Source: an uncultured Nesterenkonia sp.
GTDB lineage: Bacteria; Actinomycetota; Actinomycetes; Actinomycetales; Micrococcaceae
Assembly (NCBI GenBank): GCA_947494195.1
Contig: CANLUC010000002.1
Coordinates: 372,001-436,000 of the forward strand
Reading direction: 5' to 3'
DNA length: 64,000 nucleotides
Each line of letters begins with the position of its first letter. Position 1 is the first letter of the stretch. The notes beneath the pieces are model-generated. The model was not told the origin of the DNA. It did not search any database and saw only the letters and a list, made by a program, of their open reading frames with translations. Positions 1 through 64,000 of the stretch are shown here, in pieces. The translations under genes were made by a program, and so were the position numbers.

Positions 1-10
1 TGGCGTCGAT

Positions 11-83
11 GGCTCTGTAGCTCAGTTGGTAGAGCGTTCGACTGAAAATCGAAAGGTCACCGGATCGACGCCGGTCGGAGCCA
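11..83 (+). tRNA. tRNA-Phe (GAA)
   Basis: Full cloverleaf. The 7-bp acceptor stem GGCTCTG pairs with CGGAGCC (76-82) with one wobble pair, and A83 is the discriminator. The D arm is GCTC...GAGC. The anticodon stem TTCGA/TCGAA encloses the loop CTGAAAA, giving anticodon GAA. The T arm is ACCGG/CCGGT. The 3' CCA is not encoded. A terminator follows directly. Confidence 0.96.
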
Positions 84-90
84 CCGTTAC

Positions 91-122
91 AAGAAAGCCC
101 CTGGATTTCCAGGGGCTTTCTT
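91..122 (+). terminator. Intrinsic terminator after tRNA-Phe
   Basis: The arms AAGAAAGCCCCTGGA (91-105) and TCCAGGGGCTTTCTT (108-122) are perfectly complementary. The A-rich 5' arm and T-rich 3' arm make it usable in both directions. It lies between the tRNA and the converging formaldehyde dehydrogenase gene. Confidence 0.85.
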
Positions 123-224
123 GCGTCTGAGGTCGAGTGGAGACCTCACCGATCTACACCGGGGTCAGCGAACTCTCAAGACCGGGCGCATAGAAGGGCG
201 TACAACGGTGCCGGAACGCCCGCA

Positions 225-1442
225 TCAGCTCTTGATGTAGCCGTTGGGGTTGAGCACGAACTTCTTGGCCGCACCCTTGTCGAACTCCGCATAGGCGGCC
301 GGCGCATCATCGAGCGGTATGGCAGTGGCTTTGACTGCTTTGGCGATCTCCACCTTGTCCTGAAGGATCGCCTGCATGAGGCGGCGGTTATACAACATCA
401 CCGGGCATTGCCCGGTGGCGAATGACAGCGATTTTGCCCAGCCCAGGCCGAGACGGATGGAGAGCGAACCAACTTGGGCGGCCTGGTCGACTCCGCCCGG
501 ATCACCGGTGACGTAGAGACCGGGAATGCCGAGCGCGCCACCGGCCTGGGTCAGGTCCATCAGTGAATTGAGGACGGTTGCCGGTGCCTCCTGTGCGGAA
601 TCGGCTCCATGCCCACGGGCCTCAAAGCCGACGGCGTCAACGCCGCACTCGACCTCCGGCACGCCGAGGATCTGCTCAATCTGCTCGCGCGGATCACCCT
701 TTGAGACATCCACGGTTTCACATCCGAATGACCTGGCCTGTGCCAATCTGTCCGCGTTGAGGTCACCAACTATCACGGCACTCGCGCCCAGCAGCTGTGC
801 GCCGACGGCAGCGGCAAGCCCGACCGGCCCAGCCCCGGCGATGTAGACGGTAGAACCAGGCCCGACGCCCGCGGTGTAGGCACCGTGGAACCCGGTGGGA
901 AAGATGTCCGAGAGCATGGTCAGATCGAGGATCTTCTCCAACGCCTGCTCACGGTCGGGGAACTTGAGCAGGTTCCAGTCGGCGTAGGGCGTCAGCACAT
1001 ATTCAGCCTGTCCTCCGACCCAGCCCCCCATGTCCACATATCCGTAGGCGCTTCCGGGGCGATCCGGATTCACGTTGAGGCAGATGCCGGTCTTGCGCTC
1101 CTTGCAGTTGCGACACCGTCCGCACGAGATGTTGAAGGGAACGGAGACGATGTCTCCGACCTTGATGAATTCGACGTCGGGGCCGACTTCAACGACTTCG
1201 CCGGTGATCTCGTGGCCGAGCACGAGCCCGGCCGGTGCCGTGGTTCGTCCTCGAACCATGTGTTGATCCGAACCGCAGATGTTCGTCGCGACGGTCCGAA
1301 GGATCGCGCCGTGTGGGACCTTGCGTCCGATGTTCGCAGGGTTCACCCCTGGGCCATCCTTGAGCTCGAACTCGGGGTACGGAGTATCCACAACTTCCAC
1401 CACGCCGGGGCTCTTATATGCGATCGCTCTGTTCTCAGACAT
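225..1442 (-). CDS. fdhA: Glutathione-independent formaldehyde dehydrogenase (zinc, NAD)
   Basis: Medium-chain zinc dehydrogenase of the Pseudomonas FdhA type, which oxidises formaldehyde to formate with bound NAD and needs no glutathione or mycothiol. With the start used here (405 aa), catalytic zinc ligands are Cys56 (NICGSD) and His77-Glu78 (GHE). The structural zinc cysteines are C107, C110, C113 and C121, and a GAGPVG dinucleotide loop follows near residue 200. The long insertion after the fourth cysteine (NPDRPGSAYGYVDMGGW) is typical of this subgroup and separates it from ordinary alcohol dehydrogenases. An ATG at 1454 is possible, but a GAGG Shine-Dalgarno sits correctly before 1442. 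It is divergent from a LuxR-type regulator that may control it. Confidence 0.9.
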   Translation of the reverse strand: MSENRAIAYKSPGVVEVVDTPYPEFELKDGPGVNPANIGRKVPHGAILRTVATNICGSDQHMVRGRTTAPAGLVLGHEITGEVVEVGPDVEFIKVGDIVSVPFNISCGRCRNCKERKTGICLNVNPDRPGSAYGYVDMGGWVGGQAEYVLTPYADWNLLKFPDREQALEKILDLTMLSDIFPTGFHGAYTAGVGPGSTVYIAGAGPVGLAAAVGAQLLGASAVIVGDLNADRLAQARSFGCETVDVSKGDPREQIEQILGVPEVECGVDAVGFEARGHGADSAQEAPATVLNSLMDLTQAGGALGIPGLYVTGDPGGVDQAAQVGSLSIRLGLGWAKSLSFATGQCPVMLYNRRLMQAILQDKVEIAKAVKATAIPLDDAPAAYAEFDKGAAKKFVLNPNGYIKS

Positions 1443-1534
1443 TGCTTGCCTCATTTCTCAACGGTGATCTACGGGCTGCATCACACGACTTGAGTCTCCA
1501 TCCGGGTCAGACGCGCCTCAATGACCCATCAGGC

Positions 1535-1546
1535 GGGCTTGAGCCC
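1535..1546. promoter_or_regulatory. Short palindrome in the fdhA/regulator divergent intergenic region
   Basis: GGGCT-TG-AGCCC, a 12-bp dyad about 36 bp before the regulator start and about 90 bp before fdhA. It could be a binding site for the adjacent LuxR-type protein. It is short enough to be chance in GC-rich DNA. Confidence 0.25.
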
Positions 1547-1582
1547 TACCTTTGGGCAGGTCATTTCTCTAGGATCTGAAAC

Positions 1583-2836
1583 ATGGATCGCGCCGCGCTA
1601 TCCGATGGTCTGCTCCACCAGCTCTACGAGGTGCTCGCCTCTCCGCTGGGGTCGATCGGTCGTGGTCTCTCTGAGCTGCTGGCTCCGTTCGTGGCGCACT
1701 CGGCGTTGGTCCTGTTCACTGCCGATGTCAGCGGTGGTCGCCTCCACTGGTGGGGTGATCCCACGATTCACCAGGGGATGAGCGGGCTCGTTCTGGACCG
1801 CCTCCGCCGCACAAGTGGCAGCGTGGAGGGAATCCATCGGGCGGCTCTGCACATCGGTGACGCCCAGCGGCCTGTTCTGCAGATGACGGCTCGCAACGGC
1901 GCGCTTCTCCTGATCGTCGATCCTGGTCCGGTCTCGAGTCCGACGTCCGTGACGAACCTCTGGAACATCGTCTCGCTGCACGTGCAGGAGCGAGCCGATG
2001 AAGCGGCGCCCGAGTATCTGCGTCACGCCCGATCCACTGCCGGGGTGCGCCTCCTGGCCTTGAGCGAGATCAGAGACGAGTATTCGGCGACCCTCGACGG
2101 CATCCTCGCCCCGCTCAGGGCGGGGCGGCTCTCAGATGCCTCAGCCCGAGAAGCTGCCCTGAATCGGTCGGTCGCCGGGCTTGATCGTCTCCGCGCGATG
2201 TCCGGACAGGCGCGAACCCTGGCTCAGGAGACGGTGACCGTGTCCTTCGCGCGCCTTGAAGAAGAGCTCAGGTCCGCGGCACGCTACTGGCATGGTGAAC
2301 TCGAGTTCGTCGGTCCCTCCTGCGGTGATCACCAGGTGCCCGACGAGGTTGCTCGCGGTGCCCGCGCAGTGGTCCAACGCGTCATTCTCAGCCGCATGGA
2401 GAGTTCCGAGGTCAGTCGCATGCGGGTGCAGTGGGAGTGCGACGGAACCCAGCTCCTCATCGACCTCCGTGATGATGGAGCCGGCGGGGCCGCGGACGCC
2501 GAGACGCTGCTGGAGATTGCCGGGCACCGGATTGAGGCGCTGGGGGGTCAGCTCTCCTGCACCGCAACGTCAGGATGGGGTGCAGAACTCTCGGTGACCC
2601 TGCCGCTGAATCCACCTCCGATTCGCCCCTCCACTGCGGCGATCGCAGGTCTTCGACCACGGGAGATGCAGGTCGCGAACCTGCTGGCAGCAGGCAGCAG
2701 GAACCGCGCGATCGCCGAAGAGCTGGGGATCAGCGAGAACACGGTCAAGTTCCACATCTCGCGCATTCTGCACACCCTGAACGCAGGCTCTCGCGCTGAG
2801 GCTATCGCTGCACTTCTCTCGGAGCAACGGGCCTGA
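1583..2836 (+). CDS. LuxR-family regulator with histidine-kinase-like ATPase region
   Basis: A 417-residue soluble protein. Residues 1-140 look like a GAF-type sensor. The middle (about 150-335) resembles the DHp and HATPase part of a NarX/DegS-type kinase: a helical stretch, then DLRDDGAGGA (like the G1 box DxGxG) and GWGAEL, but no convincing phospho-acceptor H-box. Residues about 345-410 form a GerE/LuxR helix-turn-helix with LRPREMQVANLLAAG and GISENTVKFHISRIL. The ORF thus joins sensor/kinase-like and output parts that are normally on two proteins. An AGGA precedes the ATG. It is divergent from fdhA, which suggests control of formaldehyde dehydrogenase; this is inference from position only. 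Confidence 0.75.
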   Translation: MDRAALSDGLLHQLYEVLASPLGSIGRGLSELLAPFVAHSALVLFTADVSGGRLHWWGDPTIHQGMSGLVLDRLRRTSGSVEGIHRAALHIGDAQRPVLQMTARNGALLLIVDPGPVSSPTSVTNLWNIVSLHVQERADEAAPEYLRHARSTAGVRLLALSEIRDEYSATLDGILAPLRAGRLSDASAREAALNRSVAGLDRLRAMSGQARTLAQETVTVSFARLEEELRSAARYWHGELEFVGPSCGDHQVPDEVARGARAVVQRVILSRMESSEVSRMRVQWECDGTQLLIDLRDDGAGGAADAETLLEIAGHRIEALGGQLSCTATSGWGAELSVTLPLNPPPIRPSTAAIAGLRPREMQVANLLAAGSRNRAIAEELGISENTVKFHISRILHTLNAGSRAEAIAALLSEQRA

Positions 2837-2991
2837 GGGTCGAACGGGGGTCACCGTCGTGCCGCCCCACACCCAGTTCGCCTCGGGGCCGGGGCCCATC
2901 GGTGCGGTCCCCCGATAGAATCCTCGACTGTTCATGGGGGCTCGTATAAGTTGTGTTCAGGGCGGAGCGACCGCACTTCACAGGAGGCGTC

Positions 2992-3534
2992 ATGACTCAG
3001 AACCCAGGACCTTACGGACCCGAGGACGGCGACGGGCAGGTGGGTGGCAACAGGCCCCCGGGTGGCCCGCCTCCCCAGAATCCCGGCCCCTATGGTCAGC
3101 CGAATCCGCCCGCCCAGGGCGGTTCACCCTACGGGTACGGGGGAGGACAGCCCTATCCCCAGCAGTCCCCGCCGAACTCCCCGCCGCCGAAATCGCCCAG
3201 TCGGACCTCGGTGGAGGGCAAGAACTTCTTCGCCGCTCTGTTCGACTTCTCATTCCAGAGCTTCGTGACGGTGAAGTTCGCAAAGTTCATCTACGCGATC
3301 CTGATCGCCTTCATCGTTCTCGGCTACTTGCTCGTGGTCATCTCAGCCTTCAGTGAGAATGCTGTTGCGGGGCTCCTCGTGCTGCTGCTGGGCTGGATCC
3401 CGGCGATGATCTACCTCATCCTGTTCCGCATCACGCTGGAGTTCATGATCGCGCTGGTGCGCACCTCGCAGAACACCGCCGGGACTCGGGCGGAGATCGA
3501 AGCGCTGCGTTCGGACTTGAAGAACCGCGGCTAG
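2992..3534 (+). CDS. DUF4282 membrane protein
   Basis: A 180-residue protein of unknown function. The first 65 residues are a flexible Pro/Gly/Gln/Tyr-rich cytoplasmic tail. Next comes the conserved block KNFFAALFDFSFQSFVTVKF and two membrane helices (about 103-127 and 130-155), the layout of the actinobacterial DUF4282 family. The frame opens at 2953, but a strong AGGAGG is placed exactly for the ATG at 2992. Monocistronic, ending in a long terminator. Confidence 0.85.
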   Translation: MTQNPGPYGPEDGDGQVGGNRPPGGPPPQNPGPYGQPNPPAQGGSPYGYGGGQPYPQQSPPNSPPPKSPSRTSVEGKNFFAALFDFSFQSFVTVKFAKFIYAILIAFIVLGYLLVVISAFSENAVAGLLVLLLGWIPAMIYLILFRITLEFMIALVRTSQNTAGTRAEIEALRSDLKNRG

Positions 3535-3552
3535 TTCTGGCTCACCACCGCA

Positions 3553-3610
3553 CCCGACGACGACGGCGCCCGATCCACCACGTGGAGGATCGGGCGCCGT
3601 CGTCGTCGGG
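3553..3610. terminator. Bidirectional terminator, 24-bp perfect stem
   Basis: Arms 3553-3576 and 3587-3610 are exact reverse complements around a 10-base loop. It sits between the convergent DUF4282 gene and xth. No U-tract follows, as often in high-GC actinobacteria. Confidence 0.85.
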
Positions 3611-3622
3611 TTGAAGAAGGGG

Positions 3623-4426
3623 TCAGCTCAGCTCCACGATCACCGGAGCGTGATCCGAGGCGCCCTTGCCCTTGCGCTCTTCGCGGTCGATCCAGGCGGA
3701 GCTGACGCGTTCGGTCAGCGCGGGGGAACCCAGCACGAAGTCGATCCGCATCCCTTCCTTCTTCGGGAACCGCAGCTTGGTGTAGTCCCAGTAGGTATAG
3801 ACCCCGGGGCCGGGAGTGTGGGGCCGCACGACCTCGGTGTACCCACTGTCCAGGAAGCCCTGGAACGCCTGACGCTCGGGGGCGGAGACGTGGGTGAGGC
3901 CCTGGTCGCGGAAGAAGTCGATGTCCCAGACATCCTCATCGTGCGGGGCGATGTTGAAGTCACCCATGAGCGCGATCTGGGCGTGCGGGTCCTCGGCGAG
4001 CCAGCCCTGGGCATTGTCCTTGAGCTGGCGCAACCAGTTGAGCTTGTACTCCATGTGCTCGTCTTCGAGCGAGCGGCCGTTGGGTACGTACAGGCTCCAG
4101 ATGCGCACGCCCCCGCAGGTTGCGGCGATCGCGCGGGCCTCCTGGATGGGATCCTTGCCGCCCTTGCCGAAGACCGGCTGGTCTGCGAAGGTGCGCTTTA
4201 CGTCCTTCATGCCAACGCGGGAGGCGATGGCCACGCCGTTCCACTGGCTCAGGCCGAAATGCGCGACGTCATAGCCGTTGGCCTCGAAGAGCTCCCAGGG
4301 GAAGTTCTCGTCCTTGCACTTGGTCTCCTGGATCGCCAGGACATCCACGTCGGAGCGGTCCAGCCAGGCCTCGACCCGATCGGCCCGGGCCCGCATTGAG
4401 TTCACATTCCATGTCGCAATCCGCAT
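3623..4426 (-). CDS. xth: Exodeoxyribonuclease III
   Basis: A 267-residue member of the endonuclease/exonuclease/phosphatase fold that repairs abasic sites and degrades DNA 3' to 5'. Visible motifs in order: N-terminal TWNVNS (metal/Asn site), QETKC with the metal-binding Glu, the YVPNG strand, GDFNIAP (catalytic Asp and Asn), RIDFVLGS and the terminal SDHAPV catalytic His. Length is normal for XthA. It is followed on the same strand by the shared terminator and lies downstream of nadE. Confidence 0.95.
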   Translation of the reverse strand: MRIATWNVNSMRARADRVEAWLDRSDVDVLAIQETKCKDENFPWELFEANGYDVAHFGLSQWNGVAIASRVGMKDVKRTFADQPVFGKGGKDPIQEARAIAATCGGVRIWSLYVPNGRSLEDEHMEYKLNWLRQLKDNAQGWLAEDPHAQIALMGDFNIAPHDEDVWDIDFFRDQGLTHVSAPERQAFQGFLDSGYTEVVRPHTPGPGVYTYWDYTKLRFPKKEGMRIDFVLGSPALTERVSSAWIDREERKGKGASDHAPVIVELS

Positions 4427-4526
4427 GGCTTCAAGCTACCAGCGCGCTCCTCGGTGCCGAGCGTCGGGAGCGAGAGCTCGGGTGCGGAACCTCGGGAGCG
4501 GGACCCTGGGGTGTGGGGTGGCGGCC

Positions 4527-5354
4527 TCAGCCTTCGCGCCACCAGTCGTCCTGGATCGTCACCGGCACCGTGCGCTTGTGCCGGGTGCGCAGGAAATGCT
4601 TCTCGAGGACAGCGGCTTCGCTGTCCGGGATCTCGCGACCTTCGAGGTAGTCATCGATGTGGTCATAGCTGATCCCAAGTTCGGTCTCGTCGAGCTGACC
4701 GGGGGTGTCGTCGAGCAGATCCGCGGTGGGGGCCTTGGACCAGAGGGTCTCCGAGGCGCCGAGGTGCTTCAGCAGCTGACGGACCTGACGCTTGTTCAGG
4801 GTGAACAGCGGCAGGATATCGGCGCCGCCGTCGCCGTATTTGGTGAAGAAGCCCGTGGTGGATTCAGCCCCGTGATCGGTGCCGACCACCAGCAGTCCAT
4901 GCTCGCCGCCCACGGCGTACTGCACCGTCATGCGCAGGCGCGCCTTCACATTGCCGCGGTGGTAGTCCTGCAGGGCCCGCCCGAAGGTGTCGTTGAACGC
5001 GCTGTCCACGCCGGTGACGGCCTTCTCGATGTTGAACGAGTCAGTCCGGTCCGGAGAGATGAACTCCAGCGCCGCCGCAGCGTCGTCGGCGTCGTGCTGT
5101 ACGCCGTGGGGCAGGCGCAGCGCGTGGAAATGGGCGTCATGCCCCTGTTCGCGGAGCTTCTCCGCGGCGAGCTGGCAGAGCCGACCGGCCAGGGAGGAGT
5201 CCACCCCGCCGGAGATGCCCAGCACGAAACCGTTCACCCCCACGGACTTCGCGTAGTCCACCAGGAAGTCCACCCGGCGGGCGACCTCCTCAGCGGGATC
5301 GATCTCAGGCTTCACGCCCATTTCTTCGACGATGACACTCTGTAGCTCACGCAT
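4527..5354 (-). CDS. nadE: NH3-dependent NAD+ synthetase
   Basis: A 275-residue enzyme that amidates nicotinate adenine dinucleotide to NAD+ using ammonia and ATP. The PP-loop SGGVDSS is at residues 48-54. The E. coli-type features TDHGAE, GFFTKYGDGGADILPL and the KAPTADL loop follow. No glutaminase domain is attached, so it belongs to the short, ammonia-using class. No clear Shine-Dalgarno precedes the ATG, so translation may be leaderless or weakly initiated. Confidence 0.95.
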   Translation of the reverse strand: MRELQSVIVEEMGVKPEIDPAEEVARRVDFLVDYAKSVGVNGFVLGISGGVDSSLAGRLCQLAAEKLREQGHDAHFHALRLPHGVQHDADDAAAALEFISPDRTDSFNIEKAVTGVDSAFNDTFGRALQDYHRGNVKARLRMTVQYAVGGEHGLLVVGTDHGAESTTGFFTKYGDGGADILPLFTLNKRQVRQLLKHLGASETLWSKAPTADLLDDTPGQLDETELGISYDHIDDYLEGREIPDSEAAVLEKHFLRTRHKRTVPVTIQDDWWREG

Positions 5355-5471
5355 GAGGCGAGTCTACTCAGCGCGAGGTTTCGACCACGTCACTGATGTC
5401 TGTGTGTTGGCCAGACGCGTTCACCGAACGGGGCCGGTCGACGAGCCCTGCAGAGTCTTAGGATGGAGACC

Positions 5472-6068
5472 ATGACTGAGACTGCCGCCAGCACCCCGCA
5501 GCCCGCCTCCGACCCCGCCGCCGACCGCCGTCGACTGCAGGAGCTCATCAGTGAGCTCGCCGTCGTCCGCGGCAAGGTGACGCTCTCCTCGGGCAAGGAG
5601 GCTGACTACTACATCGATCTTCGCCGCATCACGCTCCAGCACGAGGCTGCTCCGCTGGTGGGGCGGGTGATGCGGCATCTGCTCGCAGAGGCAGATATCA
5701 ATTACGTCGCCGCCGGCGGTCTGACCATGGGGGCGGACCCCGTAGGAACCGCCGTGATGCACGCCGCCGCGCAGCAGGGGGAGGCCGCAGACACCTTCGT
5801 GGTGCGCAAGGCGCAGAAGTCCCATGGCATGGGCCGCCAGGTCGAAGGTCCGAGCGTCGAGGGTCAGAAGGTCGTGGTGCTCGAAGACACCTCCACCACC
5901 GGTGGGTCAGCGCTGACGGCGGTAGACGCCGTGCGCGCCGCCGGAGGTCTGGTCCAGGCCGTGGCCGTGATCGTGGACCGCGACACCGGCGCGAAGGAGC
6001 ATATCGAGGCCACCGCCGGGGTGCCGTACCTCTTCGCGTACTCGAAGAGCGACCTCGGCCTGGACTGA
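5472..6068 (+). CDS. pyrE: Orotate phosphoribosyltransferase
   Basis: Makes orotidine 5'-phosphate from orotate and PRPP in pyrimidine synthesis. The PRPP-binding motif VVVLEDTSTTGGSALTAV is clear in the second half, and the N-terminal LSSGKEADYYIDLR is the family's orotate-side motif. The frame opens at 5463, but GGAGA lies just before the ATG at 5472, giving 198 residues. It is divergent from nadE with about 115 bp between them. Confidence 0.94.
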   Translation: MTETAASTPQPASDPAADRRRLQELISELAVVRGKVTLSSGKEADYYIDLRRITLQHEAAPLVGRVMRHLLAEADINYVAAGGLTMGADPVGTAVMHAAAQQGEAADTFVVRKAQKSHGMGRQVEGPSVEGQKVVVLEDTSTTGGSALTAVDAVRAAGGLVQAVAVIVDRDTGAKEHIEATAGVPYLFAYSKSDLGLD

Positions 6069-6095
6069 GCTGCCTCTCGGCATCCATTGACGTTC

Positions 6096-6163
6096 ATCGA
6101 TACACCGGTCTAGTCTCAGTGCATCGAAGAAGATCGATATTCATCGATGCGATGCGTATCGAG
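6096..6163. promoter_or_regulatory. Cluster of ATCGA boxes upstream of the flavoprotein/MFS operon
   Basis: ATCGAT at 6096, ATCGAA at 6123, ATCGAT at 6133 and 6143, and ATCGAG at 6158. Three of them are phased exactly 10 bp apart, and 6121-6127 pairs with 6144-6150 as a 7-bp inverted repeat. This looks like an operator for a dimeric repressor such as an ArsR-family protein. No regulator gene is adjacent. Confidence 0.45.
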
Positions 6164-6190
6164 TGAACTGGTCGCCCAGATGGAGCCGTG

Positions 6191-7645
6191 ATGGAAGCCA
6201 AGTCCACAAGCACCGAAGAACTGCCTGTCGTCGTCATCGGCGCAGGTCCGATCGGCCTCGCCGCAGCCGCACATCTGCTGGATCAAGGTCTCGAGCCGCT
6301 GATCCTGGAGGCCGAGTCCCAGGTGGGCGCTTCGATTCGAGAATGGGGACACATCAAGCTCTTCTCCCCGTGGCGGCACAACGTCGATGCAGCATCCGGC
6401 GCGATGCTGGAGTCCACAGGCTGGGAGCCACCGCGTCCCACCGCTCTGCCCACGGGTGCCGAGCTGGTGCAGGACTACCTCGAACCGCTCGCAGCGCTCC
6501 CAGAGCTTGCGGGACGGATCCGCACGGATCATCGAGTTCTCGCCGTCAGTCGCGGCGGGCGGGACAAGACCCATGTCCAGGCGCGTGCTGGCCAGCCCTT
6601 CGTCCTGCGCGTGGCCCACGCCTCGACGGTGACCGAGCTGCATGCCCGTGCAGTGATCGACGCCTCCGGTACCTGGGGCAGCCCGAACCCGCTCGGTGCC
6701 GCCGGCTTTCCCGCCCTGGGCGAGGAGGATCCCGCGGTGAGCGACCGGCTGCTCGGTTCGCTGCCGGACGTCCTCGGCGCCGAGGCGCAGCGCCTCGCCG
6801 GGCACCATACACTGGTCGTCGGTTCCGGGCACAGCGCGATCAACACGCTGCTCAACCTCGCCGCGCTCAAGCGTCAGGACCACGCCACCACCATCACCTG
6901 GGCCATCCGTGGGGACTCCGCCGAGCGCGTCTACGGCGGCGGTGACGCTGATCAGCTTCCCGCTCGCGGCGCCCTGGGCCAGCGGCTGCGCCGGCTCGTC
7001 GAGGAAGGCGAGATCACGCTGCTCACCGGTGCCGAAATCCACGCACTTGCCGTCACCGAGTCGCGAGCTCAGACCCCGGACGACGACGCCGCGGCCCCCT
7101 CCGCGCTGGAGGTCGACTTTGCGGATGGTCGCCGGATCACGGTGGAGTATCTCGCCGCCGCCACAGGCTTCCGCCCGCAGCTGGAGATGCTGCGCGAGCT
7201 GCGCCTGGAGCTGGATCCCGCTGTGGAATCTCCGCGACGGCTCGCCACCCTCATTGATCCGGAGTTCCACTCCTGTGGCACGGTGGAGGCCCATGGCGCC
7301 GATGTGCTGGCGCACCCGGAGGAGGGATTCTTCCTGGCCGGCATGAAGTCCTATGGCCGGGCGCCCACCTTCCTGCTGGCCACCGGCTATGAGCAGGTCC
7401 GCTCCATCGCGGCCCACCTCGCCGGCGCCGACGCGTCACCGCAGAACCTGAACCTGCCCGAGACCGGGGTCTGCTCCGGAGTGGGCGCGCCGGATCCGGC
7501 AGAGCCGCAGTCGTGCGGCGCGCCCGAGCCGGCGGCCGGGGAGACGCAGTCCTGTGGCGCACCCGAACTGGCGGCAGTCGGAGGAGTCTCCGGTGGGACC
7601 AGGGTCGGTGTCTCCACCGGCGTGCTGCACGGACGCCACGGCTGA
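6191..7645 (+). CDS. FAD-dependent oxidoreductase (flavin monooxygenase-like)
   Basis: A 484-residue two-dinucleotide-fold flavoprotein. VIGAGPIGLAAAAHL at the N-terminus binds FAD, VVGSGHSAINTLLNLA near residue 215 binds NAD(P)H, and ATGFRPQLEM is the FMO-type ATG motif. This layout is found in ArsO-like and other flavin monooxygenases; the substrate cannot be read. The last 60 residues are an unusual tail with repeated SCGAPE units rich in Cys, Pro and Ala. GTG at 6188 abuts the ATG; GGAG spacing fits 6191. The MFS exporter follows 19 bp later, which suggests one operon. Confidence 0.8.
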   Translation: MEAKSTSTEELPVVVIGAGPIGLAAAAHLLDQGLEPLILEAESQVGASIREWGHIKLFSPWRHNVDAASGAMLESTGWEPPRPTALPTGAELVQDYLEPLAALPELAGRIRTDHRVLAVSRGGRDKTHVQARAGQPFVLRVAHASTVTELHARAVIDASGTWGSPNPLGAAGFPALGEEDPAVSDRLLGSLPDVLGAEAQRLAGHHTLVVGSGHSAINTLLNLAALKRQDHATTITWAIRGDSAERVYGGGDADQLPARGALGQRLRRLVEEGEITLLTGAEIHALAVTESRAQTPDDDAAAPSALEVDFADGRRITVEYLAAATGFRPQLEMLRELRLELDPAVESPRRLATLIDPEFHSCGTVEAHGADVLAHPEEGFFLAGMKSYGRAPTFLLATGYEQVRSIAAHLAGADASPQNLNLPETGVCSGVGAPDPAEPQSCGAPEPAAGETQSCGAPELAAVGGVSGGTRVGVSTGVLHGRHG

Positions 7646-7664
7646 GCACGGCAACACTGTACGA

Positions 7665-8918
7665 GTGCATCCCACCAAGCGGGCGGTCCTCACTGGTCTC
7701 TGCCTGACCCAGATCACGTCCTGGGGCGTGCTCTTCTACGCGTTCCCGGTGCTCCAGCCTCGCATCGCAGAAGACACCGGGTGGTCGGCCACGGCACTGA
7801 CCACGGCTTTCTCCGGCGCACTGGTGGTCTCCGGCGTGCTGGGGATCCCGCTGGGGCGGGTGTTGGATCGGCGTGGGCCGAGGCTGATCATGACGGCAGG
7901 TGCTGCGCTCGCGGTCCTGGGGCTGCTGGTGGTGGCCGCGGCGTCGTCGTACTGGGTGTTTCTGCTGGGCTGGCTGGGGATCGGCGTCGCGATGTCCGGC
8001 ACGCTCTACCCGCCTGCCTTCGCGGCGCTGACCAGGTGGTATGGCTCACGACGCATCTTCGCGCTGACCATGGTCACGCTCGCCGGAGGACTGGCGAGCA
8101 CCGTGTTCGCGCCCGTCACCGAGGTGCTGGCCGGGCATCTCAGCTGGCGAGAGACCTATGTGGTGCTGGCGGTCGTGCTCGGTGCCCTGGTGGTCCCGGT
8201 GCATGCGGTCGTGCTGCGCAGACCATGGCCGGCGGAGACCGTCGCGGTGGAGACATCCGATGTCGGGCCAAAGACCGCGCCTCCGAAGGGTTCCGGAACC
8301 GGCGCGCCCCTCACGGACTACGCCTCGAGTGCGGACTATGCCCCAAGGATCATGCGCAGCCGTCCCTACGTGCTGCTGGTCATCGGTGTGGCGCTCGGTG
8401 CCGTGGCGATGTATGCGGGACTGGTCAACCTGGTGCCGATGCTCGTGGAGCGCGGGGTTTCTCCGCTGCTGGCCGCCTGGGTGCTGGGTCTCGGCGGGGT
8501 GGGGCAGGTCATCGGTCGCTTCTTCTACGCGCGGCTGGATCGGGGCACCACCGTGCGGCAACGCAGCGTGTTCGTCTACGCGCTGCTGGCGATCACCACG
8601 GGTGCACTGGCCTGGGACATCACGGCCGCGGCGCTGCTGATCGTGATCTCGCTGGCGGCCGGCGTCGCCCGCGGGATCGTCACGCTTCTGCAGGCCACGG
8701 CGGTCACCGATCGGTGGGGGACGCGGGATTATGGGCGGCTCTCCGGGGTGCTCAACGGACCGATGATGCTCTCAGTGGCGATCGCTCCTTTTCTGGGTGC
8801 GATCCTCGCCGACTGGCTGGGCAGCTACGAGGCCATGTTCGGCGTGCTGGCCGGACTGGCCGTGCTGGGGATCGGTGCGATCGCGGCCAGCATCCCGGCG
8901 GAGGCCGCCCGGCGGTGA
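7665..8918 (+). CDS. MFS transporter
   Basis: About 417 residues with roughly 12 membrane helices in two halves separated by a charged loop (residues about 185-225). The loop between helices 2 and 3 carries the MFS motif-A-like GRVLDRRGPR. The family exports drugs, metals or metabolites by proton antiport. The frame is open from 7554, inside the preceding gene. The GTG at 7665 is chosen because it lies after that gene's stop and just before helix 1, but no good Shine-Dalgarno is visible, so the start is uncertain. Pairing with a flavin monooxygenase recalls arsenic- or antibiotic-modification/export pairs; that link is inference. Confidence 0.8.
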   Translation: MHPTKRAVLTGLCLTQITSWGVLFYAFPVLQPRIAEDTGWSATALTTAFSGALVVSGVLGIPLGRVLDRRGPRLIMTAGAALAVLGLLVVAAASSYWVFLLGWLGIGVAMSGTLYPPAFAALTRWYGSRRIFALTMVTLAGGLASTVFAPVTEVLAGHLSWRETYVVLAVVLGALVVPVHAVVLRRPWPAETVAVETSDVGPKTAPPKGSGTGAPLTDYASSADYAPRIMRSRPYVLLVIGVALGAVAMYAGLVNLVPMLVERGVSPLLAAWVLGLGGVGQVIGRFFYARLDRGTTVRQRSVFVYALLAITTGALAWDITAAALLIVISLAAGVARGIVTLLQATAVTDRWGTRDYGRLSGVLNGPMMLSVAIAPFLGAILADWLGSYEAMFGVLAGLAVLGIGAIAASIPAEAARR

Positions 8919-9092
8919 CGGTTCTAACGCTCACGTGCGCCCCGGCCTCGCCCGGGCCCCCGCCTTCATCTATCGAGCGATTTTAGGGATTCCAGAAGCG
9001 AAATCTGTCGGGATTTTGCCGAAAAGCGCCCAGCAGATGTGCGGGTGTGGAAAACAGGCCGAGCATCGGGTGGCTGTCGGCACACTTGCGTC

Positions 9093-10022
9093 ATGGATGT
9101 GCTCCCACCGCAGCTCACGAGACGAGCCTTCACCGCCGCTGAAGCCTTTCGCGAAGGAATCCCCCGGGAGCGGTTGCGACGCCGGGACATCCTCGCTTTA
9201 GGCTCGGGAGTCCATGTCGCCCGGGCGCTCGCGGAGTGCTTGACTCCCGGGGAAACTCTCGAGATGAAAGCGGAAGCTCTCCTCCGCGATCGGCCAGAGA
9301 TGTGGGTCTCACACACGACGGCCGCTGAAATTCACGGCTTGTGGCTCCCGGACAGGTTCCTGCGGGACGGGCGCTTGCATCTGACTCACCCGGCGAGACC
9401 GGACGTCTGGCCGCGGCGCAAGGGTGTCTGTGGGCACCGGGTCTCATTGCGACCCCAGGATGTCGTGACACGCGGCGCACTGAGAGTCACCACCCCCGCG
9501 CGCACCTGGCTGGACCTGGCGCGCGACTGCACCGTCCGCGACCTGATCATCATCGGCGACCAGCTGGTGCGGCAGCCTTACCCGCGCTTCGAGGGGCGCG
9601 TGGAGCCTCACGCCACCGTCGCCGAGCTTCGACACCTGCTTGAGGAAAGCCCCGGCACACCAGGACGCCGACGCTGCCTCACCGCGTTGCCATGGGTCCG
9701 TGTCGGCGCAGATTCAGTGCAAGAGACGCTTCTCAGGCTTGCGCTGATCCGCGCGGGGTTGCCGGAGCCCGAGCTGCAGGTCCCCGCCCAGCCGGGATTT
9801 CGTTGGTCTCCGCGCGCCGATCTGGGCTACCCGGCGTTGAAGATCGCCATTCAATATGACGGCGAGACCCACTTCACGCCCAACCAGCAGCGCGCTGATC
9901 AGCGTCGCGACAACGTCTTCCTGGCGGAGGGCTGGCGGGTGCTGCGCTTCAACCAGGATGACTCCCGCGAAGGATTCCAGCGCGCGGTGGTACAGGTCCG
10001 TGCGGCGCTGGCTCGTAGGTGA
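9093..10022 (+). CDS. DUF559-type (Vsr-like nuclease fold) protein
   Basis: A 309-residue protein of a group common in Micrococcales. The N-terminal two thirds resemble AbiEi-like or transcription-regulator-like proteins. The C-terminal part, with IQYDGETHF, RDNVFLAEGWRVLRF and a final helix, matches the DUF559 PD-(D/E)XK fold (Asp of YDGE, then the RVLRF strand). The frame is open from 9039; the ATG at 9093 begins the conserved MDVLPPQLTRR. Function is unknown; DNA cleavage is possible but unproved. It converges on the acetyltransferase gene with no room for a separate terminator. Confidence 0.65.
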   Translation: MDVLPPQLTRRAFTAAEAFREGIPRERLRRRDILALGSGVHVARALAECLTPGETLEMKAEALLRDRPEMWVSHTTAAEIHGLWLPDRFLRDGRLHLTHPARPDVWPRRKGVCGHRVSLRPQDVVTRGALRVTTPARTWLDLARDCTVRDLIIIGDQLVRQPYPRFEGRVEPHATVAELRHLLEESPGTPGRRRCLTALPWVRVGADSVQETLLRLALIRAGLPEPELQVPAQPGFRWSPRADLGYPALKIAIQYDGETHFTPNQQRADQRRDNVFLAEGWRVLRFNQDDSREGFQRAVVQVRAALARR

Positions 10023-10538
10023 TCACCCACCCAGGGAGCGCTGCATCAGGATCGTGCTCAGCGTTCGTCCGCGCTTGACGCTGACGTCGGCCAGTCGGCC
10101 CACCTCGGTGAAGCCCAGCCGCTCGTGCAGCGCATAGGAGGCGCCGGTGGACTCATCCTCGGAGAGCACCGCGATGACCTGGCGGTGTCCGGCCTCCTCG
10201 CAGCGAACCAGCAGCTCGCTGAGCAGGGCGCGTCCGATCCCACGTCCCTGAGCTCCCGGGCGCAGATACACCGTGTCCTCCACGGTGTGGCGGTATGCGG
10301 ATTTGCGCCGCCAGTGACCGGCGTAGGCGAAACCCAAGACGACGCCGGCCTCCACAGCGACCAGGAAGGGGTGGCCAGCGGCCCGCTTCTCCTCCAGCTC
10401 GGCGGCCCACTCGGATACTCCCATCGGTTCCTCACTGAAGGTGATCACCGTGTGGTGGGCATAGTGGGTCTGGATCATCACGACCTGCGCGAGGTCACGG
10501 GGCTCGGCGGGTCGAATAGTGAGCGAAGTGTCAGCCAT
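10023..10538 (-). CDS. GNAT-family N-acetyltransferase (phosphinothricin acetyltransferase-like)
   Basis: 171 residues. The acetyl-CoA motif is YLRPGAQGRGIGRALLSELL (Q/RxxGxG/A). N-terminal IRPAEPRDLAQVVMIQTHYAHHTVITFSE and the late SYALHERLGFTEVG match the Bar/Pat/YncA branch that acetylates amino groups of small molecules such as methionine sulfoximine or phosphinothricin. The frame runs far upstream, but the domain starts at MADTSLTIRP, so 10538 is chosen. The substrate is not known. Confidence 0.85.
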   Translation of the reverse strand: MADTSLTIRPAEPRDLAQVVMIQTHYAHHTVITFSEEPMGVSEWAAELEEKRAAGHPFLVAVEAGVVLGFAYAGHWRRKSAYRHTVEDTVYLRPGAQGRGIGRALLSELLVRCEEAGHRQVIAVLSEDESTGASYALHERLGFTEVGRLADVSVKRGRTLSTILMQRSLGG

Positions 10539-10616
10539 ATCTGGAGCATAATCCCGCCGCGGCTCCGGATCGGCGAACCATTCCCGGCGGCGCGCTCGCG
10601 GGCCTAGGGTGCTGAC

Positions 10617-11288
10617 ATGGGTGAAATGGAAAAAGAATGGACGGCTGTAGACGACTACCTCATCGAACACCTGGTGCCGGAGGACGAGGCGCTTGCTGAA
10701 ACTCGGCGCAGCTCCGCAGAGACCGCGACCCCGGGAATCGACGTCACCGCCAATATGGGCGCCTTCCTGGCACTCCTCGTGCAGATCTCCGGGGCCAAGC
10801 GGGTGCTGGAATTCGGCACCCTGGCGGGGTATTCGAGCATCTGGATGGCGCGAGCCATGGACGACGACGGCGCAGTGGTCACCTTGGACATCGATCCGGC
10901 GGCGGCCCAGGTGGCCCGGCGAAACTTCACGGCTGCCGGCGTGGCGGAGCGCGTCCAGGTGCGGGTGGGTCCGGCGCTGGAATCTGCCCAGGCCTTGATC
11001 GCGGAACAGGCAGAGCCCTTCGACCTGGTGTTCATCGACGCGGACAAGGCGAACAACCCGCACTATCTCGAGGCATCGCTGGCGCTGTCGCATCCCGGCA
11101 CCGTCATCGTGATCGACAACGTGGTGCGCGGCGGTGCGGTGGTCGATCAAGACAGCACCGATCCGGATATTCAGGGCATCCGCACGCTGATGAAGCAGAT
11201 CGAGGCCGATGATCGGCTCAGCACCACCGCGCTGCAGACGGTGGGGCTCAAGGGCTGGGACGGGTTCCTTCTCGCGCGGGTGAACTGA
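10617..11288 (+). CDS. SAM-dependent O-methyltransferase (class I, COMT/family 3)
   Basis: 223 residues with a Rossmann methyltransferase core. Motif I is VLEFGTLAGYSSIWMA, followed by the acidic VTLDID strand, FDLVFIDADKANN (metal-binding Asp pair) and the late DNVVRGGAV, all typical of catechol-type cation-dependent O-methyltransferases. An AGGG precedes the ATG. It is followed 24 bp later by the SpoU methylase, so the two may be cotranscribed. The acceptor is unknown. Confidence 0.87.
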   Translation: MGEMEKEWTAVDDYLIEHLVPEDEALAETRRSSAETATPGIDVTANMGAFLALLVQISGAKRVLEFGTLAGYSSIWMARAMDDDGAVVTLDIDPAAAQVARRNFTAAGVAERVQVRVGPALESAQALIAEQAEPFDLVFIDADKANNPHYLEASLALSHPGTVIVIDNVVRGGAVVDQDSTDPDIQGIRTLMKQIEADDRLSTTALQTVGLKGWDGFLLARVN

Positions 11289-11312
11289 CGCAGGTGGGAT
11301 AGCCTCGAAACC

Positions 11313-11960
11313 ATGGAGCAGCAGGGGCAAGCCGACGGCGCAGCGCAGCCCACCGAACGCGAGATCGGTGTGGGCCCGTGGGAGGGTCCCTGGCCCGACG
11401 GTGAGCACTACGACCCGGAGCTGCTGCGCGAGGGGGATCGCCGCAACGTCACCGATGAATTCCGGTACTGGTCCCACGAGGCGATCGTCGCGGACCTCGA
11501 TTCACGCCGCCACGACTTCCACGTGGCGATCGAGAACTGGCAGCACGACTTCAACATCGGCACGGTGGTCCGCACGGCCAATGCGTTCATGGCCAAAGAG
11601 GTGCACATCATCGGGCGCCGGCGCTGGAACCGACGCGGGGCGATGGTCACCGATCGCTACCAGCATGTGCGCCACCACCCAACAGTGGAGGACTTCGTCG
11701 CCTGGGCGGATTCGGAGGGGCTTCCGGTGCTCGGCGTCGACCTGTTTCCCGATTCCAGACCCATTGAGACCTATGAGCTGCCCCAGCGGTGCGTGCTGGT
11801 GTTCGGCCAGGAGGGGCCCGGACTCAGTGAGGACGTTCGGGAGGCCGCACAGGACACGCTCTCCATCGCGCAGTTCGGCTCCACCCGGTCCATCAATGCG
11901 GGCACTGCCGCGGGGATCGCGATGCACGCCTGGATCCGGCAGCACCGCTTCAGCGGCTGA
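11313..11960 (+). CDS. TrmH/SpoU-family RNA methyltransferase
   Basis: 215 residues with the SPOUT knot motifs in order: NIGTVVRTANAF (motif 1, catalytic Arg), LVFGQEGPGLS (motif 2) and GSTRSINAGTAAGIAMHAW (motif 3). These enzymes 2'-O-methylate tRNA or rRNA. There is no N-terminal substrate-binding domain of the RlmB type. The sequence cannot say whether the target is tRNA or rRNA. It is part of the conserved block preceding fbaA in Micrococcaceae. Confidence 0.87.
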   Translation: MEQQGQADGAAQPTEREIGVGPWEGPWPDGEHYDPELLREGDRRNVTDEFRYWSHEAIVADLDSRRHDFHVAIENWQHDFNIGTVVRTANAFMAKEVHIIGRRRWNRRGAMVTDRYQHVRHHPTVEDFVAWADSEGLPVLGVDLFPDSRPIETYELPQRCVLVFGQEGPGLSEDVREAAQDTLSIAQFGSTRSINAGTAAGIAMHAWIRQHRFSG

Positions 11961-11987
11961 GCCCGCGCTGCGACATGCGAGCTGAAG

Positions 11988-12557
11988 CTAGGGCGTCTCT
12001 CCGCGGTCCAGCTTGTCCATGAACCGCGCGATCCTGCGAGCCCGAGTCACCGGGTTTGCTGCGATCATCAGCTGATGCAGCACGTGATATCGACCCTGAC
12101 TGCCCATCGCCTGGAAAGTCGTTTTCGCGGTGGGGGAGTTCTCCAGTGCCGCTGCCATATCCGGCGGCACTTCTGCCCCGGCCTGACCGGCATAGGCCCG
12201 ATCCCACCTGCCGTCGGTCTGGGCACGCTCGATCTCGGCGAAACCTCGTTCCCGCATGCGCCCCGAAGCGATCAACGCCTCCACGTAGCCGACGTTGCGC
12301 TGTGACCAGATCGAGGTCTTGCGCCGCGGGGTGAACCGCTGCAGGAAGGTGCTCTCATCCCGGGACTTCCGCTGCCCGTCGATCCACCCGCTGCAGAGTG
12401 CCTCCTGCAGCGCGTCTGCGTAGCCCAGCGAGGTGGGCGTGGTGATGCCCTTCTTCTCCATCACCAGCCAGACCCCGTCCGAGCTGTCCTCGTGCTGATC
12501 CAGCCAGGCGCGCCAGGCAGCGGCGTCGGGCAGGGTCAGCTCGCGGTGCTCAGTCAC
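11988..12557 (-). CDS. YdeI/OmpD-associated family protein
   Basis: 189 residues. The N-terminal part ELTLPDAAAWRAWLDQH...GVWLVMEKKG and the central DALQEALCSGWIDGQRKS are the family signature, and the end is the helical NPVTRARRIARFMDKLDRGE. Members are small soluble proteins linked loosely to bacteriocin or stress tolerance; the biochemical role is unknown. The GTG at 12557 overlaps the stop of the upstream HAD gene by 8 bp, so it is translationally coupled. A further upstream start would run through the HAD gene and is rejected. Confidence 0.8.
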   Translation of the reverse strand: MTEHRELTLPDAAAWRAWLDQHEDSSDGVWLVMEKKGITTPTSLGYADALQEALCSGWIDGQRKSRDESTFLQRFTPRRKTSIWSQRNVGYVEALIASGRMRERGFAEIERAQTDGRWDRAYAGQAGAEVPPDMAAALENSPTAKTTFQAMGSQGRYHVLHQLMIAANPVTRARRIARFMDKLDRGETP

Positions 12558-13425
12558 CGCGGCCCGCCCGGGTCCGTGCCGGGTCGGCGGCCCAGCGCGC
12601 GAGGAACTCGGCGCCGGCCTCATCGTGGATGGCGCCGGTGGAGGAGGTGAGCACCTCGTACTCGGTCTCCGGGATGCCGTCCTTGGGACGCACATCTACG
12701 TGGCTGACCGGGAGCCCGCGCTCGTGCAGCCAGGTGGCCATGGCGTAGTCGCTGCGCGAGTCACCCATGGTGAACCAGGTCTCGGCGGTGATGCCGCGTG
12801 CCTCGAGCAGGCTCAGGCTGCGGCGGGCACCGAGGTCCTTGCCCAGCCCTTCGTGCTCCACATCGGTGGAGATGATGGTGGGGTCGATGCGCACATGCTC
12901 CAGCGCATGCTTCTTGAGCAGATCAGGGATCGCGGCGTCGAAGTCTTTCTGGGCTTGAAGGTAGTCCTCGTTCTCCACCTCGGTGGACTGCTCCACGGAG
13001 ACCATGGCTCTCTTGGTCTCGTCGAAGAACATGTGCTCGCTGAAGCGCTCCGCCACGAGGTCACGAACGTCGTCGAACAGCTTCGCGGGGAGTTTGAGCT
13101 CCTCGTCGACATTGATCTCGCCGAGCCCTTCCGGGGTCACCTCCGCCCAGACGGCCCCCTTCTCGCTCACCGTGAAGACCGGGGTGCCCGGGAGCAGCCC
13201 CGCCGCGCGCATAGGAGGGACCACCTGCTTGGCGATGAAATCATCGGAGCGCCCGGTGTTGAAGATGACCGGAATGCCCTGATTGGCCATCACGGTCAGA
13301 TCCCGCGCGATGGACTCGATGGCGACGCTCCGGGTCACCGGGGAGGCGATGGGCCCGTCCACGTCGAGCAGGAGTCCGAAGGGCGGGGTGGGGTTGAAGA
13401 CGGCGGTCTCAGCAGAAGAAGTCAC
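12550..13425 (-). CDS. HAD-superfamily hydrolase
   Basis: 291 residues. Motif I is LLLDVDGPIASP (DxDG nucleophile), motif II is FNTGRSD, and motif IV is FTMGDSRSDYAMA (GDSxxD). The long cap between them places it with the Cof or trehalose-6-phosphate phosphatase-like class II HADs. It probably dephosphorylates a small metabolite; the substrate is not inferable. It overlaps the YdeI-like gene and forms an operon with it. Confidence 0.82.
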   Translation of the reverse strand: MTSSAETAVFNPTPPFGLLLDVDGPIASPVTRSVAIESIARDLTVMANQGIPVIFNTGRSDDFIAKQVVPPMRAAGLLPGTPVFTVSEKGAVWAEVTPEGLGEINVDEELKLPAKLFDDVRDLVAERFSEHMFFDETKRAMVSVEQSTEVENEDYLQAQKDFDAAIPDLLKKHALEHVRIDPTIISTDVEHEGLGKDLGARRSLSLLEARGITAETWFTMGDSRSDYAMATWLHERGLPVSHVDVRPKDGIPETEYEVLTSSTGAIHDEAGAEFLARWAADPARTRAGRGD

Positions 13426-13506
13426 CTATCCATTATCCTGTACAGGTCGACGTCGCGCGTCCGGTTTCTCGGAAAGTTCTGGTTCGCGTGGCAGAGGGCA
13501 AAGTCC

Positions 13507-13579
13507 GGGGCTATAGCTCAGCTGGTAGAGCGCGTCGTTCGCATCGACGAGGTCAGGGGTTCGACTCCCCTTAGCTCCA
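13507..13579 (+). tRNA. tRNA-Ala (CGC)
   Basis: The acceptor GGGGCTA pairs with TAGCTCC through one wobble pair; discriminator A13579. The D arm is GCTC...GAGC. The anticodon stem CGTCG/CGACG encloses loop TTCGCAT, giving anticodon CGC (reads GCG). The T arm is AGGGG TTCGACT CCCCT. CCA is not encoded. Confidence 0.93.
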
Positions 13580-13674
13580 CTCTTCATCCCTGTATGCACC
13601 CGGGATTGGCCAGCCATCTGAGCTTTGCCTCCCGCTGCGACGAATGTGCACTAAAGTTTCAAAATACTCTTCAA

Positions 13675-13696
13675 ATTTGCACTTCTTTGTGCAAAT
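13675..13696. other. AT-rich hairpin downstream of tRNA-Ala
   Basis: ATTTGCAC-TTCTTT-GTGCAAAT is an 8-bp perfect stem in a stretch clearly poorer in GC than the surroundings (about 13650-13700). It may be a terminator-like element or an operator for the DUF3892 gene that starts 52 bp later. Confidence 0.35.
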
Positions 13697-13748
13697 ATGT
13701 CTCTGATGGAGTGGCCAGTCTGGTCTCTCCCACGAGGTGGAGTGACAC

Positions 13749-14030
13749 GTGGCAGTAGAGATCACGCATGTTCGGTACGGCACGACTTCGAGAACAGAGT
13801 CAGAGATTGTTGCCTACCAGTGGCGCAACCCAGATGACGGACATTCCGGTTCCAGCAATAAGCTCATCATGGTTGATTGGGTGGAGAACAAGCGGGGAAC
13901 CGCTTATGTGCAGGCTGGGGGCATGAGGGCCAGCGTCGCTGTGGTGCGCCCGGATCGGGGTCAGCCATATCTCCGGACGCGCGCAGATCGGGTGTGGACG
14001 AACAATCTGCTTCAGCTTCCCGAGTTCTAG
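13749..14030 (+). CDS. DUF3892 small protein
   Basis: 93 residues with the DUF3892 layout: an ITHVRYG start, an EIVAYQWRN strand, and a second half with TAYVQ and LRTRAD. The family is of unknown function and is often found in accessory DNA. The start is GTG, with GGAG eight bases upstream. It sits alone between tRNA-Ala and pyc in DNA of lower GC content, a possible sign of insertion next to the tRNA. No integrase is present. Confidence 0.7.
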   Translation: MAVEITHVRYGTTSRTESEIVAYQWRNPDDGHSGSSNKLIMVDWVENKRGTAYVQAGGMRASVAVVRPDRGQPYLRTRADRVWTNNLLQLPEF

Positions 14031-14273
14031 ATCGGCCACAGCAACACCTTGACCGCTTGACGTTGTGCGACTTCCCATAATTCACGGCCATTCAGGATAG
14101 ATTTCAGTTCAGGTTTTTTGCGCGGCTCGCAAGAATATTGTCGAAGCTCTGGGCCTTGCTCAGTGGTGGATTGTTGAAGCGCACCCCTCCTCCCGAAACT
14201 TTGCACCCGGTAGGATCGCCCCAACGCCGCCACAATGAGGTGGCGGCGCCATGAGTTGAGGGAGACCGCAGTT

Positions 14274-17200
14274 ATGTTCTCGAAGATCCTGGTCGCCAAC
14301 CGCGGGGAGATCGCCATCCGCGCGTTCCGCGCCGGCGTCGAACTCGGCGCCCGCACCGTCGCCGTCTACCCGCATGAAGACCGGAACTCCTTCCACCGCC
14401 AGAAAGCTGACGAGGCCTACCGGATCGGCGAAGAGGGCCACGCCGTCCGCGCCTACCTGGATGTAGAGGAGATCATCCGCGTCGCCAAGGACGCCGGCGT
14501 GGATGCCATCTACCCTGGCTACGGCTTCCTCTCCGAGAACCCGGATCTCGCCCGCGCTGCCGAAGCCGCCGGCATCACCTTCATTGGACCGCCCGCCGAT
14601 GTGCTGGAATCCACCGGGGACAAGGTCAAGGCCCTGCGCGCCGCGAAGAAGGCAGGCGTGCCCGTCCTGCAGAGCTCCGAACCCTCCAAGGACACCGAGG
14701 AACTCACCACAGCTGCCGAGGAGATCGGCTTCCCGATCTTCGTCAAAGCAGTGGCCGGCGGCGGAGGCCGCGGGATGCGCCGCGTGGACAAGCGCGAGGA
14801 CCTCGCCGAATCCCTGCGTTCGGCCATGCATGAGGCCGAGACCGCCTTCGGCAACCCCACCGTCTTCCTCGAACAGGCCGTACTGCGCCCCCGCCACATC
14901 GAGGTCCAGATCCTCGCCGACGGTGAAGGCAACGTGGTCCACCTCTTCGAGCGCGACTGCTCCCTGCAGCGCCGCTACCAGAAGGTCGTCGAGATCGCCC
15001 CGGCCCCGCACCTGGACGAGGACATCCGCCAGGCGCTGCACCGGGACGCCGTCGCCTTCGCCAAAGCCATGAACTACCGCAACGCCGGCACCGTCGAGTT
15101 CCTCGTGGACACCGTCGGGGAGCGCGCCGGGCAGCACGTGTTCATCGAGATGAACCCTCGCATCCAGGTGGAGCACACCGTCACCGAAGAGATCACGGAC
15201 ATTGACCTGGTCTCCGCGCAGATGCGCATCGCCGCAGGTGAGACCCTCGAAGACCTCGACATCCGCCAAGAGGACCTGCGCGTCCGCGGTTCCGCCATGC
15301 AGTGCCGCATCACCACCGAGGACCCGGCCAACGAGTTCCGGCCGGACATCGGCACGGTCACGGTCTACCGCTCCGCCGGCGGCTCCGGGATCCGGCTCGA
15401 CGGCGGCACCGTCTACACCGGGGCTGAGATCAGCCCGCACTTCGATTCCATGCTGGTCAAGCTCACCGCACGCGGCCGCAACCACCAGACCGCCATCGCC
15501 AGGGCCCGCCGCGCGCTTTCCGAGTTCCGCATCCGCGGGGTCGCCACCAACATCCCCTTCCTGCTCAACGTGCTGGACTCCAAGGAGTTCCTCGCCGGGG
15601 ACGTGGCCACCGATTTCATCGACGCCCACCCCGAGCTGGCCAAGATCAACCGCTCCCTGGACCGCGGTTCCAAGGCCCTGCAGTACCTCGCGGACATCAC
15701 GGTGAACCAGCCGCACGGGCCCCGCGTTGAAGGCATCGACCCGCGGGACAAGCTCCCGCACTTTCCCGGAGACAAGCGCGACGAGCCCGACCGAAGCCCT
15801 TTCGACGGCCCCTCGGATCACCCCAAGCCCGACGGCTGGCGCCAGGTCCTCCAAGCCGAGGGCCCGGAAGGTTTCGCCCGCAAACTCCGCGAACAGACCG
15901 CGCTGGCAGTCACCGACACCACCTTCCGGGACGCCCACCAGTCACTGCTCGCCACCCGCGTACGCACCCGCGACCTGCTCGCGGCCGCGCCCGCCGTCGC
16001 GCATGTGACTCCAGGGCTGCTTTCGGTGGAGGCCTGGGGCGGCGCCACCTACGACGTCGCCCTGAGGTTCCTCTCCGAGGACCCCTGGGATCGGCTGCGG
16101 CTGCTGCGCGCCGAGCTGCCCAACATCCCGATCCAGATGCTGCTGCGCGGTCGCAACACGGTGGGCTACACCCCGTACCCGCTGGAGGTCACCGACGCCT
16201 TCGTGGCCGAGGCCGCGGCCACCGGGGTGGACATCTTCCGGATCTTCGACGCGCTCAATGACGTCAACCAGATCGTCCCGGCGATCGAGGCGGTCCGCAA
16301 GACCGGTACGGCCGTGGCCGAGGCCGCCCTCTGCTACACCGGGGACCTCAACAACCCCGCCGAGGACCTCTACACCCTGGACTACTATCTGGGCCTGGCA
16401 CAGCAGATGGTCGACGCCGGCGCGCACATCCTCGCGATCAAGGACATGGCCGGACTCCTTCGTCCCGCCGCAGCGAAAACCCTGGTCACTGCCCTGCGCG
16501 ACCGCTTCGATCTCCCCGTACATCTGCACACCCACGACACCGCCGGCGGGCAGCTGGCCACCCTGCTGGCCGCCGCCGAGGCGGGAGTGGACGCCGTCGA
16601 CGTCGCCGTGGCTTCCATGGCAGCGACCACCTCCCAGCCGCCGGCCTCTGCCCTCGTGGCAGCGCTGGAGCACACCGAGCGTGATACCGGACTGGGCCTG
16701 GAGGCTGTGGCCTCCATGGAACCGTACTGGGAGGCCGTGCGCTCGATCTACACGCCGTTCGAGTCCGGGCTGCCGAGCCCGACTGGCCGGGTGTACCGGC
16801 ATGAGATCCCGGGAGGTCAGCTCTCGAACCTGCGTCAGCAGGCCATCGCACTGGGTCTGGGGGAGCGGTTCGAAGCGATCGAGGACATGTACCACGCCGC
16901 CGACACCATGCTGGGCCGGCTGGTGAAGGTCACGCCGTCGTCGAAGGTGGTCGGGGACCTCGCCCTGCAGCTGGTCGGCATGGATGTGGACCCCAAGGAG
17001 TTTGAGGCTGACCCGCAGAGGTTCGATCTGCCGGATTCGGTGATCCAGTTCCTTGCCGGACAGCTCGGGGACCCGCCAGGTGGCTGGCCCGAGCCGTTCC
17101 GGTCCAAGGCGCTGGAGGGCCGGACGGTCAAGCCCATCGCCGAGGAGCTTTCCGGAGAGGACTCCGCTGTGCTGGCTTCCGAGGATCCCGCCGAGCGGCG

Positions 17201-17729
17201 CCGCACGCTTAACCGGCTGCTCTTCCCCGGCCCGACCAAGGACTTCGAGGCCGCCCGCGACAAGTACGGCGACGTCCAGGTGCTGCATACCCGCGACTTC
17301 CTCTACGGTCTGCGCACCGGCTACGAGCACGTCATCTCCCTCGGCAAAGGCGTGCGGCTGCTCGTCACCCTGCAGACCGTCTCAGAACCTGACCCGAAGG
17401 GTGTCAGGACCGTCATGTGCACACTCAATGGCCAGGCGCGTCAGGTCGGTGCCCGCGATGACTCCGTGGAAGCCTCCGTTGCCGTCGCGGAGAAGGCCGA
17501 CAGCTCGAATAAGGGTCATGTGGCAGCTCCCTTCGCCGGAGCGGTCTCACTCACCGTGGAGCAGGGCGACACCGTGGAGGCCGGGCAGAACGTGGCCACC
17601 ATCGAGGCGATGAAGATGGAGGCCGGGATCACTGCCCCGGTAGGCGGCACAGTCTCCCGCGTGGTGCTCACCGGCGTGCAACAGGTGGACGGGGGAGACC
17701 TGCTGCTCGTCGTCGAACCGGCAGAGTGA
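14274..17729 (+). CDS. pyc: Pyruvate carboxylase
   Basis: 1151 residues, the normal length for the single-chain enzyme that carboxylates pyruvate to oxaloacetate. Residues 1-450 are the biotin carboxylase domain (KILVANRGEIAIRAFRA, AVAGGGGRGMR ATP-grasp loop, FIEMNPRIQVEHTVTE). About 540-830 is the HMGL-like carboxyltransferase (TDTTFRDAHQSLLATR, metal-binding HLHTHD). The end carries the biotinyl domain with EAMKME; Lys1114 is the biotin site. The frame opens at 14235, but GGGAGA precedes the ATG at 14274. It is monocistronic. Confidence 0.97.
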   Translation: MFSKILVANRGEIAIRAFRAGVELGARTVAVYPHEDRNSFHRQKADEAYRIGEEGHAVRAYLDVEEIIRVAKDAGVDAIYPGYGFLSENPDLARAAEAAGITFIGPPADVLESTGDKVKALRAAKKAGVPVLQSSEPSKDTEELTTAAEEIGFPIFVKAVAGGGGRGMRRVDKREDLAESLRSAMHEAETAFGNPTVFLEQAVLRPRHIEVQILADGEGNVVHLFERDCSLQRRYQKVVEIAPAPHLDEDIRQALHRDAVAFAKAMNYRNAGTVEFLVDTVGERAGQHVFIEMNPRIQVEHTVTEEITDIDLVSAQMRIAAGETLEDLDIRQEDLRVRGSAMQCRITTEDPANEFRPDIGTVTVYRSAGGSGIRLDGGTVYTGAEISPHFDSMLVKLTARGRNHQTAIARARRALSEFRIRGVATNIPFLLNVLDSKEFLAGDVATDFIDAHPELAKINRSLDRGSKALQYLADITVNQPHGPRVEGIDPRDKLPHFPGDKRDEPDRSPFDGPSDHPKPDGWRQVLQAEGPEGFARKLREQTALAVTDTTFRDAHQSLLATRVRTRDLLAAAPAVAHVTPGLLSVEAWGGATYDVALRFLSEDPWDRLRLLRAELPNIPIQMLLRGRNTVGYTPYPLEVTDAFVAEAAATGVDIFRIFDALNDVNQIVPAIEAVRKTGTAVAEAALCYTGDLNNPAEDLYTLDYYLGLAQQMVDAGAHILAIKDMAGLLRPAAAKTLVTALRDRFDLPVHLHTHDTAGGQLATLLAAAEAGVDAVDVAVASMAATTSQPPASALVAALEHTERDTGLGLEAVASMEPYWEAVRSIYTPFESGLPSPTGRVYRHEIPGGQLSNLRQQAIALGLGERFEAIEDMYHAADTMLGRLVKVTPSSKVVGDLALQLVGMDVDPKEFEADPQRFDLPDSVIQFLAGQLGDPPGGWPEPFRSKALEGRTVKPIAEELSGEDSAVLASEDPAERRRTLNRLLFPGPTKDFEAARDKYGDVQVLHTRDFLYGLRTGYEHVISLGKGVRLLVTLQTVSEPDPKGVRTVMCTLNGQARQVGARDDSVEASVAVAEKADSSNKGHVAAPFAGAVSLTVEQGDTVEAGQNVATIEAMKMEAGITAPVGGTVSRVVLTGVQQVDGGDLLLVVEPAE

Positions 17730-17828
17730 AGCTTTCGCCCCCTGTCACAGAAACCCATCACCGATAGGATGGCGGCAGTGCACCGAAGACGCTGCCGTCT
17801 TTGACTCAACGCAAAAAGGAGCTCACAC

Positions 17829-18851
<1,023 letters not shown>

Positions 18852-18880
18852 GTCCCTTGGCTCAGTTCTAGAAGCTGACC

Positions 18881-18930
18881 GACGACGGCGGCCGCACCCT
18901 TTCTCGCGAGGGGGAGCGGCCGCCGTCGTC
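18881..18930. terminator. Terminator downstream of fbaA
   Basis: The 15-bp arms GACGACGGCGGCCGC (18881-18895) and its exact complement (18916-18930) enclose a 20-base loop. There is no U-tract. It lies 29 bp after the fbaA stop. Confidence 0.75.
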
Positions 18931-18968
18931 GTCTGGTCGGAACCGCTCCCCGGTCATCCCGCCCCGCG

Positions 18969-19041
18969 GAAAAAATCGTAGAGCTCTAGCAAGTCGTATC
19001 GCTAGAGCACTACGAAAAGTCGACAGCTCTACGATTTTTTC
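18969..19041. repeat. 73-bp palindromic dispersed repeat, copy A
   Basis: The ends are a perfect 17-bp inverted repeat (GAAAAAATCGTAGAGCT at 18969-18985 and its complement at 19025-19041). Inside is a second 8-bp dyad GCTCTAGC/GCTAGAGC. Read in reverse complement it matches copy B at 20767-20839 at 61 of 73 positions without gaps. It supplies the last codons and TAG stop of the small membrane gene. Confidence 0.85.
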
Positions 19042-19271
19042 AGAGGGGAGCGCCTCTGTCGCGCCGCGAGCAACAATGCTGCACCAGCCAACGCAAGGAC
19101 GGCGCCCAGCACGAGGGCGGTTGTCTCGATCCAGGACCCCGCGATGGGGGAGTTGTCCGTTGTGCCGATCGTGGCCCCGAACACCACTGAGCAACCCAGA
19201 ATGAACAGCAACCAGTGAATGCGGCGTCGACGCCGCCGTCGCCCGGTCTTCACGCTCCGCGACTCACTCAC
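19029..19271 (-). CDS. Small two-helix membrane protein
   Basis: 80 residues: an Arg-rich start (RRRRRRR), then two hydrophobic segments (HWLLFILGCSVVFGATIG and ALVLGAVLALAGAALLL), ending in a basic tail. No family recognised. The GTG start overlaps the SDR stop as GTGA, which supports real, coupled translation. The final codons and stop lie inside the 73-bp repeat, so repeat insertion may have redefined its C-terminus. Confidence 0.55.
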   Translation of the reverse strand: MSESRSVKTGRRRRRRRIHWLLFILGCSVVFGATIGTTDNSPIAGSWIETTALVLGAVLALAGAALLLAARQRRSPLKKS

Positions 19272-20101
19272 CGGCGGAATCCACCCTCGGTGTTGATGAT
19301 CTGGCCGGTGATCCACCTGGCCTCATCGGTGCACAGCCAGGCGATCAGCCGCGCTGGATCGTCGGGCTCACCGAAGCGGCCCAGCGGGAACAGGTGTGAC
19401 ATCTGCTTCCACGCCTCGGGTCCGAGGTAGCCGGTGTCCACCGGACCGGGGTTCACCGTGTTGACCCGGATGTTGTGGTGGATCAGCTGCTCGGAGAGCG
19501 TCGCAGTGATGCCCGCGAGAGCGGCCTTGGCTGCCGCGTAGGCCACCTCGCCCGGCATCGGTCCCAGCCCCTGCCCCGAGGTCAGGAAGACGATCGACCC
19601 CGGGGTTTCGCCGGAGTGCTGGTGGAGGAACGCCTGCGCCAGGAGGATTGAGGCTCGGGTGTCCACCGCCCAGTGCTCATCGAGCTTCGCAGCGGTCAGC
19701 TCCCCGAGTGCGCCGTCCCGACCGTTGAGCGCCTGATTGCAGACCAGTGCGTCGACTGAGCCCAGCTCAGCGATCGCCATATTCAGCACGTGCTCCGGGC
19801 CATCAGGATTGGCCAGGTCAGCATGGACCTCGGCGAGCCGGGCGTCTCCGACCAGGTGACCCCGGACGCCGTCGAGCACCAGGGAAAGGTCGTCCTCGCC
19901 CCAAGGCTGCTGACGGTCATGAGGGGAGTAGTGGTGGCAGACGACGCTGGCGCCGTAGGCGGCCATCCGGCATGCCGTGGCGTAGCCGATTCCTGCCCTG
20001 CGACTCACTCCGGTGACCAGCACGTTGCGACCGCGCAGCGGAAGCGGGTCGCGGGAGAGGTCGGAGGTGCGAGGCTGCTGCATGGGCTTATTGGACCACA
20101 T
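19268..20101 (-). CDS. Short-chain dehydrogenase/reductase
   Basis: 277 residues with the SDR fold: VTGVSRRAGIGYA (dinucleotide loop), NQAL in place of NNAG, a serine in VFLTSGQG, the YAAAK catalytic pair and NTVNPGPVDTGY. The C-terminal WITGQIINTEGGF is FabG-like. It reduces an unknown carbonyl with NAD(P)H. GGGAGG precedes the ATG, which overlaps the stop of the FMN reductase gene by one base (TGATG). Middle gene of a three-gene operon. Confidence 0.85.
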   Translation of the reverse strand: MWSNKPMQQPRTSDLSRDPLPLRGRNVLVTGVSRRAGIGYATACRMAAYGASVVCHHYSPHDRQQPWGEDDLSLVLDGVRGHLVGDARLAEVHADLANPDGPEHVLNMAIAELGSVDALVCNQALNGRDGALGELTAAKLDEHWAVDTRASILLAQAFLHQHSGETPGSIVFLTSGQGLGPMPGEVAYAAAKAALAGITATLSEQLIHHNIRVNTVNPGPVDTGYLGPEAWKQMSHLFPLGRFGEPDDPARLIAWLCTDEARWITGQIINTEGGFRR

Positions 20102-20685
20102 CAGACCTCCCAGCGGGAGCTATAGCTGCGGTGTGCAAGCAGCGCGGCGAGTTCCGTGTGAACCGCGACGGTCTTCTCGAGCCGCGACTGCCGATCGGGG
20201 ATCAGTCCGCCGTCGTCGTCCCAATCTCGGTCGCTGAAATAGCCCACGTAGGGATTGATCACGCACTTGAAGTCCAGCATCAATGACGAGGCCAACTGGC
20301 CTGTGGCCATGTACGACTGCGGCAGGCCCGCGGCGCAGATGAACGTGACCACCTTGTCGAACCACGCAGCGCTCGTCCCCTCCTCGTCGGTGGCACCGGT
20401 CGCTTCGATCAGGCTCTTGGTGGCTGCGGAGGGCGCCCAGTTGTAGATCGGCGTGGAAAGAATGATGCCGTCCGATTCTGCGATCGCGCGATGCAGCCGA
20501 GCAAACGGTTCGGAGTCGAAGACGTTCGCGTTGTCGAAGGCTGGAAGAGCGTGCTCACGCAGGTCGAGGACGGGCGCCTGGTGTCCGGCTGACTCCAGCA
20601 GTTCTGCGGCCTGCGTGGCGAGGGTTCGGCTTCTGCTCTCCGGATCGAGGCTGCAGGAGATCACGGGAAGCACGAGTCCACTCAT
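20101..20685 (-). CDS. NADPH-dependent FMN reductase family protein
   Basis: 194 residues with a flavodoxin-like fold: the N-terminal phosphate loop SRSRTLA, then GIILSTPIYNWAPSAATKSLIE, the typical FMN_red (PF03358) strand-loop that stacks on FMN. The family reduces FMN, quinones or azo compounds. First gene of an operon with an SDR and a small membrane protein. Copy B of the 73-bp repeat lies 82 bp upstream, in the promoter region. Confidence 0.85.
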   Translation of the reverse strand: MSGLVLPVISCSLDPESRSRTLATQAAELLESAGHQAPVLDLREHALPAFDNANVFDSEPFARLHRAIAESDGIILSTPIYNWAPSAATKSLIEATGATDEEGTSAAWFDKVVTFICAAGLPQSYMATGQLASSLMLDFKCVINPYVGYFSDRDWDDDGGLIPDRQSRLEKTVAVHTELAALLAHRSYSSRWEV

Positions 20686-20766
20686 GCCGTGAGGTTACCG
20701 GAGTCGTCCACTGGCTGGACGTGGGCGGCTGGGGTGGCGCCCCGGGGACGTTGGTTGGGTCGCTCG

Positions 20767-20839
20767 GGAAAAATCGTAGAGCTATCCACATTTCGTAGAG
20801 CTATAGCTCTACGATTCGCTAGAGTTCTACGATTTTCTC
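20767..20839. repeat. 73-bp palindromic dispersed repeat, copy B
   Basis: Same element as 18969-19041 in the opposite orientation. Its ends are an imperfect inverted repeat, and its centre (20793-20814) is a perfect 22-bp palindrome built from TCGTAGAGCT and its complement. Four TCGTAGA-type words are spaced along the element. It lies between two divergent genes. Confidence 0.85.
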
Positions 20840-20984
20840 GGGAGGGACGGGTCTCACGCGGCGCTCCTCCCCGATCGTTCCGCCGTGGGAATGGAGCAGG
20901 TCTGGGTAGGGTTGAGCCTTGGGAAATCCTCTTCCGCGGCCGACCTCTCGGACGGCCGGACGTCACCACAGCTCGGAGAACCTC

Positions 20985-21422
20985 ATGAACCTGTCCTCAA
21001 TCGCTCTGCGCACCGTGCCCGGTGCTTTCATTCTCAACGCCGGCATCGGCAAGCTGAAGCTCGACGCCGAGACGTTCGCCGGCATGCAGGGAATGGCCGC
21101 CACCGGCGTTCCCGCCGTCAAGCAGCTGTCCCCGGAGCAGTTCGGCAAGGCCTTGGCCTGGGGCGAGATCACCCTCGGCACCGCGCTGCTGACACCCTTC
21201 GTGAGCAACCGAGTGGCCGGCGTGGCCCTGGGCACCTTCGCCAGCGGCATGCTGAGCATGTACTTCCGCAACGACGCCATGACCCAGAGCGACGGCGTCC
21301 GCCCCACGCAGGACGGCACGCCGATCGCCAAGGACGCCTGGCTCGCCGCCATCGCCATCGCACTGGTCGACCTCGGCACGTCGAAGAAGTCGAAGAAGTC
21401 CAAGAAGTCCAGCCGCAAGTAG
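20985..21422 (+). CDS. DoxX-like membrane protein
   Basis: 145 residues with about three to four hydrophobic helices (FILNAGIGKL, ALAWGEITLGTALLTPF, VAGVALGTFASGMLSMYF, AWLAAIAIALVDLG) and a Lys/Ser tail. The pattern resembles DoxX-type small membrane proteins, whose function is poorly defined. The frame opens at 20919; the ATG at 20985 has GGAG in place. Monocistronic. Confidence 0.65.
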   Translation: MNLSSIALRTVPGAFILNAGIGKLKLDAETFAGMQGMAATGVPAVKQLSPEQFGKALAWGEITLGTALLTPFVSNRVAGVALGTFASGMLSMYFRNDAMTQSDGVRPTQDGTPIAKDAWLAAIAIALVDLGTSKKSKKSKKSSRK

Positions 21423-21533
21423 AGCCGACTCGCTCGACTCCACCGGCCGGCCGATCAATCGCCGCCCCGCCCCGCTGGCTGACTGCCGATCCGCCGCTGC
21501 CTGACCGCTGACCCCCGCGAGAAAGCGATCCTC

Positions 21534-22367
21534 ATGACCCGCGAGAAGCTGCTCCTGCTCGATTTCGATGGCACGCTCTGCCTGGGCGACGACCCGGTGC
21601 TCTTCTACGCCGATCGGGTGGACGCCCAGCTGCGGGCCAGAAAACTGGTAGGGCACTTCGCGGGCACTACCGTCCGTGAGATCGCGACCCGGGCCTTCAC
21701 GATGAACACCCTGCTTGCCCCGGAGATCCAGTACGACGCCGCGGGGGCCCCGCTCACCGTCGGCAGCGAGCCCACTCACGACGATGCCAAGGCGCACCCG
21801 GTCTCCTGGCCGCTGCAGGACGGCTACCAGCTCGTCCAGCTGTTGGCGCGGCAGGCCGGGCTCACCGACGCCGAGTCCGGGGAGTGCTTCCGCGGGGCGC
21901 GGCGGGATCTGCTGGCGCATGGGCTCGGGCAGACCGATGTCCACGCTCCTTCCGGGGCCAGGGAGCTGGTGGCGGAGGTTCGCGAGCACGCCGTCGTCGT
22001 GCTGGTGACGAACTCGCCGGCCGAGGTCTTCGCGCCTTGGCTGGAGGCGCTCGGGCTGAGCCAGGCCTTCGATCTGGTCATCAATGATGCGCGCAAGCCC
22101 TTCGGTATGCCGGAGGCGCTGGGGCGCGCACGGGCCGCGGGAGCCGCGACACCGGACGCATCCGGACCGCCTATCCACCCCCGCCAGATCCTCTCGGTGG
22201 GGGACATCTGGCGCAACGACCTCGAACACGTCGCCGCCCTGGGGGGCAGCACGGTCCTGATCGACCGCTTCGCCACGGGACTGGGGGAGCCGGACCACCG
22301 CGTGGAAGACTTCGACGGCGCCGCCCAGTCGATCCTGACCTGGTCCATTAGCGCAGCAAGGGTGTAA
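21534..22367 (+). CDS. HAD-family hydrolase
   Basis: 277 residues. LLDFDGTLCLGDDP holds the nucleophile Asp10 and Asp12, VVLVTNSPAEVF is motif II, and RQILSVGDIWRNDLEHVAALGG supplies the motif IV acidic residues. The long helical cap (30-150) follows motif I, so it is a class I HAD. A phosphatase of unknown substrate. No partner gene overlaps it. Confidence 0.8.
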   Translation: MTREKLLLLDFDGTLCLGDDPVLFYADRVDAQLRARKLVGHFAGTTVREIATRAFTMNTLLAPEIQYDAAGAPLTVGSEPTHDDAKAHPVSWPLQDGYQLVQLLARQAGLTDAESGECFRGARRDLLAHGLGQTDVHAPSGARELVAEVREHAVVVLVTNSPAEVFAPWLEALGLSQAFDLVINDARKPFGMPEALGRARAAGAATPDASGPPIHPRQILSVGDIWRNDLEHVAALGGSTVLIDRFATGLGEPDHRVEDFDGAAQSILTWSISAARV

Positions 22368-22602
22368 TCTCCGTCACAACGCTGATAACCCTGTGTTAAC
22401 AGTGTGTGACGGGTTGTCGAACAGCCCTCTCACAGGTTGGAGGGGGCCTGAGGTGGCCCTTAGAGTGAATCCAGAATCGCCCGTGGGCAGCGTCATCACT
22501 GCGCTGACCTGGGGTGTGACTCGCCGAGTACCGCAGCACTGAGAGTTCCACGGTGGGCCGGACCGGTGTCGCCCTTGCATCTTGATGAAGAGGAAACTCC
22601 AT

Positions 22603-23634
22603 ATGCGTATGAAGACCAAGTCCACGTTCGCCCTGGCGGGCGTGCTGACGCTCGCCCTCTCCGGCTGTGTCGCAGATGAGGGAGAGGCCGGCGGCGGCGG
22701 CGATGCCGAAGAGAGCACGGACTCCGAGGCGGCGATCTCCAGCGTCGACGAGATCGTGATTGCGCTGGTCCCCTCCAACGACGTCGACAACATCGTGGAG
22801 AGCGCCCAGCCACTGGCCGACGCACTCAGCGATGCACTTGACGGCTTCCCGGTCCGCGCCGAGGAGACCCAGGACTACCTCGGTGCCATCACCGCCATGC
22901 AGACCGGTGACGCACAGGTCGTCATGTCCGGTCCAGTGGGCATGATTCAGGCCGAGGAGCAGGCCGACGCGGTGCCGATCACCCAGTCCATCCGCTACGG
23001 ATCCGATGTCTACGTGACCCAGTGGTTCACCAATGACCCGGACACCTACTGCATGGACGAGCCCGTCGATGTGCCCGATGACGAGGGCAACACCATGCTC
23101 TTCTGCAACGGCACCGACGAGGCCGAGCCCGGCGCCGTCGGCACCGAGGCGCTGGAGCAGATCGAAGAGGGCACCACGGTCTCCTATGTGGACCAGGGCT
23201 CCGCCTCGGGCTACTACTACCCAGCCACCCAGCTCAACGACCTGCTCGGCTTCGCCCCGGGTGAGGGTGACATCGATGAGCAGTTCGCCGGCAGCCACGA
23301 CAACTCCGTGCTCAACGTCTACAACGACAACGCCACCATCGGCACCTCCTTCGATGACGCTCGCGAGAACGTCGTCGCCGAGAACCCCGATGTGGGTGAA
23401 GAGGTCGTCGTCTTCGCCTGGGCCGGACCGATCCCGAATGACGGCATCGTCGTCTCTTCCGAGTTCACCGAGGAAGAGCAGCAGGTCCTGACCGACGCCT
23501 GGCTCGCCGTGGCAGAGGACGAAGAGGGCCTGGCTGCGCTGGATGAGGTCTATGAGATCGAGGGCATGGTCGAAGCCGATCAGGACGCACTGGACGGTGC
23601 GCGCCAGGTCTACAACGACTTCGGCGGCGAGTAA
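22603..23634 (+). CDS. phnD: PhnD-type phosphonate/phosphite/phosphate-binding lipoprotein
   Basis: 343 residues from the ATG at 22603, which has GAGGA upstream; the frame itself opens at 22582. A lipoprotein signal ends LALSGC with lipid-bearing Cys22, followed by an acidic linker. The PhnD/SsuA-like body shows EIVIALVPSNDVDNI, the QVVMSGPVGMIQAEE ligand loop and STVSYVDQG-like GTTVSYVDQGSASGYYYPA. It delivers the ligand to the adjacent PhnC-PhnE-PhnE importer. Phosphonate, phosphite and phosphate cannot be told apart from sequence. Confidence 0.88.
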   Translation: MRMKTKSTFALAGVLTLALSGCVADEGEAGGGGDAEESTDSEAAISSVDEIVIALVPSNDVDNIVESAQPLADALSDALDGFPVRAEETQDYLGAITAMQTGDAQVVMSGPVGMIQAEEQADAVPITQSIRYGSDVYVTQWFTNDPDTYCMDEPVDVPDDEGNTMLFCNGTDEAEPGAVGTEALEQIEEGTTVSYVDQGSASGYYYPATQLNDLLGFAPGEGDIDEQFAGSHDNSVLNVYNDNATIGTSFDDARENVVAENPDVGEEVVVFAWAGPIPNDGIVVSSEFTEEEQQVLTDAWLAVAEDEEGLAALDEVYEIEGMVEADQDALDGARQVYNDFGGE

Positions 23635-23749
23635 CCTCTAGCAACCCCTTCTGAGAGGAAACAGTCCTCCATCAGTCCGCGGTCCGGGTGCGAAGCTCTT
23701 ACGCTTGAGGCGTGAGGTTCGCACCCGGACTCGGCTAGGACACCAGACC

Positions 23750-24529
23750 ATGATCACTTTCGAGAACATCGACGTCGTCTACCCCAATGGCTTCAAGGGG
23801 TTGAGCAACGTCAATCTGCAGATCAACAAGGGCGAGTTCGTGGCCATCGTCGGGCTCTCCGGGGCGGGCAAGTCCACGCTGATCCGGACCGTGAACGGAC
23901 TGGTGCCCTTCACCTCGGGCACGCTGACCGTGGGCGACGTCGTCGTCGATCCGCGCAGCAAGGCGAAGCTGCGCCGGCTCCGGTCCCGCGTGGGGATGAT
24001 CTTCCAGTCTTTCAACCTGGTCACCCGGGTCTCCGTGTTGAACAACGTGCTCGTGGGGCGCTCCGCGGACACCCCCACCTGGCGGTCGCTGCTGGGCTGG
24101 TACCGCGCCGAGGACAAAGAGCTCGCCTTCCAGTCCCTGGAACGGGTCGGAATCGTCGACAAGGCCTATATGCGTGCCGCCTCCCTCTCCGGTGGCCAGC
24201 AGCAGCGCGTGGCCATCGCCCGTGTGCTGGCTCAGGACCCCGAGGTGATCCTCGCCGATGAGCCGGTCGCGTCGCTGGATCCGCCCACCGCGCATAAGGT
24301 CATGCGCGACCTGCGCCGCATTCAGCAGGAGTTGGGCATCACCACCATCGTGAACATGCACCACCTGGACCTCGCCCGCAGCTACGCCGATCGCGTGATC
24401 GGAATGCGCGCCGGTGAGGTGGTCTTCGACGGACCCGTGGAAGAAGCCACGGATGAGGTCATCGAACAGGTCTACCAGCGCTCGCTGACCGCCGAGGACA
24501 TCGTGACCGCTGAAGCGGCCCAGGAGTAA
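23750..24529 (+). CDS. phnC: Phosphonate-type ABC transporter ATP-binding protein
   Basis: 259 residues. Walker A GLSGAGKST, Q-loop in MIFQSFNLV, signature LSGGQQQR, Walker B VILADEP and switch His in NMHHLDLA. N-terminal ITFENIDVVYPNGFKGLSNV and the insert with RSLLGWYR are typical of PhnC. The frame opens at 23705, but the domain starts at the ATG at 23750, ten bases after an AGGA. Located between phnD and the two permease genes. Confidence 0.93.
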   Translation: MITFENIDVVYPNGFKGLSNVNLQINKGEFVAIVGLSGAGKSTLIRTVNGLVPFTSGTLTVGDVVVDPRSKAKLRRLRSRVGMIFQSFNLVTRVSVLNNVLVGRSADTPTWRSLLGWYRAEDKELAFQSLERVGIVDKAYMRAASLSGGQQQRVAIARVLAQDPEVILADEPVASLDPPTAHKVMRDLRRIQQELGITTIVNMHHLDLARSYADRVIGMRAGEVVFDGPVEEATDEVIEQVYQRSLTAEDIVTAEAAQE

Positions 24530-24532
24530 CGC

Positions 24533-25564
24533 GTGGTGACCACTTCCACCGCGGAGCGCCGTGCCGCACCTCAGGCGGCGGCGACGGTCCGTCCCGAGCC
24601 CCCGCGGCCCAGCGGCCTGGTCTACCTGGGTCTCGCCGGACTCGCCCTCCTCGCGTTCATCGTCTTCTGGGTCATCCAGGAGTCCGGGGATGTTCTGCTG
24701 ATCCCGCTGGGCTTCGTGACGCTGTGGGCGCCCTTGAACCCGGTCATCGGTCTCGTCGTAATGCTGGTCGCGCTCGCGGTCTGCTTCAAGGCCAGGATCG
24801 GCACGATGGCGGCCTTCGGAACGGTCGCCTTCATCATCATGAGCTACTGGGCCGGCGCCACGGTGGGCTTCACGCTGCTCGAGATCCCCGAACGCTGGTC
24901 GAATGTGGAGCCTCGCCTCATAGCGTTCCTGGATCCCAATTGGAGCTACATCTGGACCGTCCGGGACCAGTGGCTGATCACGATCTCCATGGCGGTGGTG
25001 GCCACGCTGATCGGCTGCGCCATCGGACTCGTCCTGGCCATGTACGCCTCCCCGGTCTCCAGCCCCAATAAAGGCACCTCGCAGGCGATCAAGGCCGTCA
25101 ACTCGGTCATCCGCTCCATCCCCGACGTCGGTTGGGCGCTGCTCTTCGTGGCCTTCATCGGCGGCACCGCCCACGGGCTGGGCCCCATGGCAGGCATCCT
25201 GGCGCTGCTGATGTTCAACATCGGAATCGTGGCCAAGCTGACGAGCGAGACCATCGACTCCGTGAACCCGGGCCCCGTGGAGGCAGCCGATGCCTCTGGT
25301 GCGAACCTCACACAGCGCAACCGGCTCGCGATCCTCCCGCAGGTGCTCCCCGGCTTCGTCTCCTATGGCCTCTACGTCTTCGAGCTGAACATCCGCGCAT
25401 CGGCGGCACTGGGAATCGTCGGCGTGGGCGGCATCGGCTCAGCCATGATGCTGCAGCTGAACCGTTTCCAATTCGAGAACGTGGCCGCCATCCTGATAGC
25501 CCTGATCGTGGTGGTGCTGCTGGTCGACATGTTCTCCATGTACATCCGGAGGAAGCTGCTGTGA
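24533..25564 (+). CDS. phnE: Phosphonate-type ABC transporter permease
   Basis: 343 residues with about seven to eight hydrophobic helices. The BPD_transp EAA loop is in the last third (VEAADASGANLTQRNRLAILPQVLPGF). Compared with E. coli PhnE it has an N-terminal extension with extra helices before the conserved QWLITISMAVVATLIG core. GTG start three bases after the phnC stop; its own stop overlaps the next GTG (GTGA). It pairs with the second PhnE to form the membrane channel. Confidence 0.9.
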   Translation: MVTTSTAERRAAPQAAATVRPEPPRPSGLVYLGLAGLALLAFIVFWVIQESGDVLLIPLGFVTLWAPLNPVIGLVVMLVALAVCFKARIGTMAAFGTVAFIIMSYWAGATVGFTLLEIPERWSNVEPRLIAFLDPNWSYIWTVRDQWLITISMAVVATLIGCAIGLVLAMYASPVSSPNKGTSQAIKAVNSVIRSIPDVGWALLFVAFIGGTAHGLGPMAGILALLMFNIGIVAKLTSETIDSVNPGPVEAADASGANLTQRNRLAILPQVLPGFVSYGLYVFELNIRASAALGIVGVGGIGSAMMLQLNRFQFENVAAILIALIVVVLLVDMFSMYIRRKLL

Positions 25565-26577
25565 GTACCGCCAACCTCAACGCCGGACCGGGGAGCACCT
25601 CGCAGACGAAACCCCGCTTCGCTGAAGACGCGCTGGACCGACGTCCGGTGCGCCCGTCCAAGCTTCGCTACAACCTCGGCATGCTGGCCGTGGGCATCAT
25701 CTTCATCGCCGCCGTCTACGGTGCCGGCATGGATTTCGGCGCGCTGCTGAACCTTCCGGCCAGCATCATCCAATACGGGCAACTCATGGCTGCGGGCGTC
25801 TTCCAGGCCCCGGATGAGACGGTGGCCGGGTACTGGACGCAGTCCTTCGACGCGATGTTCGAATCCGTCGCAATTGCCTGGGTCGGCACCATGGTTGGAG
25901 CGCTGTTCTCCCTGCCGCTGGGCTTCCTGGCGGCCCGCAACATGTCCCCGCTGCCTGTCTACATCGTGGTGCGCTTCGTGCTCTCGGTCATCCGCGCGGT
26001 CCCGGAGATCATCTTCGCCATCGCCATCATGCTGCCGCTCTTCGGCTTCGGCAGCGGCGGCGGTGGAGCTCTCGCCGGCGCCATGGCGCTGGGGGTCAGC
26101 TCCATCGGCACGCTGTCCAAGCTCATCTCCGAGGCGATCGAAGCCGTGGACGGCGGTCCGCTGGAATCCTCCCGGGCCTCGGGCAGCAATCAGATGCAGA
26201 TGATCCGCTGGGCCGTGATGCCCCAGGTCATGCCGGAGGTCATCGCCATCTGGCTCTACCGCTTCGAGGTCAACATCCGTGCCTCGGCCATCCTCGGCGT
26301 CCTGGGCGCGGGCGGCATCGGCGCGCTGCTCTCCACCGTCTTCGGTGCGCGCGAATGGGACCGGATCGGCATCGTCCTGGTGGTCATCATCGTGGTGACC
26401 ATGCTTGTGGACCAGATCTCCGCATTCATCCGGCACCGCGTCATCCACGGTGGCGACCTCCGCAGTGACGGCGGGGAGCCGCAAGAGGACGACGACGCCG
26501 GCCCGGGCCCTGAGAATGAGCCGCGGGTGGAAAACGATCCGGCTCCCAAGGAGAACCGGGCGGCTGCTGGGCTCTAG
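25561..26577 (+). CDS. phnE: Phosphonate-type ABC transporter permease, second subunit
   Basis: 338 residues. An N-terminal helix is followed by the core TQSFDAMFESVAIAWVGTMVGALFSLPLGF and the EAA-type loop SSRASGSNQMQMIRWAVMPQVMPEV. The last 45 residues are a hydrophilic, acidic and proline-rich cytoplasmic tail not expected in PhnE. The frame is open upstream through the first permease, but the GTG at 25561 overlapping its stop is the natural coupled start. Confidence 0.9.
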   Translation: MSTANLNAGPGSTSQTKPRFAEDALDRRPVRPSKLRYNLGMLAVGIIFIAAVYGAGMDFGALLNLPASIIQYGQLMAAGVFQAPDETVAGYWTQSFDAMFESVAIAWVGTMVGALFSLPLGFLAARNMSPLPVYIVVRFVLSVIRAVPEIIFAIAIMLPLFGFGSGGGGALAGAMALGVSSIGTLSKLISEAIEAVDGGPLESSRASGSNQMQMIRWAVMPQVMPEVIAIWLYRFEVNIRASAILGVLGAGGIGALLSTVFGAREWDRIGIVLVVIIVVTMLVDQISAFIRHRVIHGGDLRSDGGEPQEDDDAGPGPENEPRVENDPAPKENRAAAGL

Positions 26578-26601
26578 CTTCTCGAGCAGTAGGATGGGCG
26601 A

Positions 26602-27024
26602 ATGAGCATCGTCGGTCACAACTTGATGGAACCGGAGCCCACACTGCTTCCGGCTGAGCCCGAAGTCTCCGAATCGCTGGTCGCCGGCGAAGAGCCCGTC
26701 GACCTGGCGGCCAAGCACCCTGAATCTTCACTGGTCTGGGCGCTGCTCGCCGAGGATGCGCTGGACCAGGGGTACACCGTGGAAGGCTACGCCTACGCCC
26801 GCGTGGGGTATCACCGCGGTCTCGACGCGCTGCGTGGCTCGGGCTGGCGCGGCGCTGGCCCCGTCCCGTGGAGTCATGAACCCAACCGCGGGTTCCTGCG
26901 CGCGCTCGGCGCGCTGGGGCAGGCCGCTGCCGCGATCGGAGAGACCGCCGAGGTCGAGCGCATCTCCCAGCTCTTGCGGGACTGTGATCCTTCGGCCCCT
27001 GAAGCGATCAGTCGCCTGCGCTGA
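26602..27024 (+). CDS. DUF3151 protein
   Basis: 140 residues of the actinobacterial DUF3151 family (function unknown). Recognised from NLMEPEPTLLP, the central HPESSLVWALLAEDAL, GYAYARVGYHRGLDALRGSGWRG and PWSHEPNRGFLRAL. Soluble and helical. In Micrococcaceae it sits between fbaA and purA; here the phn operon and tdk have entered that block. Confidence 0.88.
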   Translation: MSIVGHNLMEPEPTLLPAEPEVSESLVAGEEPVDLAAKHPESSLVWALLAEDALDQGYTVEGYAYARVGYHRGLDALRGSGWRGAGPVPWSHEPNRGFLRALGALGQAAAAIGETAEVERISQLLRDCDPSAPEAISRLR

Positions 27025-27092
27025 ACGCGGACTGGCGGGCCTTGGCCTGCGCAGACCTTCACTGACACGCATGCTGGGAGGGTGGCCTGACC

Positions 27093-27743
27093 ATGGCTAA
27101 GCTCTATTTTCGCTACGGCGCCATGAACTCGGGGAAATCCACCGGGTTGCTGCAGGCCGCGTTCAACTACGAGGAGCGCGGCCAGCGTGTCCTGCTGGCG
27201 AAGCCGCAGGTCGACACCAAGGGTGAGGACGAGATCGTCTCCCGCCTGGGGGTCACGAGGAACGTTGATTTCTTGATCCCTCCTGACGCACCACTGCGCG
27301 AACTCGTCGCGCAGCACGCCCACGGCACCACGCCTGGCACCCTTCTGGATGATATGGAAGCGGAGTCCGGTGCGCTGAACCGCCAGATCAAGCCCGTGGC
27401 GTGCCTGCTTGTCGATGAGGCCCAGTTCCTCGCCCCCGCGCAGGTCGAGGATCTGTTGCGCATTGCGGTGCTCGACGACGTGCCGGTGCTCGCCTACGGG
27501 ATCCGTACCGACTTTCGCACCACGGCGTTCCCGGGCTCGGCGCGGCTGATGGACCTTGCCCATGCCCTGGAGGAGCTCAAGACCATCTGCCGCTGCGGAC
27601 GGAAGGCCGTGTTCAACACTCGTCGTTCCGGTGACGGCATCATCTTCGACGGAGATCAGGTCGCGATCGACGGGACTGATATCTGGTACGAGTCCCTCTG
27701 CGCCGCGTGTTATCTGGAAGCGTCCGAAGGTCGGCTCGGCTAG
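27093..27743 (+). CDS. tdk: Thymidine kinase
   Basis: 216 residues; salvages thymidine to dTMP. P-loop GAMNSGKST at residues 9-17, Walker B-like CLLVDEAQFL, the lasso/substrate loop YGIRTDFRTTAFPGS, and zinc-binding cysteines in CRC and CAAC. These define the type II (cellular bacterial) thymidine kinase. It lies 69 bp after the DUF3151 gene. Confidence 0.94.
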   Translation: MAKLYFRYGAMNSGKSTGLLQAAFNYEERGQRVLLAKPQVDTKGEDEIVSRLGVTRNVDFLIPPDAPLRELVAQHAHGTTPGTLLDDMEAESGALNRQIKPVACLLVDEAQFLAPAQVEDLLRIAVLDDVPVLAYGIRTDFRTTAFPGSARLMDLAHALEELKTICRCGRKAVFNTRRSGDGIIFDGDQVAIDGTDIWYESLCAACYLEASEGRLG

Positions 27744-27852
27744 TCAGATGACGGCGCTCAGGGGTGAGGCGGAACCGCGTTGATAGAATCTCCCGGGATG
27801 CCTTCGCCGCTGCGCGAGCTTCCAGACCAGCTCAGCCCGGGAAAGGAACGCC

Positions 27853-29142
27853 ATGCCAGCCATTGTGATCGTCGGAGCCCAGTGGGGCGACGAAGGTAAG
27901 GGCAAGGCCACAGACCTGCTCGGTTCGCGAGTCGACTATGTGGTGAAGCCCAATGGCGGCAACAACGCCGGACACACCGTGGTCGTCGGTGGCGAGAAGT
28001 TCGAGCTCAAGCTCCTTCCCGCCGGCATCCTCTCCCCGAACGCCGTGCCAGTCATCGGTAACGGTGTGGTGGTCAACCTCGAGGCGCTCTTCCATGAGAT
28101 CGACGGGCTCGAAGCTCGAGGCGCGGACACCTCCAAGCTGAAGATCTCTGCCAATGCCCATCTGGTTGCGCCCTATCACCAGACCATGGACAAAGTTGCC
28201 GAGCGCTTCCTCGGCAAGCGTGCCATCGGCACTACCGGGCGCGGCATCGGTCCCACCTATATGGACAAGGTGGCCCGCCTGGGCATCCGTGTGCAGGACA
28301 TCTTCGATGAGTCGATCCTGCGCCAGAAGATCGAAGGGGCACTGCGCCAGAAGAATGAACTCCTGGTCAAGCTGTACAACCGGCGCGCGATCGCCGTGGA
28401 TGAGATCGCCGAGTACTTCTTGGACTTCGCTGAACGGCTGCGGCCGATGGTCGTCGACACCACTATTCTGCTCAACGATGCGCTGGACCGCGGTGACGTG
28501 GTGCTTATGGAGGGCGGGCAGGCCACCTACCTCGACGTCGACCACGGCACCTACCCGTTCGTGACCTCCTCGAACCCCACGGCGGGCGGAGCCTCGGTGG
28601 GATCGGGCATCGGGCCGACGCGGATCAGGCGTTCCATCGGCATCGTGAAGGCGTACACCACCCGTGTGGGTGCCGGACCGTTCCCCACCGAGCTCTTCGA
28701 CGAGTGGGGCGAATACCTGCAGAAGACCGGCGGAGAGTTCGGCGTCAACACCGGCCGTCCCCGCCGCTGCGGCTGGTATGACGCCGTCATGGCGCGCTAC
28801 GCGTCCCGCATCAACGGCTTCACCGACTTCTTCCTGACCAAGCTCGATGTTCTGACCGGCATCGAGCAGATCCCGGTATGCGTGGCCTATGAGATCGACG
28901 GCGTGCGCCACGATGAGATGCCGATGACGCAGACCGAGTTCCACCACGCTAAGCCGATCTTCGAGAACTATCCGGGCTGGACCGAGGACATCTCAGGGGC
29001 GCGCACCTTGGAGGACCTGCCGGTCAATGCGCGGGACTACGTGCTGGCCCTGGAAAAGCTCAGCGGCTGCCGCATCTCCGGTGTCGGCGTGGGCCCTGGA
29101 CGTGACCAGGTGATCGCGATTCACGATCTCATCGAAGACTGA
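27853..29142 (+). CDS. purA: Adenylosuccinate synthase
   Basis: 429 residues; joins IMP and aspartate using GTP in AMP synthesis. [13 protein letters not shown] is the P-loop region with catalytic Asp. [42 protein letters not shown] and the final TKLDVL GTP-base loop follow in the expected order. Full length, with GGAAAGGA just upstream of the ATG. A strong terminator ends the transcript. Confidence 0.97.
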
Positions 29143-29167
29143 GTCTTTCGCGGAAACAGCTTCAGCG

Positions 29168-29215
29168 AACCCCCGGAGGGGGCGGAGTAAAGGCCGCCCG
29201 CTCCGGGGGTTTTCT
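29168..29215 (+). terminator. Intrinsic terminator after purA
   Basis: The arms AACCCCCGGAG (29168-29178) and CTCCGGGGGTT (29201-29211) are extended inward by GGGGCGG/CCGCCCG with one mismatch. They are followed by TTTCTC. A classical terminator with a short U-tract. Confidence 0.9.
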
Positions 29216-29579
29216 CTATCCGGAGGTAATTCGATCGCCCAACCAAGTCTGAAATGTTCACATTTCCTGATCTAGCTCGCTGATCGCCAGTGATGAATTC
29301 TTCGCCGTGCGACGGCGGGCTCCGGCAGAAAATGCGGACACCTGTCCGCAATCTCCTGACTGAAGAAACCTGGTTCGTGACCTTGACGTGACCTGAATGT
29401 GTTGGTTGCATGGGCTAATCATCAGGCGACTTAACTCGCTTTGTTGAACAAAATGTTGTCAGGACGATCGTATTCACTCGCCTCGTCCCGGTACGGCAGG
29501 TGGCAGAAACTTGTCACGCAATGCGCGCAGGGGGCGTGCTCGCGGGGCGGGAGAACCTATTCAAAAGGGGATCCCGTAG
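29216..29579. promoter_or_regulatory. Long leader upstream of the LATTG surface protein
   Basis: 364 bp without a convincing gene and noticeably richer in A/T than the core chromosome. It holds three small dyads: CGCCGT-GCG-ACGGCG (29303-29317), GCGGACA-CC-TGTCCGC (29334-29349) and TTTGTT-G-AACAAA (29440-29452). These are candidate operators for the surface protein gene, perhaps for the LAL regulator encoded downstream. No clear promoter hexamers were chosen. Confidence 0.4.
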
Positions 29580-32500
29580 ATGAGGAACGACACACCGACG
29601 CGTCCGGAGGCTCGGCCTCCAGCGCACAGAAGCAGATGGAGGCAGCTGACGGCGGCCGCCTCGACACTCGTATTGGCCTCGGGCCTGACGATGGCAGGTG
29701 CCGTGCCTGCGCAGGCCGTCCCCGGGGATGTCTCGGAGGGACTAGGAAAGTTCCTAGGCGGAGAGGCTGCAGGCATTGACCTTGACAGCATTGCCGAGGT
29801 GGAGGGTGCCTACGCCGAGAATCCCAGCGGGGTCAATCCGGTCGATGCCAACCCGCTCAGTGCGGAAGTGCTGAATTCGGTCGGTGTGGACCTTAATGAC
29901 TCACTGCAGCTTTTCGGCCCGAATGGAGTTATCGAGCTGGGTGCCGTAAACCAATTCGGCCAGGCCGAAGATAGTGGGTACGCAGCCGCGGCTTCAGGTG
30001 CAGTGAATGATCAGGGTGCCATCTCATTTGGTGGCTCACAGGAGTTTCCCTCCAATGCCGAAGTGAACCTCACCGCGCTTCTCGGGTCTGAGTTCCAGGG
30101 GTCTGTCACCGATCTCGCACTGTCCCTAGGAGCGCTATCGTCCTCGGCGGTGGCAGAACCAGGCCAGGTGCCCACGAGCGACTACCAGATTGCCGGGGCG
30201 AAGCTGGAACTAGACAGCCCCTTGGTCGATGAACTCGTGGCTGGAGTAAACGAGGAAGTCGTGCCCAATGTTGACGGTGCCGTCGCGACATTGACAGGTC
30301 CAGGGGGAGCGCTGGCCGGGGCTCTCGACGACGTCGACGGGCTCTCTGAAGTACTTGGACCTCTCGCCAGCGTCGAGCCACAGATCGAGGTGGATCTTGA
30401 GTTGGAGGAAGTCCTGGCGCCCGTGCTGCAGCAGCAGTTTGGCCAGGAGGGCGTCGTGCTCGACTTGGAGAACGGCACAGTCAGTGTCGACCTCGATACG
30501 ATTCTCGGAGGCGAAGGTTCCCTCAACGCGTTCGGGCCGAATACAGAAGTGATTGATGACGCGGCGCTACTTGCGATCAGCAATGGTCTGGAATCCGCAG
30601 TCGACGATGTATCGGACGCGGTGCTCGCTACGATCGAGCAGGCCGTCCGGGACGCAGAGTTGTCGATAGACCTTGAGGCTTCTGTAGCCGAGGGTCTCAC
30701 TACACTCGATATCGACGTCGACGCGACGCTCGGACAGATCGCTGGGGAAGATGTGCCTGAAGGGGGCGCCTCGGTCTCGGCCACTCTCCTGGGAGTTGAT
30801 GTAGAGGTCCCAGCGGGAGATCTTGTCAATGCACTCGCGGCTCCCATCAACGAGGCATTGTTCGCCGACGAGTCCGGCGTGGTCTCCAACCTTGATGAGA
30901 CCTTGTCTGGTGTAACCGCACCTACGCTTACGGGGTTGTCCCCGATCTTCAGCACCGTGGACGACATCGTGAGTCTCGTCGTCAACGTTCAGGACCCGGC
31001 GCCTGCACAGGCAGACGCTACATTTACCCAGCGTGCAGCGACCCTGTCGCTGCTATCCGGGGCAACGCCACTTGCACAGGTCGACCTCGCCTCCTCCACC
31101 GTCCGAAGTTCAGACGTCCAGGTACCGGCCTTCGACACTGCGATCACTGCGGATCCCTCCACGGTGGAGCAGGGTGAGTCCACTGAGATCACTGGTGATG
31201 GTTTCGCCGCTGAGGAATCGGTGACGGTGAGCATCCCGGGTGCCGAGGATGGCGATGATCCGATCACTGTGGAGACCACTACGAACGCTGATGGTGAGTT
31301 CACTACGGATCTTCCGATCCCGGCGGATTACCCGACCGAGGACGTGACGGTCACTGCTGTGGGTGCTGAGTCTGAGACTCCAGCCACCACGGGGATCACC
31401 GTCGTCGCCCCGGGTGATGGCGGCGATGGAGATGATGGCGATTTCGACACTGCGATCACTGCGGATCCCTCCACGGTGGAGCAGGGTGAGTCCACTGAGA
31501 TCACTGGTGATGGTTTCGCCGCTGAGGAATCGGTGACGGTGAGCATCCCGGGTGCCGAGGATGGCGATGATCCGATCACGGTGGAGACCACTACGAACGC
31601 TGATGGTGAGTTCACTGCGGATCTTCCGATCCCGGCGGATTACCCGACTGAGGACGTGACGGTCACTGCTGTGGGTGCTGAGTCTGAGACGCCGGCAACT
31701 ACGGGGATCACCGTGGTTGCTCCGGGTGAAGGCCCAGGCGACGGCGATGACGGCGAGGATGGCGCGTTCGACACGGATATCGTGGCCGAACCCACCAACG
31801 TCGAGCAGGGTGGCTCCACGGAGATCACCGGTATCGGTTTCGCTTCGGAGGAAACGGTCACGGTGGGCATCCCGGGTGCCGAGGATGGCGATGATCCGAT
31901 CACGGTGGAGACCACCACCAACTCTGACGGTCGCTTCACCGTGGACCTCCCGGTTCCTGCCGACTACCCGCTCGGTGAGGTAGTCGTGACCGCAGTGGGT
32001 GCTGAGTCGGAAACTCCTGCCGGCACTGAACTGAACGTCGTCGCTCCCGGCGATGGCGGCGACGATGAGGGTGATTTCGACACTGCTGTAGTCGTGGATC
32101 CTTCCACCGTCGAGCAGGGTGACTCCACCGAGGTGACCGGAATCGGGTTCGCTCCCGAGGAAACGGTCACGGTGAGCATCCCCGGCGCCGAGGATGGCGA
32201 TGATTCGATCACCGTGGAGACAACTACGGACGGCGATGGTGGATTCACCGTAGACCTTCCGGTCCCTGCGGACTATCCCACCGGTGATGTCGTCGTGACG
32301 GCAGTGGGTGATGAGTCCGAGACTCCAGCCACCACTGATCTGTCGATCGTCGCTCCAGGCGGAGGCAACGGCGGGGATGACGACGACTCAGACGTCGATC
32401 CCTCGGTCTCGGTTGACCCCGAGATCGCAGCACCTGGTGAAGACGTCACCATCGAGGGTGATGACTTCACCCCCGGCACCACCGTCGATATCGAGATCAC

Positions 32501-33170
32501 CGACGAGAGCGGAGACGTCATCGGCACGATCGAAGATGTCGAGGTGAACGACGACGGCGAATTCACTGAGGAGTGGACGGTGCCTGAGGGTACCGAGCCC
32601 GGGGATCTGACCGTGACCGCCGAGGATGAGGAGGGCAACAGCGCCAGCGCACCCCTGGTCATCGTCGGCGACGGTGGTTCTGGTGACGAGGACGGAACTG
32701 ATGAGCCGTCAGTCTCAGTGGATCCCGACACTGCCGAACCGGGTGACACCGTGACGGTCGAGGGTGACGACTTCACCCCCGGCACCACGGTGGACGTCGA
32801 GGTCACCGACGAAGACGGCAACGTCGTCGGCACCATCGAGGATATCGAGGTCGACGAGAACGGCGAGTTCATTGTGGACTGGGCCATTCCCGAGGACATC
32901 GAGCCCGGTGAGCTTGTCGTGACCGCCACCGATGAGGATGGCAACTCCGCCAGCGCTCCGCTCGAGGTGCTCGGTGCCGGCAGCGGTGGAAACGGAGACG
33001 GCGTCCCCGTTGAAAGTGACAGCGACGACGACGGAGCCGCCGGCTCCGGGCCCCTCGCCACGACCGGCGCGACTGTGGCGACGCTCGGTCTGGTCGCTCT
33101 GGTGCTGACTCTGATCGGTATCGGACTCTACGTGGCGTCACGCCAGCGCCGAGTCACGGACCACGAGTAA
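29580..33170 (+). CDS. Sortase-anchored repeat surface protein (choice-of-anchor G type)
   Basis: 1196 residues, secreted. A signal peptide ends AQA at residue 46. Residues about 50-515 are an Asp/Ala/Leu/Val-rich domain like choice-of-anchor G proteins. From 518 come four about 104-residue Ig-like units (start FDTAITADPSTVEQG) and then two about 95-residue units (SVDP...PGTTVD). The end has LATTG (1159-1163), a hydrophobic helix and RQRRVTDHE, a cell-wall sorting signal. The LAxTG form is that of class E (housekeeping) sortases rather than LPxTG; no such sortase is in this window. AGGGG lies 11 bases before the ATG. Extremely acidic repeats suggest a stalk or calcium-stabilised adhesin. Ligand unknown. 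Confidence 0.8.
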   Translation: MRNDTPTRPEARPPAHRSRWRQLTAAASTLVLASGLTMAGAVPAQAVPGDVSEGLGKFLGGEAAGIDLDSIAEVEGAYAENPSGVNPVDANPLSAEVLNSVGVDLNDSLQLFGPNGVIELGAVNQFGQAEDSGYAAAASGAVNDQGAISFGGSQEFPSNAEVNLTALLGSEFQGSVTDLALSLGALSSSAVAEPGQVPTSDYQIAGAKLELDSPLVDELVAGVNEEVVPNVDGAVATLTGPGGALAGALDDVDGLSEVLGPLASVEPQIEVDLELEEVLAPVLQQQFGQEGVVLDLENGTVSVDLDTILGGEGSLNAFGPNTEVIDDAALLAISNGLESAVDDVSDAVLATIEQAVRDAELSIDLEASVAEGLTTLDIDVDATLGQIAGEDVPEGGASVSATLLGVDVEVPAGDLVNALAAPINEALFADESGVVSNLDETLSGVTAPTLTGLSPIFSTVDDIVSLVVNVQDPAPAQADATFTQRAATLSLLSGATPLAQVDLASSTVRSSDVQVPAFDTAITADPSTVEQGESTEITGDGFAAEESVTVSIPGAEDGDDPITVETTTNADGEFTTDLPIPADYPTEDVTVTAVGAESETPATTGITVVAPGDGGDGDDGDFDTAITADPSTVEQGESTEITGDGFAAEESVTVSIPGAEDGDDPITVETTTNADGEFTADLPIPADYPTEDVTVTAVGAESETPATTGITVVAPGEGPGDGDDGEDGAFDTDIVAEPTNVEQGGSTEITGIGFASEETVTVGIPGAEDGDDPITVETTTNSDGRFTVDLPVPADYPLGEVVVTAVGAESETPAGTELNVVAPGDGGDDEGDFDTAVVVDPSTVEQGDSTEVTGIGFAPEETVTVSIPGAEDGDDSITVETTTDGDGGFTVDLPVPADYPTGDVVVTAVGDESETPATTDLSIVAPGGGNGGDDDDSDVDPSVSVDPEIAAPGEDVTIEGDDFTPGTTVDIEITDESGDVIGTIEDVEVNDDGEFTEEWTVPEGTEPGDLTVTAEDEEGNSASAPLVIVGDGGSGDEDGTDEPSVSVDPDTAEPGDTVTVEGDDFTPGTTVDVEVTDEDGNVVGTIEDIEVDENGEFIVDWAIPEDIEPGELVVTATDEDGNSASAPLEVLGAGSGGNGDGVPVESDSDDDGAAGSGPLATTGATVATLGLVALVLTLIGIGLYVASRQRRVTDHE
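31131..32369 (+). repeat. Four tandem ~310-bp units in the surface-protein gene
   Basis: Units start at 31131, 31443, 31767 and 32076 (spacings 312, 324 and 309 bp). The first two are nearly identical at DNA level over about 300 bp, while units three and four have diverged. This indicates a recent duplication and likely copy-number variation by recombination. Each encodes one Ig-like domain with VEQG and SIPGAEDGDD signatures. Confidence 0.9.
32398..32970 (+). repeat. Two tandem units of a second Ig-like type
   Basis: Units starting near 32398 and 32707 encode about 95 residues each, sharing GDDFTPGTTVD, GTIED and GNSASAPL. They form the wall-proximal part of the surface protein, before the LATTG signal. 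They are distinct from the four preceding units. Confidence 0.8.
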
Positions 33171-33228
33171 GTACATTCGGTTGCACTGCTGATCCGCGCG
33201 GCGTCGCCTGAGCGGCACGCAGGATCTC

Positions 33229-33262
33229 GAGGGCGGCGTCACCTACGGGTGGCGTCGCCCTC
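33229..33262 (+). terminator. Hairpin terminator after the surface protein
   Basis: Arms 33229-33243 and 33248-33262 pair over 15 bp, two of them G-U, closing a TACG tetraloop. No U-tract. Lies 59 bp after the stop codon. Confidence 0.65.
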
Positions 33263-33271
33263 CGGCACGCA

Positions 33272-33287
33272 GGCCTCACGTGAGGCC
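33272..33287. other. Perfect 16-bp palindrome
   Basis: GGCCTCACGTGAGGCC, directly after the terminator and about 140 bp before the LAL regulator start. It could be a second terminator stem or a regulator binding site. The following 130 bp is AT-rich and must hold the regulator promoter. Confidence 0.4.
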
Positions 33288-33426
33288 CGCGTAGAGGACC
33301 GCCCCTCATCGGAAGCCTCTGCGTCCGTAATTTGACCCTCTAACGAGATTTGAGAATGACAGTAGTAAATTAGAAATAAGGCCTGTATTGTGAGTGAGGT
33401 TACATTCATGATTTTGAGGGGAATCT

Positions 33427-36396
33427 TTGGGCACTGAAGGTCCTCGCGTCGGACGCGAGCAGGAACTTGAGCTGATTCGCCAGGCCTCCCGCCAGGCGGC
33501 AGAGCGCCGGGCGCAGGTCGTCTATCTCGAAGGGTTCGCGGGCGTGGGCAAGGGAGCACTCATGCGGGATGCCCTTGCGGACTTCGAGGACTGGCGGGAG
33601 ATCGTCGTCGTCCTGGACCAGGAGCAGAGCGATATCTCAGGAGATCTGCTGCGCCGCCTCGTACTCCCGCCGGATACGCAGCTGTGCGGCCAGAGTGTCG
33701 ATGAGCTCGTCGCCGAAGGCCTGCAGCGGGCCCAGATCCTGCGACGCCCGACGGTGATCACGTTGATCAACACCCAGTGGATCGACAGTGAGTCCGCTGA
33801 GGCTCTCTTGCGCATCTGCACCATGCTTCGTGACGCGGCGATCCTGGTGGTGATGTCTGGGCGTCCCTCCGCCCGACCGGAGGTCAATCGACTCAGCGCC
33901 TTTGCTCGAAACAGCCCGAATGGCACCTACATCCGGGTCGACCCGTTCCGCCCAGCCGAGACGAAGAAGCTTCTGGCGCAGTATCTGACCACTCCGCTGA
34001 GCGCCGGGGTCATCGACACGGTGCAGACGGCGACCGCCGGCTACCCTCTGCTGGTGCATGAGGTGGGACGCCATCTCGCGGCCACTCCCATCGGCACTCG
34101 ACGACTGGCCATGTCGATCAATGCGACGAAGGCCGGGCCCGCCGCCCAGTGGATGCGGCGAGCATTCGAAGAGGCCCTGGTGCCGCTGACCGAAGACACG
34201 AGAGAGGTTCTGCGTCTTCTCGCCGTATCCTCCGTGCCACTTGCAAAGCACCAGATCGCGCTCGCGCTGGATTCTCCTGCAGACCTGTCCGACGTCCTGG
34301 AATCAGGGCTTGCGGCCTGGGATGAGAGGTTGTTCGGCTACAAGATTCGCAACGGCCTCATCACCGAAGCGCTGCTGGCGCTGATGTGCCCCAAGGAGCT
34401 CGCCGAGCTCCGCCAGAAACTGATCGGCATCGTTGATGAAGCTGCTGCGATCAGCCACCGCGTGGAGATCGCGCGAGTGCTGCCTGACTCTGAACCTAAC
34501 AGTGAGTTGATCCACGATCTGCGCGATGCCGCAGCGGATTCCCTGGTGCGTGGGGACCTGGAACAGGCGTTCCAACATTTCCTTGCCGTGACGAGCCTGG
34601 GGGCTGACGCGAAGGCACTCCTGGATCTGTTGTACTTCGGAGCGGTCCTGGGGCACCTGGACTGTTTCGCGCCGTATGAGTCATCTCTGCGATGCCTCCA
34701 GCCGGGTCCACTGCGACAAGGGGGGCTCGCGCTCGTGGCATTGGACCGCGACAACCTGCAGGAGGCTGTCGCCGCGCTGGAACGGCAGACCCGGGTCGAT
34801 CCCGAGGATCCCGCGGCACTGGTCTTTGCACAAGCAGTCGCCCTGGTGGCGGCGGAACTGGGCATCATGGGCGCTCCTGGCCGCGCCGAGGCGGCAAAGC
34901 GTGAGACGCTGCGCATGCTCGCAGTCAGGGAGGAACACCTCGACCGACGTCTCGCCTCACAGGATTACGGTCACGCGCCTCGAGAGGCGCTGGAATGGGA
35001 GCGAGCGCATGCGGCGGGGTTGCGCGCCTTCATTCAGCTGTGGCAGGTCTTCGACGCTCAGGATCCCCGCACGGTCCGGGAGGCCGAGGCCGAGATCACT
35101 CGAGAGATTCAGAGACTTGAGCAGATACCCAACTCGGAGCTCTTCCAGGTGGGGCTGCGTTCCGCGAGGGGCGCCCGGCGTCGCTACCTCGGCGACCCGG
35201 TCGGGGCGTATGCGGACCTCTCCGAAGTCATGGCGGTGTCTCCCGATATGACGTTCCTGACGTACGCGAAGGCCCAGTTTGCGCAGGTCCTGTTCGCTGC
35301 AGGCCTCTGGGAGGACGCGATGGACGTGGCTGCGGCCGCGACGGACAGCGCGCTGCTGAGGCGAGAGGACGCCACGGCGCTCGTCGCCTACCTGACCTGG
35401 GCGCTGATACCGATCAGCAGGGGTCGCTACGATGACGTCGCCCCGATGATCGAAGAGATCTCGGCCGTGCGCAAGGGGGCGGGCGTGCTGGTCTGCTCTG
35501 CACTCGAACACCTGTACGCGTGGACCGCCGTGGTGGATGCCGATCATGAGCGCGCCGTGCAGCACCTGCTTCGACTTCGCGATGAGGCCGGTGGCTGGTT
35601 GAACGTCGGAATCGACGCGGTGCTTATGCTCGTTCGCGCGGCCCACTACGCCGGACTGAGTTCCATGATCCCCTCGCTGCAACGCGTCGTCCAAGCTGGT
35701 GACTGTCCGGTTGCGCCAGAGTTCGAGGAGGCGGTCACGGATTACATGGAGGGTTTCCAGGCCTGGGCGAGGCACGATCCCACTGAAGCCATGCGACGAT
35801 TCGCGCGAGTCGACGCATGGCTGGAATCCCAGCCTCCCCTGCACCTGACGCAGCAGATCTCTGACGCAGGCGGATTCCGGCTCTTCAGAGCCTTCACATA
35901 CCTGGATATGGGTGCGCTGGTCATCGCCTATCCGCAGGAGCTGAAGCGGAATCGCGTCACCGTGATCGAGGCGCTTGAGTGGTCCATTGCACTGTTCACC
36001 AGCGTGGGGTCGCCGGGCCTTCTGAAGCTGGCCGTGGAGCAGCTCTCTGCGCTGAGGCCACGACTGGACCGGCACGCCCCGCTCAAACGGGTCCCGCATG
36101 TGCAGCGACCTTCGCCGGCGCTGACTTCAGCGGGAGTCATCCCCAAGCTGAAACCGGAGATCTTCCGCGAGAATGTGGCGAACGACCACACTGGCCCTCT
36201 GGACGGGCTGTCTGGGCGGGAGCGTCAGGTGGCGGTATTGATCGCCGATGGGTGGACCAATAAGGAGATCGCCGAGGAGCTGGGGGTCTCCGTGCGCACT
36301 ATTGACTTCCACGTGCGCAATGCGTTGACCAAGTTTGATGTGAGCTCCCGTCATGAGATCCGACACCGGCTGCGCCATGGGATAGCTGGCGGCTGA
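33427..36396 (+). CDS. Large ATP-binding LuxR-family (LAL) regulator
   Basis: 989 residues. An N-terminal AAA/STAND ATPase has Walker A GFAGVGKG (36-43) and a Walker-B-like TVITLINTQWIDSESAEALL. A long helical TPR-like sensor region runs from about 330 to 900. A C-terminal LuxR helix-turn-helix (LSGRERQVAVLIADGWTNKEIAEELGVS...RTIDFHV) follows. This is the MalT/LAL architecture of ligand-activated transcription factors. The start is TTG with GAGGGG upstream. It lies between the repeat surface protein and the pilus operon, so both are candidate targets; the link is positional only. Confidence 0.85.
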   Translation: MGTEGPRVGREQELELIRQASRQAAERRAQVVYLEGFAGVGKGALMRDALADFEDWREIVVVLDQEQSDISGDLLRRLVLPPDTQLCGQSVDELVAEGLQRAQILRRPTVITLINTQWIDSESAEALLRICTMLRDAAILVVMSGRPSARPEVNRLSAFARNSPNGTYIRVDPFRPAETKKLLAQYLTTPLSAGVIDTVQTATAGYPLLVHEVGRHLAATPIGTRRLAMSINATKAGPAAQWMRRAFEEALVPLTEDTREVLRLLAVSSVPLAKHQIALALDSPADLSDVLESGLAAWDERLFGYKIRNGLITEALLALMCPKELAELRQKLIGIVDEAAAISHRVEIARVLPDSEPNSELIHDLRDAAADSLVRGDLEQAFQHFLAVTSLGADAKALLDLLYFGAVLGHLDCFAPYESSLRCLQPGPLRQGGLALVALDRDNLQEAVAALERQTRVDPEDPAALVFAQAVALVAAELGIMGAPGRAEAAKRETLRMLAVREEHLDRRLASQDYGHAPREALEWERAHAAGLRAFIQLWQVFDAQDPRTVREAEAEITREIQRLEQIPNSELFQVGLRSARGARRRYLGDPVGAYADLSEVMAVSPDMTFLTYAKAQFAQVLFAAGLWEDAMDVAAAATDSALLRREDATALVAYLTWALIPISRGRYDDVAPMIEEISAVRKGAGVLVCSALEHLYAWTAVVDADHERAVQHLLRLRDEAGGWLNVGIDAVLMLVRAAHYAGLSSMIPSLQRVVQAGDCPVAPEFEEAVTDYMEGFQAWARHDPTEAMRRFARVDAWLESQPPLHLTQQISDAGGFRLFRAFTYLDMGALVIAYPQELKRNRVTVIEALEWSIALFTSVGSPGLLKLAVEQLSALRPRLDRHAPLKRVPHVQRPSPALTSAGVIPKLKPEIFRENVANDHTGPLDGLSGRERQVAVLIADGWTNKEIAEELGVSVRTIDFHVRNALTKFDVSSRHEIRHRLRHGIAGG

Positions 36397-36446
36397 GGCT
36401 CTTCTCACGGGCCTCAGTCCGAGGGGGTTCGTCACCGGCGGAAGTC

Positions 36447-36477
36447 ACCTGGTGATCTATACCAGGTATGACCTGGT
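36447..36477. promoter_or_regulatory. Triple ACCTGGT operator-like site before the pilus operon
   Basis: ACCTGGT (36447-36453), its exact inverse ACCAGGT (36461-36467) and a third ACCTGGT (36471-36477). A small CCGGCA/TGCCGG hairpin follows at 36481-36497 and may end the regulator transcript. The arrangement suits binding of a dimeric LuxR protein upstream of the pilus tip gene. Confidence 0.5.
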
Positions 36478-36610
36478 GGCCCGGCATTTCTTGCCGGACT
36501 TTCAGCAAATTGGCCACTTTGGTCTATATCGCGGCCCTCTTCTTTCTAGCCTGTGAGTGCAATAGAAACGTGTGTGCGTTTCCTGAGCACTAGGTGACGG
36601 GCGGACGGGC

Positions 36611-39394
36611 ATGACAGGACACATCAACTGGAGTGCTGTCTTGTCGACCCTCCTGTTGATCGTGGTTCTGGCTGTCGGTCCAGGTGCCGCCGGCCCGGCA
36701 AGTGCCGCGGAGACTCCGGGGGAAGCTGAGTCGCCGGCACCGGTCGCCCCGGAGGACAGCACGGATGCACCAGAAGAGTCCCCCGCACCCTCGCCTTCGA
36801 AAAGTGTCGCTGCCGAAGTTCCCGTGGAGCCCGAGCAGTCACCCAGCGAGGCCCCCGAGTCTGCAGCGCCCACTGAGCCGGAGGATTCTTCCTCTGCCAC
36901 CCCCGAAGACGACGACGCCGCGGCTCAGGTCGAGGACGACGCCACCGAGAAAGAGCCAGCTCCCCAGCAGCGCATGCAGCGGAACTGGGGCGGATCCAAC
37001 ACGGCAACGGTTGAAGTCAAGGTAGGGGGGTCGAGAAGTGAATCGAGTGTCACCCCGTTGGCCGGGGCGCAGCTTGGCCTCTTCAGCTCATTGAGATCCT
37101 CCACGCCGGTGAACCGACAGTGGGGTGTGTGTACCTCGAACCCTGACGGAATCTGCACGTTCAGCGTGCCGGACGCGGGCAGCGGGTACTGGCAGCCCAA
37201 TCGTGATGCTCAGCTGTTCGTCAAGGCGATCTCTGCACCCCAGGGTTACAGCACCGTAGCTCAGATGGGTGTGGGAGGCCCTGGTCAAGTCTCCAGCAGC
37301 AGCTACGGATTTCGTGTTGGCGAGAAGTCTGACGTTTCGCAGTGTTCTTACTGGGGTTGTTCGACTTCGACCATTTGGGAGCTTCGCGGCGGCGAAACGT
37401 ATCGCTCGTTCGACAGTAGGGGGCAGTCAGGCTTCATGAGTGCAGACGGGGCTTCGAGTGGAGTCTTTCCCTTCATCCGGGACAACCCCGCGTTGCCTTC
37501 TCGGTGCGGGATGAGCGTGGCCGTCATCATGGACCTCTCCAGTTCGATGAGTGGTTCAGAAGACTCCCTCGCTCAGACCGCTGACGCGGTGGTCGACCAG
37601 TTGCAGGGATCTCCATCTTCAGTTTCGATTTTCAGCTTCGGGACTTCCAGCCCGGCCTCTAATGCTTGGATGCCTCGCTACGACACAACGCCCCAATCAG
37701 TCCGACTACCCCGCGATGCAGACGCCGTTCGTGACCTGTACTCAAAGCGGGATGCGAGGTCCTCGTGGCAGCGCCGTGCGAACTTCTGGATCCACCCGTC
37801 CGCGGAGGGGACCAACTGGGATCGTGGGCTCGGCGCGGCTGGTGAAATGAGGAACCCCTACGATGCCGCGGTCATCATCACGGACGGAAATCCGACATTC
37901 TTCGGCAATCGCCAAGGGGATGGGAGAAGTACTCGGTTCTCGGAGGTGGAGAACGCAGTCTTCACCGCGAATGCGCTGAAAGCCGAGGGTACCCGGGTGA
38001 TCGCGGTCGGGACCGGGAACCGCGAGATCTCCAGCTCGGTGTCCAGCGGAAACTTACTGTCGATCTCCGGGCCCGGAGCCACAATCCAGAACACTAGCTT
38101 CTCGGCAGCGCGCGATGAACTCGCCGGCATGCTCGAGCAGAATTGCGCCAGTTCTGTCGCCGTGGACAAGACCTGGGTGATCAACGGAACCGAGTACGCG
38201 CAGGGGACGCAGCCCGAGGGCATCAACGCAGAGCTCCGCCTCTCCGCTCCCGGGGGCTCCACTGGTGAGACTCGGCAGGCGGCTTGGGCCGAACCGCACG
38301 AGGGATACTCCGCCGGGGATCAGGTCCGACTCAATGAAGACCTGAACATCAGCGAGATTCGCCCCGGCTGCAGTCTCGATCACTCCGAGGTCTCCGCTAT
38401 CAACAGTGCCCCGCTGGACACCCCCACCTCACTTGCGGAGGGCGGCTTCCGCTCCGACGCGCTCTCAGCCGGACTGACCCGATTCTCAGTGACCAGCACC
38501 GTCACCTGCGAGCAGAGCCTGACGCTGACTATGGAGGCCAAGGACAAGAGGGCCGAGGCCTCGCGCTGGAAGCTCTCCGCCTACTCCACCCCAGCGGACC
38601 CAAGGAGGGGCAAGCCGGTGCTTTCCGGCTCTCAAGGGGTCAAGAGCCGCTCCATCGCCGCGGGTCAGACCCTCCAGCTTGCCGCCGAACAGGGGCCTGA
38701 GGTCTTCGTGCAAGATGACAGGCGCTTGAACCCCTCTCGTGCGCCACTGGCCACGGGTTCCTGGACCTGCGTCCATTCCGATGGCCGAGGTTCAGCGCCT
38801 GGGACAGACCTGCCGGTCGGTGGTGAGGATGGAACCGTCCAGGTTCCGCTGGGTGCGGACCTGAACTGCAAGGCCACCAGCCGTACAGCAGAGGCGACTC
38901 TGCTCAAGCACGTGGTCAATGAGCATGGCGGCACCATCGTTCCGGAGGATTTCCAGCTGCAGGCGGCCCCAACCACCAACGGGACAGTGCTGGCATCCAA
39001 GACCGTCCCTGGAAGCGGCGCGCCCAGCGCGAGCACCGCCGTGCTCGTGCGGCCCGCTCAGAGCTACACCGTCTCCGAAGAGTCACTCGTCGAAAATCTC
39101 GCCTTCCGCACCGGGGAGCTCCAGCGCTACACGGGCGCTCCCACCGAGGCGATCGATCACGAGGATGCTCGGCTCTGGGAGACGGTGTCCGATGGCGAGA
39201 TCACGGTCGAGGCGGACGGCGCGGAAATCTACCGTCTGGTCAGCTACGACATCGCCCCCTCCGTGCTGCCACAGACCGGTGGTCTCGGCTCCATGCCCTA
39301 CCTGATCGGAGGCGGCGCGCTGATCACGCTTGCCGCACTCGCTGGTCTCAAGCTCCGTCATCCTGCTCGAAAATCCCGGAGGCTCTCAGCCTGA
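36611..39394 (+). CDS. vWA-domain pilus tip adhesin with LPQTG signal
   Basis: 927 residues. The signal peptide ends near PASA at residue 35, followed by a Pro/Glu/Ser/Asp-rich linker to about 118. A prealbumin-like domain (TVEVKVGG) comes next, then a von Willebrand A domain with MIDAS DLSSSMS at 308-314 and IITDGNP (Asp425). More prealbumin-like domains (TLLKHVVNEHGG; YTVSEES) precede LPQTG at 886-890, a hydrophobic helix and a basic tail. Position before a backbone pilin and a class C sortase, together with the vWA domain, matches tip adhesins such as SpaC/RrgA. The ligand is unknown. The ATG has weak GACGGGC upstream. Confidence 0.88.
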   Translation: MTGHINWSAVLSTLLLIVVLAVGPGAAGPASAAETPGEAESPAPVAPEDSTDAPEESPAPSPSKSVAAEVPVEPEQSPSEAPESAAPTEPEDSSSATPEDDDAAAQVEDDATEKEPAPQQRMQRNWGGSNTATVEVKVGGSRSESSVTPLAGAQLGLFSSLRSSTPVNRQWGVCTSNPDGICTFSVPDAGSGYWQPNRDAQLFVKAISAPQGYSTVAQMGVGGPGQVSSSSYGFRVGEKSDVSQCSYWGCSTSTIWELRGGETYRSFDSRGQSGFMSADGASSGVFPFIRDNPALPSRCGMSVAVIMDLSSSMSGSEDSLAQTADAVVDQLQGSPSSVSIFSFGTSSPASNAWMPRYDTTPQSVRLPRDADAVRDLYSKRDARSSWQRRANFWIHPSAEGTNWDRGLGAAGEMRNPYDAAVIITDGNPTFFGNRQGDGRSTRFSEVENAVFTANALKAEGTRVIAVGTGNREISSSVSSGNLLSISGPGATIQNTSFSAARDELAGMLEQNCASSVAVDKTWVINGTEYAQGTQPEGINAELRLSAPGGSTGETRQAAWAEPHEGYSAGDQVRLNEDLNISEIRPGCSLDHSEVSAINSAPLDTPTSLAEGGFRSDALSAGLTRFSVTSTVTCEQSLTLTMEAKDKRAEASRWKLSAYSTPADPRRGKPVLSGSQGVKSRSIAAGQTLQLAAEQGPEVFVQDDRRLNPSRAPLATGSWTCVHSDGRGSAPGTDLPVGGEDGTVQVPLGADLNCKATSRTAEATLLKHVVNEHGGTIVPEDFQLQAAPTTNGTVLASKTVPGSGAPSASTAVLVRPAQSYTVSEESLVENLAFRTGELQRYTGAPTEAIDHEDARLWETVSDGEITVEADGAEIYRLVSYDIAPSVLPQTGGLGSMPYLIGGGALITLAALAGLKLRHPARKSRRLSA

Positions 39395-39489
39395 TTTCGC
39401 TCTCTCCTTGTCCACCAAACGCCTCGCATCATTCGCACGTCAACTCACTCGCGCAGCTTCCCCTGTGAAAAGAACTGAAAGGACCCGCC

Positions 39490-40929
39490 ATGTCCCCCAT
39501 TCCTAGCGCCCGGCGCTCCACCATCTCGGTGGCCGCCTTGATCGGAGCCTTCGCCCTGCTCCTCAGCGGAACAGCCCCGGTCACGGCGACCACCGGAAGT
39601 ACGCACTACATCGACAGAGAATCCGGGTCGATCACTATCCACAAGTTCGCTGAGCCCGGAAGCGCTGACATTTCATCCACGGGTCAGGAGCTGGATTCGT
39701 CTGTGACGGAAGACTTCTTGCCCCTTGCCGGAGTCACCTTCACCATCACCAACTTGGGGCTTGAACTTGACACCTCCGACGGTTGGAAAGCTGCTGATGG
39801 CCTTCGGAATCAAGACATCTTCGATGTTGTCCGAGACGCCTCAAGCAATGACTCGCTGGACCGTACCGAGGTAGTCACCGGAAACCAGGGGACAGTCAGC
39901 CAGAACCTGCCGGTGGGGCTCTACCTTGTAGAAGAAACCGATCGTGGTGACAATAACGTCGTCGCCCCAGTGACTCCGTTCTTGGTGAGCCTTCCAACAT
40001 CCGGACCGGAGAACGAATGGCTCTACGACGTGCACGCCTACCCGAAGAACTCAGTGGTTGGCCTTGACATGAAGGGGGACGACTCCGAGGCACTAGGCAT
40101 GAACGGCACCGGCACTATCGATTGGAAGATCGAGACGACCATTCCCTACATGCCGGCCGATCAGCCACTTCGCTCCTACTCGATTGCCGTTGATGCCAGT
40201 GATCACCTCACGGAGCCGACGGCTGCTGACGTCACGCTATACGTAGATGAAGATCCGAACCCTGTACTGAGAGAGTGGTACTCAACGAACGTGAGTGACG
40301 AAGGCATCCTCACTCTGACGCCGAACTTGAGCAGCGACTACCTCAACGAGCACCAGGGCAAGAAAGTTCGCGTGGTCGTCGCTACGAAGATGACAGCGAA
40401 CGATGACGAGAAAGGAATCGTCAGGGCGAACGCATGGGTAAACGTCAATGGAGAAAGTTCCTTTAAGGCCGACGCGGAGAGTGAGTGGGGCGCCGTCCGC
40501 GTCATCACCAAGACGAAGAATGGTGAACCTCTTGCGGGCGTGAGCTATCAGCTTTGGACCGAGGGGCACGACGAACCCATCGAGGTGGAGGGAAGCAAGA
40601 CGTTCACCACCGATGAGAACGGTGAACTGATCATTGCGGGTGTCCGCGTGGGTCATGAATATCGTTTGGTGGAGAGTGGAACGCCGGCTGGTTACCGCAC
40701 CGGGAGCGACGAGCGATTCCAGGCGGTGGTTGCCGACACTACCCAGGTCGCAGGCGATGAGGGTCACGAGAACGTCATCACCTTCGAGAAGACCCAGGTC
40801 TCCGGCTTCGCGCTGCCGATCACCGGTTCCTTCGGATCACTGCCCTTCCTACTGGCTGGCCTACTTCTCGTCGCGACCGCGCTGATCGTCAACCGCAGCC
40901 GTCGTCGTCGGCTCGCTCGCGCGGTCTGA
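39490..40929 (+). CDS. SpaA/SpaH-type backbone pilin
   Basis: 479 residues. Signal peptide to about residue 36; pilin motif WLYDVHAYPKN with the predicted linking Lys186 (YPK); several SpaA/Cna-B-like domains, the last with E-box YRLVESGTPAGY (Glu395, for an isopeptide bond). LPITG is at 442-446, then a helix and RRRRLARAV. These are the marks of the shaft subunit that sortase C polymerises covalently. GAAAGGA lies before the ATG. Second gene of the pilus operon. Confidence 0.92.
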   Translation: MSPIPSARRSTISVAALIGAFALLLSGTAPVTATTGSTHYIDRESGSITIHKFAEPGSADISSTGQELDSSVTEDFLPLAGVTFTITNLGLELDTSDGWKAADGLRNQDIFDVVRDASSNDSLDRTEVVTGNQGTVSQNLPVGLYLVEETDRGDNNVVAPVTPFLVSLPTSGPENEWLYDVHAYPKNSVVGLDMKGDDSEALGMNGTGTIDWKIETTIPYMPADQPLRSYSIAVDASDHLTEPTAADVTLYVDEDPNPVLREWYSTNVSDEGILTLTPNLSSDYLNEHQGKKVRVVVATKMTANDDEKGIVRANAWVNVNGESSFKADAESEWGAVRVITKTKNGEPLAGVSYQLWTEGHDEPIEVEGSKTFTTDENGELIIAGVRVGHEYRLVESGTPAGYRTGSDERFQAVVADTTQVAGDEGHENVITFEKTQVSGFALPITGSFGSLPFLLAGLLLVATALIVNRSRRRRLARAV

Positions 40930-40941
40930 TCCAGCCAACTG

Positions 40942-41910
40942 ATGTCGGTCCTCGCCCCCGTTCCTCGGCATGCTGCCCCTGCGCCTGGCTCCACCCCGAG
41001 TCCGGCGCAGGGCGGCATCCGTGGAGCCCTCGTGGTCTCGACGCTGCTCGTGCTGGGGGTCGTCCTGATGCTCTACCCCAGCGCCGCCCAGTGGTTCACC
41101 GCGTGGGAGCAGCAGGGGCAGGTGGATGACTACTCGGATGCGATGAACCAGGCCGCCCCGGAACATCTGGCCGCCGAGGTCGAACGGGCCCAGCAGTACA
41201 ACACCGACCTTGCCTCCGGTTCCGGACTCATCGATCCGTTTTCTACTGATGCGGCCGGGGAAACCGGAGCCGCCGTCGAACAGGAAGAGCAGTACCGGAA
41301 GCTGCTCTCGGACGGTCCCGGGGACGTGATGGCGCGGCTGACGATCCCCAGCATCGACGCCGACCTTCCGATCTTCCATGGCACCAGCGAAGAGATTCTG
41401 GCCCGCGGCGTCGGCCACCTCGAAGGCACGGCGCTGCCCGTGGGCGGGCAGGGGTCCCACTCCGTGCTGACCGGGCACCGTGGGCTTCCCAGTGCGGAGA
41501 TGTTCACCCGGCTTGATGAAGTGGGAGAGGGGGACACCTTCTCGGTGGAGACCTTCGGCGAGACCCTGACCTATGAAGTCATTCGCACTCAGGTGGTGGA
41601 GCCTCAGGAGACCGAGTCGCTCTACCCCGAGGCAGGGCGTGACCTCGTCACGCTGGTGACCTGCACTCCGTTGGGGTTGAACACGCATCGGATCCTGGTC
41701 ACGGCAGAGCGCACCACGACCCCCGCGGAGGAGACTGAGACATTCACGACGGATCCCTTCGAGCTTCCGTTCCCCTGGTGGGCGGTCATCCTGTCCGGGT
41801 CAATCCTGCTGCAGATCCTGTATCTGTGGCGGACGAGATCGAATGTCACCACCAGGTCACAGGAAGCTCTCCGGAAGGCGGGCCGACCCGCGAATGCCAA
41901 AGGTGATTGA
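40942..41910 (+). CDS. Class C (pilin-polymerising) sortase
   Basis: 322 residues. N-terminal helix (about 30-50), a TLxTC active site TLVTCTP with Cys241, catalytic His179 in LTGHRGLP and the late THRILVTAER arginine. A second helix near the C-terminus (WWAVILSGSILLQILYLW) is typical of class C. Residues 90-105 (SGLIDPFSTD) occupy the place of the class C lid, although the usual DPF/W is present as IDPF. Starts 12 bp after the pilin stop with poor Shine-Dalgarno, so probably coupled. Joins the backbone pilin via Lys186. Confidence 0.92.
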   Translation: MSVLAPVPRHAAPAPGSTPSPAQGGIRGALVVSTLLVLGVVLMLYPSAAQWFTAWEQQGQVDDYSDAMNQAAPEHLAAEVERAQQYNTDLASGSGLIDPFSTDAAGETGAAVEQEEQYRKLLSDGPGDVMARLTIPSIDADLPIFHGTSEEILARGVGHLEGTALPVGGQGSHSVLTGHRGLPSAEMFTRLDEVGEGDTFSVETFGETLTYEVIRTQVVEPQETESLYPEAGRDLVTLVTCTPLGLNTHRILVTAERTTTPAEETETFTTDPFELPFPWWAVILSGSILLQILYLWRTRSNVTTRSQEALRKAGRPANAKGD

Positions 41911-42011
41911 GATATCTCTCCTCGAATCAGGAAAAAAGCCTGTTCTACATCGATTCCACACCGTAATCTAAATTCGTAGCTATCCGTTCCCTGAAAACTG
42001 GTGATCCGTTT

Positions 42012-43385
42012 ATGGAGCTTCGTCATTATCTCAGTGTGCTTCGGCGAGGATGGCTGCTCCTGGTGGCCGCCGTTCTGGTGTCGCTCCTCGGTGCGGTCGC
42101 AATCATCGGTCTCACCCCACCGACCTATCAATCCCACCTGCGCATCTACGTCTCCGTGGATGACCCAGCTGATGCCGACGAGCTGGGTCTCGGCGCGATC
42201 TACACCCAAGAGCTGACCCGCAGCTTCGTGGAACTTGCTGGGAGCCCAGCGGTCCTCGAACCGGTCATCGAGGAGCTTGGGCTGGATGAGTCAGTCGGGG
42301 CCCTCGCAGGACGAATCGATGTCCAGACTCAGGTTCAGACGGTCATCCTGGAAGCCACGGTCTCGGACGGTGATCCCGAGCAGGCGGCCGCGATCGCCAC
42401 CGCCTTCGCAGCCTCCCTCGACGACGTCGTCCAGGGCCTCACCTTCTCGGAGGCCGGAGGAGGCACGATGATCACCCTGACGCCGGTGGAGGAGCCGACC
42501 ATCGCCACCGCGCCCTCCGCGCCCAGGACCGGGATCATCCTTGGACTCGGTCTCCTCGTCGGGCTCTCGCTGGGCGTCATCGTCCTGGCCCTGCGCGAGG
42601 TCCTCAACACGCGAGTGCGCACCGAAGAAGAATTCGCCAGGCTCACTGACCTCCCCGTCCTGGGCGGCGTCCCTCGTGATCGCGAGATCGCAAAGGGGAC
42701 GCTGGTCTCCCAAGCCGACCCGTCCAGCTCCTGGGTCGAGTCCTTCAGGACGCTGCGCACCAACGTGCAGTTCCTCGATCAGCCCGCCAGCAGCCTTGTC
42801 ATCACTTCATCGGTCCGCGGAGAGGGCGCGACCTCGGTGGCAGTGAACCTCGCGATGAGCATGCACGACGCCGGCCAGCGGGTCCTGCTCGTGGACGCAG
42901 ATATGCGCGCCCGCACCGCCACCACGATGCTCGGGCTCGCAGATGCACCAGGGCTCGCCGATGTCCTTGCCGGGCAGGTACATCTCGCTGGGGCGCTTCA
43001 ACGCTGGGGCGCTGACGGCCTCGCGGTGCTCCCTGCGGGCGCGCCCGCGTCCCACCCCAACGAACTCCTCGGATCATCCGTCCTGCCGCAGCTGCTGATC
43101 GAGCTCAACCGGGACTACGACGTCGTCCTCTTCGACGCGCCTCCGGTGCTGCCGGTCAGTGATGCCAGCCTGCTGAGCACCGTGACCGCAGGGGTAGTGC
43201 TCGTGGTGGGGCTCGGTCGGGCGCGCAAGCCTGAGGTGCAGAAGGCCCTCGAGGCCCTGCGCATGGTGGAGGCAAAGATCCACGGGATGGTGCCGACCCG
43301 GTTGCCGGCGAACAGCGCGCCACACCGCGCATACCGTGCGCCCCTTCCGGCCCAACGGTCCAGGGTGCGGTCGACGGCATCATGA
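42012..43385 (+). CDS. Wzz/BY-kinase-like polysaccharide chain-length protein, degenerate P-loop
   Basis: 457 residues. The Wzz domain has helices at about 14-34 and 175-195 around an extracellular loop. The cytoplasmic part is a CapB/CpsD-type ATPase with Walker A' VLLVDADMRART and Walker B DVVLFDAPPVLPVSDA. The Walker A reads SSVRGEGATS where active BY-kinases have GEGKST: Ala273 replaces the essential lysine. The C-terminus lacks a tyrosine cluster (one Tyr only). It may therefore be a non-catalytic chain-length regulator. Overlaps the next gene by ATGA. No glycosyltransferase genes are nearby. Confidence 0.82.
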   Translation: MELRHYLSVLRRGWLLLVAAVLVSLLGAVAIIGLTPPTYQSHLRIYVSVDDPADADELGLGAIYTQELTRSFVELAGSPAVLEPVIEELGLDESVGALAGRIDVQTQVQTVILEATVSDGDPEQAAAIATAFAASLDDVVQGLTFSEAGGGTMITLTPVEEPTIATAPSAPRTGIILGLGLLVGLSLGVIVLALREVLNTRVRTEEEFARLTDLPVLGGVPRDREIAKGTLVSQADPSSSWVESFRTLRTNVQFLDQPASSLVITSSVRGEGATSVAVNLAMSMHDAGQRVLLVDADMRARTATTMLGLADAPGLADVLAGQVHLAGALQRWGADGLAVLPAGAPASHPNELLGSSVLPQLLIELNRDYDVVLFDAPPVLPVSDASLLSTVTAGVVLVVGLGRARKPEVQKALEALRMVEAKIHGMVPTRLPANSAPHRAYRAPLPAQRSRVRSTAS

Positions 43386-44734
43386 CCATGCCAGGTGGCG
43401 GAACGGTGCGTGAGGACCTTGCAGCACCTGCCGACAGTCCGTCGTCCCATGGGCTGGGGGCCGGGCTGCGCACCACCTTCTTCTACATCTACATCGCCTG
43501 CACCCTCGGGGCCAACGCAGTTCTGCTCATTCCGGTGGATGCTGCGGGAAATTCCGGAGACAATACGATCTTCTCGCTGAGCTGGGTGCTGCTGCACATG
43601 ATTTCGGTGCTCGTGCTGGTCACCAGTCGCTCGCTGCGTGCCGTGCCGATCCTGATCGCGGTGGGAATCGGCGGGCTGATCGTGCTGAGCTCGGCCTGGT
43701 CGGTCTCCTGGATGAACTCCCTGGTCTATGGGGCGATGGCGGCCGGGAACATCCTCACCGCCTGCGTGCTCGGCGCCGAGCGCTCGCTGCCCGATATCGC
43801 GAAGATGATGCTTCGGGTGCTGACGGTGATGGTCCTCGCCGGGATGGTGGGGGCGTCACTCGGCTACGGTCAGGTCTTCGACGTCGACCCACACGCCCGC
43901 CTCAACTACCTCGGCAGCGAGCCCATCCGAGGCTTCTTCGCACACAACATCATGGCGGGGTTCTTCTCCGCCACGGGCGCGGTGCTGGCCATGACCCTCC
44001 TGCGCGGGTTCCGCAGACTCCTGGTGCTGGCAGCGTTCATCGTCTTCGTCCTCTGGGCGGGATCTGCCACCGGATTCCTGCTGGCCGTCGCCGGCATCAT
44101 CATCGTCCCGCTGGCCCAGCTGGTGGTCCCCCGAATTCCACTCGGAGGCCTCCTCGCGGTGGGGACACCCGTAGGCCTGGTGCTTGCCGCGGTGGCAAGC
44201 CAGGTGTGGGTCCCGGTGGTCGAGCTGGTCGGACGCGACCCGACCCTGACCGGGCGGACCCTGCTGTGGGAGTGGGGCTTCGGTGCCATTCTCGAGCGAC
44301 CGGTCCTGGGCTGGGGCTTCGTCGGTTACTTCAATTCCGACTACGGCGCCCTGCCCAGCCGCTACACCTACCAGTTCTGGGACTACGACATCCCACACTT
44401 CCACAACTCCTACGTGCAGACCGGCGTCGACCTCGGGCTCCTCGGCCTGCTGATCCTGATCTTCGTGCTGATCTACACCACGGCCACCGCGTACACCTAC
44501 GCTCGCTCCGCCGAGACGGAGGCAGGACTGCGCACCGGCGTCGCCCTGCTGATGGTCATGGTGACATTCCTGATCGCCTCACCCACCGAAGTCATCTTCT
44601 TCACGTACAACCACTTCGGCACCTTCGGGCTGTTCGCGATGTTCTTCGGGCTGATGCGGCACCGCCAGGAACGCAAGGGACGCCGGGAACAGCAGACACT
44701 CAGCCGTCGAGGATCTGCCGCTTCGCCGAGATGA
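43382..44734 (+). CDS. O-antigen ligase/polymerase-like membrane protein
   Basis: 450 residues with about 11-12 hydrophobic segments. The large loop before the last helices carries PHFHNSYVQTGVDLGLLGL, the HNxY motif of the Wzy_C/O-antigen ligase family, and an RTLLWEWGFGAI stretch typical of these proteins. Role: polymerising or transferring a surface polysaccharide. Translationally coupled to the Wzz/BY-kinase-like gene. Its last 35 bp overlap the 3' end of the opposing CoA-binding gene. Confidence 0.82.
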   Translation: MTMPGGGTVREDLAAPADSPSSHGLGAGLRTTFFYIYIACTLGANAVLLIPVDAAGNSGDNTIFSLSWVLLHMISVLVLVTSRSLRAVPILIAVGIGGLIVLSSAWSVSWMNSLVYGAMAAGNILTACVLGAERSLPDIAKMMLRVLTVMVLAGMVGASLGYGQVFDVDPHARLNYLGSEPIRGFFAHNIMAGFFSATGAVLAMTLLRGFRRLLVLAAFIVFVLWAGSATGFLLAVAGIIIVPLAQLVVPRIPLGGLLAVGTPVGLVLAAVASQVWVPVVELVGRDPTLTGRTLLWEWGFGAILERPVLGWGFVGYFNSDYGALPSRYTYQFWDYDIPHFHNSYVQTGVDLGLLGLLILIFVLIYTTATAYTYARSAETEAGLRTGVALLMVMVTFLIASPTEVIFFTYNHFGTFGLFAMFFGLMRHRQERKGRREQQTLSRRGSAASPR

Positions 44735-45236
44735 CCCCGGTGTTGAAGCCGGAGAGGTGCAGGTTGCCGTGGAAGCGGCCGTGTTCAATCTTCATGCAAC
44801 GGTCCTGCACCGCGTTGAGCCCTGCATCCTGAGCCAGCTGCATGGCCTCCTCGGACCTGATCCCGAGCTGCGCCCAGATCGTCTTCGCACCGATCTCGGC
44901 AGCCTCCGCAGCGATGGCGGGAACATCCTCGGGACGACGAAAGATGTCGACGATGTCCGGGACCTCGGGCAGATCCTTCAACGAGGCGTACACCGGCTGG
45001 CCCAGCACCTCCTTGAGTCGCGGATTCACGAAGTAGACCGTGTAGCTCGAGGAGCTCATCAGGTAGGTGGCCACGAAGTAGCTGGCCCGCGCGGGCTTGT
45101 CGGACATGCCCACGATCGCCACGGACTTCGCGCTGCGCATGATCTGCAGGCGTCGAGAGGGCGACGGCGCGGCCCAGCGGCCATGGGGATGTTCGGCGGT
45201 GGCCTCGGCGTCGTTGCTCAGGGTCTGCTCACTCAT
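44700..45236 (-). CDS. CoA-binding domain protein (YccU-like)
   Basis: 178 residues. One Rossmann-type CoA-binding domain: SAKSVAIVGMSDKPARASYFVA, YTVYFVNPR, PDIVDIFRRPEDV and AKTIWAQLGIRSEEA, ending in a conserved DRCMKIEH. Resembles YccU and succinyl-CoA synthetase alpha N-terminal domains; the role is unclear. The ATG at 45236 overlaps the metY stop (TGATG), with GGAG in the metY end; a GTG just upstream is the alternative. Last gene of the SAM-riboswitch-led operon. Confidence 0.83.
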   Translation of the reverse strand: MSEQTLSNDAEATAEHPHGRWAAPSPSRRLQIMRSAKSVAIVGMSDKPARASYFVATYLMSSSSYTVYFVNPRLKEVLGQPVYASLKDLPEVPDIVDIFRRPEDVPAIAAEAAEIGAKTIWAQLGIRSEEAMQLAQDAGLNAVQDRCMKIEHGRFHGNLHLSGFNTGVISAKRQILDG

Positions 45237-46531
45237 CACTTGTCTCCTTCGACTGCGGTGCTCAGCGCCTGGTCCAGGTCCCAGATGATGTCATCGACGT
45301 CCTCGATGCCCACTGAGATGCGGATCAGGTCCTCGGGGATCCCGGCGGCGCTCATCTGTTCGGGGGAGAGCTGCTGATGGGTGGTGGATCCCGGGTGCAG
45401 GATCAATGTGCGCACATCACCCACATTAGCGAGGTGGCTGGCGAGCTGCAGAGACTCGATGAAGCGCGCCCCGGTCTCGCGTCCTCCGCGGATGCCGAAG
45501 CTGAACACCGAGCCCACACCCTGGGGCAGCATCTCCTTCGCGCGGTCATGATCCGCATGGGAGGGCAGCCCTGCGTAGTTCACGTAGACCACGCGCTCAT
45601 CGGCTTCGAGCCATTCCGCGACCTTCTGCGCGTTGGCCACGTGCTCGTCGATCCGCTGTGGCAGAGTCTCGATGCCCTGGATCAGGTTGAACGCCGCCTG
45701 CGGGCCCAGCGAGGGTCCGATGTCACGCAGCTGCTCGGCGCGCAGCTTGGTGAGAAAGCCGTACTCGCCGAAGTTGCCCCACCAGGAGAGTCCGCCGTAG
45801 GAGGCCACAGGCTCGGTCATGGCAGGGAAGTTCCCGTTGTCCCACGGGAATTCGCCGGATTCCACGATGACCCCGCCCAGGGTGGTGCCGTGACCACCCA
45901 TGAACTTGGTGACGGAGTGGATCACGATGTCCGCGCCGTGCTCGAAGGGGCGGATCAGGTACGGGGTGGTCAGCGTCGAGTCCACCACCAGCGGGACGCC
46001 GTGCTTGTGGGCGACCTCGGAGAGTCCACGCAGATCAGCGATGTCTGAGCTGGGGTTCGCGACCACCTCGGTGTAGACCACCTTGGTGTTCTCCTGCATC
46101 GCGGCCTCATAGTCGGCGGGCTCCAGCGAGTCCACGAAGGTGGTCTCGATCCCGAAGCGGCGCAGCGTGACATCAAGCTGGGTGATGGTGCCGCCGTAGA
46201 GCTTGGAGCTTGCCACGATGTGGTCCCCGGAGCCGCACAGTGCTGCGAAGACGAGGAACTCGGCGCTCATCCCCGAGGCGGTGGCCACCGCGCCGATGCC
46301 GCCTTCCAGTGAGGCGATCCGCTCCTCCAGGGCCGAGACCGTGGGGTTGCCGATGCGCGAGTAGATGTTGCCGTACTTCTGCAGCGCAAACAGGTTCGCC
46401 GCGTCTGCGGTGTCCTTGAAGACGAAGGAGGTGGACTGGTGGATGGGCACAGCGCGCGAACCGTAGACGGCATCGGGGACGGCCCCGGCGTGCAGGGCGC
46501 GGGTGCGGAAGCCGAACTGGCGATCGCTCAT
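45236..46531 (-). CDS. metY: O-acetylhomoserine sulfhydrylase
   Basis: 431 residues, PLP-dependent. Asp184 and Lys209 (HSVTKFMGG) are the cofactor aspartate and Schiff-base lysine. [22 protein letters not shown] and the long [11 protein letters not shown] near the end are typical of MetY. It makes homocysteine from O-acetylhomoserine and sulfide, and family members can also use methanethiol to give methionine directly. Coupled to acsA (4-bp overlap) and to the CoA-binding gene. It is third in a transcript led by a SAM-sensing aptamer, so high SAM should shut it down. Confidence 0.93.
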
Positions 46532-48648
46532 GGAGCTACCTCTTCTCTTCTCGGCGCGGTCCCGCGCCGTTGGCAGATCTCTTCAATCTTTGGAACACAG
46601 GGTTCATTCTGCAGGCTCGTGGTGTCCCCGAGGGTCTCACCGTCATGCAGCTGGGTCAGCAGCCGGCGCATGATCTTCCCGGAACGGGTCTTCGGCACCT
46701 CCGGCACGGGGATCACGCTGCGCGGTTTCGCCACGGGACCGATCACCTTGCCCACGTGATGGCGCAGCGCGTTCAGCAGCTCACGTTCAGTCTCACTTCC
46801 CGCCCCGCCCGCGGCCTCCAGGCGCTCGCGGGCCGCGGTGGTCAGCACGGCGAAGGCGACGGCGGCATGTCCGGTCATCTCATCGAAGACCGGGCAGACC
46901 CCGGCCTCGACCACATCCGGGTGGGAGATCAACGCAGATTCGATCTCAATCGTGGAGAGCCGGTGCCCGGAGATGTTGATGACGTCATCGATCCGTCCCA
47001 GGATCCAGATGTCGCCGTCCTCATCCCTCCGCGCGCCGTCACCGGCGAGGAACCAGCCTCGGTCGGCGTACTTCTCCCAATAGGAGGTGAAATAGCGTTC
47101 GGGATTTCCCCAGACCGTGCGCGCCATCGACGGGCCCGTATGGGTGAGCACGATATTTCCCTGGGTTCCGTCGGGGACGCGGTGGCCGGCATCATCGACG
47201 ACGGCGGCGCCCCAGCCCGGCATCTCGCGGGTGGCCGCACCGGGCTTGAGCGCGTGGTGTTCGGAGCGTGCGTCCTCCGGACGCGGGGAGAGCACCGTGG
47301 ACCCGGATTCGGACTGCCACCACGTGTCCACCATGGGAAGGGCGGGCTGGCCGGCGTCGTCGGTGGTGTCTCGGCCGATCTCGCGGCGGATCCAGTGCCA
47401 GGCCTCGGGGTTGACTGCCTCGCCCACGGTGCCGGCGAGCCGGATCGAAGAGAGGTCGTACTTGGTCGGGACACCCTCGGGGAACCAGCCCATCAATGAG
47501 CGCACCAATGTGGGGGCGGTGTAGTACGTGGTGACCTTATGCCGTTCGATGATCTCGAAGTGCCGGCCCTCATGCGGGGTGTTCGGAGTGCCCTCGAAGA
47601 TCACCTGGGCGGCCCCGGCGGCCAGCGGCCCGTAGATCTCGTAGGTGTGCGCGGTGACCCAGGCGAGGTCGGCGGTGCACCAGTGGACATCCTCGGTGCG
47701 GCGGGCCGGATCGGGGTGGGCGAAGAGTCGCAGGTAGGTGTAGAGCGCGCCGGTGAGGTAGCCGCCGGTGGTGTGTACCAGTCCCTTGGGCTTGCCTGTG
47801 GTCCCGGAGGTGTACATGATGAACAGCTCGGTCTCCGCGTCGAAGAACTCGGGTGTGTGCTCGGTGGAGGCGGTCTCCACCACCTCGTGCCACCAGAGGT
47901 CACGCCCGGGGGTCCACTCCACGGCGGAGTCGGTGCGGTTGATGACCAGCACGTGCTCGAGGTTGCCGCCGTGCTCGCGGGTCGCCGCGGCCACCGCGGC
48001 GTCAGCATTGGCCTTCACCGGAACTGCCTTGCCGCGGCGGAACTGACCATCCGTGGTGACCAGCAGCTTCGCCCCGGTGTCCTCCACGCGGAACTTCAGC
48101 GCCTCGGCGGAGAAGCCGCCGAAGACCAGCGAGTGCACCGCGCCGATCCGGGCGCAGGCGAGCGTGATCACGATGGTCTCCACCAGCACCGGCAGGTAGA
48201 TGACCACACGGTCTCCACGGACGATGCCCATAGCCGTCAGGGCATTGGCCGCCTGATTGACCCGGCGGCCAAGCTCGGCGTAGCTGACGTCCTCGCGGTC
48301 GCCGGGCTCACCCTCGAAGTGCAGCGCGATCTTCTCACCTCGGCCGGCGGCGATGTGGCGATCCACGCAGTTCACGGCGGCGTTGAGTGTCCCGCCTTCA
48401 TACCAGCCGATCTTCGGTCCGCGCTTCGTGTCTGGGTTCGGCGGGGTCCAGGTGTGCGTGCTTCCCCAGGCCTTTTCCCAGTCGAGCAGGGTGGCGGCCT
48501 CGGACCAGAACGCCAGGCGCTGGTCCTCGTCGGTCGGATCGGCCCAGCTGTGGACGTCGGCGACCATCGGGTCTGCGGGGGCCAGGGCGCGCTGCGCCGT
48601 CGCAGATGGCGCAGCTGTGGCCAGGGCAGGGGAGTGCGAGGTGGTCAA
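46528..48648 (-). CDS. acsA: Acetyl-CoA synthetase (acetate-CoA ligase)
   Basis: 706 residues, somewhat longer than usual because of an N-terminal Ala/Ser/Pro extension and a C-terminal tail after the catalytic domain. Adenylate-forming motifs: YTSGTTGKPKG, DTWWQSESG, GDGARRDEDGDIWILGRIDDVIN, and PKTRSGKIMRR with the regulatory/catalytic lysine. Converts acetate, ATP and CoA to acetyl-CoA, the donor for homoserine acetylation upstream of MetY. Its place in a methionine-controlled operon is unusual. Overlaps metY by 4 bp. Confidence 0.9.
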   Translation of the reverse strand: MTTSHSPALATAAPSATAQRALAPADPMVADVHSWADPTDEDQRLAFWSEAATLLDWEKAWGSTHTWTPPNPDTKRGPKIGWYEGGTLNAAVNCVDRHIAAGRGEKIALHFEGEPGDREDVSYAELGRRVNQAANALTAMGIVRGDRVVIYLPVLVETIVITLACARIGAVHSLVFGGFSAEALKFRVEDTGAKLLVTTDGQFRRGKAVPVKANADAAVAAATREHGGNLEHVLVINRTDSAVEWTPGRDLWWHEVVETASTEHTPEFFDAETELFIMYTSGTTGKPKGLVHTTGGYLTGALYTYLRLFAHPDPARRTEDVHWCTADLAWVTAHTYEIYGPLAAGAAQVIFEGTPNTPHEGRHFEIIERHKVTTYYTAPTLVRSLMGWFPEGVPTKYDLSSIRLAGTVGEAVNPEAWHWIRREIGRDTTDDAGQPALPMVDTWWQSESGSTVLSPRPEDARSEHHALKPGAATREMPGWGAAVVDDAGHRVPDGTQGNIVLTHTGPSMARTVWGNPERYFTSYWEKYADRGWFLAGDGARRDEDGDIWILGRIDDVINISGHRLSTIEIESALISHPDVVEAGVCPVFDEMTGHAAVAFAVLTTAARERLEAAGGAGSETERELLNALRHHVGKVIGPVAKPRSVIPVPEVPKTRSGKIMRRLLTQLHDGETLGDTTSLQNEPCVPKIEEICQRRGTAPRREEVAP

Positions 48649-48665
48649 CGAGGGGTCCTTCTGGG

Positions 48666-49196
48666 TTAGCTCAGTGGGGTCAGGGTCTTGAACTCGTGCT
48701 GGTGGAAGACCAGCCCGGCGGCGTCCTCGGTGAATCCCAGATCCAGGATCTCCAGCACGATGATGTCGTGGTCACCAGCCCTGACCTGGTCATAGATGCG
48801 GGTGCGCAGCCACATGGGCACGCCTTCGAGCAGCAGGGCGGAACCGTGGAGCTGGTACTCCACCCCGGTGAAGCGGTTCGCGCGGTCCTTGGAGGCGATC
48901 TGTCGGCAGAGCCCGTTCTGATCCTTGCCGAGCACGGAGATCCCCAGCTCGCTGCCGCTGCGCTCGAGTTTGGGCCATGTGGAGGAGTCGTGCTGCACGG
49001 CGAGGGTGACCAGCGGCGGCTCCAAGGAGACTCCCACCGTGAAGGTGGAGGCGATGATCGCCTCGGGGGAGCCGTCGACCTCCGCGCCGACGGCGACCAC
49101 GCCCTGCGGGAACTGAGCGAGGGCATGGCGCAGGGCAAAGGAGTCCACGCGAGATGCGACCGCAGGGTCTTCGAGAATACGAGCAGGGACAGACAT
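48666..49196 (-). CDS. Flavin reductase family protein
   Basis: 176 residues with the split-barrel FMN-binding fold: FPQGVVAVGAEVDGSPEAIIASTFTVGVSLEPPLVTLAV, SSTWPKLERSG, and GDHDIIVLEI with a conserved His. Such proteins use NAD(P)H to make free FMNH2 for two-component monooxygenases (DszD/SsuE role). First gene of the operon with acsA and metY, directly downstream of a SAM aptamer and divergent from the monooxygenase cluster it probably serves. The ATG at 49196 is nine bases after a GGAG that touches the aptamer's P1 strand. Confidence 0.87.
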   Translation of the reverse strand: MSVPARILEDPAVASRVDSFALRHALAQFPQGVVAVGAEVDGSPEAIIASTFTVGVSLEPPLVTLAVQHDSSTWPKLERSGSELGISVLGKDQNGLCRQIASKDRANRFTGVEYQLHGSALLLEGVPMWLRTRIYDQVRAGDHDIIVLEILDLGFTEDAAGLVFHQHEFKTLTPLS

Positions 49197-49207
49197 GTCA
49201 ATCAACT

Positions 49208-49288
49208 CCATCGGTCCTGGCGTTAGCACCCGGCATATCCGGGTTGCTGCGGCGTCTCTGAGCCAGATCTCTCAGCCGCTCGGGATGG
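49208..49288 (-). ncRNA. SAM-sensing riboswitch (SAM-I/IV clan), copy a
   Basis: Read on the minus strand. P1 CCATC/GATGG; P2a GCGGC/GCCGC; P2b GAG/CTC around the loop CTGGC, which can pair with GCCAG (pseudoknot); then GCAGCAACC, P3 ACCCGG/CCGGGT with a 5-base loop, and GGTGCTAACGCCAG. No P4 helix before P1 closes. GGAG of the flavin reductase follows within P1, so ligand binding should hide the ribosome site. Confidence 0.87.
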
Positions 49289-49299
49289 TTACAGGATCA

Positions 49300-49329
49300 A
49301 AGCTACGGGGTCGCACCGTCGAGCAGCAA
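49300..49329 (-). promoter_or_regulatory. Candidate promoter for riboswitch a operon
   Basis: -35 TTGCTG (49329-49324) and -10 TAGCTT (49305-49300), 18-bp spacer, about 12 bp before the aptamer. Weak hexamers; chosen because position and spacing match the promoter of riboswitch c. Confidence 0.4.
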
Positions 49330-49348
49330 GATTTGTTCGCACTGTGAG

Positions 49349-49362
49349 ACGTCATATGACGT
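49349..49362. promoter_or_regulatory. Perfect ACGTCATATGACGT palindrome between divergent promoters
   Basis: A 14-bp dyad about 20 bp upstream of the riboswitch a promoter. A good candidate binding site for a regulator acting in addition to the riboswitches. Confidence 0.45.
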
Positions 49363-49414
49363 TCAGATGCTCCCGCGTATGAAGTGTGTTCAGAGAGAGT
49401 AATTGAACACAATG

Positions 49415-49467
49415 CGACATGTGGCGTCATGATTATTTGACGAAACAGCGTGCTTGTCCTCTATATT
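49415..49467 (+). promoter_or_regulatory. Candidate promoter and shared box for riboswitch b operon
   Basis: -35 TTGACG (49437) and -10 TATATT (49462) with a 19-bp spacer, just before the aptamer. Upstream is CGACATGTGGCGTC (49415-49428), nearly the same as CGACACACGGCGTC at 61664-61677 before the riboswitch d promoter. This is a likely common regulator site. Confidence 0.45.
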
Positions 49468-49478
49468 TGAGCCCATCA

Positions 49479-49559
49479 CCATCCAGAGCGACTGAGGGAT
49501 CTGGCCCGTTGACGTCGCAGCAACCCGGGACTGCCGGGTGCTACCGCCAGAATCGATGG
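49479..49559 (+). ncRNA. SAM-sensing riboswitch (SAM-I/IV clan), copy b
   Basis: P1 CCATC (49479-49483)/GATGG (49555-49559); P2a GCGAC/GTCGC; P2b GGG/CCC around CTGGC; GCAGCAACC; P3 ACCCGG/CCGGGT with a 5-base loop; GGTGCTACCGCCAG pairing back to CTGGC. Compared with copy a, P2a and P2b have changed on both strands (compensatory). GGAGG for the first monooxygenase begins in the P1 3' strand, eight bases before the ATG region. Confidence 0.88.
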
Positions 49560-49567
49560 AGGAAAGT

Positions 49568-50782
49568 ATGAACATACATCTGCCTGTCTCTGATGAGCTT
49601 CGAGACGCCGTGGAGCGCGCAGGGCTCTCCGCCCTGGACCGTGAACGCCATGGGGAACTGGCGCGTGAACAGGTGCGCACTCTCGCCGACGCCGGCATTG
49701 GCCGGCTCCGACTCCCGGTGTCCTCCGGAGGCAGCGGGCTCGACTGGGTGCAGACCAGTGTCGTGCTGCTGGAGCTCGCGGCCCAGGACAGCAACCTTCC
49801 TCAGGTGCTGCGCGGGCATTTCGCGGTGGAGGAGGACCTGCTCTGGCGCCCCGCCGCGGACGAGCCTGTGCAGGGCTGGTTGGCGAGACTTGCCGCTGGT
49901 GAACTGGTGGGCAACGCCTGGACCGAACCCGGCAAGGGTGGTTTTCACCGGTCCGGAACCCTCGTCAGCGAGACTTCCGCAGGACCGGTGGTCAACGGTG
50001 TGAAGTACTACACCACCGGTGCGATCTTCGCGGATTGGCTCGACGTCACAGCCCGGGATGCCGACGACAACGAGCTCGCGGTGCTGGTTCGTCGGGATCA
50101 GCCCGGTGTCCAGATCGAGGATGATTGGGATGGATTCGGTCAGCGCACTACAGGTTCAGGGACCGCACGGCTCTCCGATGCCGCGGTGGAGACCTCGGAG
50201 CTGCGTGGACTGACGGACCGCTTCCCCTACCAGACGGCGCTGTACCAGCACATTCTGCTGATCGTCCTGGCCGGGATCGTCGAAGCCGCAGCGCGGGACG
50301 CGGCGGCACTGCTGCACGATCGTCCTCGCACCTATACCCACGCCAACACCCGCACACCCCGCACGGACCCTCAGCTGCTCCAGGCGATCGGAGAGGTGGA
50401 CGCGGTCGCGGCGCTCGCCAGGGCGCAGGTGCTTCACACCGCCACGTATCTCGACGCCGCCTTCGCCGCGCGCACCTCCGGGCCGGAGGAGGCGATCGCT
50501 GCGGCCAACGCCGCCGAGCTGTCGACGGGACGTGCCCAGGTGGCGCTGCACCGACCGGCGCTTGAAGCTGTTACGCGCATCTTCGACGTGCTGGGCGCCT
50601 CGGGAGTCAGCCAGACTCGAGGTCTGGACCGTCATTGGCGCAACGCACGCACGGTCACCAGTCACAACCCTTGGGTGTACAAGGCGCGGATAGCCGGAGA
50701 TCACCGCGTCAACGGCACCGAGCCGGTGCGGCTGTGGAGCGTGGGCGAGCCAGACATTCCGGCCGTCACCCAGCCCGTCTGA
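49568..50782 (+). CDS. Acyl-CoA-dehydrogenase-fold flavin monooxygenase (DszC/SfnB-like)
   Basis: 404 residues with the acyl-CoA dehydrogenase fold but features of flavin-dependent S- or N-monooxygenases: WTEPGKGG in the middle domain and the C-terminal HWRNARTVTSHNPWVYKAR, which matches the RHWRNxRTHT-type ending of DszC. Such enzymes use FMNH2 from a separate reductase to oxygenate organosulfur compounds. GGAGG before the ATG at 49568; an earlier in-frame ATG (49538) lies inside the riboswitch and is rejected. First gene of the operon. The substrate is unknown. Confidence 0.82.
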   Translation: MNIHLPVSDELRDAVERAGLSALDRERHGELAREQVRTLADAGIGRLRLPVSSGGSGLDWVQTSVVLLELAAQDSNLPQVLRGHFAVEEDLLWRPAADEPVQGWLARLAAGELVGNAWTEPGKGGFHRSGTLVSETSAGPVVNGVKYYTTGAIFADWLDVTARDADDNELAVLVRRDQPGVQIEDDWDGFGQRTTGSGTARLSDAAVETSELRGLTDRFPYQTALYQHILLIVLAGIVEAAARDAAALLHDRPRTYTHANTRTPRTDPQLLQAIGEVDAVAALARAQVLHTATYLDAAFAARTSGPEEAIAAANAAELSTGRAQVALHRPALEAVTRIFDVLGASGVSQTRGLDRHWRNARTVTSHNPWVYKARIAGDHRVNGTEPVRLWSVGEPDIPAVTQPV

Positions 50783-50869
50783 CACTTCCCACGGCAGCGC
50801 CCTGGCGTGCGCTGTCTGAATCCCATGAGCGCTCGCTCTCTGCCCGCCCCGCCCTGCCCAGGAGAATCC

Positions 50870-52105
50870 GTGTCATACCCTTCGCCCATCAGCACAGAAG
50901 CCCGCACCCACTGGAGTGCCGGTGCCTCGGCCGCAGAACTCGAGGACTGGAGATCCATCGCCACCCAAGTGGCGCAGACTCTCTCTCAGGACGCCGTAGA
51001 ACGCGACCGCGCCAACGAGATCCCCCACCGCGAGACCCAGCTTCTGAAGGAATCCGGCTTGGTCACTCTGCTGGTCCCAAGCGAGTTCGGTGGTGGTGGC
51101 GGCCACTGGGCCACCGCCCTGGAGGCCGTGAGAATCCTCGCTCGGGCCGACGCGTCCATCGCGCAGCTCTTGGCATACCACTACGTCAATGAGGCCAACA
51201 TCGTCTTCGGCATCCCAGAGCCTGGGGACCGCGAACGCTGGTTGCGCGCCACGGCTCGAGAGCAGTGGGTCTGGGGTGACGCGGTCAATCCGACAGATCC
51301 GGATCTCACTCTGACTCCGACCGGGAGCGGGTATCGGCTCAGCGGACGCAAGCGGTACGCCACGGGCTCCGCCGTCGGAGATGTCTTGCTGGTCAACGCA
51401 CGCGTCTCCGAAGGTCCCGAACGTGGACGCGTCCTGGCCTTCGTCCTGGAGAACGGCCGCGAAGGAGTCACCTACCTGGACGACTGGGACTTCCTGGGCC
51501 AGCGTCTTTCATCCTCCAACACCGTGATCTTCAACAGTGTGCAGGTCCAGGAGCAGGACGTTCTCGGCTTCCTCTCTGAGGAGCCCTATTCATCGCTGGT
51601 CACTCCGGGGATCCAGCTTGCCTTCGGCAATCTGTACCTCGGAATTGCGGAGGGGGCGCTCGCGAAGGGGCGCGAGCTGATCAATGCCCGCCCCAACGCC
51701 TGGTTCCTCTCCACCGCCTCGCAGTACCGGCATGATCCCTTCGTCCAACGTCTTGTCGGCGAGCTCAAAGCCTTCACTGCTGGGATCGCCGCCCTTGCTG
51801 AACGGGTCAACCAGAGGTTCGAGCAGGTGCTGACATTGGGAGACGCGGTCACCGACACGGTCCGTGGGGAGCTGGCCATCGAGATCGCCGAGCTCAAGGT
51901 GGTCTCCTCCGATGTCGCCACCCGCCTCACGCACCAGATCTTCGAGGCCACAGGTACGTCCTCCACGGCCTCAAAGCACGGTTTCGACCTCTACTGGCGA
52001 AATATCCGTACCCATTCGCTGCACGACCCCGTGGACTACAAGAAGCTCGAGGTCGGCGCGCACTTCCTCAATGGCGAGTTCCAGCCCATCTCTCTCTACA
52101 CATGA
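50870..52105 (+). CDS. DszC-like flavin monooxygenase, second copy
   Basis: 411 residues. Central WGDAVNPTDPDLTLTP and SGRKRYATGSAVGDVLLVNA, then the C-terminal YWRNIRTHSLHDPVDYKKLEVGA, which is very close in pattern to DszC (dibenzothiophene monooxygenase) family members. It is only distantly similar to the preceding gene, so the two are not a recent duplication. GTG start with AGGAGA five bases upstream. Needs reduced flavin, presumably from the divergent reductase. Target inferred only as an organosulfur compound or sulfone. Confidence 0.85.
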   Translation: MSYPSPISTEARTHWSAGASAAELEDWRSIATQVAQTLSQDAVERDRANEIPHRETQLLKESGLVTLLVPSEFGGGGGHWATALEAVRILARADASIAQLLAYHYVNEANIVFGIPEPGDRERWLRATAREQWVWGDAVNPTDPDLTLTPTGSGYRLSGRKRYATGSAVGDVLLVNARVSEGPERGRVLAFVLENGREGVTYLDDWDFLGQRLSSSNTVIFNSVQVQEQDVLGFLSEEPYSSLVTPGIQLAFGNLYLGIAEGALAKGRELINARPNAWFLSTASQYRHDPFVQRLVGELKAFTAGIAALAERVNQRFEQVLTLGDAVTDTVRGELAIEIAELKVVSSDVATRLTHQIFEATGTSSTASKHGFDLYWRNIRTHSLHDPVDYKKLEVGAHFLNGEFQPISLYT

Positions 52106-52119
52106 ACCGGAGTAGCTCT

Positions 52120-53565
52120 ATGCCCCGCAAGCCGCTCATCCTCTCGGCTTTCCTGATGAACACCACAAGCCACATCATCGGAGGAGCCTGGCGCCGCGAA
52201 GAGGCCCAACAGCATCGATTCAACGAACTCAGCCACTGGACCTCCTTGGTGAAGAAGCTCGAGGGTGCAGGATTCGACATCGCATTCTTCGCCGACGTGG
52301 TCGGTCTCTACGGCGATCACGAGGGCGGTTGGGCCTCCCATGTGCGCCGTGGACTCCAGGTCCCGTCGAACGATCCGTTGGTGCTGCTCTCGGCCTTGGC
52401 CGCGGTCACAGATCGGATCGGCTTGGCCCTGACATCCTCGGTCATCCAGGCGCACCCGTTCAGCTTCGCCCGCCAGCTCTCCACTCTTGACCACCTCTCC
52501 GGCGGACGAGTGGGATGGAACGTGGTGACCAGCGCCCAGGAGAATGCCCACCGCAACTTCGATGCCACCGGTCTCGCAGGCCATGACGACCGATACGCGT
52601 GGGCCGAGGAATACCTCGACGTCTGTTACAAGCTCTGGGAGGGTTCCTGGGGCGACGAGGCACTGAGGCAGGACAAAGAGACGGAGCATCCCCGCGGCCG
52701 AGGGCTCCACGCGGATCCGGCTCTGGTGTCAAAGATCAACCACGTGGGCCCGCGTTACAGCGTGGAGGGTCCACACCTGGTGGCACCTTCACCGCAGCGG
52801 ACCCCGTTCCTGTTCCAAGCCGGGTCATCGGATCGCGGCCGCGACGTCGCAGCACAACATGCCGAAGCCACCTTTTCCATGGCCCCGCGCAGAGATATCG
52901 CTGCAGCTCACGCCGCCGACGTCAAAGCCAGGGTGCGTCGATTCGGACGATCCCCGGAGGACGTCAGCTTCATCCAGGGCCTGTCCTTCGTGGTCGGCTC
53001 CACGGAGGCCGAGGCTGTTGAGAAGGCCGTCGAGCTTGATGAGTCCATCGACGATCATGCGCTGATCGCGCACACAGCGGGAAGTCTCGGCGTGGACGTG
53101 GGGCACCTCCCCATCGATACGCCCCTCGAGGAGCTTGAGCACACGGAACAGGCCCAGGGCCATCTGGAGGAGATCAAGAAGATGGCCCCGAACGGCCGCG
53201 TCACACTCCGGGATCTCGCCAGGTTCCGGGCGCAGTCCACTCGGGTGGTGGGCACTCCTGAGCAGATCGCCGGAGAGCTGGCGGCTTGGCAGGACTCGGG
53301 CATCGACGGGATCAACGTCATCAACTCGACGATCCCCGGCAGCTATGACGAGTTCATCGACCACATCCTGCCGGTCTTGCGTGACCGCGGACTTGCCCGC
53401 CCGCTCGAGGAGAGCGCTGCGCCGTCGGCCACCCTTCGCCAGCGCCTCACCGGAGCCGATCGACTGCCGCAGACGCATCCTGCCGCGCAGTATCGGGGAG
53501 CCTTCAGGCACCTGAGTGCCCAGGCCACAGAGGTGCCCCGCGAGGCACTCCTGGGCTCCCGCTGA
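52120..53565 (+). CDS. LLM-class FMN-dependent monooxygenase (DszA/SnaA/NtaA family)
   Basis: 481 residues, luciferase-like TIM barrel. Visible blocks: LSAFLMNTTSHIIGGAWRR, FDIAFFADVVGLYG, the STLDHLSGGRVGWNVVTS signature, HDDRYAWAEEYLDV, SPQRTPFLFQAGSS, GTPEQIAGELAAW and PGSYDEFIDHILPVLRDRG. All are shared with DszA-type enzymes that cleave C-S bonds of sulfones using FMNH2. ATG at 52102 overlaps the previous stop, but GGAG is placed for 52120 and the family N-terminus begins there. Acts with the two DszC-like proteins in inference. Confidence 0.87.
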   Translation: MPRKPLILSAFLMNTTSHIIGGAWRREEAQQHRFNELSHWTSLVKKLEGAGFDIAFFADVVGLYGDHEGGWASHVRRGLQVPSNDPLVLLSALAAVTDRIGLALTSSVIQAHPFSFARQLSTLDHLSGGRVGWNVVTSAQENAHRNFDATGLAGHDDRYAWAEEYLDVCYKLWEGSWGDEALRQDKETEHPRGRGLHADPALVSKINHVGPRYSVEGPHLVAPSPQRTPFLFQAGSSDRGRDVAAQHAEATFSMAPRRDIAAAHAADVKARVRRFGRSPEDVSFIQGLSFVVGSTEAEAVEKAVELDESIDDHALIAHTAGSLGVDVGHLPIDTPLEELEHTEQAQGHLEEIKKMAPNGRVTLRDLARFRAQSTRVVGTPEQIAGELAAWQDSGIDGINVINSTIPGSYDEFIDHILPVLRDRGLARPLEESAAPSATLRQRLTGADRLPQTHPAAQYRGAFRHLSAQATEVPREALLGSR

Positions 53566-53635
53566 CCGTCGCCTCCGCCCGAGAGGCCACACGTCCAAGC
53601 AGCGGCACCCCACTTGCTCATCCGACAATCTGCAG

Positions 53636-53665
53636 ACCAGCACACAGAAGACCAGCACACAGAAG
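53636..53665 (+). repeat. 15-bp tandem duplication upstream of binding-protein gene
   Basis: ACCAGCACACAGAAG occurs twice in direct succession, ending 16 bp before the lipoprotein ATG. It may alter leader spacing; no function is evident. Confidence 0.75.
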
Positions 53666-53681
53666 AACAGGACATCAGCTC

Positions 53682-55025
53682 ATGCCTACCAAGAACTCCA
53701 TCCCCCGGCACGCGCCCCTCGCGCTCGCAGCCGTCCTCTCCGTGGTGGCACTCACAGCCTGCTCCGCCGACGCCGGGGCGCAGTCCCAGGGCGACGCGGC
53801 ATCGGGAGACTATGAGGGCGAGGAGCTCAATCTGCTGCTCAACGCCTCCCACGAGGGAGCCGGTGAATGGCTTGCGGAAGAATACGAGGCGGAGACGGGC
53901 GTGAAGATCAACGTCACCACCGTCCCCTATGACGAGATCGCCTCTCAGCTGACCCTGGACCAGCAGTCGGGGGCCAACACCTACGATGTCTCAGCTCCCT
54001 GGTACGTTTCCCTCGGCGATCTGGCTGCCGACGGCAGCATCGCCCCGCTCACCGACTACGTGGAGTCCACCCCGGAGATCGACGTGGAGGACTTCATCCC
54101 CAGCATCTGGGAACCCTATGCACTGGTCGATGAGGAGATCTACGGACTCCCCTTCGACGGCGACATCCACGCGCTGTTCTACAACGAGGAGATCCTTGAG
54201 CGCAATGGCTTCCAGGAGCCCCCAGCCACCTGGGACGAGTACGCCGAACAGGTCAGCACCATCACTGAGAACGAGGGCGGGGATGGCGTCTACGGCGCAG
54301 CGGTGTTCGGCGAACAGTCGCCGATGATCCTCGGCGCGAGCTTCGCCAACCGGCTGGCCGGGTTCGGCGGGGACTTCCTGGATGGGGAAGGCCGACCGGT
54401 GATCAACTCGCAGGAAGCGGTGCAGTCCCTGGAAGCCCTCGAGGACGTCTGGGAAGATGCGCTGCCCACTCCCGCCGAGACCGACTTCGGCGCCGGCAAC
54501 TCGGCGTGGTTCGCCGGCAATGTCGGGTTCATCGAGAACTGGACGGACCTCGGGGTGCGCTCGCAGGACCCCGAATCCGGCTCAGAAGTCGCAGATGGAT
54601 GGGGTGTGACCTATCTTCCCCGAGCCGAAGAGGGTGAGCGTCCTCGCGCCTCACTCGTGGCTGGCTTCAGCTGGGTGGTTGCGGGAAACACCGACAAGTC
54701 CGACCTGGCCCAGCAGTTCATCACCTGGGCGGCCTCGGCCGAGGTCAACGCAGAGCTGCTGACAGCGCTTCCCCCGACAGGGATCGACCCCAACCGAGTG
54801 ACCTCCCTCGAGGACGAGACCTACTCGGAGGACTTTCCGCAGCTCCAGGAAGTCAACGAGTCGACCCTTGACGGGGCTCTGGCCTGGCCCACTGGAGAGA
54901 ACGCCACGGAGGCGGCACAGGTGCTCACCGATGAGATCGCGGCTCATCTCTCCGAGCAGCGCGATTCTGCCCAGGAGACCCTGGACACCGTACAGAGCGA
55001 ATGGGAGAGGCTCCTTGTCGACTGA
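53682..55025 (+). CDS. ABC importer substrate-binding lipoprotein (family 1, sugar-type)
   Basis: 447 residues. Lipoprotein signal with LTAC, Cys27, followed by a short acidic linker. The body is a family 1 solute-binding protein: ELNLLLNASHEGAGEWLAEEYEAETGVKINV, YDVSAPWYVSLGDLAADG, YGLPFDGDIHALFYNEEIL (near-universal in carbohydrate-type binding proteins), GFSWVVAGNTDKSDLAQQFITWAAS. Usual ligands are sugars, glycosides or polyols. Surrounded by desulfurising monooxygenases, so the ligand may carry sulfur; this is inference. Followed by two permeases and no ATPase. Confidence 0.87.
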   Translation: MPTKNSIPRHAPLALAAVLSVVALTACSADAGAQSQGDAASGDYEGEELNLLLNASHEGAGEWLAEEYEAETGVKINVTTVPYDEIASQLTLDQQSGANTYDVSAPWYVSLGDLAADGSIAPLTDYVESTPEIDVEDFIPSIWEPYALVDEEIYGLPFDGDIHALFYNEEILERNGFQEPPATWDEYAEQVSTITENEGGDGVYGAAVFGEQSPMILGASFANRLAGFGGDFLDGEGRPVINSQEAVQSLEALEDVWEDALPTPAETDFGAGNSAWFAGNVGFIENWTDLGVRSQDPESGSEVADGWGVTYLPRAEEGERPRASLVAGFSWVVAGNTDKSDLAQQFITWAASAEVNAELLTALPPTGIDPNRVTSLEDETYSEDFPQLQEVNESTLDGALAWPTGENATEAAQVLTDEIAAHLSEQRDSAQETLDTVQSEWERLLVD

Positions 55026-55986
55026 CCAGCGTGAGCGCACAAGGATTCCCCCTGCAGCCACCTTCCCGCCGCAGCCGGAGGCTTCACCGGATGCTGCCCC
55101 GACATCCCGTAGGCGCCGGGCGGAGCGGTTCCAGCACCGGCTCTTTGTGACCCCCAGCGTGCTGGTGCTCCTGGTGCTGGCGCTGTATCCACTGCTGTTC
55201 ATCGCCGCCGCGGCCCTCTCCCGGTCGAGCCTGGGGCAGCCCTTCCAGGAGTTCACCGGCCTGCAAAACCTCCGCGCCGCGGCCGGCGACCCCGCCGTGC
55301 AGGACTCCATGCTCCTCGGCACCGCCTACGGGCTGGGAGTCGCGGCGGTGAGCACTCTGCTCGGCACGGCCACCGCAGTGGCGCTGTGGCGCTCGGTCAG
55401 CTCTGGCGCTGTGCTGCGCACTCTGCTGCTGCTGCCGATGATCGTGCCGCCCGTGATCGTGGGGATCCTGTTCAGCTTCATCTTCAGTCCCTCCGGTGGC
55501 CTGATCGATACGCTGCTGCGACAGTTCACCTCCTTCTCGGGCTCCTTCGCAGTGCTCTCCGACCCCAGCTGGGCGATCATCGGGGTTGCCATGGCCGATG
55601 TCTGGGAATGGACTCCGCTGGTGGTGCTCCTCGTTTTCACCGCGCTGCTCGGCCAGGACCCTGAAATCCTGGAAGCGGCTCAGCTCGACGGCGCGCAGCC
55701 TGTGCAGCAGTTCTTCCACGTCACCTTGCCGACGATCGCGGGCACCGTCGCGGCGGCCTTCCTGATCCGGCTGATCCTCGCGTTCAAGGTCTTCGACCTT
55801 GTCTACGTGATGACCTCCGGCGGACCCGGCTCCTCGACCCAGGTTCCCGCTTATCTGGTCTGGCGGGCGGCCCTGCAGAACTTCGACGTGGGCATGGCCG
55901 CCGCCATCACACTCGTGCTCGCCGTGGTCGTCACCCTGGTCACCCTCCCGATCTTCCATCTCACAAAGAGGCTCCGCGATGATTGA
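55015..55986 (+). CDS. Sugar-type (CUT1) ABC permease, MalF/UgpA-like
   Basis: 323 residues from TTG at 55015, which has GGGAGAGG five bases upstream and overlaps the preceding gene by 11 bp; no in-frame ATG fits better. Six hydrophobic helices begin at FVTPSVLVLLVLALYPLLF. The EAA loop is ILEAAQLDGAQPVQQFFHVTLPTI, and VMTSGGPGSSTQVPAYLVWRAAL is typical of MalF-type subunits. Overlaps the next permease by 8 bp. Confidence 0.85.
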   Translation: MSTDQRERTRIPPAATFPPQPEASPDAAPTSRRRRAERFQHRLFVTPSVLVLLVLALYPLLFIAAAALSRSSLGQPFQEFTGLQNLRAAAGDPAVQDSMLLGTAYGLGVAAVSTLLGTATAVALWRSVSSGAVLRTLLLLPMIVPPVIVGILFSFIFSPSGGLIDTLLRQFTSFSGSFAVLSDPSWAIIGVAMADVWEWTPLVVLLVFTALLGQDPEILEAAQLDGAQPVQQFFHVTLPTIAGTVAAAFLIRLILAFKVFDLVYVMTSGGPGSSTQVPAYLVWRAALQNFDVGMAAAITLVLAVVVTLVTLPIFHLTKRLRDD

Positions 55987-56899
55987 GACCGCCGATGCAC
56001 CCAGCAGCCGCATGATCGAGGGTGCCGCGACGCCTGCTGCCCACTCGGACGAGCCAAAGCGTGTGCGACGAGGAGTCGGACGTCACCCACGCGGGCTGCC
56101 CGGCTCGGCGCTGAGCCTCGGCTGGGTGGCGCTGGCCGTCGTCGTCGTGTTGGTGCCGCTGGGGTATCTCGTCTCGCTCTCCCTGATGACGCAGGGCCAG
56201 ATCTCCGCCGGCCTGCTCTTCCCGGCCGAGCCGGCCTGGCAGAACTGGGGCAACGCGTGGAATTCGGCGATTCCACGCGGGATCACGAATTCGCTGATCG
56301 CGGCTTTCCTGGGATCCCTGCTGACACTTGCCCTCGCGCTGCCCGGAGCATGGACGATCGTGCGGCACCGCACCGGTGGCTCCGCGTTGAGCGGGCTGAT
56401 TCTCAGCCCCTGGCTGCTGCCGCCCGTGGTGGCGATCATCCCGCTGCTCACACTGCTGCGAATGCTCGGTCTGATCAACACGCTGCCCGGACTGACGCTG
56501 GTCTATGCGCTGATGAATGTCCCGGTGGCCATCTGGCTGCTCGACGGTTTCATCCGTCGCATCCCCGTGGAGATCGAGGAGGCCGCGCGCCTGGACGGTG
56601 CCGGGGAGCTGCAGCTGCTCCGCCGGGTGGTCGTGCCCGTGCTGGGGCCTGCGCTGATCGCCGTCGGTGTGATCGTGGTGATCCTGAACTACAACGAGTT
56701 CCTCTTCGCCACCTTCCTGACCCAGAGCGAGGGTTCCCAGACGGTCCCGGTGGTCCTCGCCGGGATGCTCAGCGAACGCGTGCAGGACTTCGGGCGCATT
56801 GCCGCATCTTCCCTGTTGGCGATCATCCCGATCTTCACGATCGCAGTCCTGCTGCAACGACACCTGGTTGAGGGGCTCACGACCGGCGCCGTGAAATGA
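55979..56899 (+). CDS. Sugar-type (CUT1) ABC permease, MalG/UgpE-like
   Basis: 306 residues with six helices. The N-terminal 35 residues are hydrophilic. EAA loop EIEEAARLDGAGELQLLRRVVVPVLGP and the following NYNEFLFATFLTQSE, QTVPVVLAGM are MalG-family marks. Forms the channel with the preceding subunit. No nucleotide-binding gene follows; actinobacterial CUT1 importers often borrow a shared MsiK ATPase encoded elsewhere. Confidence 0.88.
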   Translation: MIETADAPSSRMIEGAATPAAHSDEPKRVRRGVGRHPRGLPGSALSLGWVALAVVVVLVPLGYLVSLSLMTQGQISAGLLFPAEPAWQNWGNAWNSAIPRGITNSLIAAFLGSLLTLALALPGAWTIVRHRTGGSALSGLILSPWLLPPVVAIIPLLTLLRMLGLINTLPGLTLVYALMNVPVAIWLLDGFIRRIPVEIEEAARLDGAGELQLLRRVVVPVLGPALIAVGVIVVILNYNEFLFATFLTQSEGSQTVPVVLAGMLSERVQDFGRIAASSLLAIIPIFTIAVLLQRHLVEGLTTGAVK

Positions 56900-56984
56900 G
56901 ACAGCGGGCGCCCAGACTTTCCACAGCTGCATCCGATTCCGTTGAATGCAGTTCTGCTCGATCCGATTCTGAAGGAGCACGAAA

Positions 56985-58388
56985 ATGACCTACCGCACCA
57001 CCGAGGCCGGCAACCGCGAGATCCTCTTCAACGCCTTCGACATGAACTGCGTGGTCCACCAGTCCCCGGGGCTCTGGCGCCATCCCGATGACCGCGCCCG
57101 GGAATACAACACCATCGGCTACTGGACCGAGGTCGCGCAGATTCTCGAACGTGGTCTCTTCGATGGACTCTTCATCGCCGACGTGCTGGGCCCCTACGAC
57201 GTGTTCGGCTCGAACCCCGACGCCGCGCTGCGCTCGGGCGCGCAGATTCCGCTGCAGGATCCGTTCCTGCTGGTCTCGGCCATGGCCGCAGTGACCAAGA
57301 ACCTGGGCTTCGGCATCACGGCCGGCACTGCCTATGAGCACCCCTACCCCTTCTCCCGCCGACTGGGCACCCTCGATCACCTGACCGGTGGACGCGTCGG
57401 CTGGAACGTGGTCACGGGTTACCTTCCCTCGGCCGCGCAGAACATGGGCCAGGACGATCAGATGGAGCACGACCGCCGCTACGACCACGCGGACGAGTAC
57501 CTCGAAGTCGTCTACAAGCTGCTCGAGGGCTCCTGGGAGGACGACGCGGTGGTCGCCGACAAGGCTTCGGGAGTGTTCACAGACCCGGAGAAGGTGCACC
57601 GGATCGAACACCAGGGTGAGTTCTTCAAGACCCCGGGCATCGGTGTGGTGGAGCCCTCCCCGCAGCGGACTCCGGTGATCTACCAGGCAGGGGCCTCGGC
57701 CCGCGGCCGCGCCTTCGCCGGCAAGCACGCCGAGGCGGTGTTCATCAATCCACCGACCAAAGAGCTGGCCAAGGCCTCGGTGGCCAAGATCCGCCAGTCA
57801 GTGGCCGAGGCCGGACGGGACCCCTATTCGGTTCGCATCTTCGCGATGCAGACCATCGTCACCGGCCCGGACAACGATGCCGCCCAGGCGAAGTACGACG
57901 ATCTCACCCAGTACATCGATGCCGAGGGCGGGTTGGTGCTGATGTCGGGCTGGATGGGGATCGATCTGAGCCAGTTCGACCTGGACCAGCCGATCGGCGA
58001 CGTGAAGTCCAACGCCATCCAGTCCACTGTGGAGACCTTCCAGAAGGCTTCAGGGCGAGAGGACGAGGTCTGGACCGTCCGGCAGCTGGCCGAGTGGGTC
58101 GGCGTCGGTGGCTTCGGGCCCGTCATCATCGGTGACGGTCCGAGCGCGGCGCAGCAGCTGATCGAATGGCAGGAGGAGACCGACGTGGACGGGTTCAACC
58201 TGGCCTACCACATCACTCCCGGGACCTTTGAGGATGTGGTGGAGCACGTGGTGCCCGAGCTGCAGCGGCTTGGCCGGTACAAGACCGAGTACGCCGAAGG
58301 CACGCTGCGAAACAAGCTCTTCGGCGCAGGCGACCACCTCCCCGAGGACCACCACGGCGCGCAGTTCCAGCTTCGCCGCAAGGGCTGA
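56985..58388 (+). CDS. LLM-class FMN monooxygenase, dimethyl-sulfide monooxygenase (DmoA)-like
   Basis: 467 residues. Blocks: EILFNAFDMNCVVHQSPGLW, GLFDGLFIADVLGPYDV, AGTAYEHPYPFSRRL, TLDHLTGGRVGWNVVTGYLPSAAQNMG, SPQRTPVIYQAGASARGRAFAG, EETDVDGFNLAYHITPGTFEDV. From memory these agree better with DmoA (oxidises dimethyl sulfide to methanethiol and formaldehyde with FMNH2) than with DszA or NtaA; no alignment was run. AAGGAG before the ATG. Methanethiol would be usable by MetY, and formaldehyde by the fdhA product far away in the window. Confidence 0.82.
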   Translation: MTYRTTEAGNREILFNAFDMNCVVHQSPGLWRHPDDRAREYNTIGYWTEVAQILERGLFDGLFIADVLGPYDVFGSNPDAALRSGAQIPLQDPFLLVSAMAAVTKNLGFGITAGTAYEHPYPFSRRLGTLDHLTGGRVGWNVVTGYLPSAAQNMGQDDQMEHDRRYDHADEYLEVVYKLLEGSWEDDAVVADKASGVFTDPEKVHRIEHQGEFFKTPGIGVVEPSPQRTPVIYQAGASARGRAFAGKHAEAVFINPPTKELAKASVAKIRQSVAEAGRDPYSVRIFAMQTIVTGPDNDAAQAKYDDLTQYIDAEGGLVLMSGWMGIDLSQFDLDQPIGDVKSNAIQSTVETFQKASGREDEVWTVRQLAEWVGVGGFGPVIIGDGPSAAQQLIEWQEETDVDGFNLAYHITPGTFEDVVEHVVPELQRLGRYKTEYAEGTLRNKLFGAGDHLPEDHHGAQFQLRRKG

Positions 58389-58407
58389 TCCTCCCCTCCA
58401 CGCAAAA

Positions 58408-58470
58408 TACCGGGGCTTCCGCGTTATACCAGGCCAACGGTGTGGCCGGTAGAACGCGGAAGCCCCGGTA
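58408..58470. terminator. Terminator between the convergent sulfur operons
   Basis: Perfect 18-bp arms (58408-58425 and 58453-58470) with an inner GGCCA/TGGCC extension. On the minus strand the hairpin is followed by TTTT, so it chiefly ends the ssu-like operon. It also separates the converging dmoA-like gene. Confidence 0.88.
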
Positions 58471-58488
58471 AAACGCTGGAGCGGAGGG

Positions 58489-59333
58489 TCAGGCCCAGGT
58501 CTTGAGGGCCTTGCGCTCGACGATGCCGAGCAGCGTGTCGGTGAGCTTGCCCAGCAGAGCCAGCAGCACGATGGCCAGCAGCAGCCGGTCCGTGCGCCCG
58601 TTGTTCCGGGATTCATCCAGCAGGAAGCCCAGTCCTTCGGAGGAGGCCAGCAGCTCGGCGGCGACCAGGAACAGCCAGGCCTGAGCCAGGCCCAGGCGCA
58701 GGCCGGAGAACACGCTGGGCACGACGGCGGGAAGCTGCACCGTGCCGAGCAGCCGCACGCCGTGGAACCCGAAGGCGCGCCCGGCCTCCACCAGCTGGGC
58801 ATCCACATGCCGCAGCGCCGAATGCACGGCGGTGAACACCGGGAAGAACGCGCCGATGGCGATCAGGATGACCTTGGAGTCCTCGTCGATGCCGACCCAG
58901 AGGAGCAGCAGCGGGACCCAGGCCAGCGAGGGCACTGCACGAAAGGCGCCCACGGTCGGATGCAGCAGGGCATCGGCGATCGAGGACAGTCCCAGCAGCG
59001 ATCCCAGGGCCAGGCCGAGCCCAGCGCCGGCCGCGAAGCCCAGCAGCACGCGCTGCAGCGAGATCGTCATGTGGTCGATCAGATCTCCGGACTCGAAGAG
59101 CCCGACCCCGGCGCTGAACACCGTCTGAGGAGCGGGAAGCTGGACCGGGCTGAAGGTGCCGGTGCCCTCGGTGACCAGCCACCACAGGCCCAGGAGCAGC
59201 GCCGGGACGACGGCGCCGATCAGCAGCCCGCCCCCGGGGAGCTTCCTGCGTCGCCGCCGCCCTGGCGTCCTGGCGTCCTGGCCGGAGCATCGGCCGGCTG
59301 CGTGGTGGGTGCTGCGGGAAGGGTCTCGGTCAC
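58489..59333 (-). pseudogene. SsuC/TauC-type ABC permease, frameshifted near the N-terminus
   Basis: The body is a full sulfonate/taurine-type permease: six helices, EAA-like loop VEAGRAFGFHGVRLLGTVQLPAVVPS. The natural start, GTG at 59333 overlapping the binding-protein stop as GTGA, encodes VTETLPAAPTTQPADAPARTP, but this frame then diverges from the permease frame at 59262-59281. There CTGGCGTC is duplicated in tandem; deleting one 8-bp unit joins the two frames into a normal 278-residue protein with the basic segment GRRRRRKLPGG before helix 1. No convincing in-frame start exists between the repeat and helix 1. It could be a real mutation, a slipped-strand switch or a sequencing error. 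Confidence 0.75.
59262..59281. repeat. 2.5-copy 8-bp tandem repeat causing the frameshift
   Basis: CTGGCGTC at 59262-59269 and 59270-59277, then a partial CTGG. One copy keeps the permease in frame with its GTG start; two copies do not. The layout suits slipped-strand expansion. Confidence 0.85.
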
Positions 59334-60412
59334 TCGTCAGTCTCCTCGATATCGGCCTCGTCGGCGGCATTCTCGGTGCCTTCGGCGTCGGTGGCCTCGA
59401 TGTTCTCGGCGAACTCGGTGTAGAACAGCGAATCAAGGGCCTCGTCCACTGCCTCCTGGCTGTCCACGTCGCCGTTCTCCACGAAGAACGGCCCGGCTGC
59501 CTCCATGGCCGCACGAACCTCTTCTCCTGGCACCGGATCCACCTCGAAGTTGGTGCGCTCGGTGATGACGGCTTCGGCGATCTCGGGTTCCAGCCCGGCG
59601 TACTCCGCCAGGATCTCTGCGGTTCCCTCGGGGTTCTCCTTGGCCCACTCGCGGGCCTGCTCGTAGACGTTGACCACGATCTGAGCGATGTCTGGGTGGT
59701 CCTCGACGAACTCGCCGGTCGCATTGATCACCGAATAGGTGTTGAAGTCCACGTTGCGATAGAGCAGCTCGGCGCCGTCCGCCTCGGCGCCGGCCATGAT
59801 GGGATCCAAGCCGGCCCAGGCGTCGACGTCGCCGTTGGCCAGGGCCTGCCATCCGTCGGCGTGCTGCAGCGACTGGACCTCGACGTCATCCACGCTGAGC
59901 CCGGCCTCCTGCAGCGAGCGAGCCATGAAGAAGTACGGGTCGGTGGCCGGCGTCGCCGCGATCGAGGCGCCTTCGAGATCTTCCACGGATTCGATGTCAG
60001 AGTCGCCGTTGGTGACAAGCGCAGACCACTCCGGCTGGTTCTCGATCATGATCGTGTGGGTGTCCGCGCCGACTGCGCGGTTGAGCAGCGCGGCCGAGCC
60101 TGCAGTGGATCCCACGTCGATGTTGCCGGCGCGCAGGTTTTCATTGGCGACGTTGGAACCCGTGGACTGCACCCACTTCACGTCGACGTCGAGCTCCTCC
60201 AGCTCTTCTTCCAACCACCCGTTCTCCAGGATGATCAGGCTCAGCGGGTTGTAGGTGGCGAAGTCGATGTTCAGCGTCTCCAGCTGCTCGTCCTCACCGC
60301 CGTCTGATCCGCAGGCAGTGGCGAGAAGCGCGACGGCTGCGGCGACCGAGACGGCTTTGGCGGCGGATCCGCGGGAGGTGCCGGACGAGTGGGATGCGGT
60401 GGTGCGGGGCAT
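59330..60412 (-). CDS. Sulfonate/taurine-type substrate-binding lipoprotein (SsuA-like)
   Basis: 360 residues. Lipoprotein signal ending LLATAC, Cys34, then an acidic linker. The NitT/TauT/SsuA body shows YNPLSLIILENGWLEEEL, the STGSNVANENLRAGNIDVGSTAGSAAL binding loop and ADGWQALANGDVDAWAGLDP. The C-terminal 25 residues are Glu/Asp/Ala-rich. Ligand class: aliphatic sulfonates, taurine or related organosulfur compounds. Between the ATPase (179 bp upstream) and the frameshifted permease. Confidence 0.87.
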   Translation of the reverse strand: MPRTTASHSSGTSRGSAAKAVSVAAAVALLATACGSDGGEDEQLETLNIDFATYNPLSLIILENGWLEEELEELDVDVKWVQSTGSNVANENLRAGNIDVGSTAGSAALLNRAVGADTHTIMIENQPEWSALVTNGDSDIESVEDLEGASIAATPATDPYFFMARSLQEAGLSVDDVEVQSLQHADGWQALANGDVDAWAGLDPIMAGAEADGAELLYRNVDFNTYSVINATGEFVEDHPDIAQIVVNVYEQAREWAKENPEGTAEILAEYAGLEPEIAEAVITERTNFEVDPVPGEEVRAAMEAAGPFFVENGDVDSQEAVDEALDSLFYTEFAENIEATDAEGTENAADEADIEETDE

Positions 60413-60591
60413 GGGAGAGCCTTTCAGTTCTTCAACGGTGGACGGGCTTCAGGGAAGCCGGAGCAGTTATGTTCAGCAATGATTCTTTGGGACGGCGGCA
60501 AGAGCGTCAGCCGGGTCTTCTGCAGGGAGCCCTGGACCGACGCGCCACTCGGTGGGACGAGTGCAGACGTCGAGCGTGCAGCGTTGGGGCG

Positions 60592-61479
60592 TCAGTGGGT
60601 GTGGGAGTCCACGCCGAGTCCGGAGAACAGCTCCCCGCGCAGAGCTGCAAGCTCTGCGGAGGCGCGGTCTCGGGGGCGGGAGCCCGGCACATTCAGCAGC
60701 CGAGCGATGGTCGCTCCCTCTGCGGCGGTCGGATCTCCGGCATTCATGCCCAGCAGCAGGACACGGTCGGCCAGCTGCAGAGCCTCATCCACGTCATGGG
60801 TGACCAGCAGCACGGTGGTGCCGGTCTGTGCATGGACATCGAGGAGCAGGTCCTGCATCTTCAGTCGAGTCAGCGCATCCAGGGCGCCGAACGGCTCGTC
60901 GAGCAGCAGCACTCCGGGGCGGCGTGCCAGTGCACGTGCCAGCGAGGCGCGCTGAGCCATGCCGCCGGAGATCTCGCGTGGACGAAGTGCGGCGCGGTCC
61001 TTGAGCCCTACCAGTTCCAGGAGCTCATCCACTCGTTCGCGACCCTCGGCCTTGGACAGGCTCCGCGGCAGCCCAAGGCTGACGTTCTTGTAGATCGAGC
61101 GCCAGGGCAGCAGGCGCGGCTCCTGGAATCCGACCGCGGTGCGCTCGTCGTAGCGCTGCACCGCAGAGCCGTCGATCAGGATCTCTCCGGTGCTGCCGGT
61201 GTCGAGACCGCCGACGGCGCGCAGCAGAGTGGACTTCCCGCACCCGGAGGAGCCCAGAATGGCCAGCACCTCGCCGGGGGCGACTCGCAGACTGACGTCT
61301 CGCAGCACGGTGTGGTCCCCAAAGGACCGACCGACGCCGCTGAGCTGGACATCGAGTGAGGTGTAGCCGGGCCGGCTGGATGCTGCGGGCGACGAGCCGG
61401 AGATCGGGACGGAGGCGGCGGCGGCAGCACCAGTGGTGCTCACATCGTCCTCGGTCAGGGTGGAGGCAGGCAAAATCAT
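60592..61479 (-). CDS. Sulfonate/taurine-type ABC ATPase (SsuB/TauB-like)
   Basis: 295 residues. A 45-residue Ser/Ala-rich start precedes the ATPase: Walker A GSSGCGKST, Q-loop GFQEPRLLPW (SsuB/TauB type), signature ISGGMAQR, Walker B VLLLDEPFGALD and switch HDVDEA. Drives uptake with the adjacent binding protein and permease. Led by a SAM aptamer; the ATG at 61479 is ten bases after a GGAG touching P1. An ORF extension to 61875 runs through the riboswitch and is rejected. Confidence 0.9.
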   Translation of the reverse strand: MILPASTLTEDDVSTTGAAAAASVPISGSSPAASSRPGYTSLDVQLSGVGRSFGDHTVLRDVSLRVAPGEVLAILGSSGCGKSTLLRAVGGLDTGSTGEILIDGSAVQRYDERTAVGFQEPRLLPWRSIYKNVSLGLPRSLSKAEGRERVDELLELVGLKDRAALRPREISGGMAQRASLARALARRPGVLLLDEPFGALDALTRLKMQDLLLDVHAQTGTTVLLVTHDVDEALQLADRVLLLGMNAGDPTAAEGATIARLLNVPGSRPRDRASAELAALRGELFSGLGVDSHTH

Positions 61480-61491
61480 CAGAGGATACTC

Positions 61492-61597
61492 CCATCGATC
61501 CTGGCGGTAGCACCCGGCGAAAAGACACCTGATCAAGGTGTCCCTGCCCGGGTTGCTGCGGCGTCGACGAGCCAGATCTCTCGGCCGCTCGGGATGG
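61492..61597 (-). ncRNA. SAM-sensing riboswitch (SAM-I/IV clan), copy c
   Basis: Minus strand. P1 CCATC/GATGG; P2a GCGGC/GCCGC; P2b GAG/CTC with CTGGC in the loop; GCAGCAACC; P3 ACCCGG/CCGGGT carrying an extra internal hairpin (ACACCT/AGGTGT), which makes it the longest of the four; GGTGCTACCGCCAG pairs back to CTGGC. No P4. It leads into the SsuB-like ATPase; GGGAG abuts P1. Confidence 0.87.
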
Positions 61598-61607
61598 TAC
61601 AGCCTCC

Positions 61608-61637
61608 AGAATACGCACAGGCGCGGAATCTGATCAA
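61608..61637 (-). promoter_or_regulatory. Candidate promoter for riboswitch c operon
   Basis: -35 TTGATC (61637-61632), 18-bp spacer, -10 TATTCT (61613-61608), 11 bp before the aptamer. The same spacing is seen for riboswitch a. Confidence 0.5.
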
Positions 61638-61663
61638 AACTGAGTTCATTGGGTGAGACAAAA

Positions 61664-61712
61664 CGACACACGGCGTCCTGTTTGACATTTCTACTATGTT
61701 CAAGCTTAGAGT
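61664..61712 (+). promoter_or_regulatory. Candidate promoter and shared box for the metNIQ operon
   Basis: CGACACACGGCGTC (61664-61677) followed by -35 TTGACA (61682) and -10 TAGAGT (61707) with a 19-bp spacer. The same layout, with 12 of 14 box positions conserved, is found before riboswitch b. Confidence 0.5.
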
Positions 61713-61724
61713 TGAGGCACTCAA

Positions 61725-61818
61725 CCATCCAGAGCGACTGAGAGATCTGGCTCGAAGACGTCGCAGCAACCCGCAGGGCCCACGGGCTCCGGACGGGTGC
61801 TAACGCCAGGACCGATGG
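61725..61818 (+). ncRNA. SAM-sensing riboswitch (SAM-I/IV clan), copy d
   Basis: P1 CCATC (61725-61729)/GATGG (61814-61818); P2a GCGAC/GTCGC; P2b GAG/CTC around CTGGC; GCAGCAACC; P3 ACCCG/CGGGT with an enlarged 24-base loop that can form GGGCCC-type pairing; GGTGCTAACGCCAG. No P4. GGAG (61817-61820) shares bases with P1 and lies nine bases before the metN ATG. Confidence 0.88.
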
Positions 61819-61828
61819 AGTATGCCTC

Positions 61829-62701
61829 ATGATTTCCCTGTCCCATGTGTCCACCACCTTTGCCGGCCGCGGCAAGGACCCGCTGACCGCGGTGGATGAC
61901 GTCAGCCTTCACGTGCCTCGCGGAAGCATCCAAGGCATCATCGGTTTCTCGGGTGCTGGAAAATCCACTCTTCTGCGGAACATCAACCTGTTGGAGCGTC
62001 CCACCTCGGGCGAGGTCCGGGTTGCTGGAACGGAGCTGACCAGCCTCGATGACGCCGCCCTGCGGAAGGCCCGGCACCAGATGGGCATGATCTTCCAGGG
62101 CTTCAACCTGGTCAACAACCTCACGGTGGCGCAGAATGTCGAGCTTTCGCTGAAGTTCGCCGGAGTGCGGGACCGTCGTGAACGCCTGCGCCGCGCCGCC
62201 GAGGCCTTGGAGATCGTTGACATCACGGATAAGGCTGCGGTCTACCCCGCACAGCTCTCCGGCGGGCAGAAGCAGCGGGTGGCCATCGCTCGAGCTCTGG
62301 CGACCAAGCCCGAGGTGCTGCTCTGCGATGAGCCGACCTCCGCGCTTGATCCCTTCACCACCGCAACCGTGCTGCAGTACCTGGCAGATGTGAACCGTGA
62401 GTTCGGGATCACCGTGGTCATCGTGACCCACGAGATGGACGTCATCAAGGCCTTGGCGGACAACGTGGCCGTGATGGAGGACGGACGCGTCGTCGAGGAG
62501 TTCCCCGCTCAGGAGCTGACGCGAGAGGGTTTCAACCCGCAGACCTCGATCGGACGGTACCTGCTCAGCGACGGCATCACGCTGGACCGGACGGGACGTT
62601 CCCGCACGGACCTCCCTGCTCAGAGTCGTTCCGGCCCAGAGGATTCGGAATCGGTGCAGCAGAACGCCACGCTCGCCGGTGCAGCGGGAGGTGTTCGCTG
62701 A
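61829..62701 (+). CDS. metN: Methionine ABC transporter ATP-binding protein, short form
   Basis: 290 residues. Walker A GFSGAGKST, Q-loop MIFQGFNLVNN, signature LSGGQKQR, Walker B VLLCDEP, switch His in THEMDVIKALAD; the MetN-type N-terminus ISLSHVSTTF follows a riboswitch. After the ATPase core only about 55 hydrophilic residues remain: the C-terminal NIL domain through which internal methionine inhibits E. coli MetN (about 345 aa) is absent. An out-of-frame ATG at 61822 is ignored. Stop overlaps the metI ATG by one base. Confidence 0.92.
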   Translation: MISLSHVSTTFAGRGKDPLTAVDDVSLHVPRGSIQGIIGFSGAGKSTLLRNINLLERPTSGEVRVAGTELTSLDDAALRKARHQMGMIFQGFNLVNNLTVAQNVELSLKFAGVRDRRERLRRAAEALEIVDITDKAAVYPAQLSGGQKQRVAIARALATKPEVLLCDEPTSALDPFTTATVLQYLADVNREFGITVVIVTHEMDVIKALADNVAVMEDGRVVEEFPAQELTREGFNPQTSIGRYLLSDGITLDRTGRSRTDLPAQSRSGPEDSESVQQNATLAGAAGGVR

Positions 62702-63369
62702 TGGATCTCGTGATCGAACGTCTGCCTGAGATCTACCAGGCGATGCTGGAGACCTTCGCCATGATCGCAGTCGCCATTCCGGTGGCAGTCCTGCTCGGCA
62801 CGCCACTCGGCATCTGGCTCTTCATCCACGCCCCCGACAGCCTCGCTCCGCGGCCACGCTCACACGCTGTGGTGTCCGGGCTGGTGAACATGATCAGATC
62901 CTTCCCGTTCCTGATCCTGCTGATCGCCATCATTCCCTTCACCCGGTTCGTGGTCGGCACCTCGGTGGGAACTGCCGCGGTGATCGTGCCGCTGACCATC
63001 AACGCCATCCCCTATTTCGCTCGACTCGTGGAGCAGAACATCACCCAGCTGGGCTCTGGGGCCGTTGAGGCGTCCCGAGCTATGGGGGCCACGCAGCGCC
63101 AGATCATCCGCAATGTGCTTCTCGTGGATGCCAAGCCCGGCATCATCGGGTCCATCACCATCACGACGGTCAGCTTCATCTCCTATTCGGCGATGTCTGG
63201 ACTCGTCGGCGGCGGGGGCATCGGCGATCTCGCGATCCGCTACGGCTACTACCGCTACGAGACCCCCACCATGATCGCCGCGATCGTGCTCATGGTCCTG
63301 CTGGTGACCATCGTGCAATTCAGCGGAACTCGGATCGCCCGGGCGGCGGACCGACGCATCACCGCCTGA
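62701..63369 (+). CDS. metI: Methionine ABC transporter permease
   Basis: 222 residues with five hydrophobic helices. LPEIYQAMLETFAMIAVAIPVAVLLGTPLG, SFPFLILLIAIIPFTRFVVGTSVGT and the EAA loop GAVEASRAMGATQRQIIRNVLLVDAKPG are diagnostic of MetI. It forms the D-/L-methionine channel with MetN. The last codons (RITA, stop) are echoed by tandem copies just downstream. Confidence 0.95.
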   Translation: MDLVIERLPEIYQAMLETFAMIAVAIPVAVLLGTPLGIWLFIHAPDSLAPRPRSHAVVSGLVNMIRSFPFLILLIAIIPFTRFVVGTSVGTAAVIVPLTINAIPYFARLVEQNITQLGSGAVEASRAMGATQRQIIRNVLLVDAKPGIIGSITITTVSFISYSAMSGLVGGGGIGDLAIRYGYYRYETPTMIAAIVLMVLLVTIVQFSGTRIARAADRRITA

Positions 63370-63386
63370 CCTGCGTCATGGTCTGA

Positions 63387-63420
63387 CCAGAATCACCGCC
63401 TGATCAGAATCACCGCCTGA
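63387..63420 (+). repeat. 17-bp tandem repeat derived from the metI end
   Basis: CCAGAATCACCGCCTGA (63387-63403) and TCAGAATCACCGCCTGA (63404-63420). The ATCACCGCCTGA part equals the last codons and stop of metI at 63358-63369. Looks like local slippage; no function evident. Confidence 0.75.
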
Positions 63421-63546
63421 CCAGCAGCGGTCGCCTCTTTCCCGACCACACCACACACCCCTGCGGCCGACGTCCGACGTCGCCCGTGGCACTTTCCCCT
63501 GTCCTGATCCCGGGCCGCAGGCCCAGCAACAGAAAGCAGCACCCTC

Positions 63547-64000
63547 ATGAATGCTCGACGTCCACTCCTCTTCACCGGCGCAGCCCTCTCAGTGGCCGCC
63601 CTGAGCCTCACCGGCTGCGGCTTCGTCGAGGACGATTCCACGATCAGCATCGTGGTCACCGAGTCAGCGCCGTTCCAGGAGCCGGCCGAGATCGCCGACG
63701 AGCTGCTCGAGGAGCAGGGCTACGAGCTCGACATCACCTATATGACGGACATCGTCCAGCCGAACCAGGTGGTCGACCAGGGGGAGTACGAAGGCAACTA
63801 CTTCCAGCACCTGGCGTATCTGAACAACTTCAACGAATCCAACGACACCGCCGTCGAGCCGCTGTTCTCGGTGTACTACGCGCCTGCGGGGCTCTTCTCC
63901 CTCGAACACGACTCTCTCGAAGACCTCCCCGACGGCGCTGAGATCAATCTTCCGGTGGACCCTTCGAACAACGGACGGGCGCTGCAGCTGCTCGCCGACG
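63547..64000 (+). CDS. metQ: Methionine-binding lipoprotein, truncated by window end
   Basis: The first 151 codons are visible; the gene continues beyond base 64000. Lipoprotein signal ending SLTGC with Cys24. The NlpA/MetQ body follows: VTESAPFQEPAEIADELLEEQGYELDITYMTD, PNQVVDQGEYEGNYFQHLAYLNNF and VDPSNNGRALQLLA, the usual MetQ landmarks (VPNDPSNxxRAL in relatives). Third gene of the SAM-controlled metNIQ operon, about 180 bp after metI, with CAGCA-type leader and weak ribosome site. Confidence 0.92.
   Translation, partial: MNARRPLLFTGAALSVAALSLTGCGFVEDDSTISIVVTESAPFQEPAEIADELLEEQGYELDITYMTDIVQPNQVVDQGEYEGNYFQHLAYLNNFNESNDTAVEPLFSVYYAPAGLFSLEHDSLEDLPDGAEINLPVDPSNNGRALQLLAD

Follow-up and report, generated by a model that had tools for sequence, protein, structure and literature searches.

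The locus extends from 45236 to beyond 64000 in the window, the whole 64,000-nucleotide stretch of DNA analysed here from an uncultured Nesterenkonia sp. The host genome is 2.78 Mb in size with a completeness of 99.91%. Profile searches identified two DszC/SfnB-like and two NtaA/DmoA-family monooxygenases, a sugar-type importer, an SsuABC-like importer, a flavin reductase, metY and metNIQ, and these genes are flanked by two divergent pairs of SAM-I riboswitches. This gene content and the riboswitch pairs were described in the initial annotation and are borne out by RF00162 matches and protein-family searches, except that an acetate--CoA ligase gene between the flavin reductase gene and metY had been overlooked. 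Start codons were set anew at ATG 49568 for sfnB1, directly after the riboswitch, and at ATG 49196 for the flavin reductase.

The first riboswitch pair consists of 49205-49291 on the minus strand (54.2 bits), upstream of flavin reductase-acs-metY, and 49476-49562 on the plus strand (58.7 bits), upstream of sfnB1-dszC2-llmA-sbp-permeases-llmB. The second pair consists of 61489-61600 on the minus strand (46.5 bits), upstream of ssuB-ssuA-ssuC, and 61722-61821 on the plus strand (49.0 bits), upstream of metN-metI-metQ. All four exceed the RF00162 gathering score of 44.4 bits. They are the only RF00162 matches reported in the genome by the covariance-model search (E <= 0.001); thus, all four lie inside 12.6 kb of 2.78 Mb. 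Sequence inspection showed that each of the four leaders carries GAUGG with AG or GAG directly behind it, and in the 49205-49291 leader the GGAG ribosome site shares nucleotides with the 3' strand of P1. By these sequence features, the four leaders are predicted to be of the direct translational SAM-I type, in which the ribosome site lies inside the 3' strand of P1. The RNAs are candidates for SAM binding. The GATGG[AG] motif is present in 72 of the 77 actinobacterial sites examined, four of these from the window. In the ligand-free minimum-energy fold, only the metN leader of the four forms P1, which counts against salvage controlled by SAM switches. The combination of genes under SAM riboswitches had been called unrecognised. 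An organosulfur role under SAM control is supported, but the rarity was overstated: SAM riboswitches are ordinary in the family (RF00162 matches 164 of 197 genomes, and in 149 it does so above the cut-off), and SAM-I with the ribosome-binding site within P1 was reported for Actinobacteria in 2007, in a passage of PMC2258182.

The metY arm, on the minus strand, contains the flavin reductase (48666-49196; PF01613, 97 bits), acs for acetate--CoA ligase (46528-48648; TIGR02188, 735 bits, cut-off 725) and metY for O-acetylhomoserine sulfhydrylase (45236-46531; TIGR01326, 589 bits, cut-off 495). The flavin reductase would supply FMNH2. Acs could recycle the acetate released by MetY; in relatives, acs adjoins metY and/or the flavin reductase gene. 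The 99.91% complete genome shows no match to the sulfite reductase family (Sir, PF01077; controls positive in 11 of 14) or to the PAPS-reductase family PF01507. Neither the MetH family PF02574 nor a canonical MetE was found in the genome, in which PF01717 gives one weak partial match. The genome carries metX, two metY genes, cystathionine beta-synthase (CBS) and a neighbouring gamma-synthase/lyase-type gene. It also encodes a divergent MetE-superfamily protein, L085, whose 59% orthologue in locus L037 is under a SAM riboswitch. L085 could be a methionine synthase, which counts against thiol salvage. Sulfite is not known to be a substrate of MetY. Without a match to the sulfite reductase family, sulfite would lead nowhere in this host, and the cluster therefore most likely hands MetY a thiol, which would be methanethiol or perhaps sulfide. 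Where methanethiol or sulfite had been proposed to flow to MetY, the thiol branch is supported and the sulfite branch is not.

On the plus strand, sfnB1 (49568-50782) and dszC2 (50807-52105, with the true start probably further in) encode putative flavin S-oxygenases, SfnB-like and DszC-like, respectively. Both have the acyl-CoA-dehydrogenase fold and are related to DszC/SfnB. The best PDB match of sfnB1 is methanesulfinate monooxygenase 6u76 (116 bits), and dszC2 matches 8cda at 282 bits and DszC at 241 bits. The equivalog identity of SfnB is not assigned, as TIGR04022 gives 232 bits (sfnB1) and 229 bits, under its cut-off of 430.9 (rounded, 431); nor is that of DszC, as NF043015 gives 263 bits (dszC2) and 106 bits, under its cut-off of 850. 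SsuD and SfnG were likewise rejected, with at most 76 and 69 bits against cut-offs of 518 and 383.

LLM-A (52102-53565, plus strand) is predicted to be an NtaA/DmoA-family monooxygenase acting on C-S or other bonds, and LLM-B (56985-58388, plus strand) a DmoA-like monooxygenase; they score 464 and 545 bits with TIGR03860 (NtaA/DmoA family), above its cut-off of 279.7. LLM-A scores 402 bits with HcbA1, 334 with LadA, 328 with DmoA and 202 with DszA. The gene had earlier been labelled "DszA-like", but the hexachlorobenzene dehalogenase HcbA1 is closer than DszA. As its nearest relative is a chlorobenzene dehalogenase, the chemistry of LLM-A could differ, which counts against thiol salvage. LLM-B is 50.8% identical to DmoA (6ak1) and retains 17 of its 20 listed binding residues. 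In a quick tree, LLM-B falls in a 26-row group with DmoA and with LadA outside (SH-aLRT 97), and LLM-A groups with HcbA1, not with DmoA or LadA. Clustering with alkane or nitrilotriacetate enzymes had been named as evidence against an organosulfur role; on the alkane side, neither protein clusters with LadA. The tree was built without nitrilotriacetate enzymes, which score lower in the bit-score comparisons.

The sugar-type solute-binding protein (53682-55025, plus strand; PF01547/PF13416) matches mostly sugar binders in PDB (best 5iai, 78 bits; SmoF, 47 bits). Two permeases follow on the same strand, at 55033-55986 (start approximate; UgpA-like, 90 bits, scanned as 54868-55986) and 55979-56899 (MalG-like, 93 bits; PF00528). 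No ATPase gene for them was found in the neighbouring locus genes. The SsuABC-like importer, on the minus strand, comprises an SsuC-like permease (58489-59262, start approximate; best match NF008470, 169 bits, under cut-off), an SsuA-like lipoprotein binding protein (59330-60412; TIGR01728, 205 bits, cut-off 163.5; PDB 2x26, 78 bits) and an SsuB-like ATPase (60592-61479; best match NF008420, 221 bits, under cut-off). Its name suggests sulfonates, a point counted against thiol salvage. On the plus strand are a MetN-like ATPase (61829-62701; best match TIGR02314, 276 bits, under cut-off), a MetI-like permease (62701-63369; NF008049, 206 bits, cut-off 212) and a MetQ-like lipoprotein (63508-64000, continuing past the window; NF008285, 65 bits for the portion inside it). 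MetNIQ could merely supply the cell with methionine, which is counted on the same side.

A search for the neighbourhood in other Micrococcales, suggested in the initial annotation, found it conserved. Among the loci listed, riboswitch-model matches are present in 33 of 38 from Micrococcaceae/Brevibacterium and 13 of 15 from Bacillota. The monooxygenase modules recur under SAM riboswitches beside differing importers, and several relatives have separate modules, each with its own SAM riboswitch. In two Brevibacterium loci, a sugar-type importer, a DszC-like enzyme, an aldo/keto reductase and LLM-A form a stand-alone module. In two Bacillota loci (L052 and L055), a SAM riboswitch is followed by SsuE FMN reductase, a DmoA-like enzyme and a MetY-related gene. 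Because the modules are shuffled independently in relatives, the locus is better described as at least two importer-plus-oxygenase modules than as the single pathway for an unknown compound proposed earlier, whose organosulfur role is retained. Among 197 family genomes, Sir is absent from all 13 with LLM-A at >=70% identity versus 65 of 184 others, an exclusion resting on 13 genomes from three genera only. Within Nesterenkonia, Sir is present in 0/5 genomes with close LLM-A versus 4/7 others. At ~60% identity of LLM-A, Sir is often present (32 of 63 genomes at >=58%), and 25 of the 54 genomes that have no methionine-synthase candidate are without LLM-A at >=50%, indicating that many relatives manage without LLM-A. 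Both observations count against thiol salvage.

On balance, it is somewhat probable that the locus serves to salvage reduced organic sulfur as a regulon repressed by SAM, with methanethiol most likely delivered to MetY. At low SAM, the four translational switches, with the ribosome site overlapping the 3' strand of P1, would open, and several importers, the flavin monooxygenases, the flavin reductase and MetY would be produced. The DszC/SfnB-like enzymes would probably convert an imported thioether to a sulfoxide. The NtaA/DmoA-family enzymes would cleave the C-S bond, yielding an aldehyde and a thiol, or a sulfenic acid reduced by cell thiols; LLM-B may cleave thioethers directly, like DmoA. 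MetY would join the thiol, most likely methanethiol, to O-acetylhomoserine, giving methionine in a single step, with the acetate recycled by Acs. Reverse transsulfuration from methionine to cysteine would be possible. Against this, methanethiol was undetectable with DmoA homologues in E. coli, according to a passage of PMC9259527. A broader version, in which an oxygen-dependent methionine route replaces sulfate assimilation and homocysteine methylation and a methylthio-sugar module is added, is unlikely. There, SAM-gated flavin monooxygenases would cut thioethers to methanethiol and MetY would transfer the intact CH3-S to O-acetylhomoserine, while the module of sugar importer, DszC-like enzyme, aldo-keto reductase and LLM-A would perform oxygenolysis of a methylthio-sugar, such as 5-methylthioribose, by sulfoxidation, C-S cleavage and reduction of the sugar aldehyde.

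The presence of CBS with the neighbouring gamma-synthase/lyase-type gene, the SAM riboswitch at the L085 orthologue in L037 and the MetNIQ-like genes inside the regulon would also fit a route in which MetY makes homocysteine from sulfide or another thiol, CBS together with the gamma-synthase/lyase-type enzyme converts this homocysteine to cysteine, and methionine comes from L085 or MetNIQ import. Such a route is doubtful although conceivable: the control is by SAM, not cysteine, methanethiol is the product of DmoA-type chemistry, and only 8 of the 13 genomes with close LLM-A show a weak L085-type match to PF01717, judged by family match alone. Conventional oxidative desulfurisation, in which sulfides, sulfones or sulfonates are converted stepwise to sulfite as in sfn/msu/ssu/dsz and only the control by SAM differs, uses the same parts, namely DszC/SfnB-like and NtaA/DmoA-family enzymes and an SsuABC-like importer, and the Acinetobacter DMS pathway described in 2026 finishes at sulfite (passages of PMC13352529). 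The lack of sulfite reductase and PAPS-reductase family matches in the 99.91% complete genome and the SsuD and SfnG scores below their cut-offs make it improbable here. It is equally improbable that the oxygenases act in carbon or xenobiotic chemistry, such as dehalogenation or the oxidation of alkanes or sugars, and are placed here by chance gene order. HcbA1 is the closest solved relative of LLM-A and one importer is of the sugar type, but two observations argue against chance. In several relatives, separate modules each have a SAM riboswitch, and linkage with metNIQ, metY and SsuBAC is repeated in different genera, as is linkage with a MetY-related gene or metNIQ in some Bacillota.

The salvage regulon favoured here may be a new variant of an already known kind of organosulfur scavenging, with an oxygen-dependent route to methionine. 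If so, reduced organic sulfur sustains part of the Micrococcaceae and some Brevibacterium, and oxygen helps them to turn methanethiol into methionine. Models of their sulfur diet, of what they contribute to DMS/methanethiol turnover and of how they interact with neighbours would change. The two monooxygenase clades would gain candidate substrates, and the riboswitches would flag further such loci for annotation.

The locus resembles DmoAB, the dimethyl sulfide monooxygenase of Hyphomicrobium, in that LLM-B groups with DmoA and a flavin reductase is present. It differs in that LLM-B, known by sequence, is paired with an SsuABC-like importer and SAM riboswitches, and the reductase is in a separate operon. 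The dsz 4S and sfn-msu pathways share the DszC/SfnB-like and NtaA/DmoA-family enzymes with flavin reductase, and they end in sulfite. The sulfite-yielding ssu/msu/sfn/dsz pathways would need a host that can reduce sulfite; the Nesterenkonia host has no PF01077 match. The sulfo-SMO scheme consists of a sugar-type importer, a flavin reductase, a flavin monooxygenase and an aldo/keto reductase; the first three are at the locus and the last in its relatives. Here, however, the monooxygenases are of NtaA/DmoA type, and the sulfite product would be unusable. An SsuD-type monooxygenase was rejected (TIGR03565, 76 and 67 bits, cut-off 518), and no sulfoquinovosidase/glycosidase is among the assigned locus genes.

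In the anaerobic route of Rhodospirillum rubrum, methanethiol is used by O-acetylhomoserine sulfhydrylase. A nitrogenase-like enzyme, methylthio-alkane reductase, releases it there from methylthio compounds, as a passage of PMC12552129 states, whereas the route proposed for Nesterenkonia would use flavin and oxygen. In Acinetobacter baylyi, group D flavin enzymes of Dms1-3/Msu turn DMS into DMSO and DMSO2, and assimilation finishes at sulfite and cysteine (passages of PMC13352529); the term "SAM riboswitch" does not occur in that paper. CmoO and CmoJ of Bacillus subtilis are described in passages of PMC10863075 as performing S-alkylcysteine sulfoxidation and then cleavage of the sulfoxide C-S bond to an aldehyde and a sulfenic acid, later reduced, CmoJ being a DszA homologue. 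The proposed scheme likewise has two flavoenzymes with sulfoxidation before C-S cleavage, but the putative S-oxygenases are DszC/SfnB-like and the output would go to MetY, not to cysteine; no N-acetyltransferase or deacylase partners of the CmoO/CmoJ type were recognised among the locus genes. SAR11, without assimilatory sulfate reduction, has metY under a SAM riboswitch and makes methionine from O-acetylhomoserine and methanethiol, according to the passages on SAR11 in PMC5069961; its switches are SAM-V/SAM-II, and the Nesterenkonia oxygenase set does not appear in those passages. Closer in lineage, the actinobacterium Brevibacterium aurantiacum raises MetY, together with species-specific sulfur genes, under sulfur limitation (Forquin 2011, as cited in a passage of PMC5069961).

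The genome of this Nesterenkonia sp. (2,783,467 bases in 27 contigs, 99.91% complete) has four reported RF00162 matches, all in the locus studied here. The left arm, before the first divergent pair of SAM-I riboswitches, carries metY, acs (acetate--CoA ligase) and the flavin reductase gene on the minus strand. After this pair, the plus strand carries sfnB1 (49568..50782) and dszC2 (50807..52105), which encode putative SfnB-like and DszC-like flavin S-oxygenases, followed by the NtaA/DmoA-family monooxygenase LLM-A (52102..53565), a sugar-type binding protein, two permeases, and a second monooxygenase of that family, LLM-B (56985..58388). ssuC, ssuA and ssuB are on the minus strand between LLM-B and the second divergent riboswitch pair, after which metN, metI and metQ follow on the plus strand. 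This agrees with the initial annotation, which had described riboswitch pairs, two DszC/SfnB-like and two further monooxygenases, two importers, a reductase and metY. Elsewhere in the window, phosphonate-type ABC importer genes are present at 22582-25564 (binding protein 22582-23634, permease 24533-25564). At 29580-41910, a sortase gene comes after a 479-aa ORF and three larger ones (1196, 989 and 927 aa), and this group looks like a putative cluster of cell-wall-anchored surface proteins.

In all four leaders, the P1 closing helix is CCAUC/GAUGG, and the ribosome site GGAG or GGGAG ahead of the start codon overlaps the 3' strand of P1, so that the ribosome site should be masked once P1 is stabilised by SAM, the binding of which is predicted from sequence. 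Of the 77 actinobacterial sites examined, 72 end in GATGG[AG] on the 3' side, four of them being the window's own. The ligand-free minimum-energy folds of the four leaders have z-scores of -0.22, -0.11, -0.20 and -2.31, and P1 is part of this structure only in the metN leader. The overlap was dropped as a novelty, as it is already described in PMC2258182 for SAM-I riboswitches of Actinobacteria. SAM control is ordinary in the window's family, because RF00162 matches 164 of 197 family genomes (149 above the cut-off); this rules out SAM riboswitches as a mark of LLM-A genomes only.

LLM-B is identical to DmoA at 228 of 449 residues (50.8%). Among the 20 DmoA binding residues given in PMC9259527, 17 are kept, the changes being S137G, G231A and L367F. 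A quick maximum-likelihood tree built on 107 sequences places LLM-B and DmoA together in a group of 26 rows (SH-aLRT 97), consistent with the earlier label of LLM-B as DmoA-like. LLM-A groups with HcbA1, itself long-branched; its earlier label as DszA-like is rejected, since HcbA1 is closer. Clustering with alkane or nitrilotriacetate enzymes had been named as an outcome adverse to a role in sulfur metabolism. The alkane enzyme LadA lies outside the LLM-B group; the nitrilotriacetate and EDTA enzymes, compared by score outside the tree, score lower.

The two DszC/SfnB-like monooxygenases are indeed different, their tree placing dszC2 and sfnB1 on opposite sides. dszC2 groups with 8cda, DszC and MsuC, and sfnB1 is in a separate large group with no characterised member among the sequences of the tree. 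Neither reaches the DszC or SfnB equivalog cut-off, and both were rejected as equivalogs. DszC belongs to the class of group D flavin enzymes. Acinetobacter enzymes of this class convert DMS to DMSO and DMSO to DMSO2 (PMC13352529). In Bacillus subtilis, oxidation of a thioether by CmoO is followed by cleavage of the sulfoxide by the DszA homologue CmoJ; an aldehyde and a sulfenic acid result, and the sulfenic acid is then reduced (PMC10863075). Since this precedent makes a thiol-level end after S-oxidation possible, CmoO/CmoJ were taken as a model for the window locus, where S-oxidation may likewise end in thiol-level sulfur.

Neighbourhoods were compared in the best 80 of 155 relatives fetched by LLM-A homology. 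Among these 80, the closest named locus is from Nesterenkonia sp. Act20 (LLM-A 98% identical), and the modules of the window locus are shuffled. The conserved neighbourhood sought in other Micrococcales is found as shuffled modules, in Yaniella, Enteractinococcus, Glutamicibacter, Arthrobacter, Kocuria and Brevibacterium. A riboswitch followed by ssuB-ssuA-ssuC-LLM-B in a single run is seen in four loci (L006, L007, L009 and L014), so LLM-B goes with the SsuABC-like importer. dszC2 and the sugar-type importer co-occur in L005, L006, L007, L008, L010, L011 and L013 and are both absent from L009, L014 and L015; L012 is too short to judge. A YghZ-type aldo/keto reductase is encoded in nine loci (L006-L014), and in neither the window nor L005. 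Two Brevibacterium species (L010, L011) have dszC2, the aldo/keto reductase, LLM-A and the sugar-type importer at ~7.4-14.8 kb with no other modules, and no riboswitch was detected near them. metNIQ-like genes are ahead of LLM-A in the Yaniella, Enteractinococcus and Brevibacterium album loci; in Glutamicibacter and Arthrobacter (L025, L027) an SfnB-like gene separates the metNIQ-like genes from LLM-A, which follows them. In 11 loci (L028-L031, L034-L039 and L046), the riboswitch is ahead of a different lipoprotein binding protein, its family being judged by eye. metY, acs and ssuCAB adjoin a DmoA-like enzyme in Kocuria (L060, L084). Sediminibacillus and Virgibacillus (L052, L055) have a riboswitch, an SsuE FMN reductase (TIGR03567 above cut-off), a DmoA-like enzyme, and lastly a PLP enzyme that shares 33% identity with MetY. 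For the L052 PLP enzyme, the one scanned, the best models are methionine gamma-lyase and O-acetylhomoserine sulfhydrylase, both below cut-off. In Planococcus (L073:9789-13035), a SAM riboswitch, a DmoA-like enzyme and a sodium:solute symporter stand in a row; the symporter is a further importer type with a DmoA-like enzyme.

The window's four leaders were used to build a riboswitch model, R1, and 66 of the best 80 loci were searched with it. Among Micrococcaceae/Brevibacterium loci, 33 of 38 had a match, as did 13 of 15 from Bacillota; the loci from Acidimicrobiia (two), Binatia (two), Pseudomonadota (six), archaea (two) and Microbacterium (one) had none. Since LLM-A homology was the basis on which the loci were fetched, it is partly a selection effect that riboswitches lie close to LLM-A.

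Profile searches of the window's genome gave no match to PF01077 (sulfite/nitrite reductase; controls positive in 11 of 14 genomes), PF01507 (PAPS reductase/CysD; 14 of 14) or PF02574 (MetH, betaine- and S-methylmethionine-homocysteine methyltransferases; 9 of 14). PF01717 (MetE; 10 of 14) gave a single weak partial match of 31 bits, to the C-terminal half of a divergent MetE-superfamily protein of 463 residues (L085:1432-2823, contig C1, ~579 kb), which scores 70 bits against an NCBIfam cut-off of 406. It has a 59% orthologue in Arthrobacter mangrovi (L037:1216-2427, minus strand). These proteins are candidates for an unrecognised methionine synthase or methyltransferase, and the flat claim of no methionine synthase was softened once they turned up. 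A metX match has 409 bits (the model cut-off of 500 is reached by none of 14 controls) and adjoins a second metY (L086:1-1425, contig C9, ~28.5-30.6 kb), which shares 51% identity with the locus metY and lacks a SAM riboswitch. A cystathionine beta-synthase match has 496 bits (cut-off 510, controls also below), and its neighbour matches cystathionine gamma-synthase PRK07811 with 640 bits against a cut-off of 513, in a superfamily that includes gamma-lyases. A CysK-like gene is present, as judged by score and length only.

Among the 197 family genomes, 195 reach 90% completeness or more with contamination no higher than 5%. Sulfite reductase, called at a best PF01077 E-value of at most 1e-30, is found in 119; 20 have weaker matches only (7e-23 to 7e-27) and 58 have none. 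The weaker matches are read as putative NirB because, where listed, they sit in frames of ~860 residues or longer. Thirteen genomes, from the three genus codes g1, g2 and g21, have LLM-A at 70% identity or more, and none of these has sulfite reductase, against 119 of the 184 others (Fisher p 3e-6, uncorrected for kinship). Within g1, the window's genus code, the counts are 0/5 with close LLM-A and 4/7 others, too few alone. With LLM-A cut at 58% identity or more, the exclusion is weak (32 with sulfite reductase, 31 without; p 0.06). By the thresholds used, 10 of the 13 close-LLM-A genomes have no methionine-synthase candidate; of the other three, G001 shows a core-MetE-type match, and G158 and G179 each a weak PF02574 match. 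Most genomes of the sample have either both sulfite reductase and a methionine-synthase candidate or neither of them (both 118, sulfite reductase only 1, synthase only 25, neither 53). Thus, about one quarter of the sampled family seems to have neither a sulfite-reducing step nor a recognised one that methylates homocysteine. Replacement by LLM-A is not universal, because 25 of the 54 genomes with no synthase candidate have no LLM-A at 50% identity or more (29 have it).

The best account is that the locus releases a thiol, most likely methanethiol, which would feed MetY, with Acs recycling the acetate. The initial annotation had also allowed sulfite to flow to MetY. Sulfite as the product conflicts with the missing sulfite reductase and was rejected, as sulfite from desulfonation would be reducible by no enzyme recognised here, and a reduced product is therefore needed. 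The main alternative has the thiol converted to homocysteine, which the L085 protein would then methylate; in its favour, the A. mangrovi orthologue comes immediately after a SAM riboswitch inside an LLM locus. DMS should need no importer, so the importers present here point to polar compounds of the methylthio or another thioether type. A thio-sugar, the novel case among the readings, is suggested by the sugar-type importer and by the aldehyde reductase of relatives. Predicting ligands for the sugar-type and SsuA-like binding proteins had no firm outcome.

Literature searches, which covered titles and the beginnings of abstracts with subscription papers mostly outside their scope, recognised no description of this combination. 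In the main text of PMC3766115, which surveys riboswitch regulons, the words monooxygenase, sulfonate, Micrococcaceae and Arthrobacter do not appear. Every single part of the combination resembles known things, whereas the literature so searched offered no example of the whole in a host that lacks recognised sulfate assimilation.
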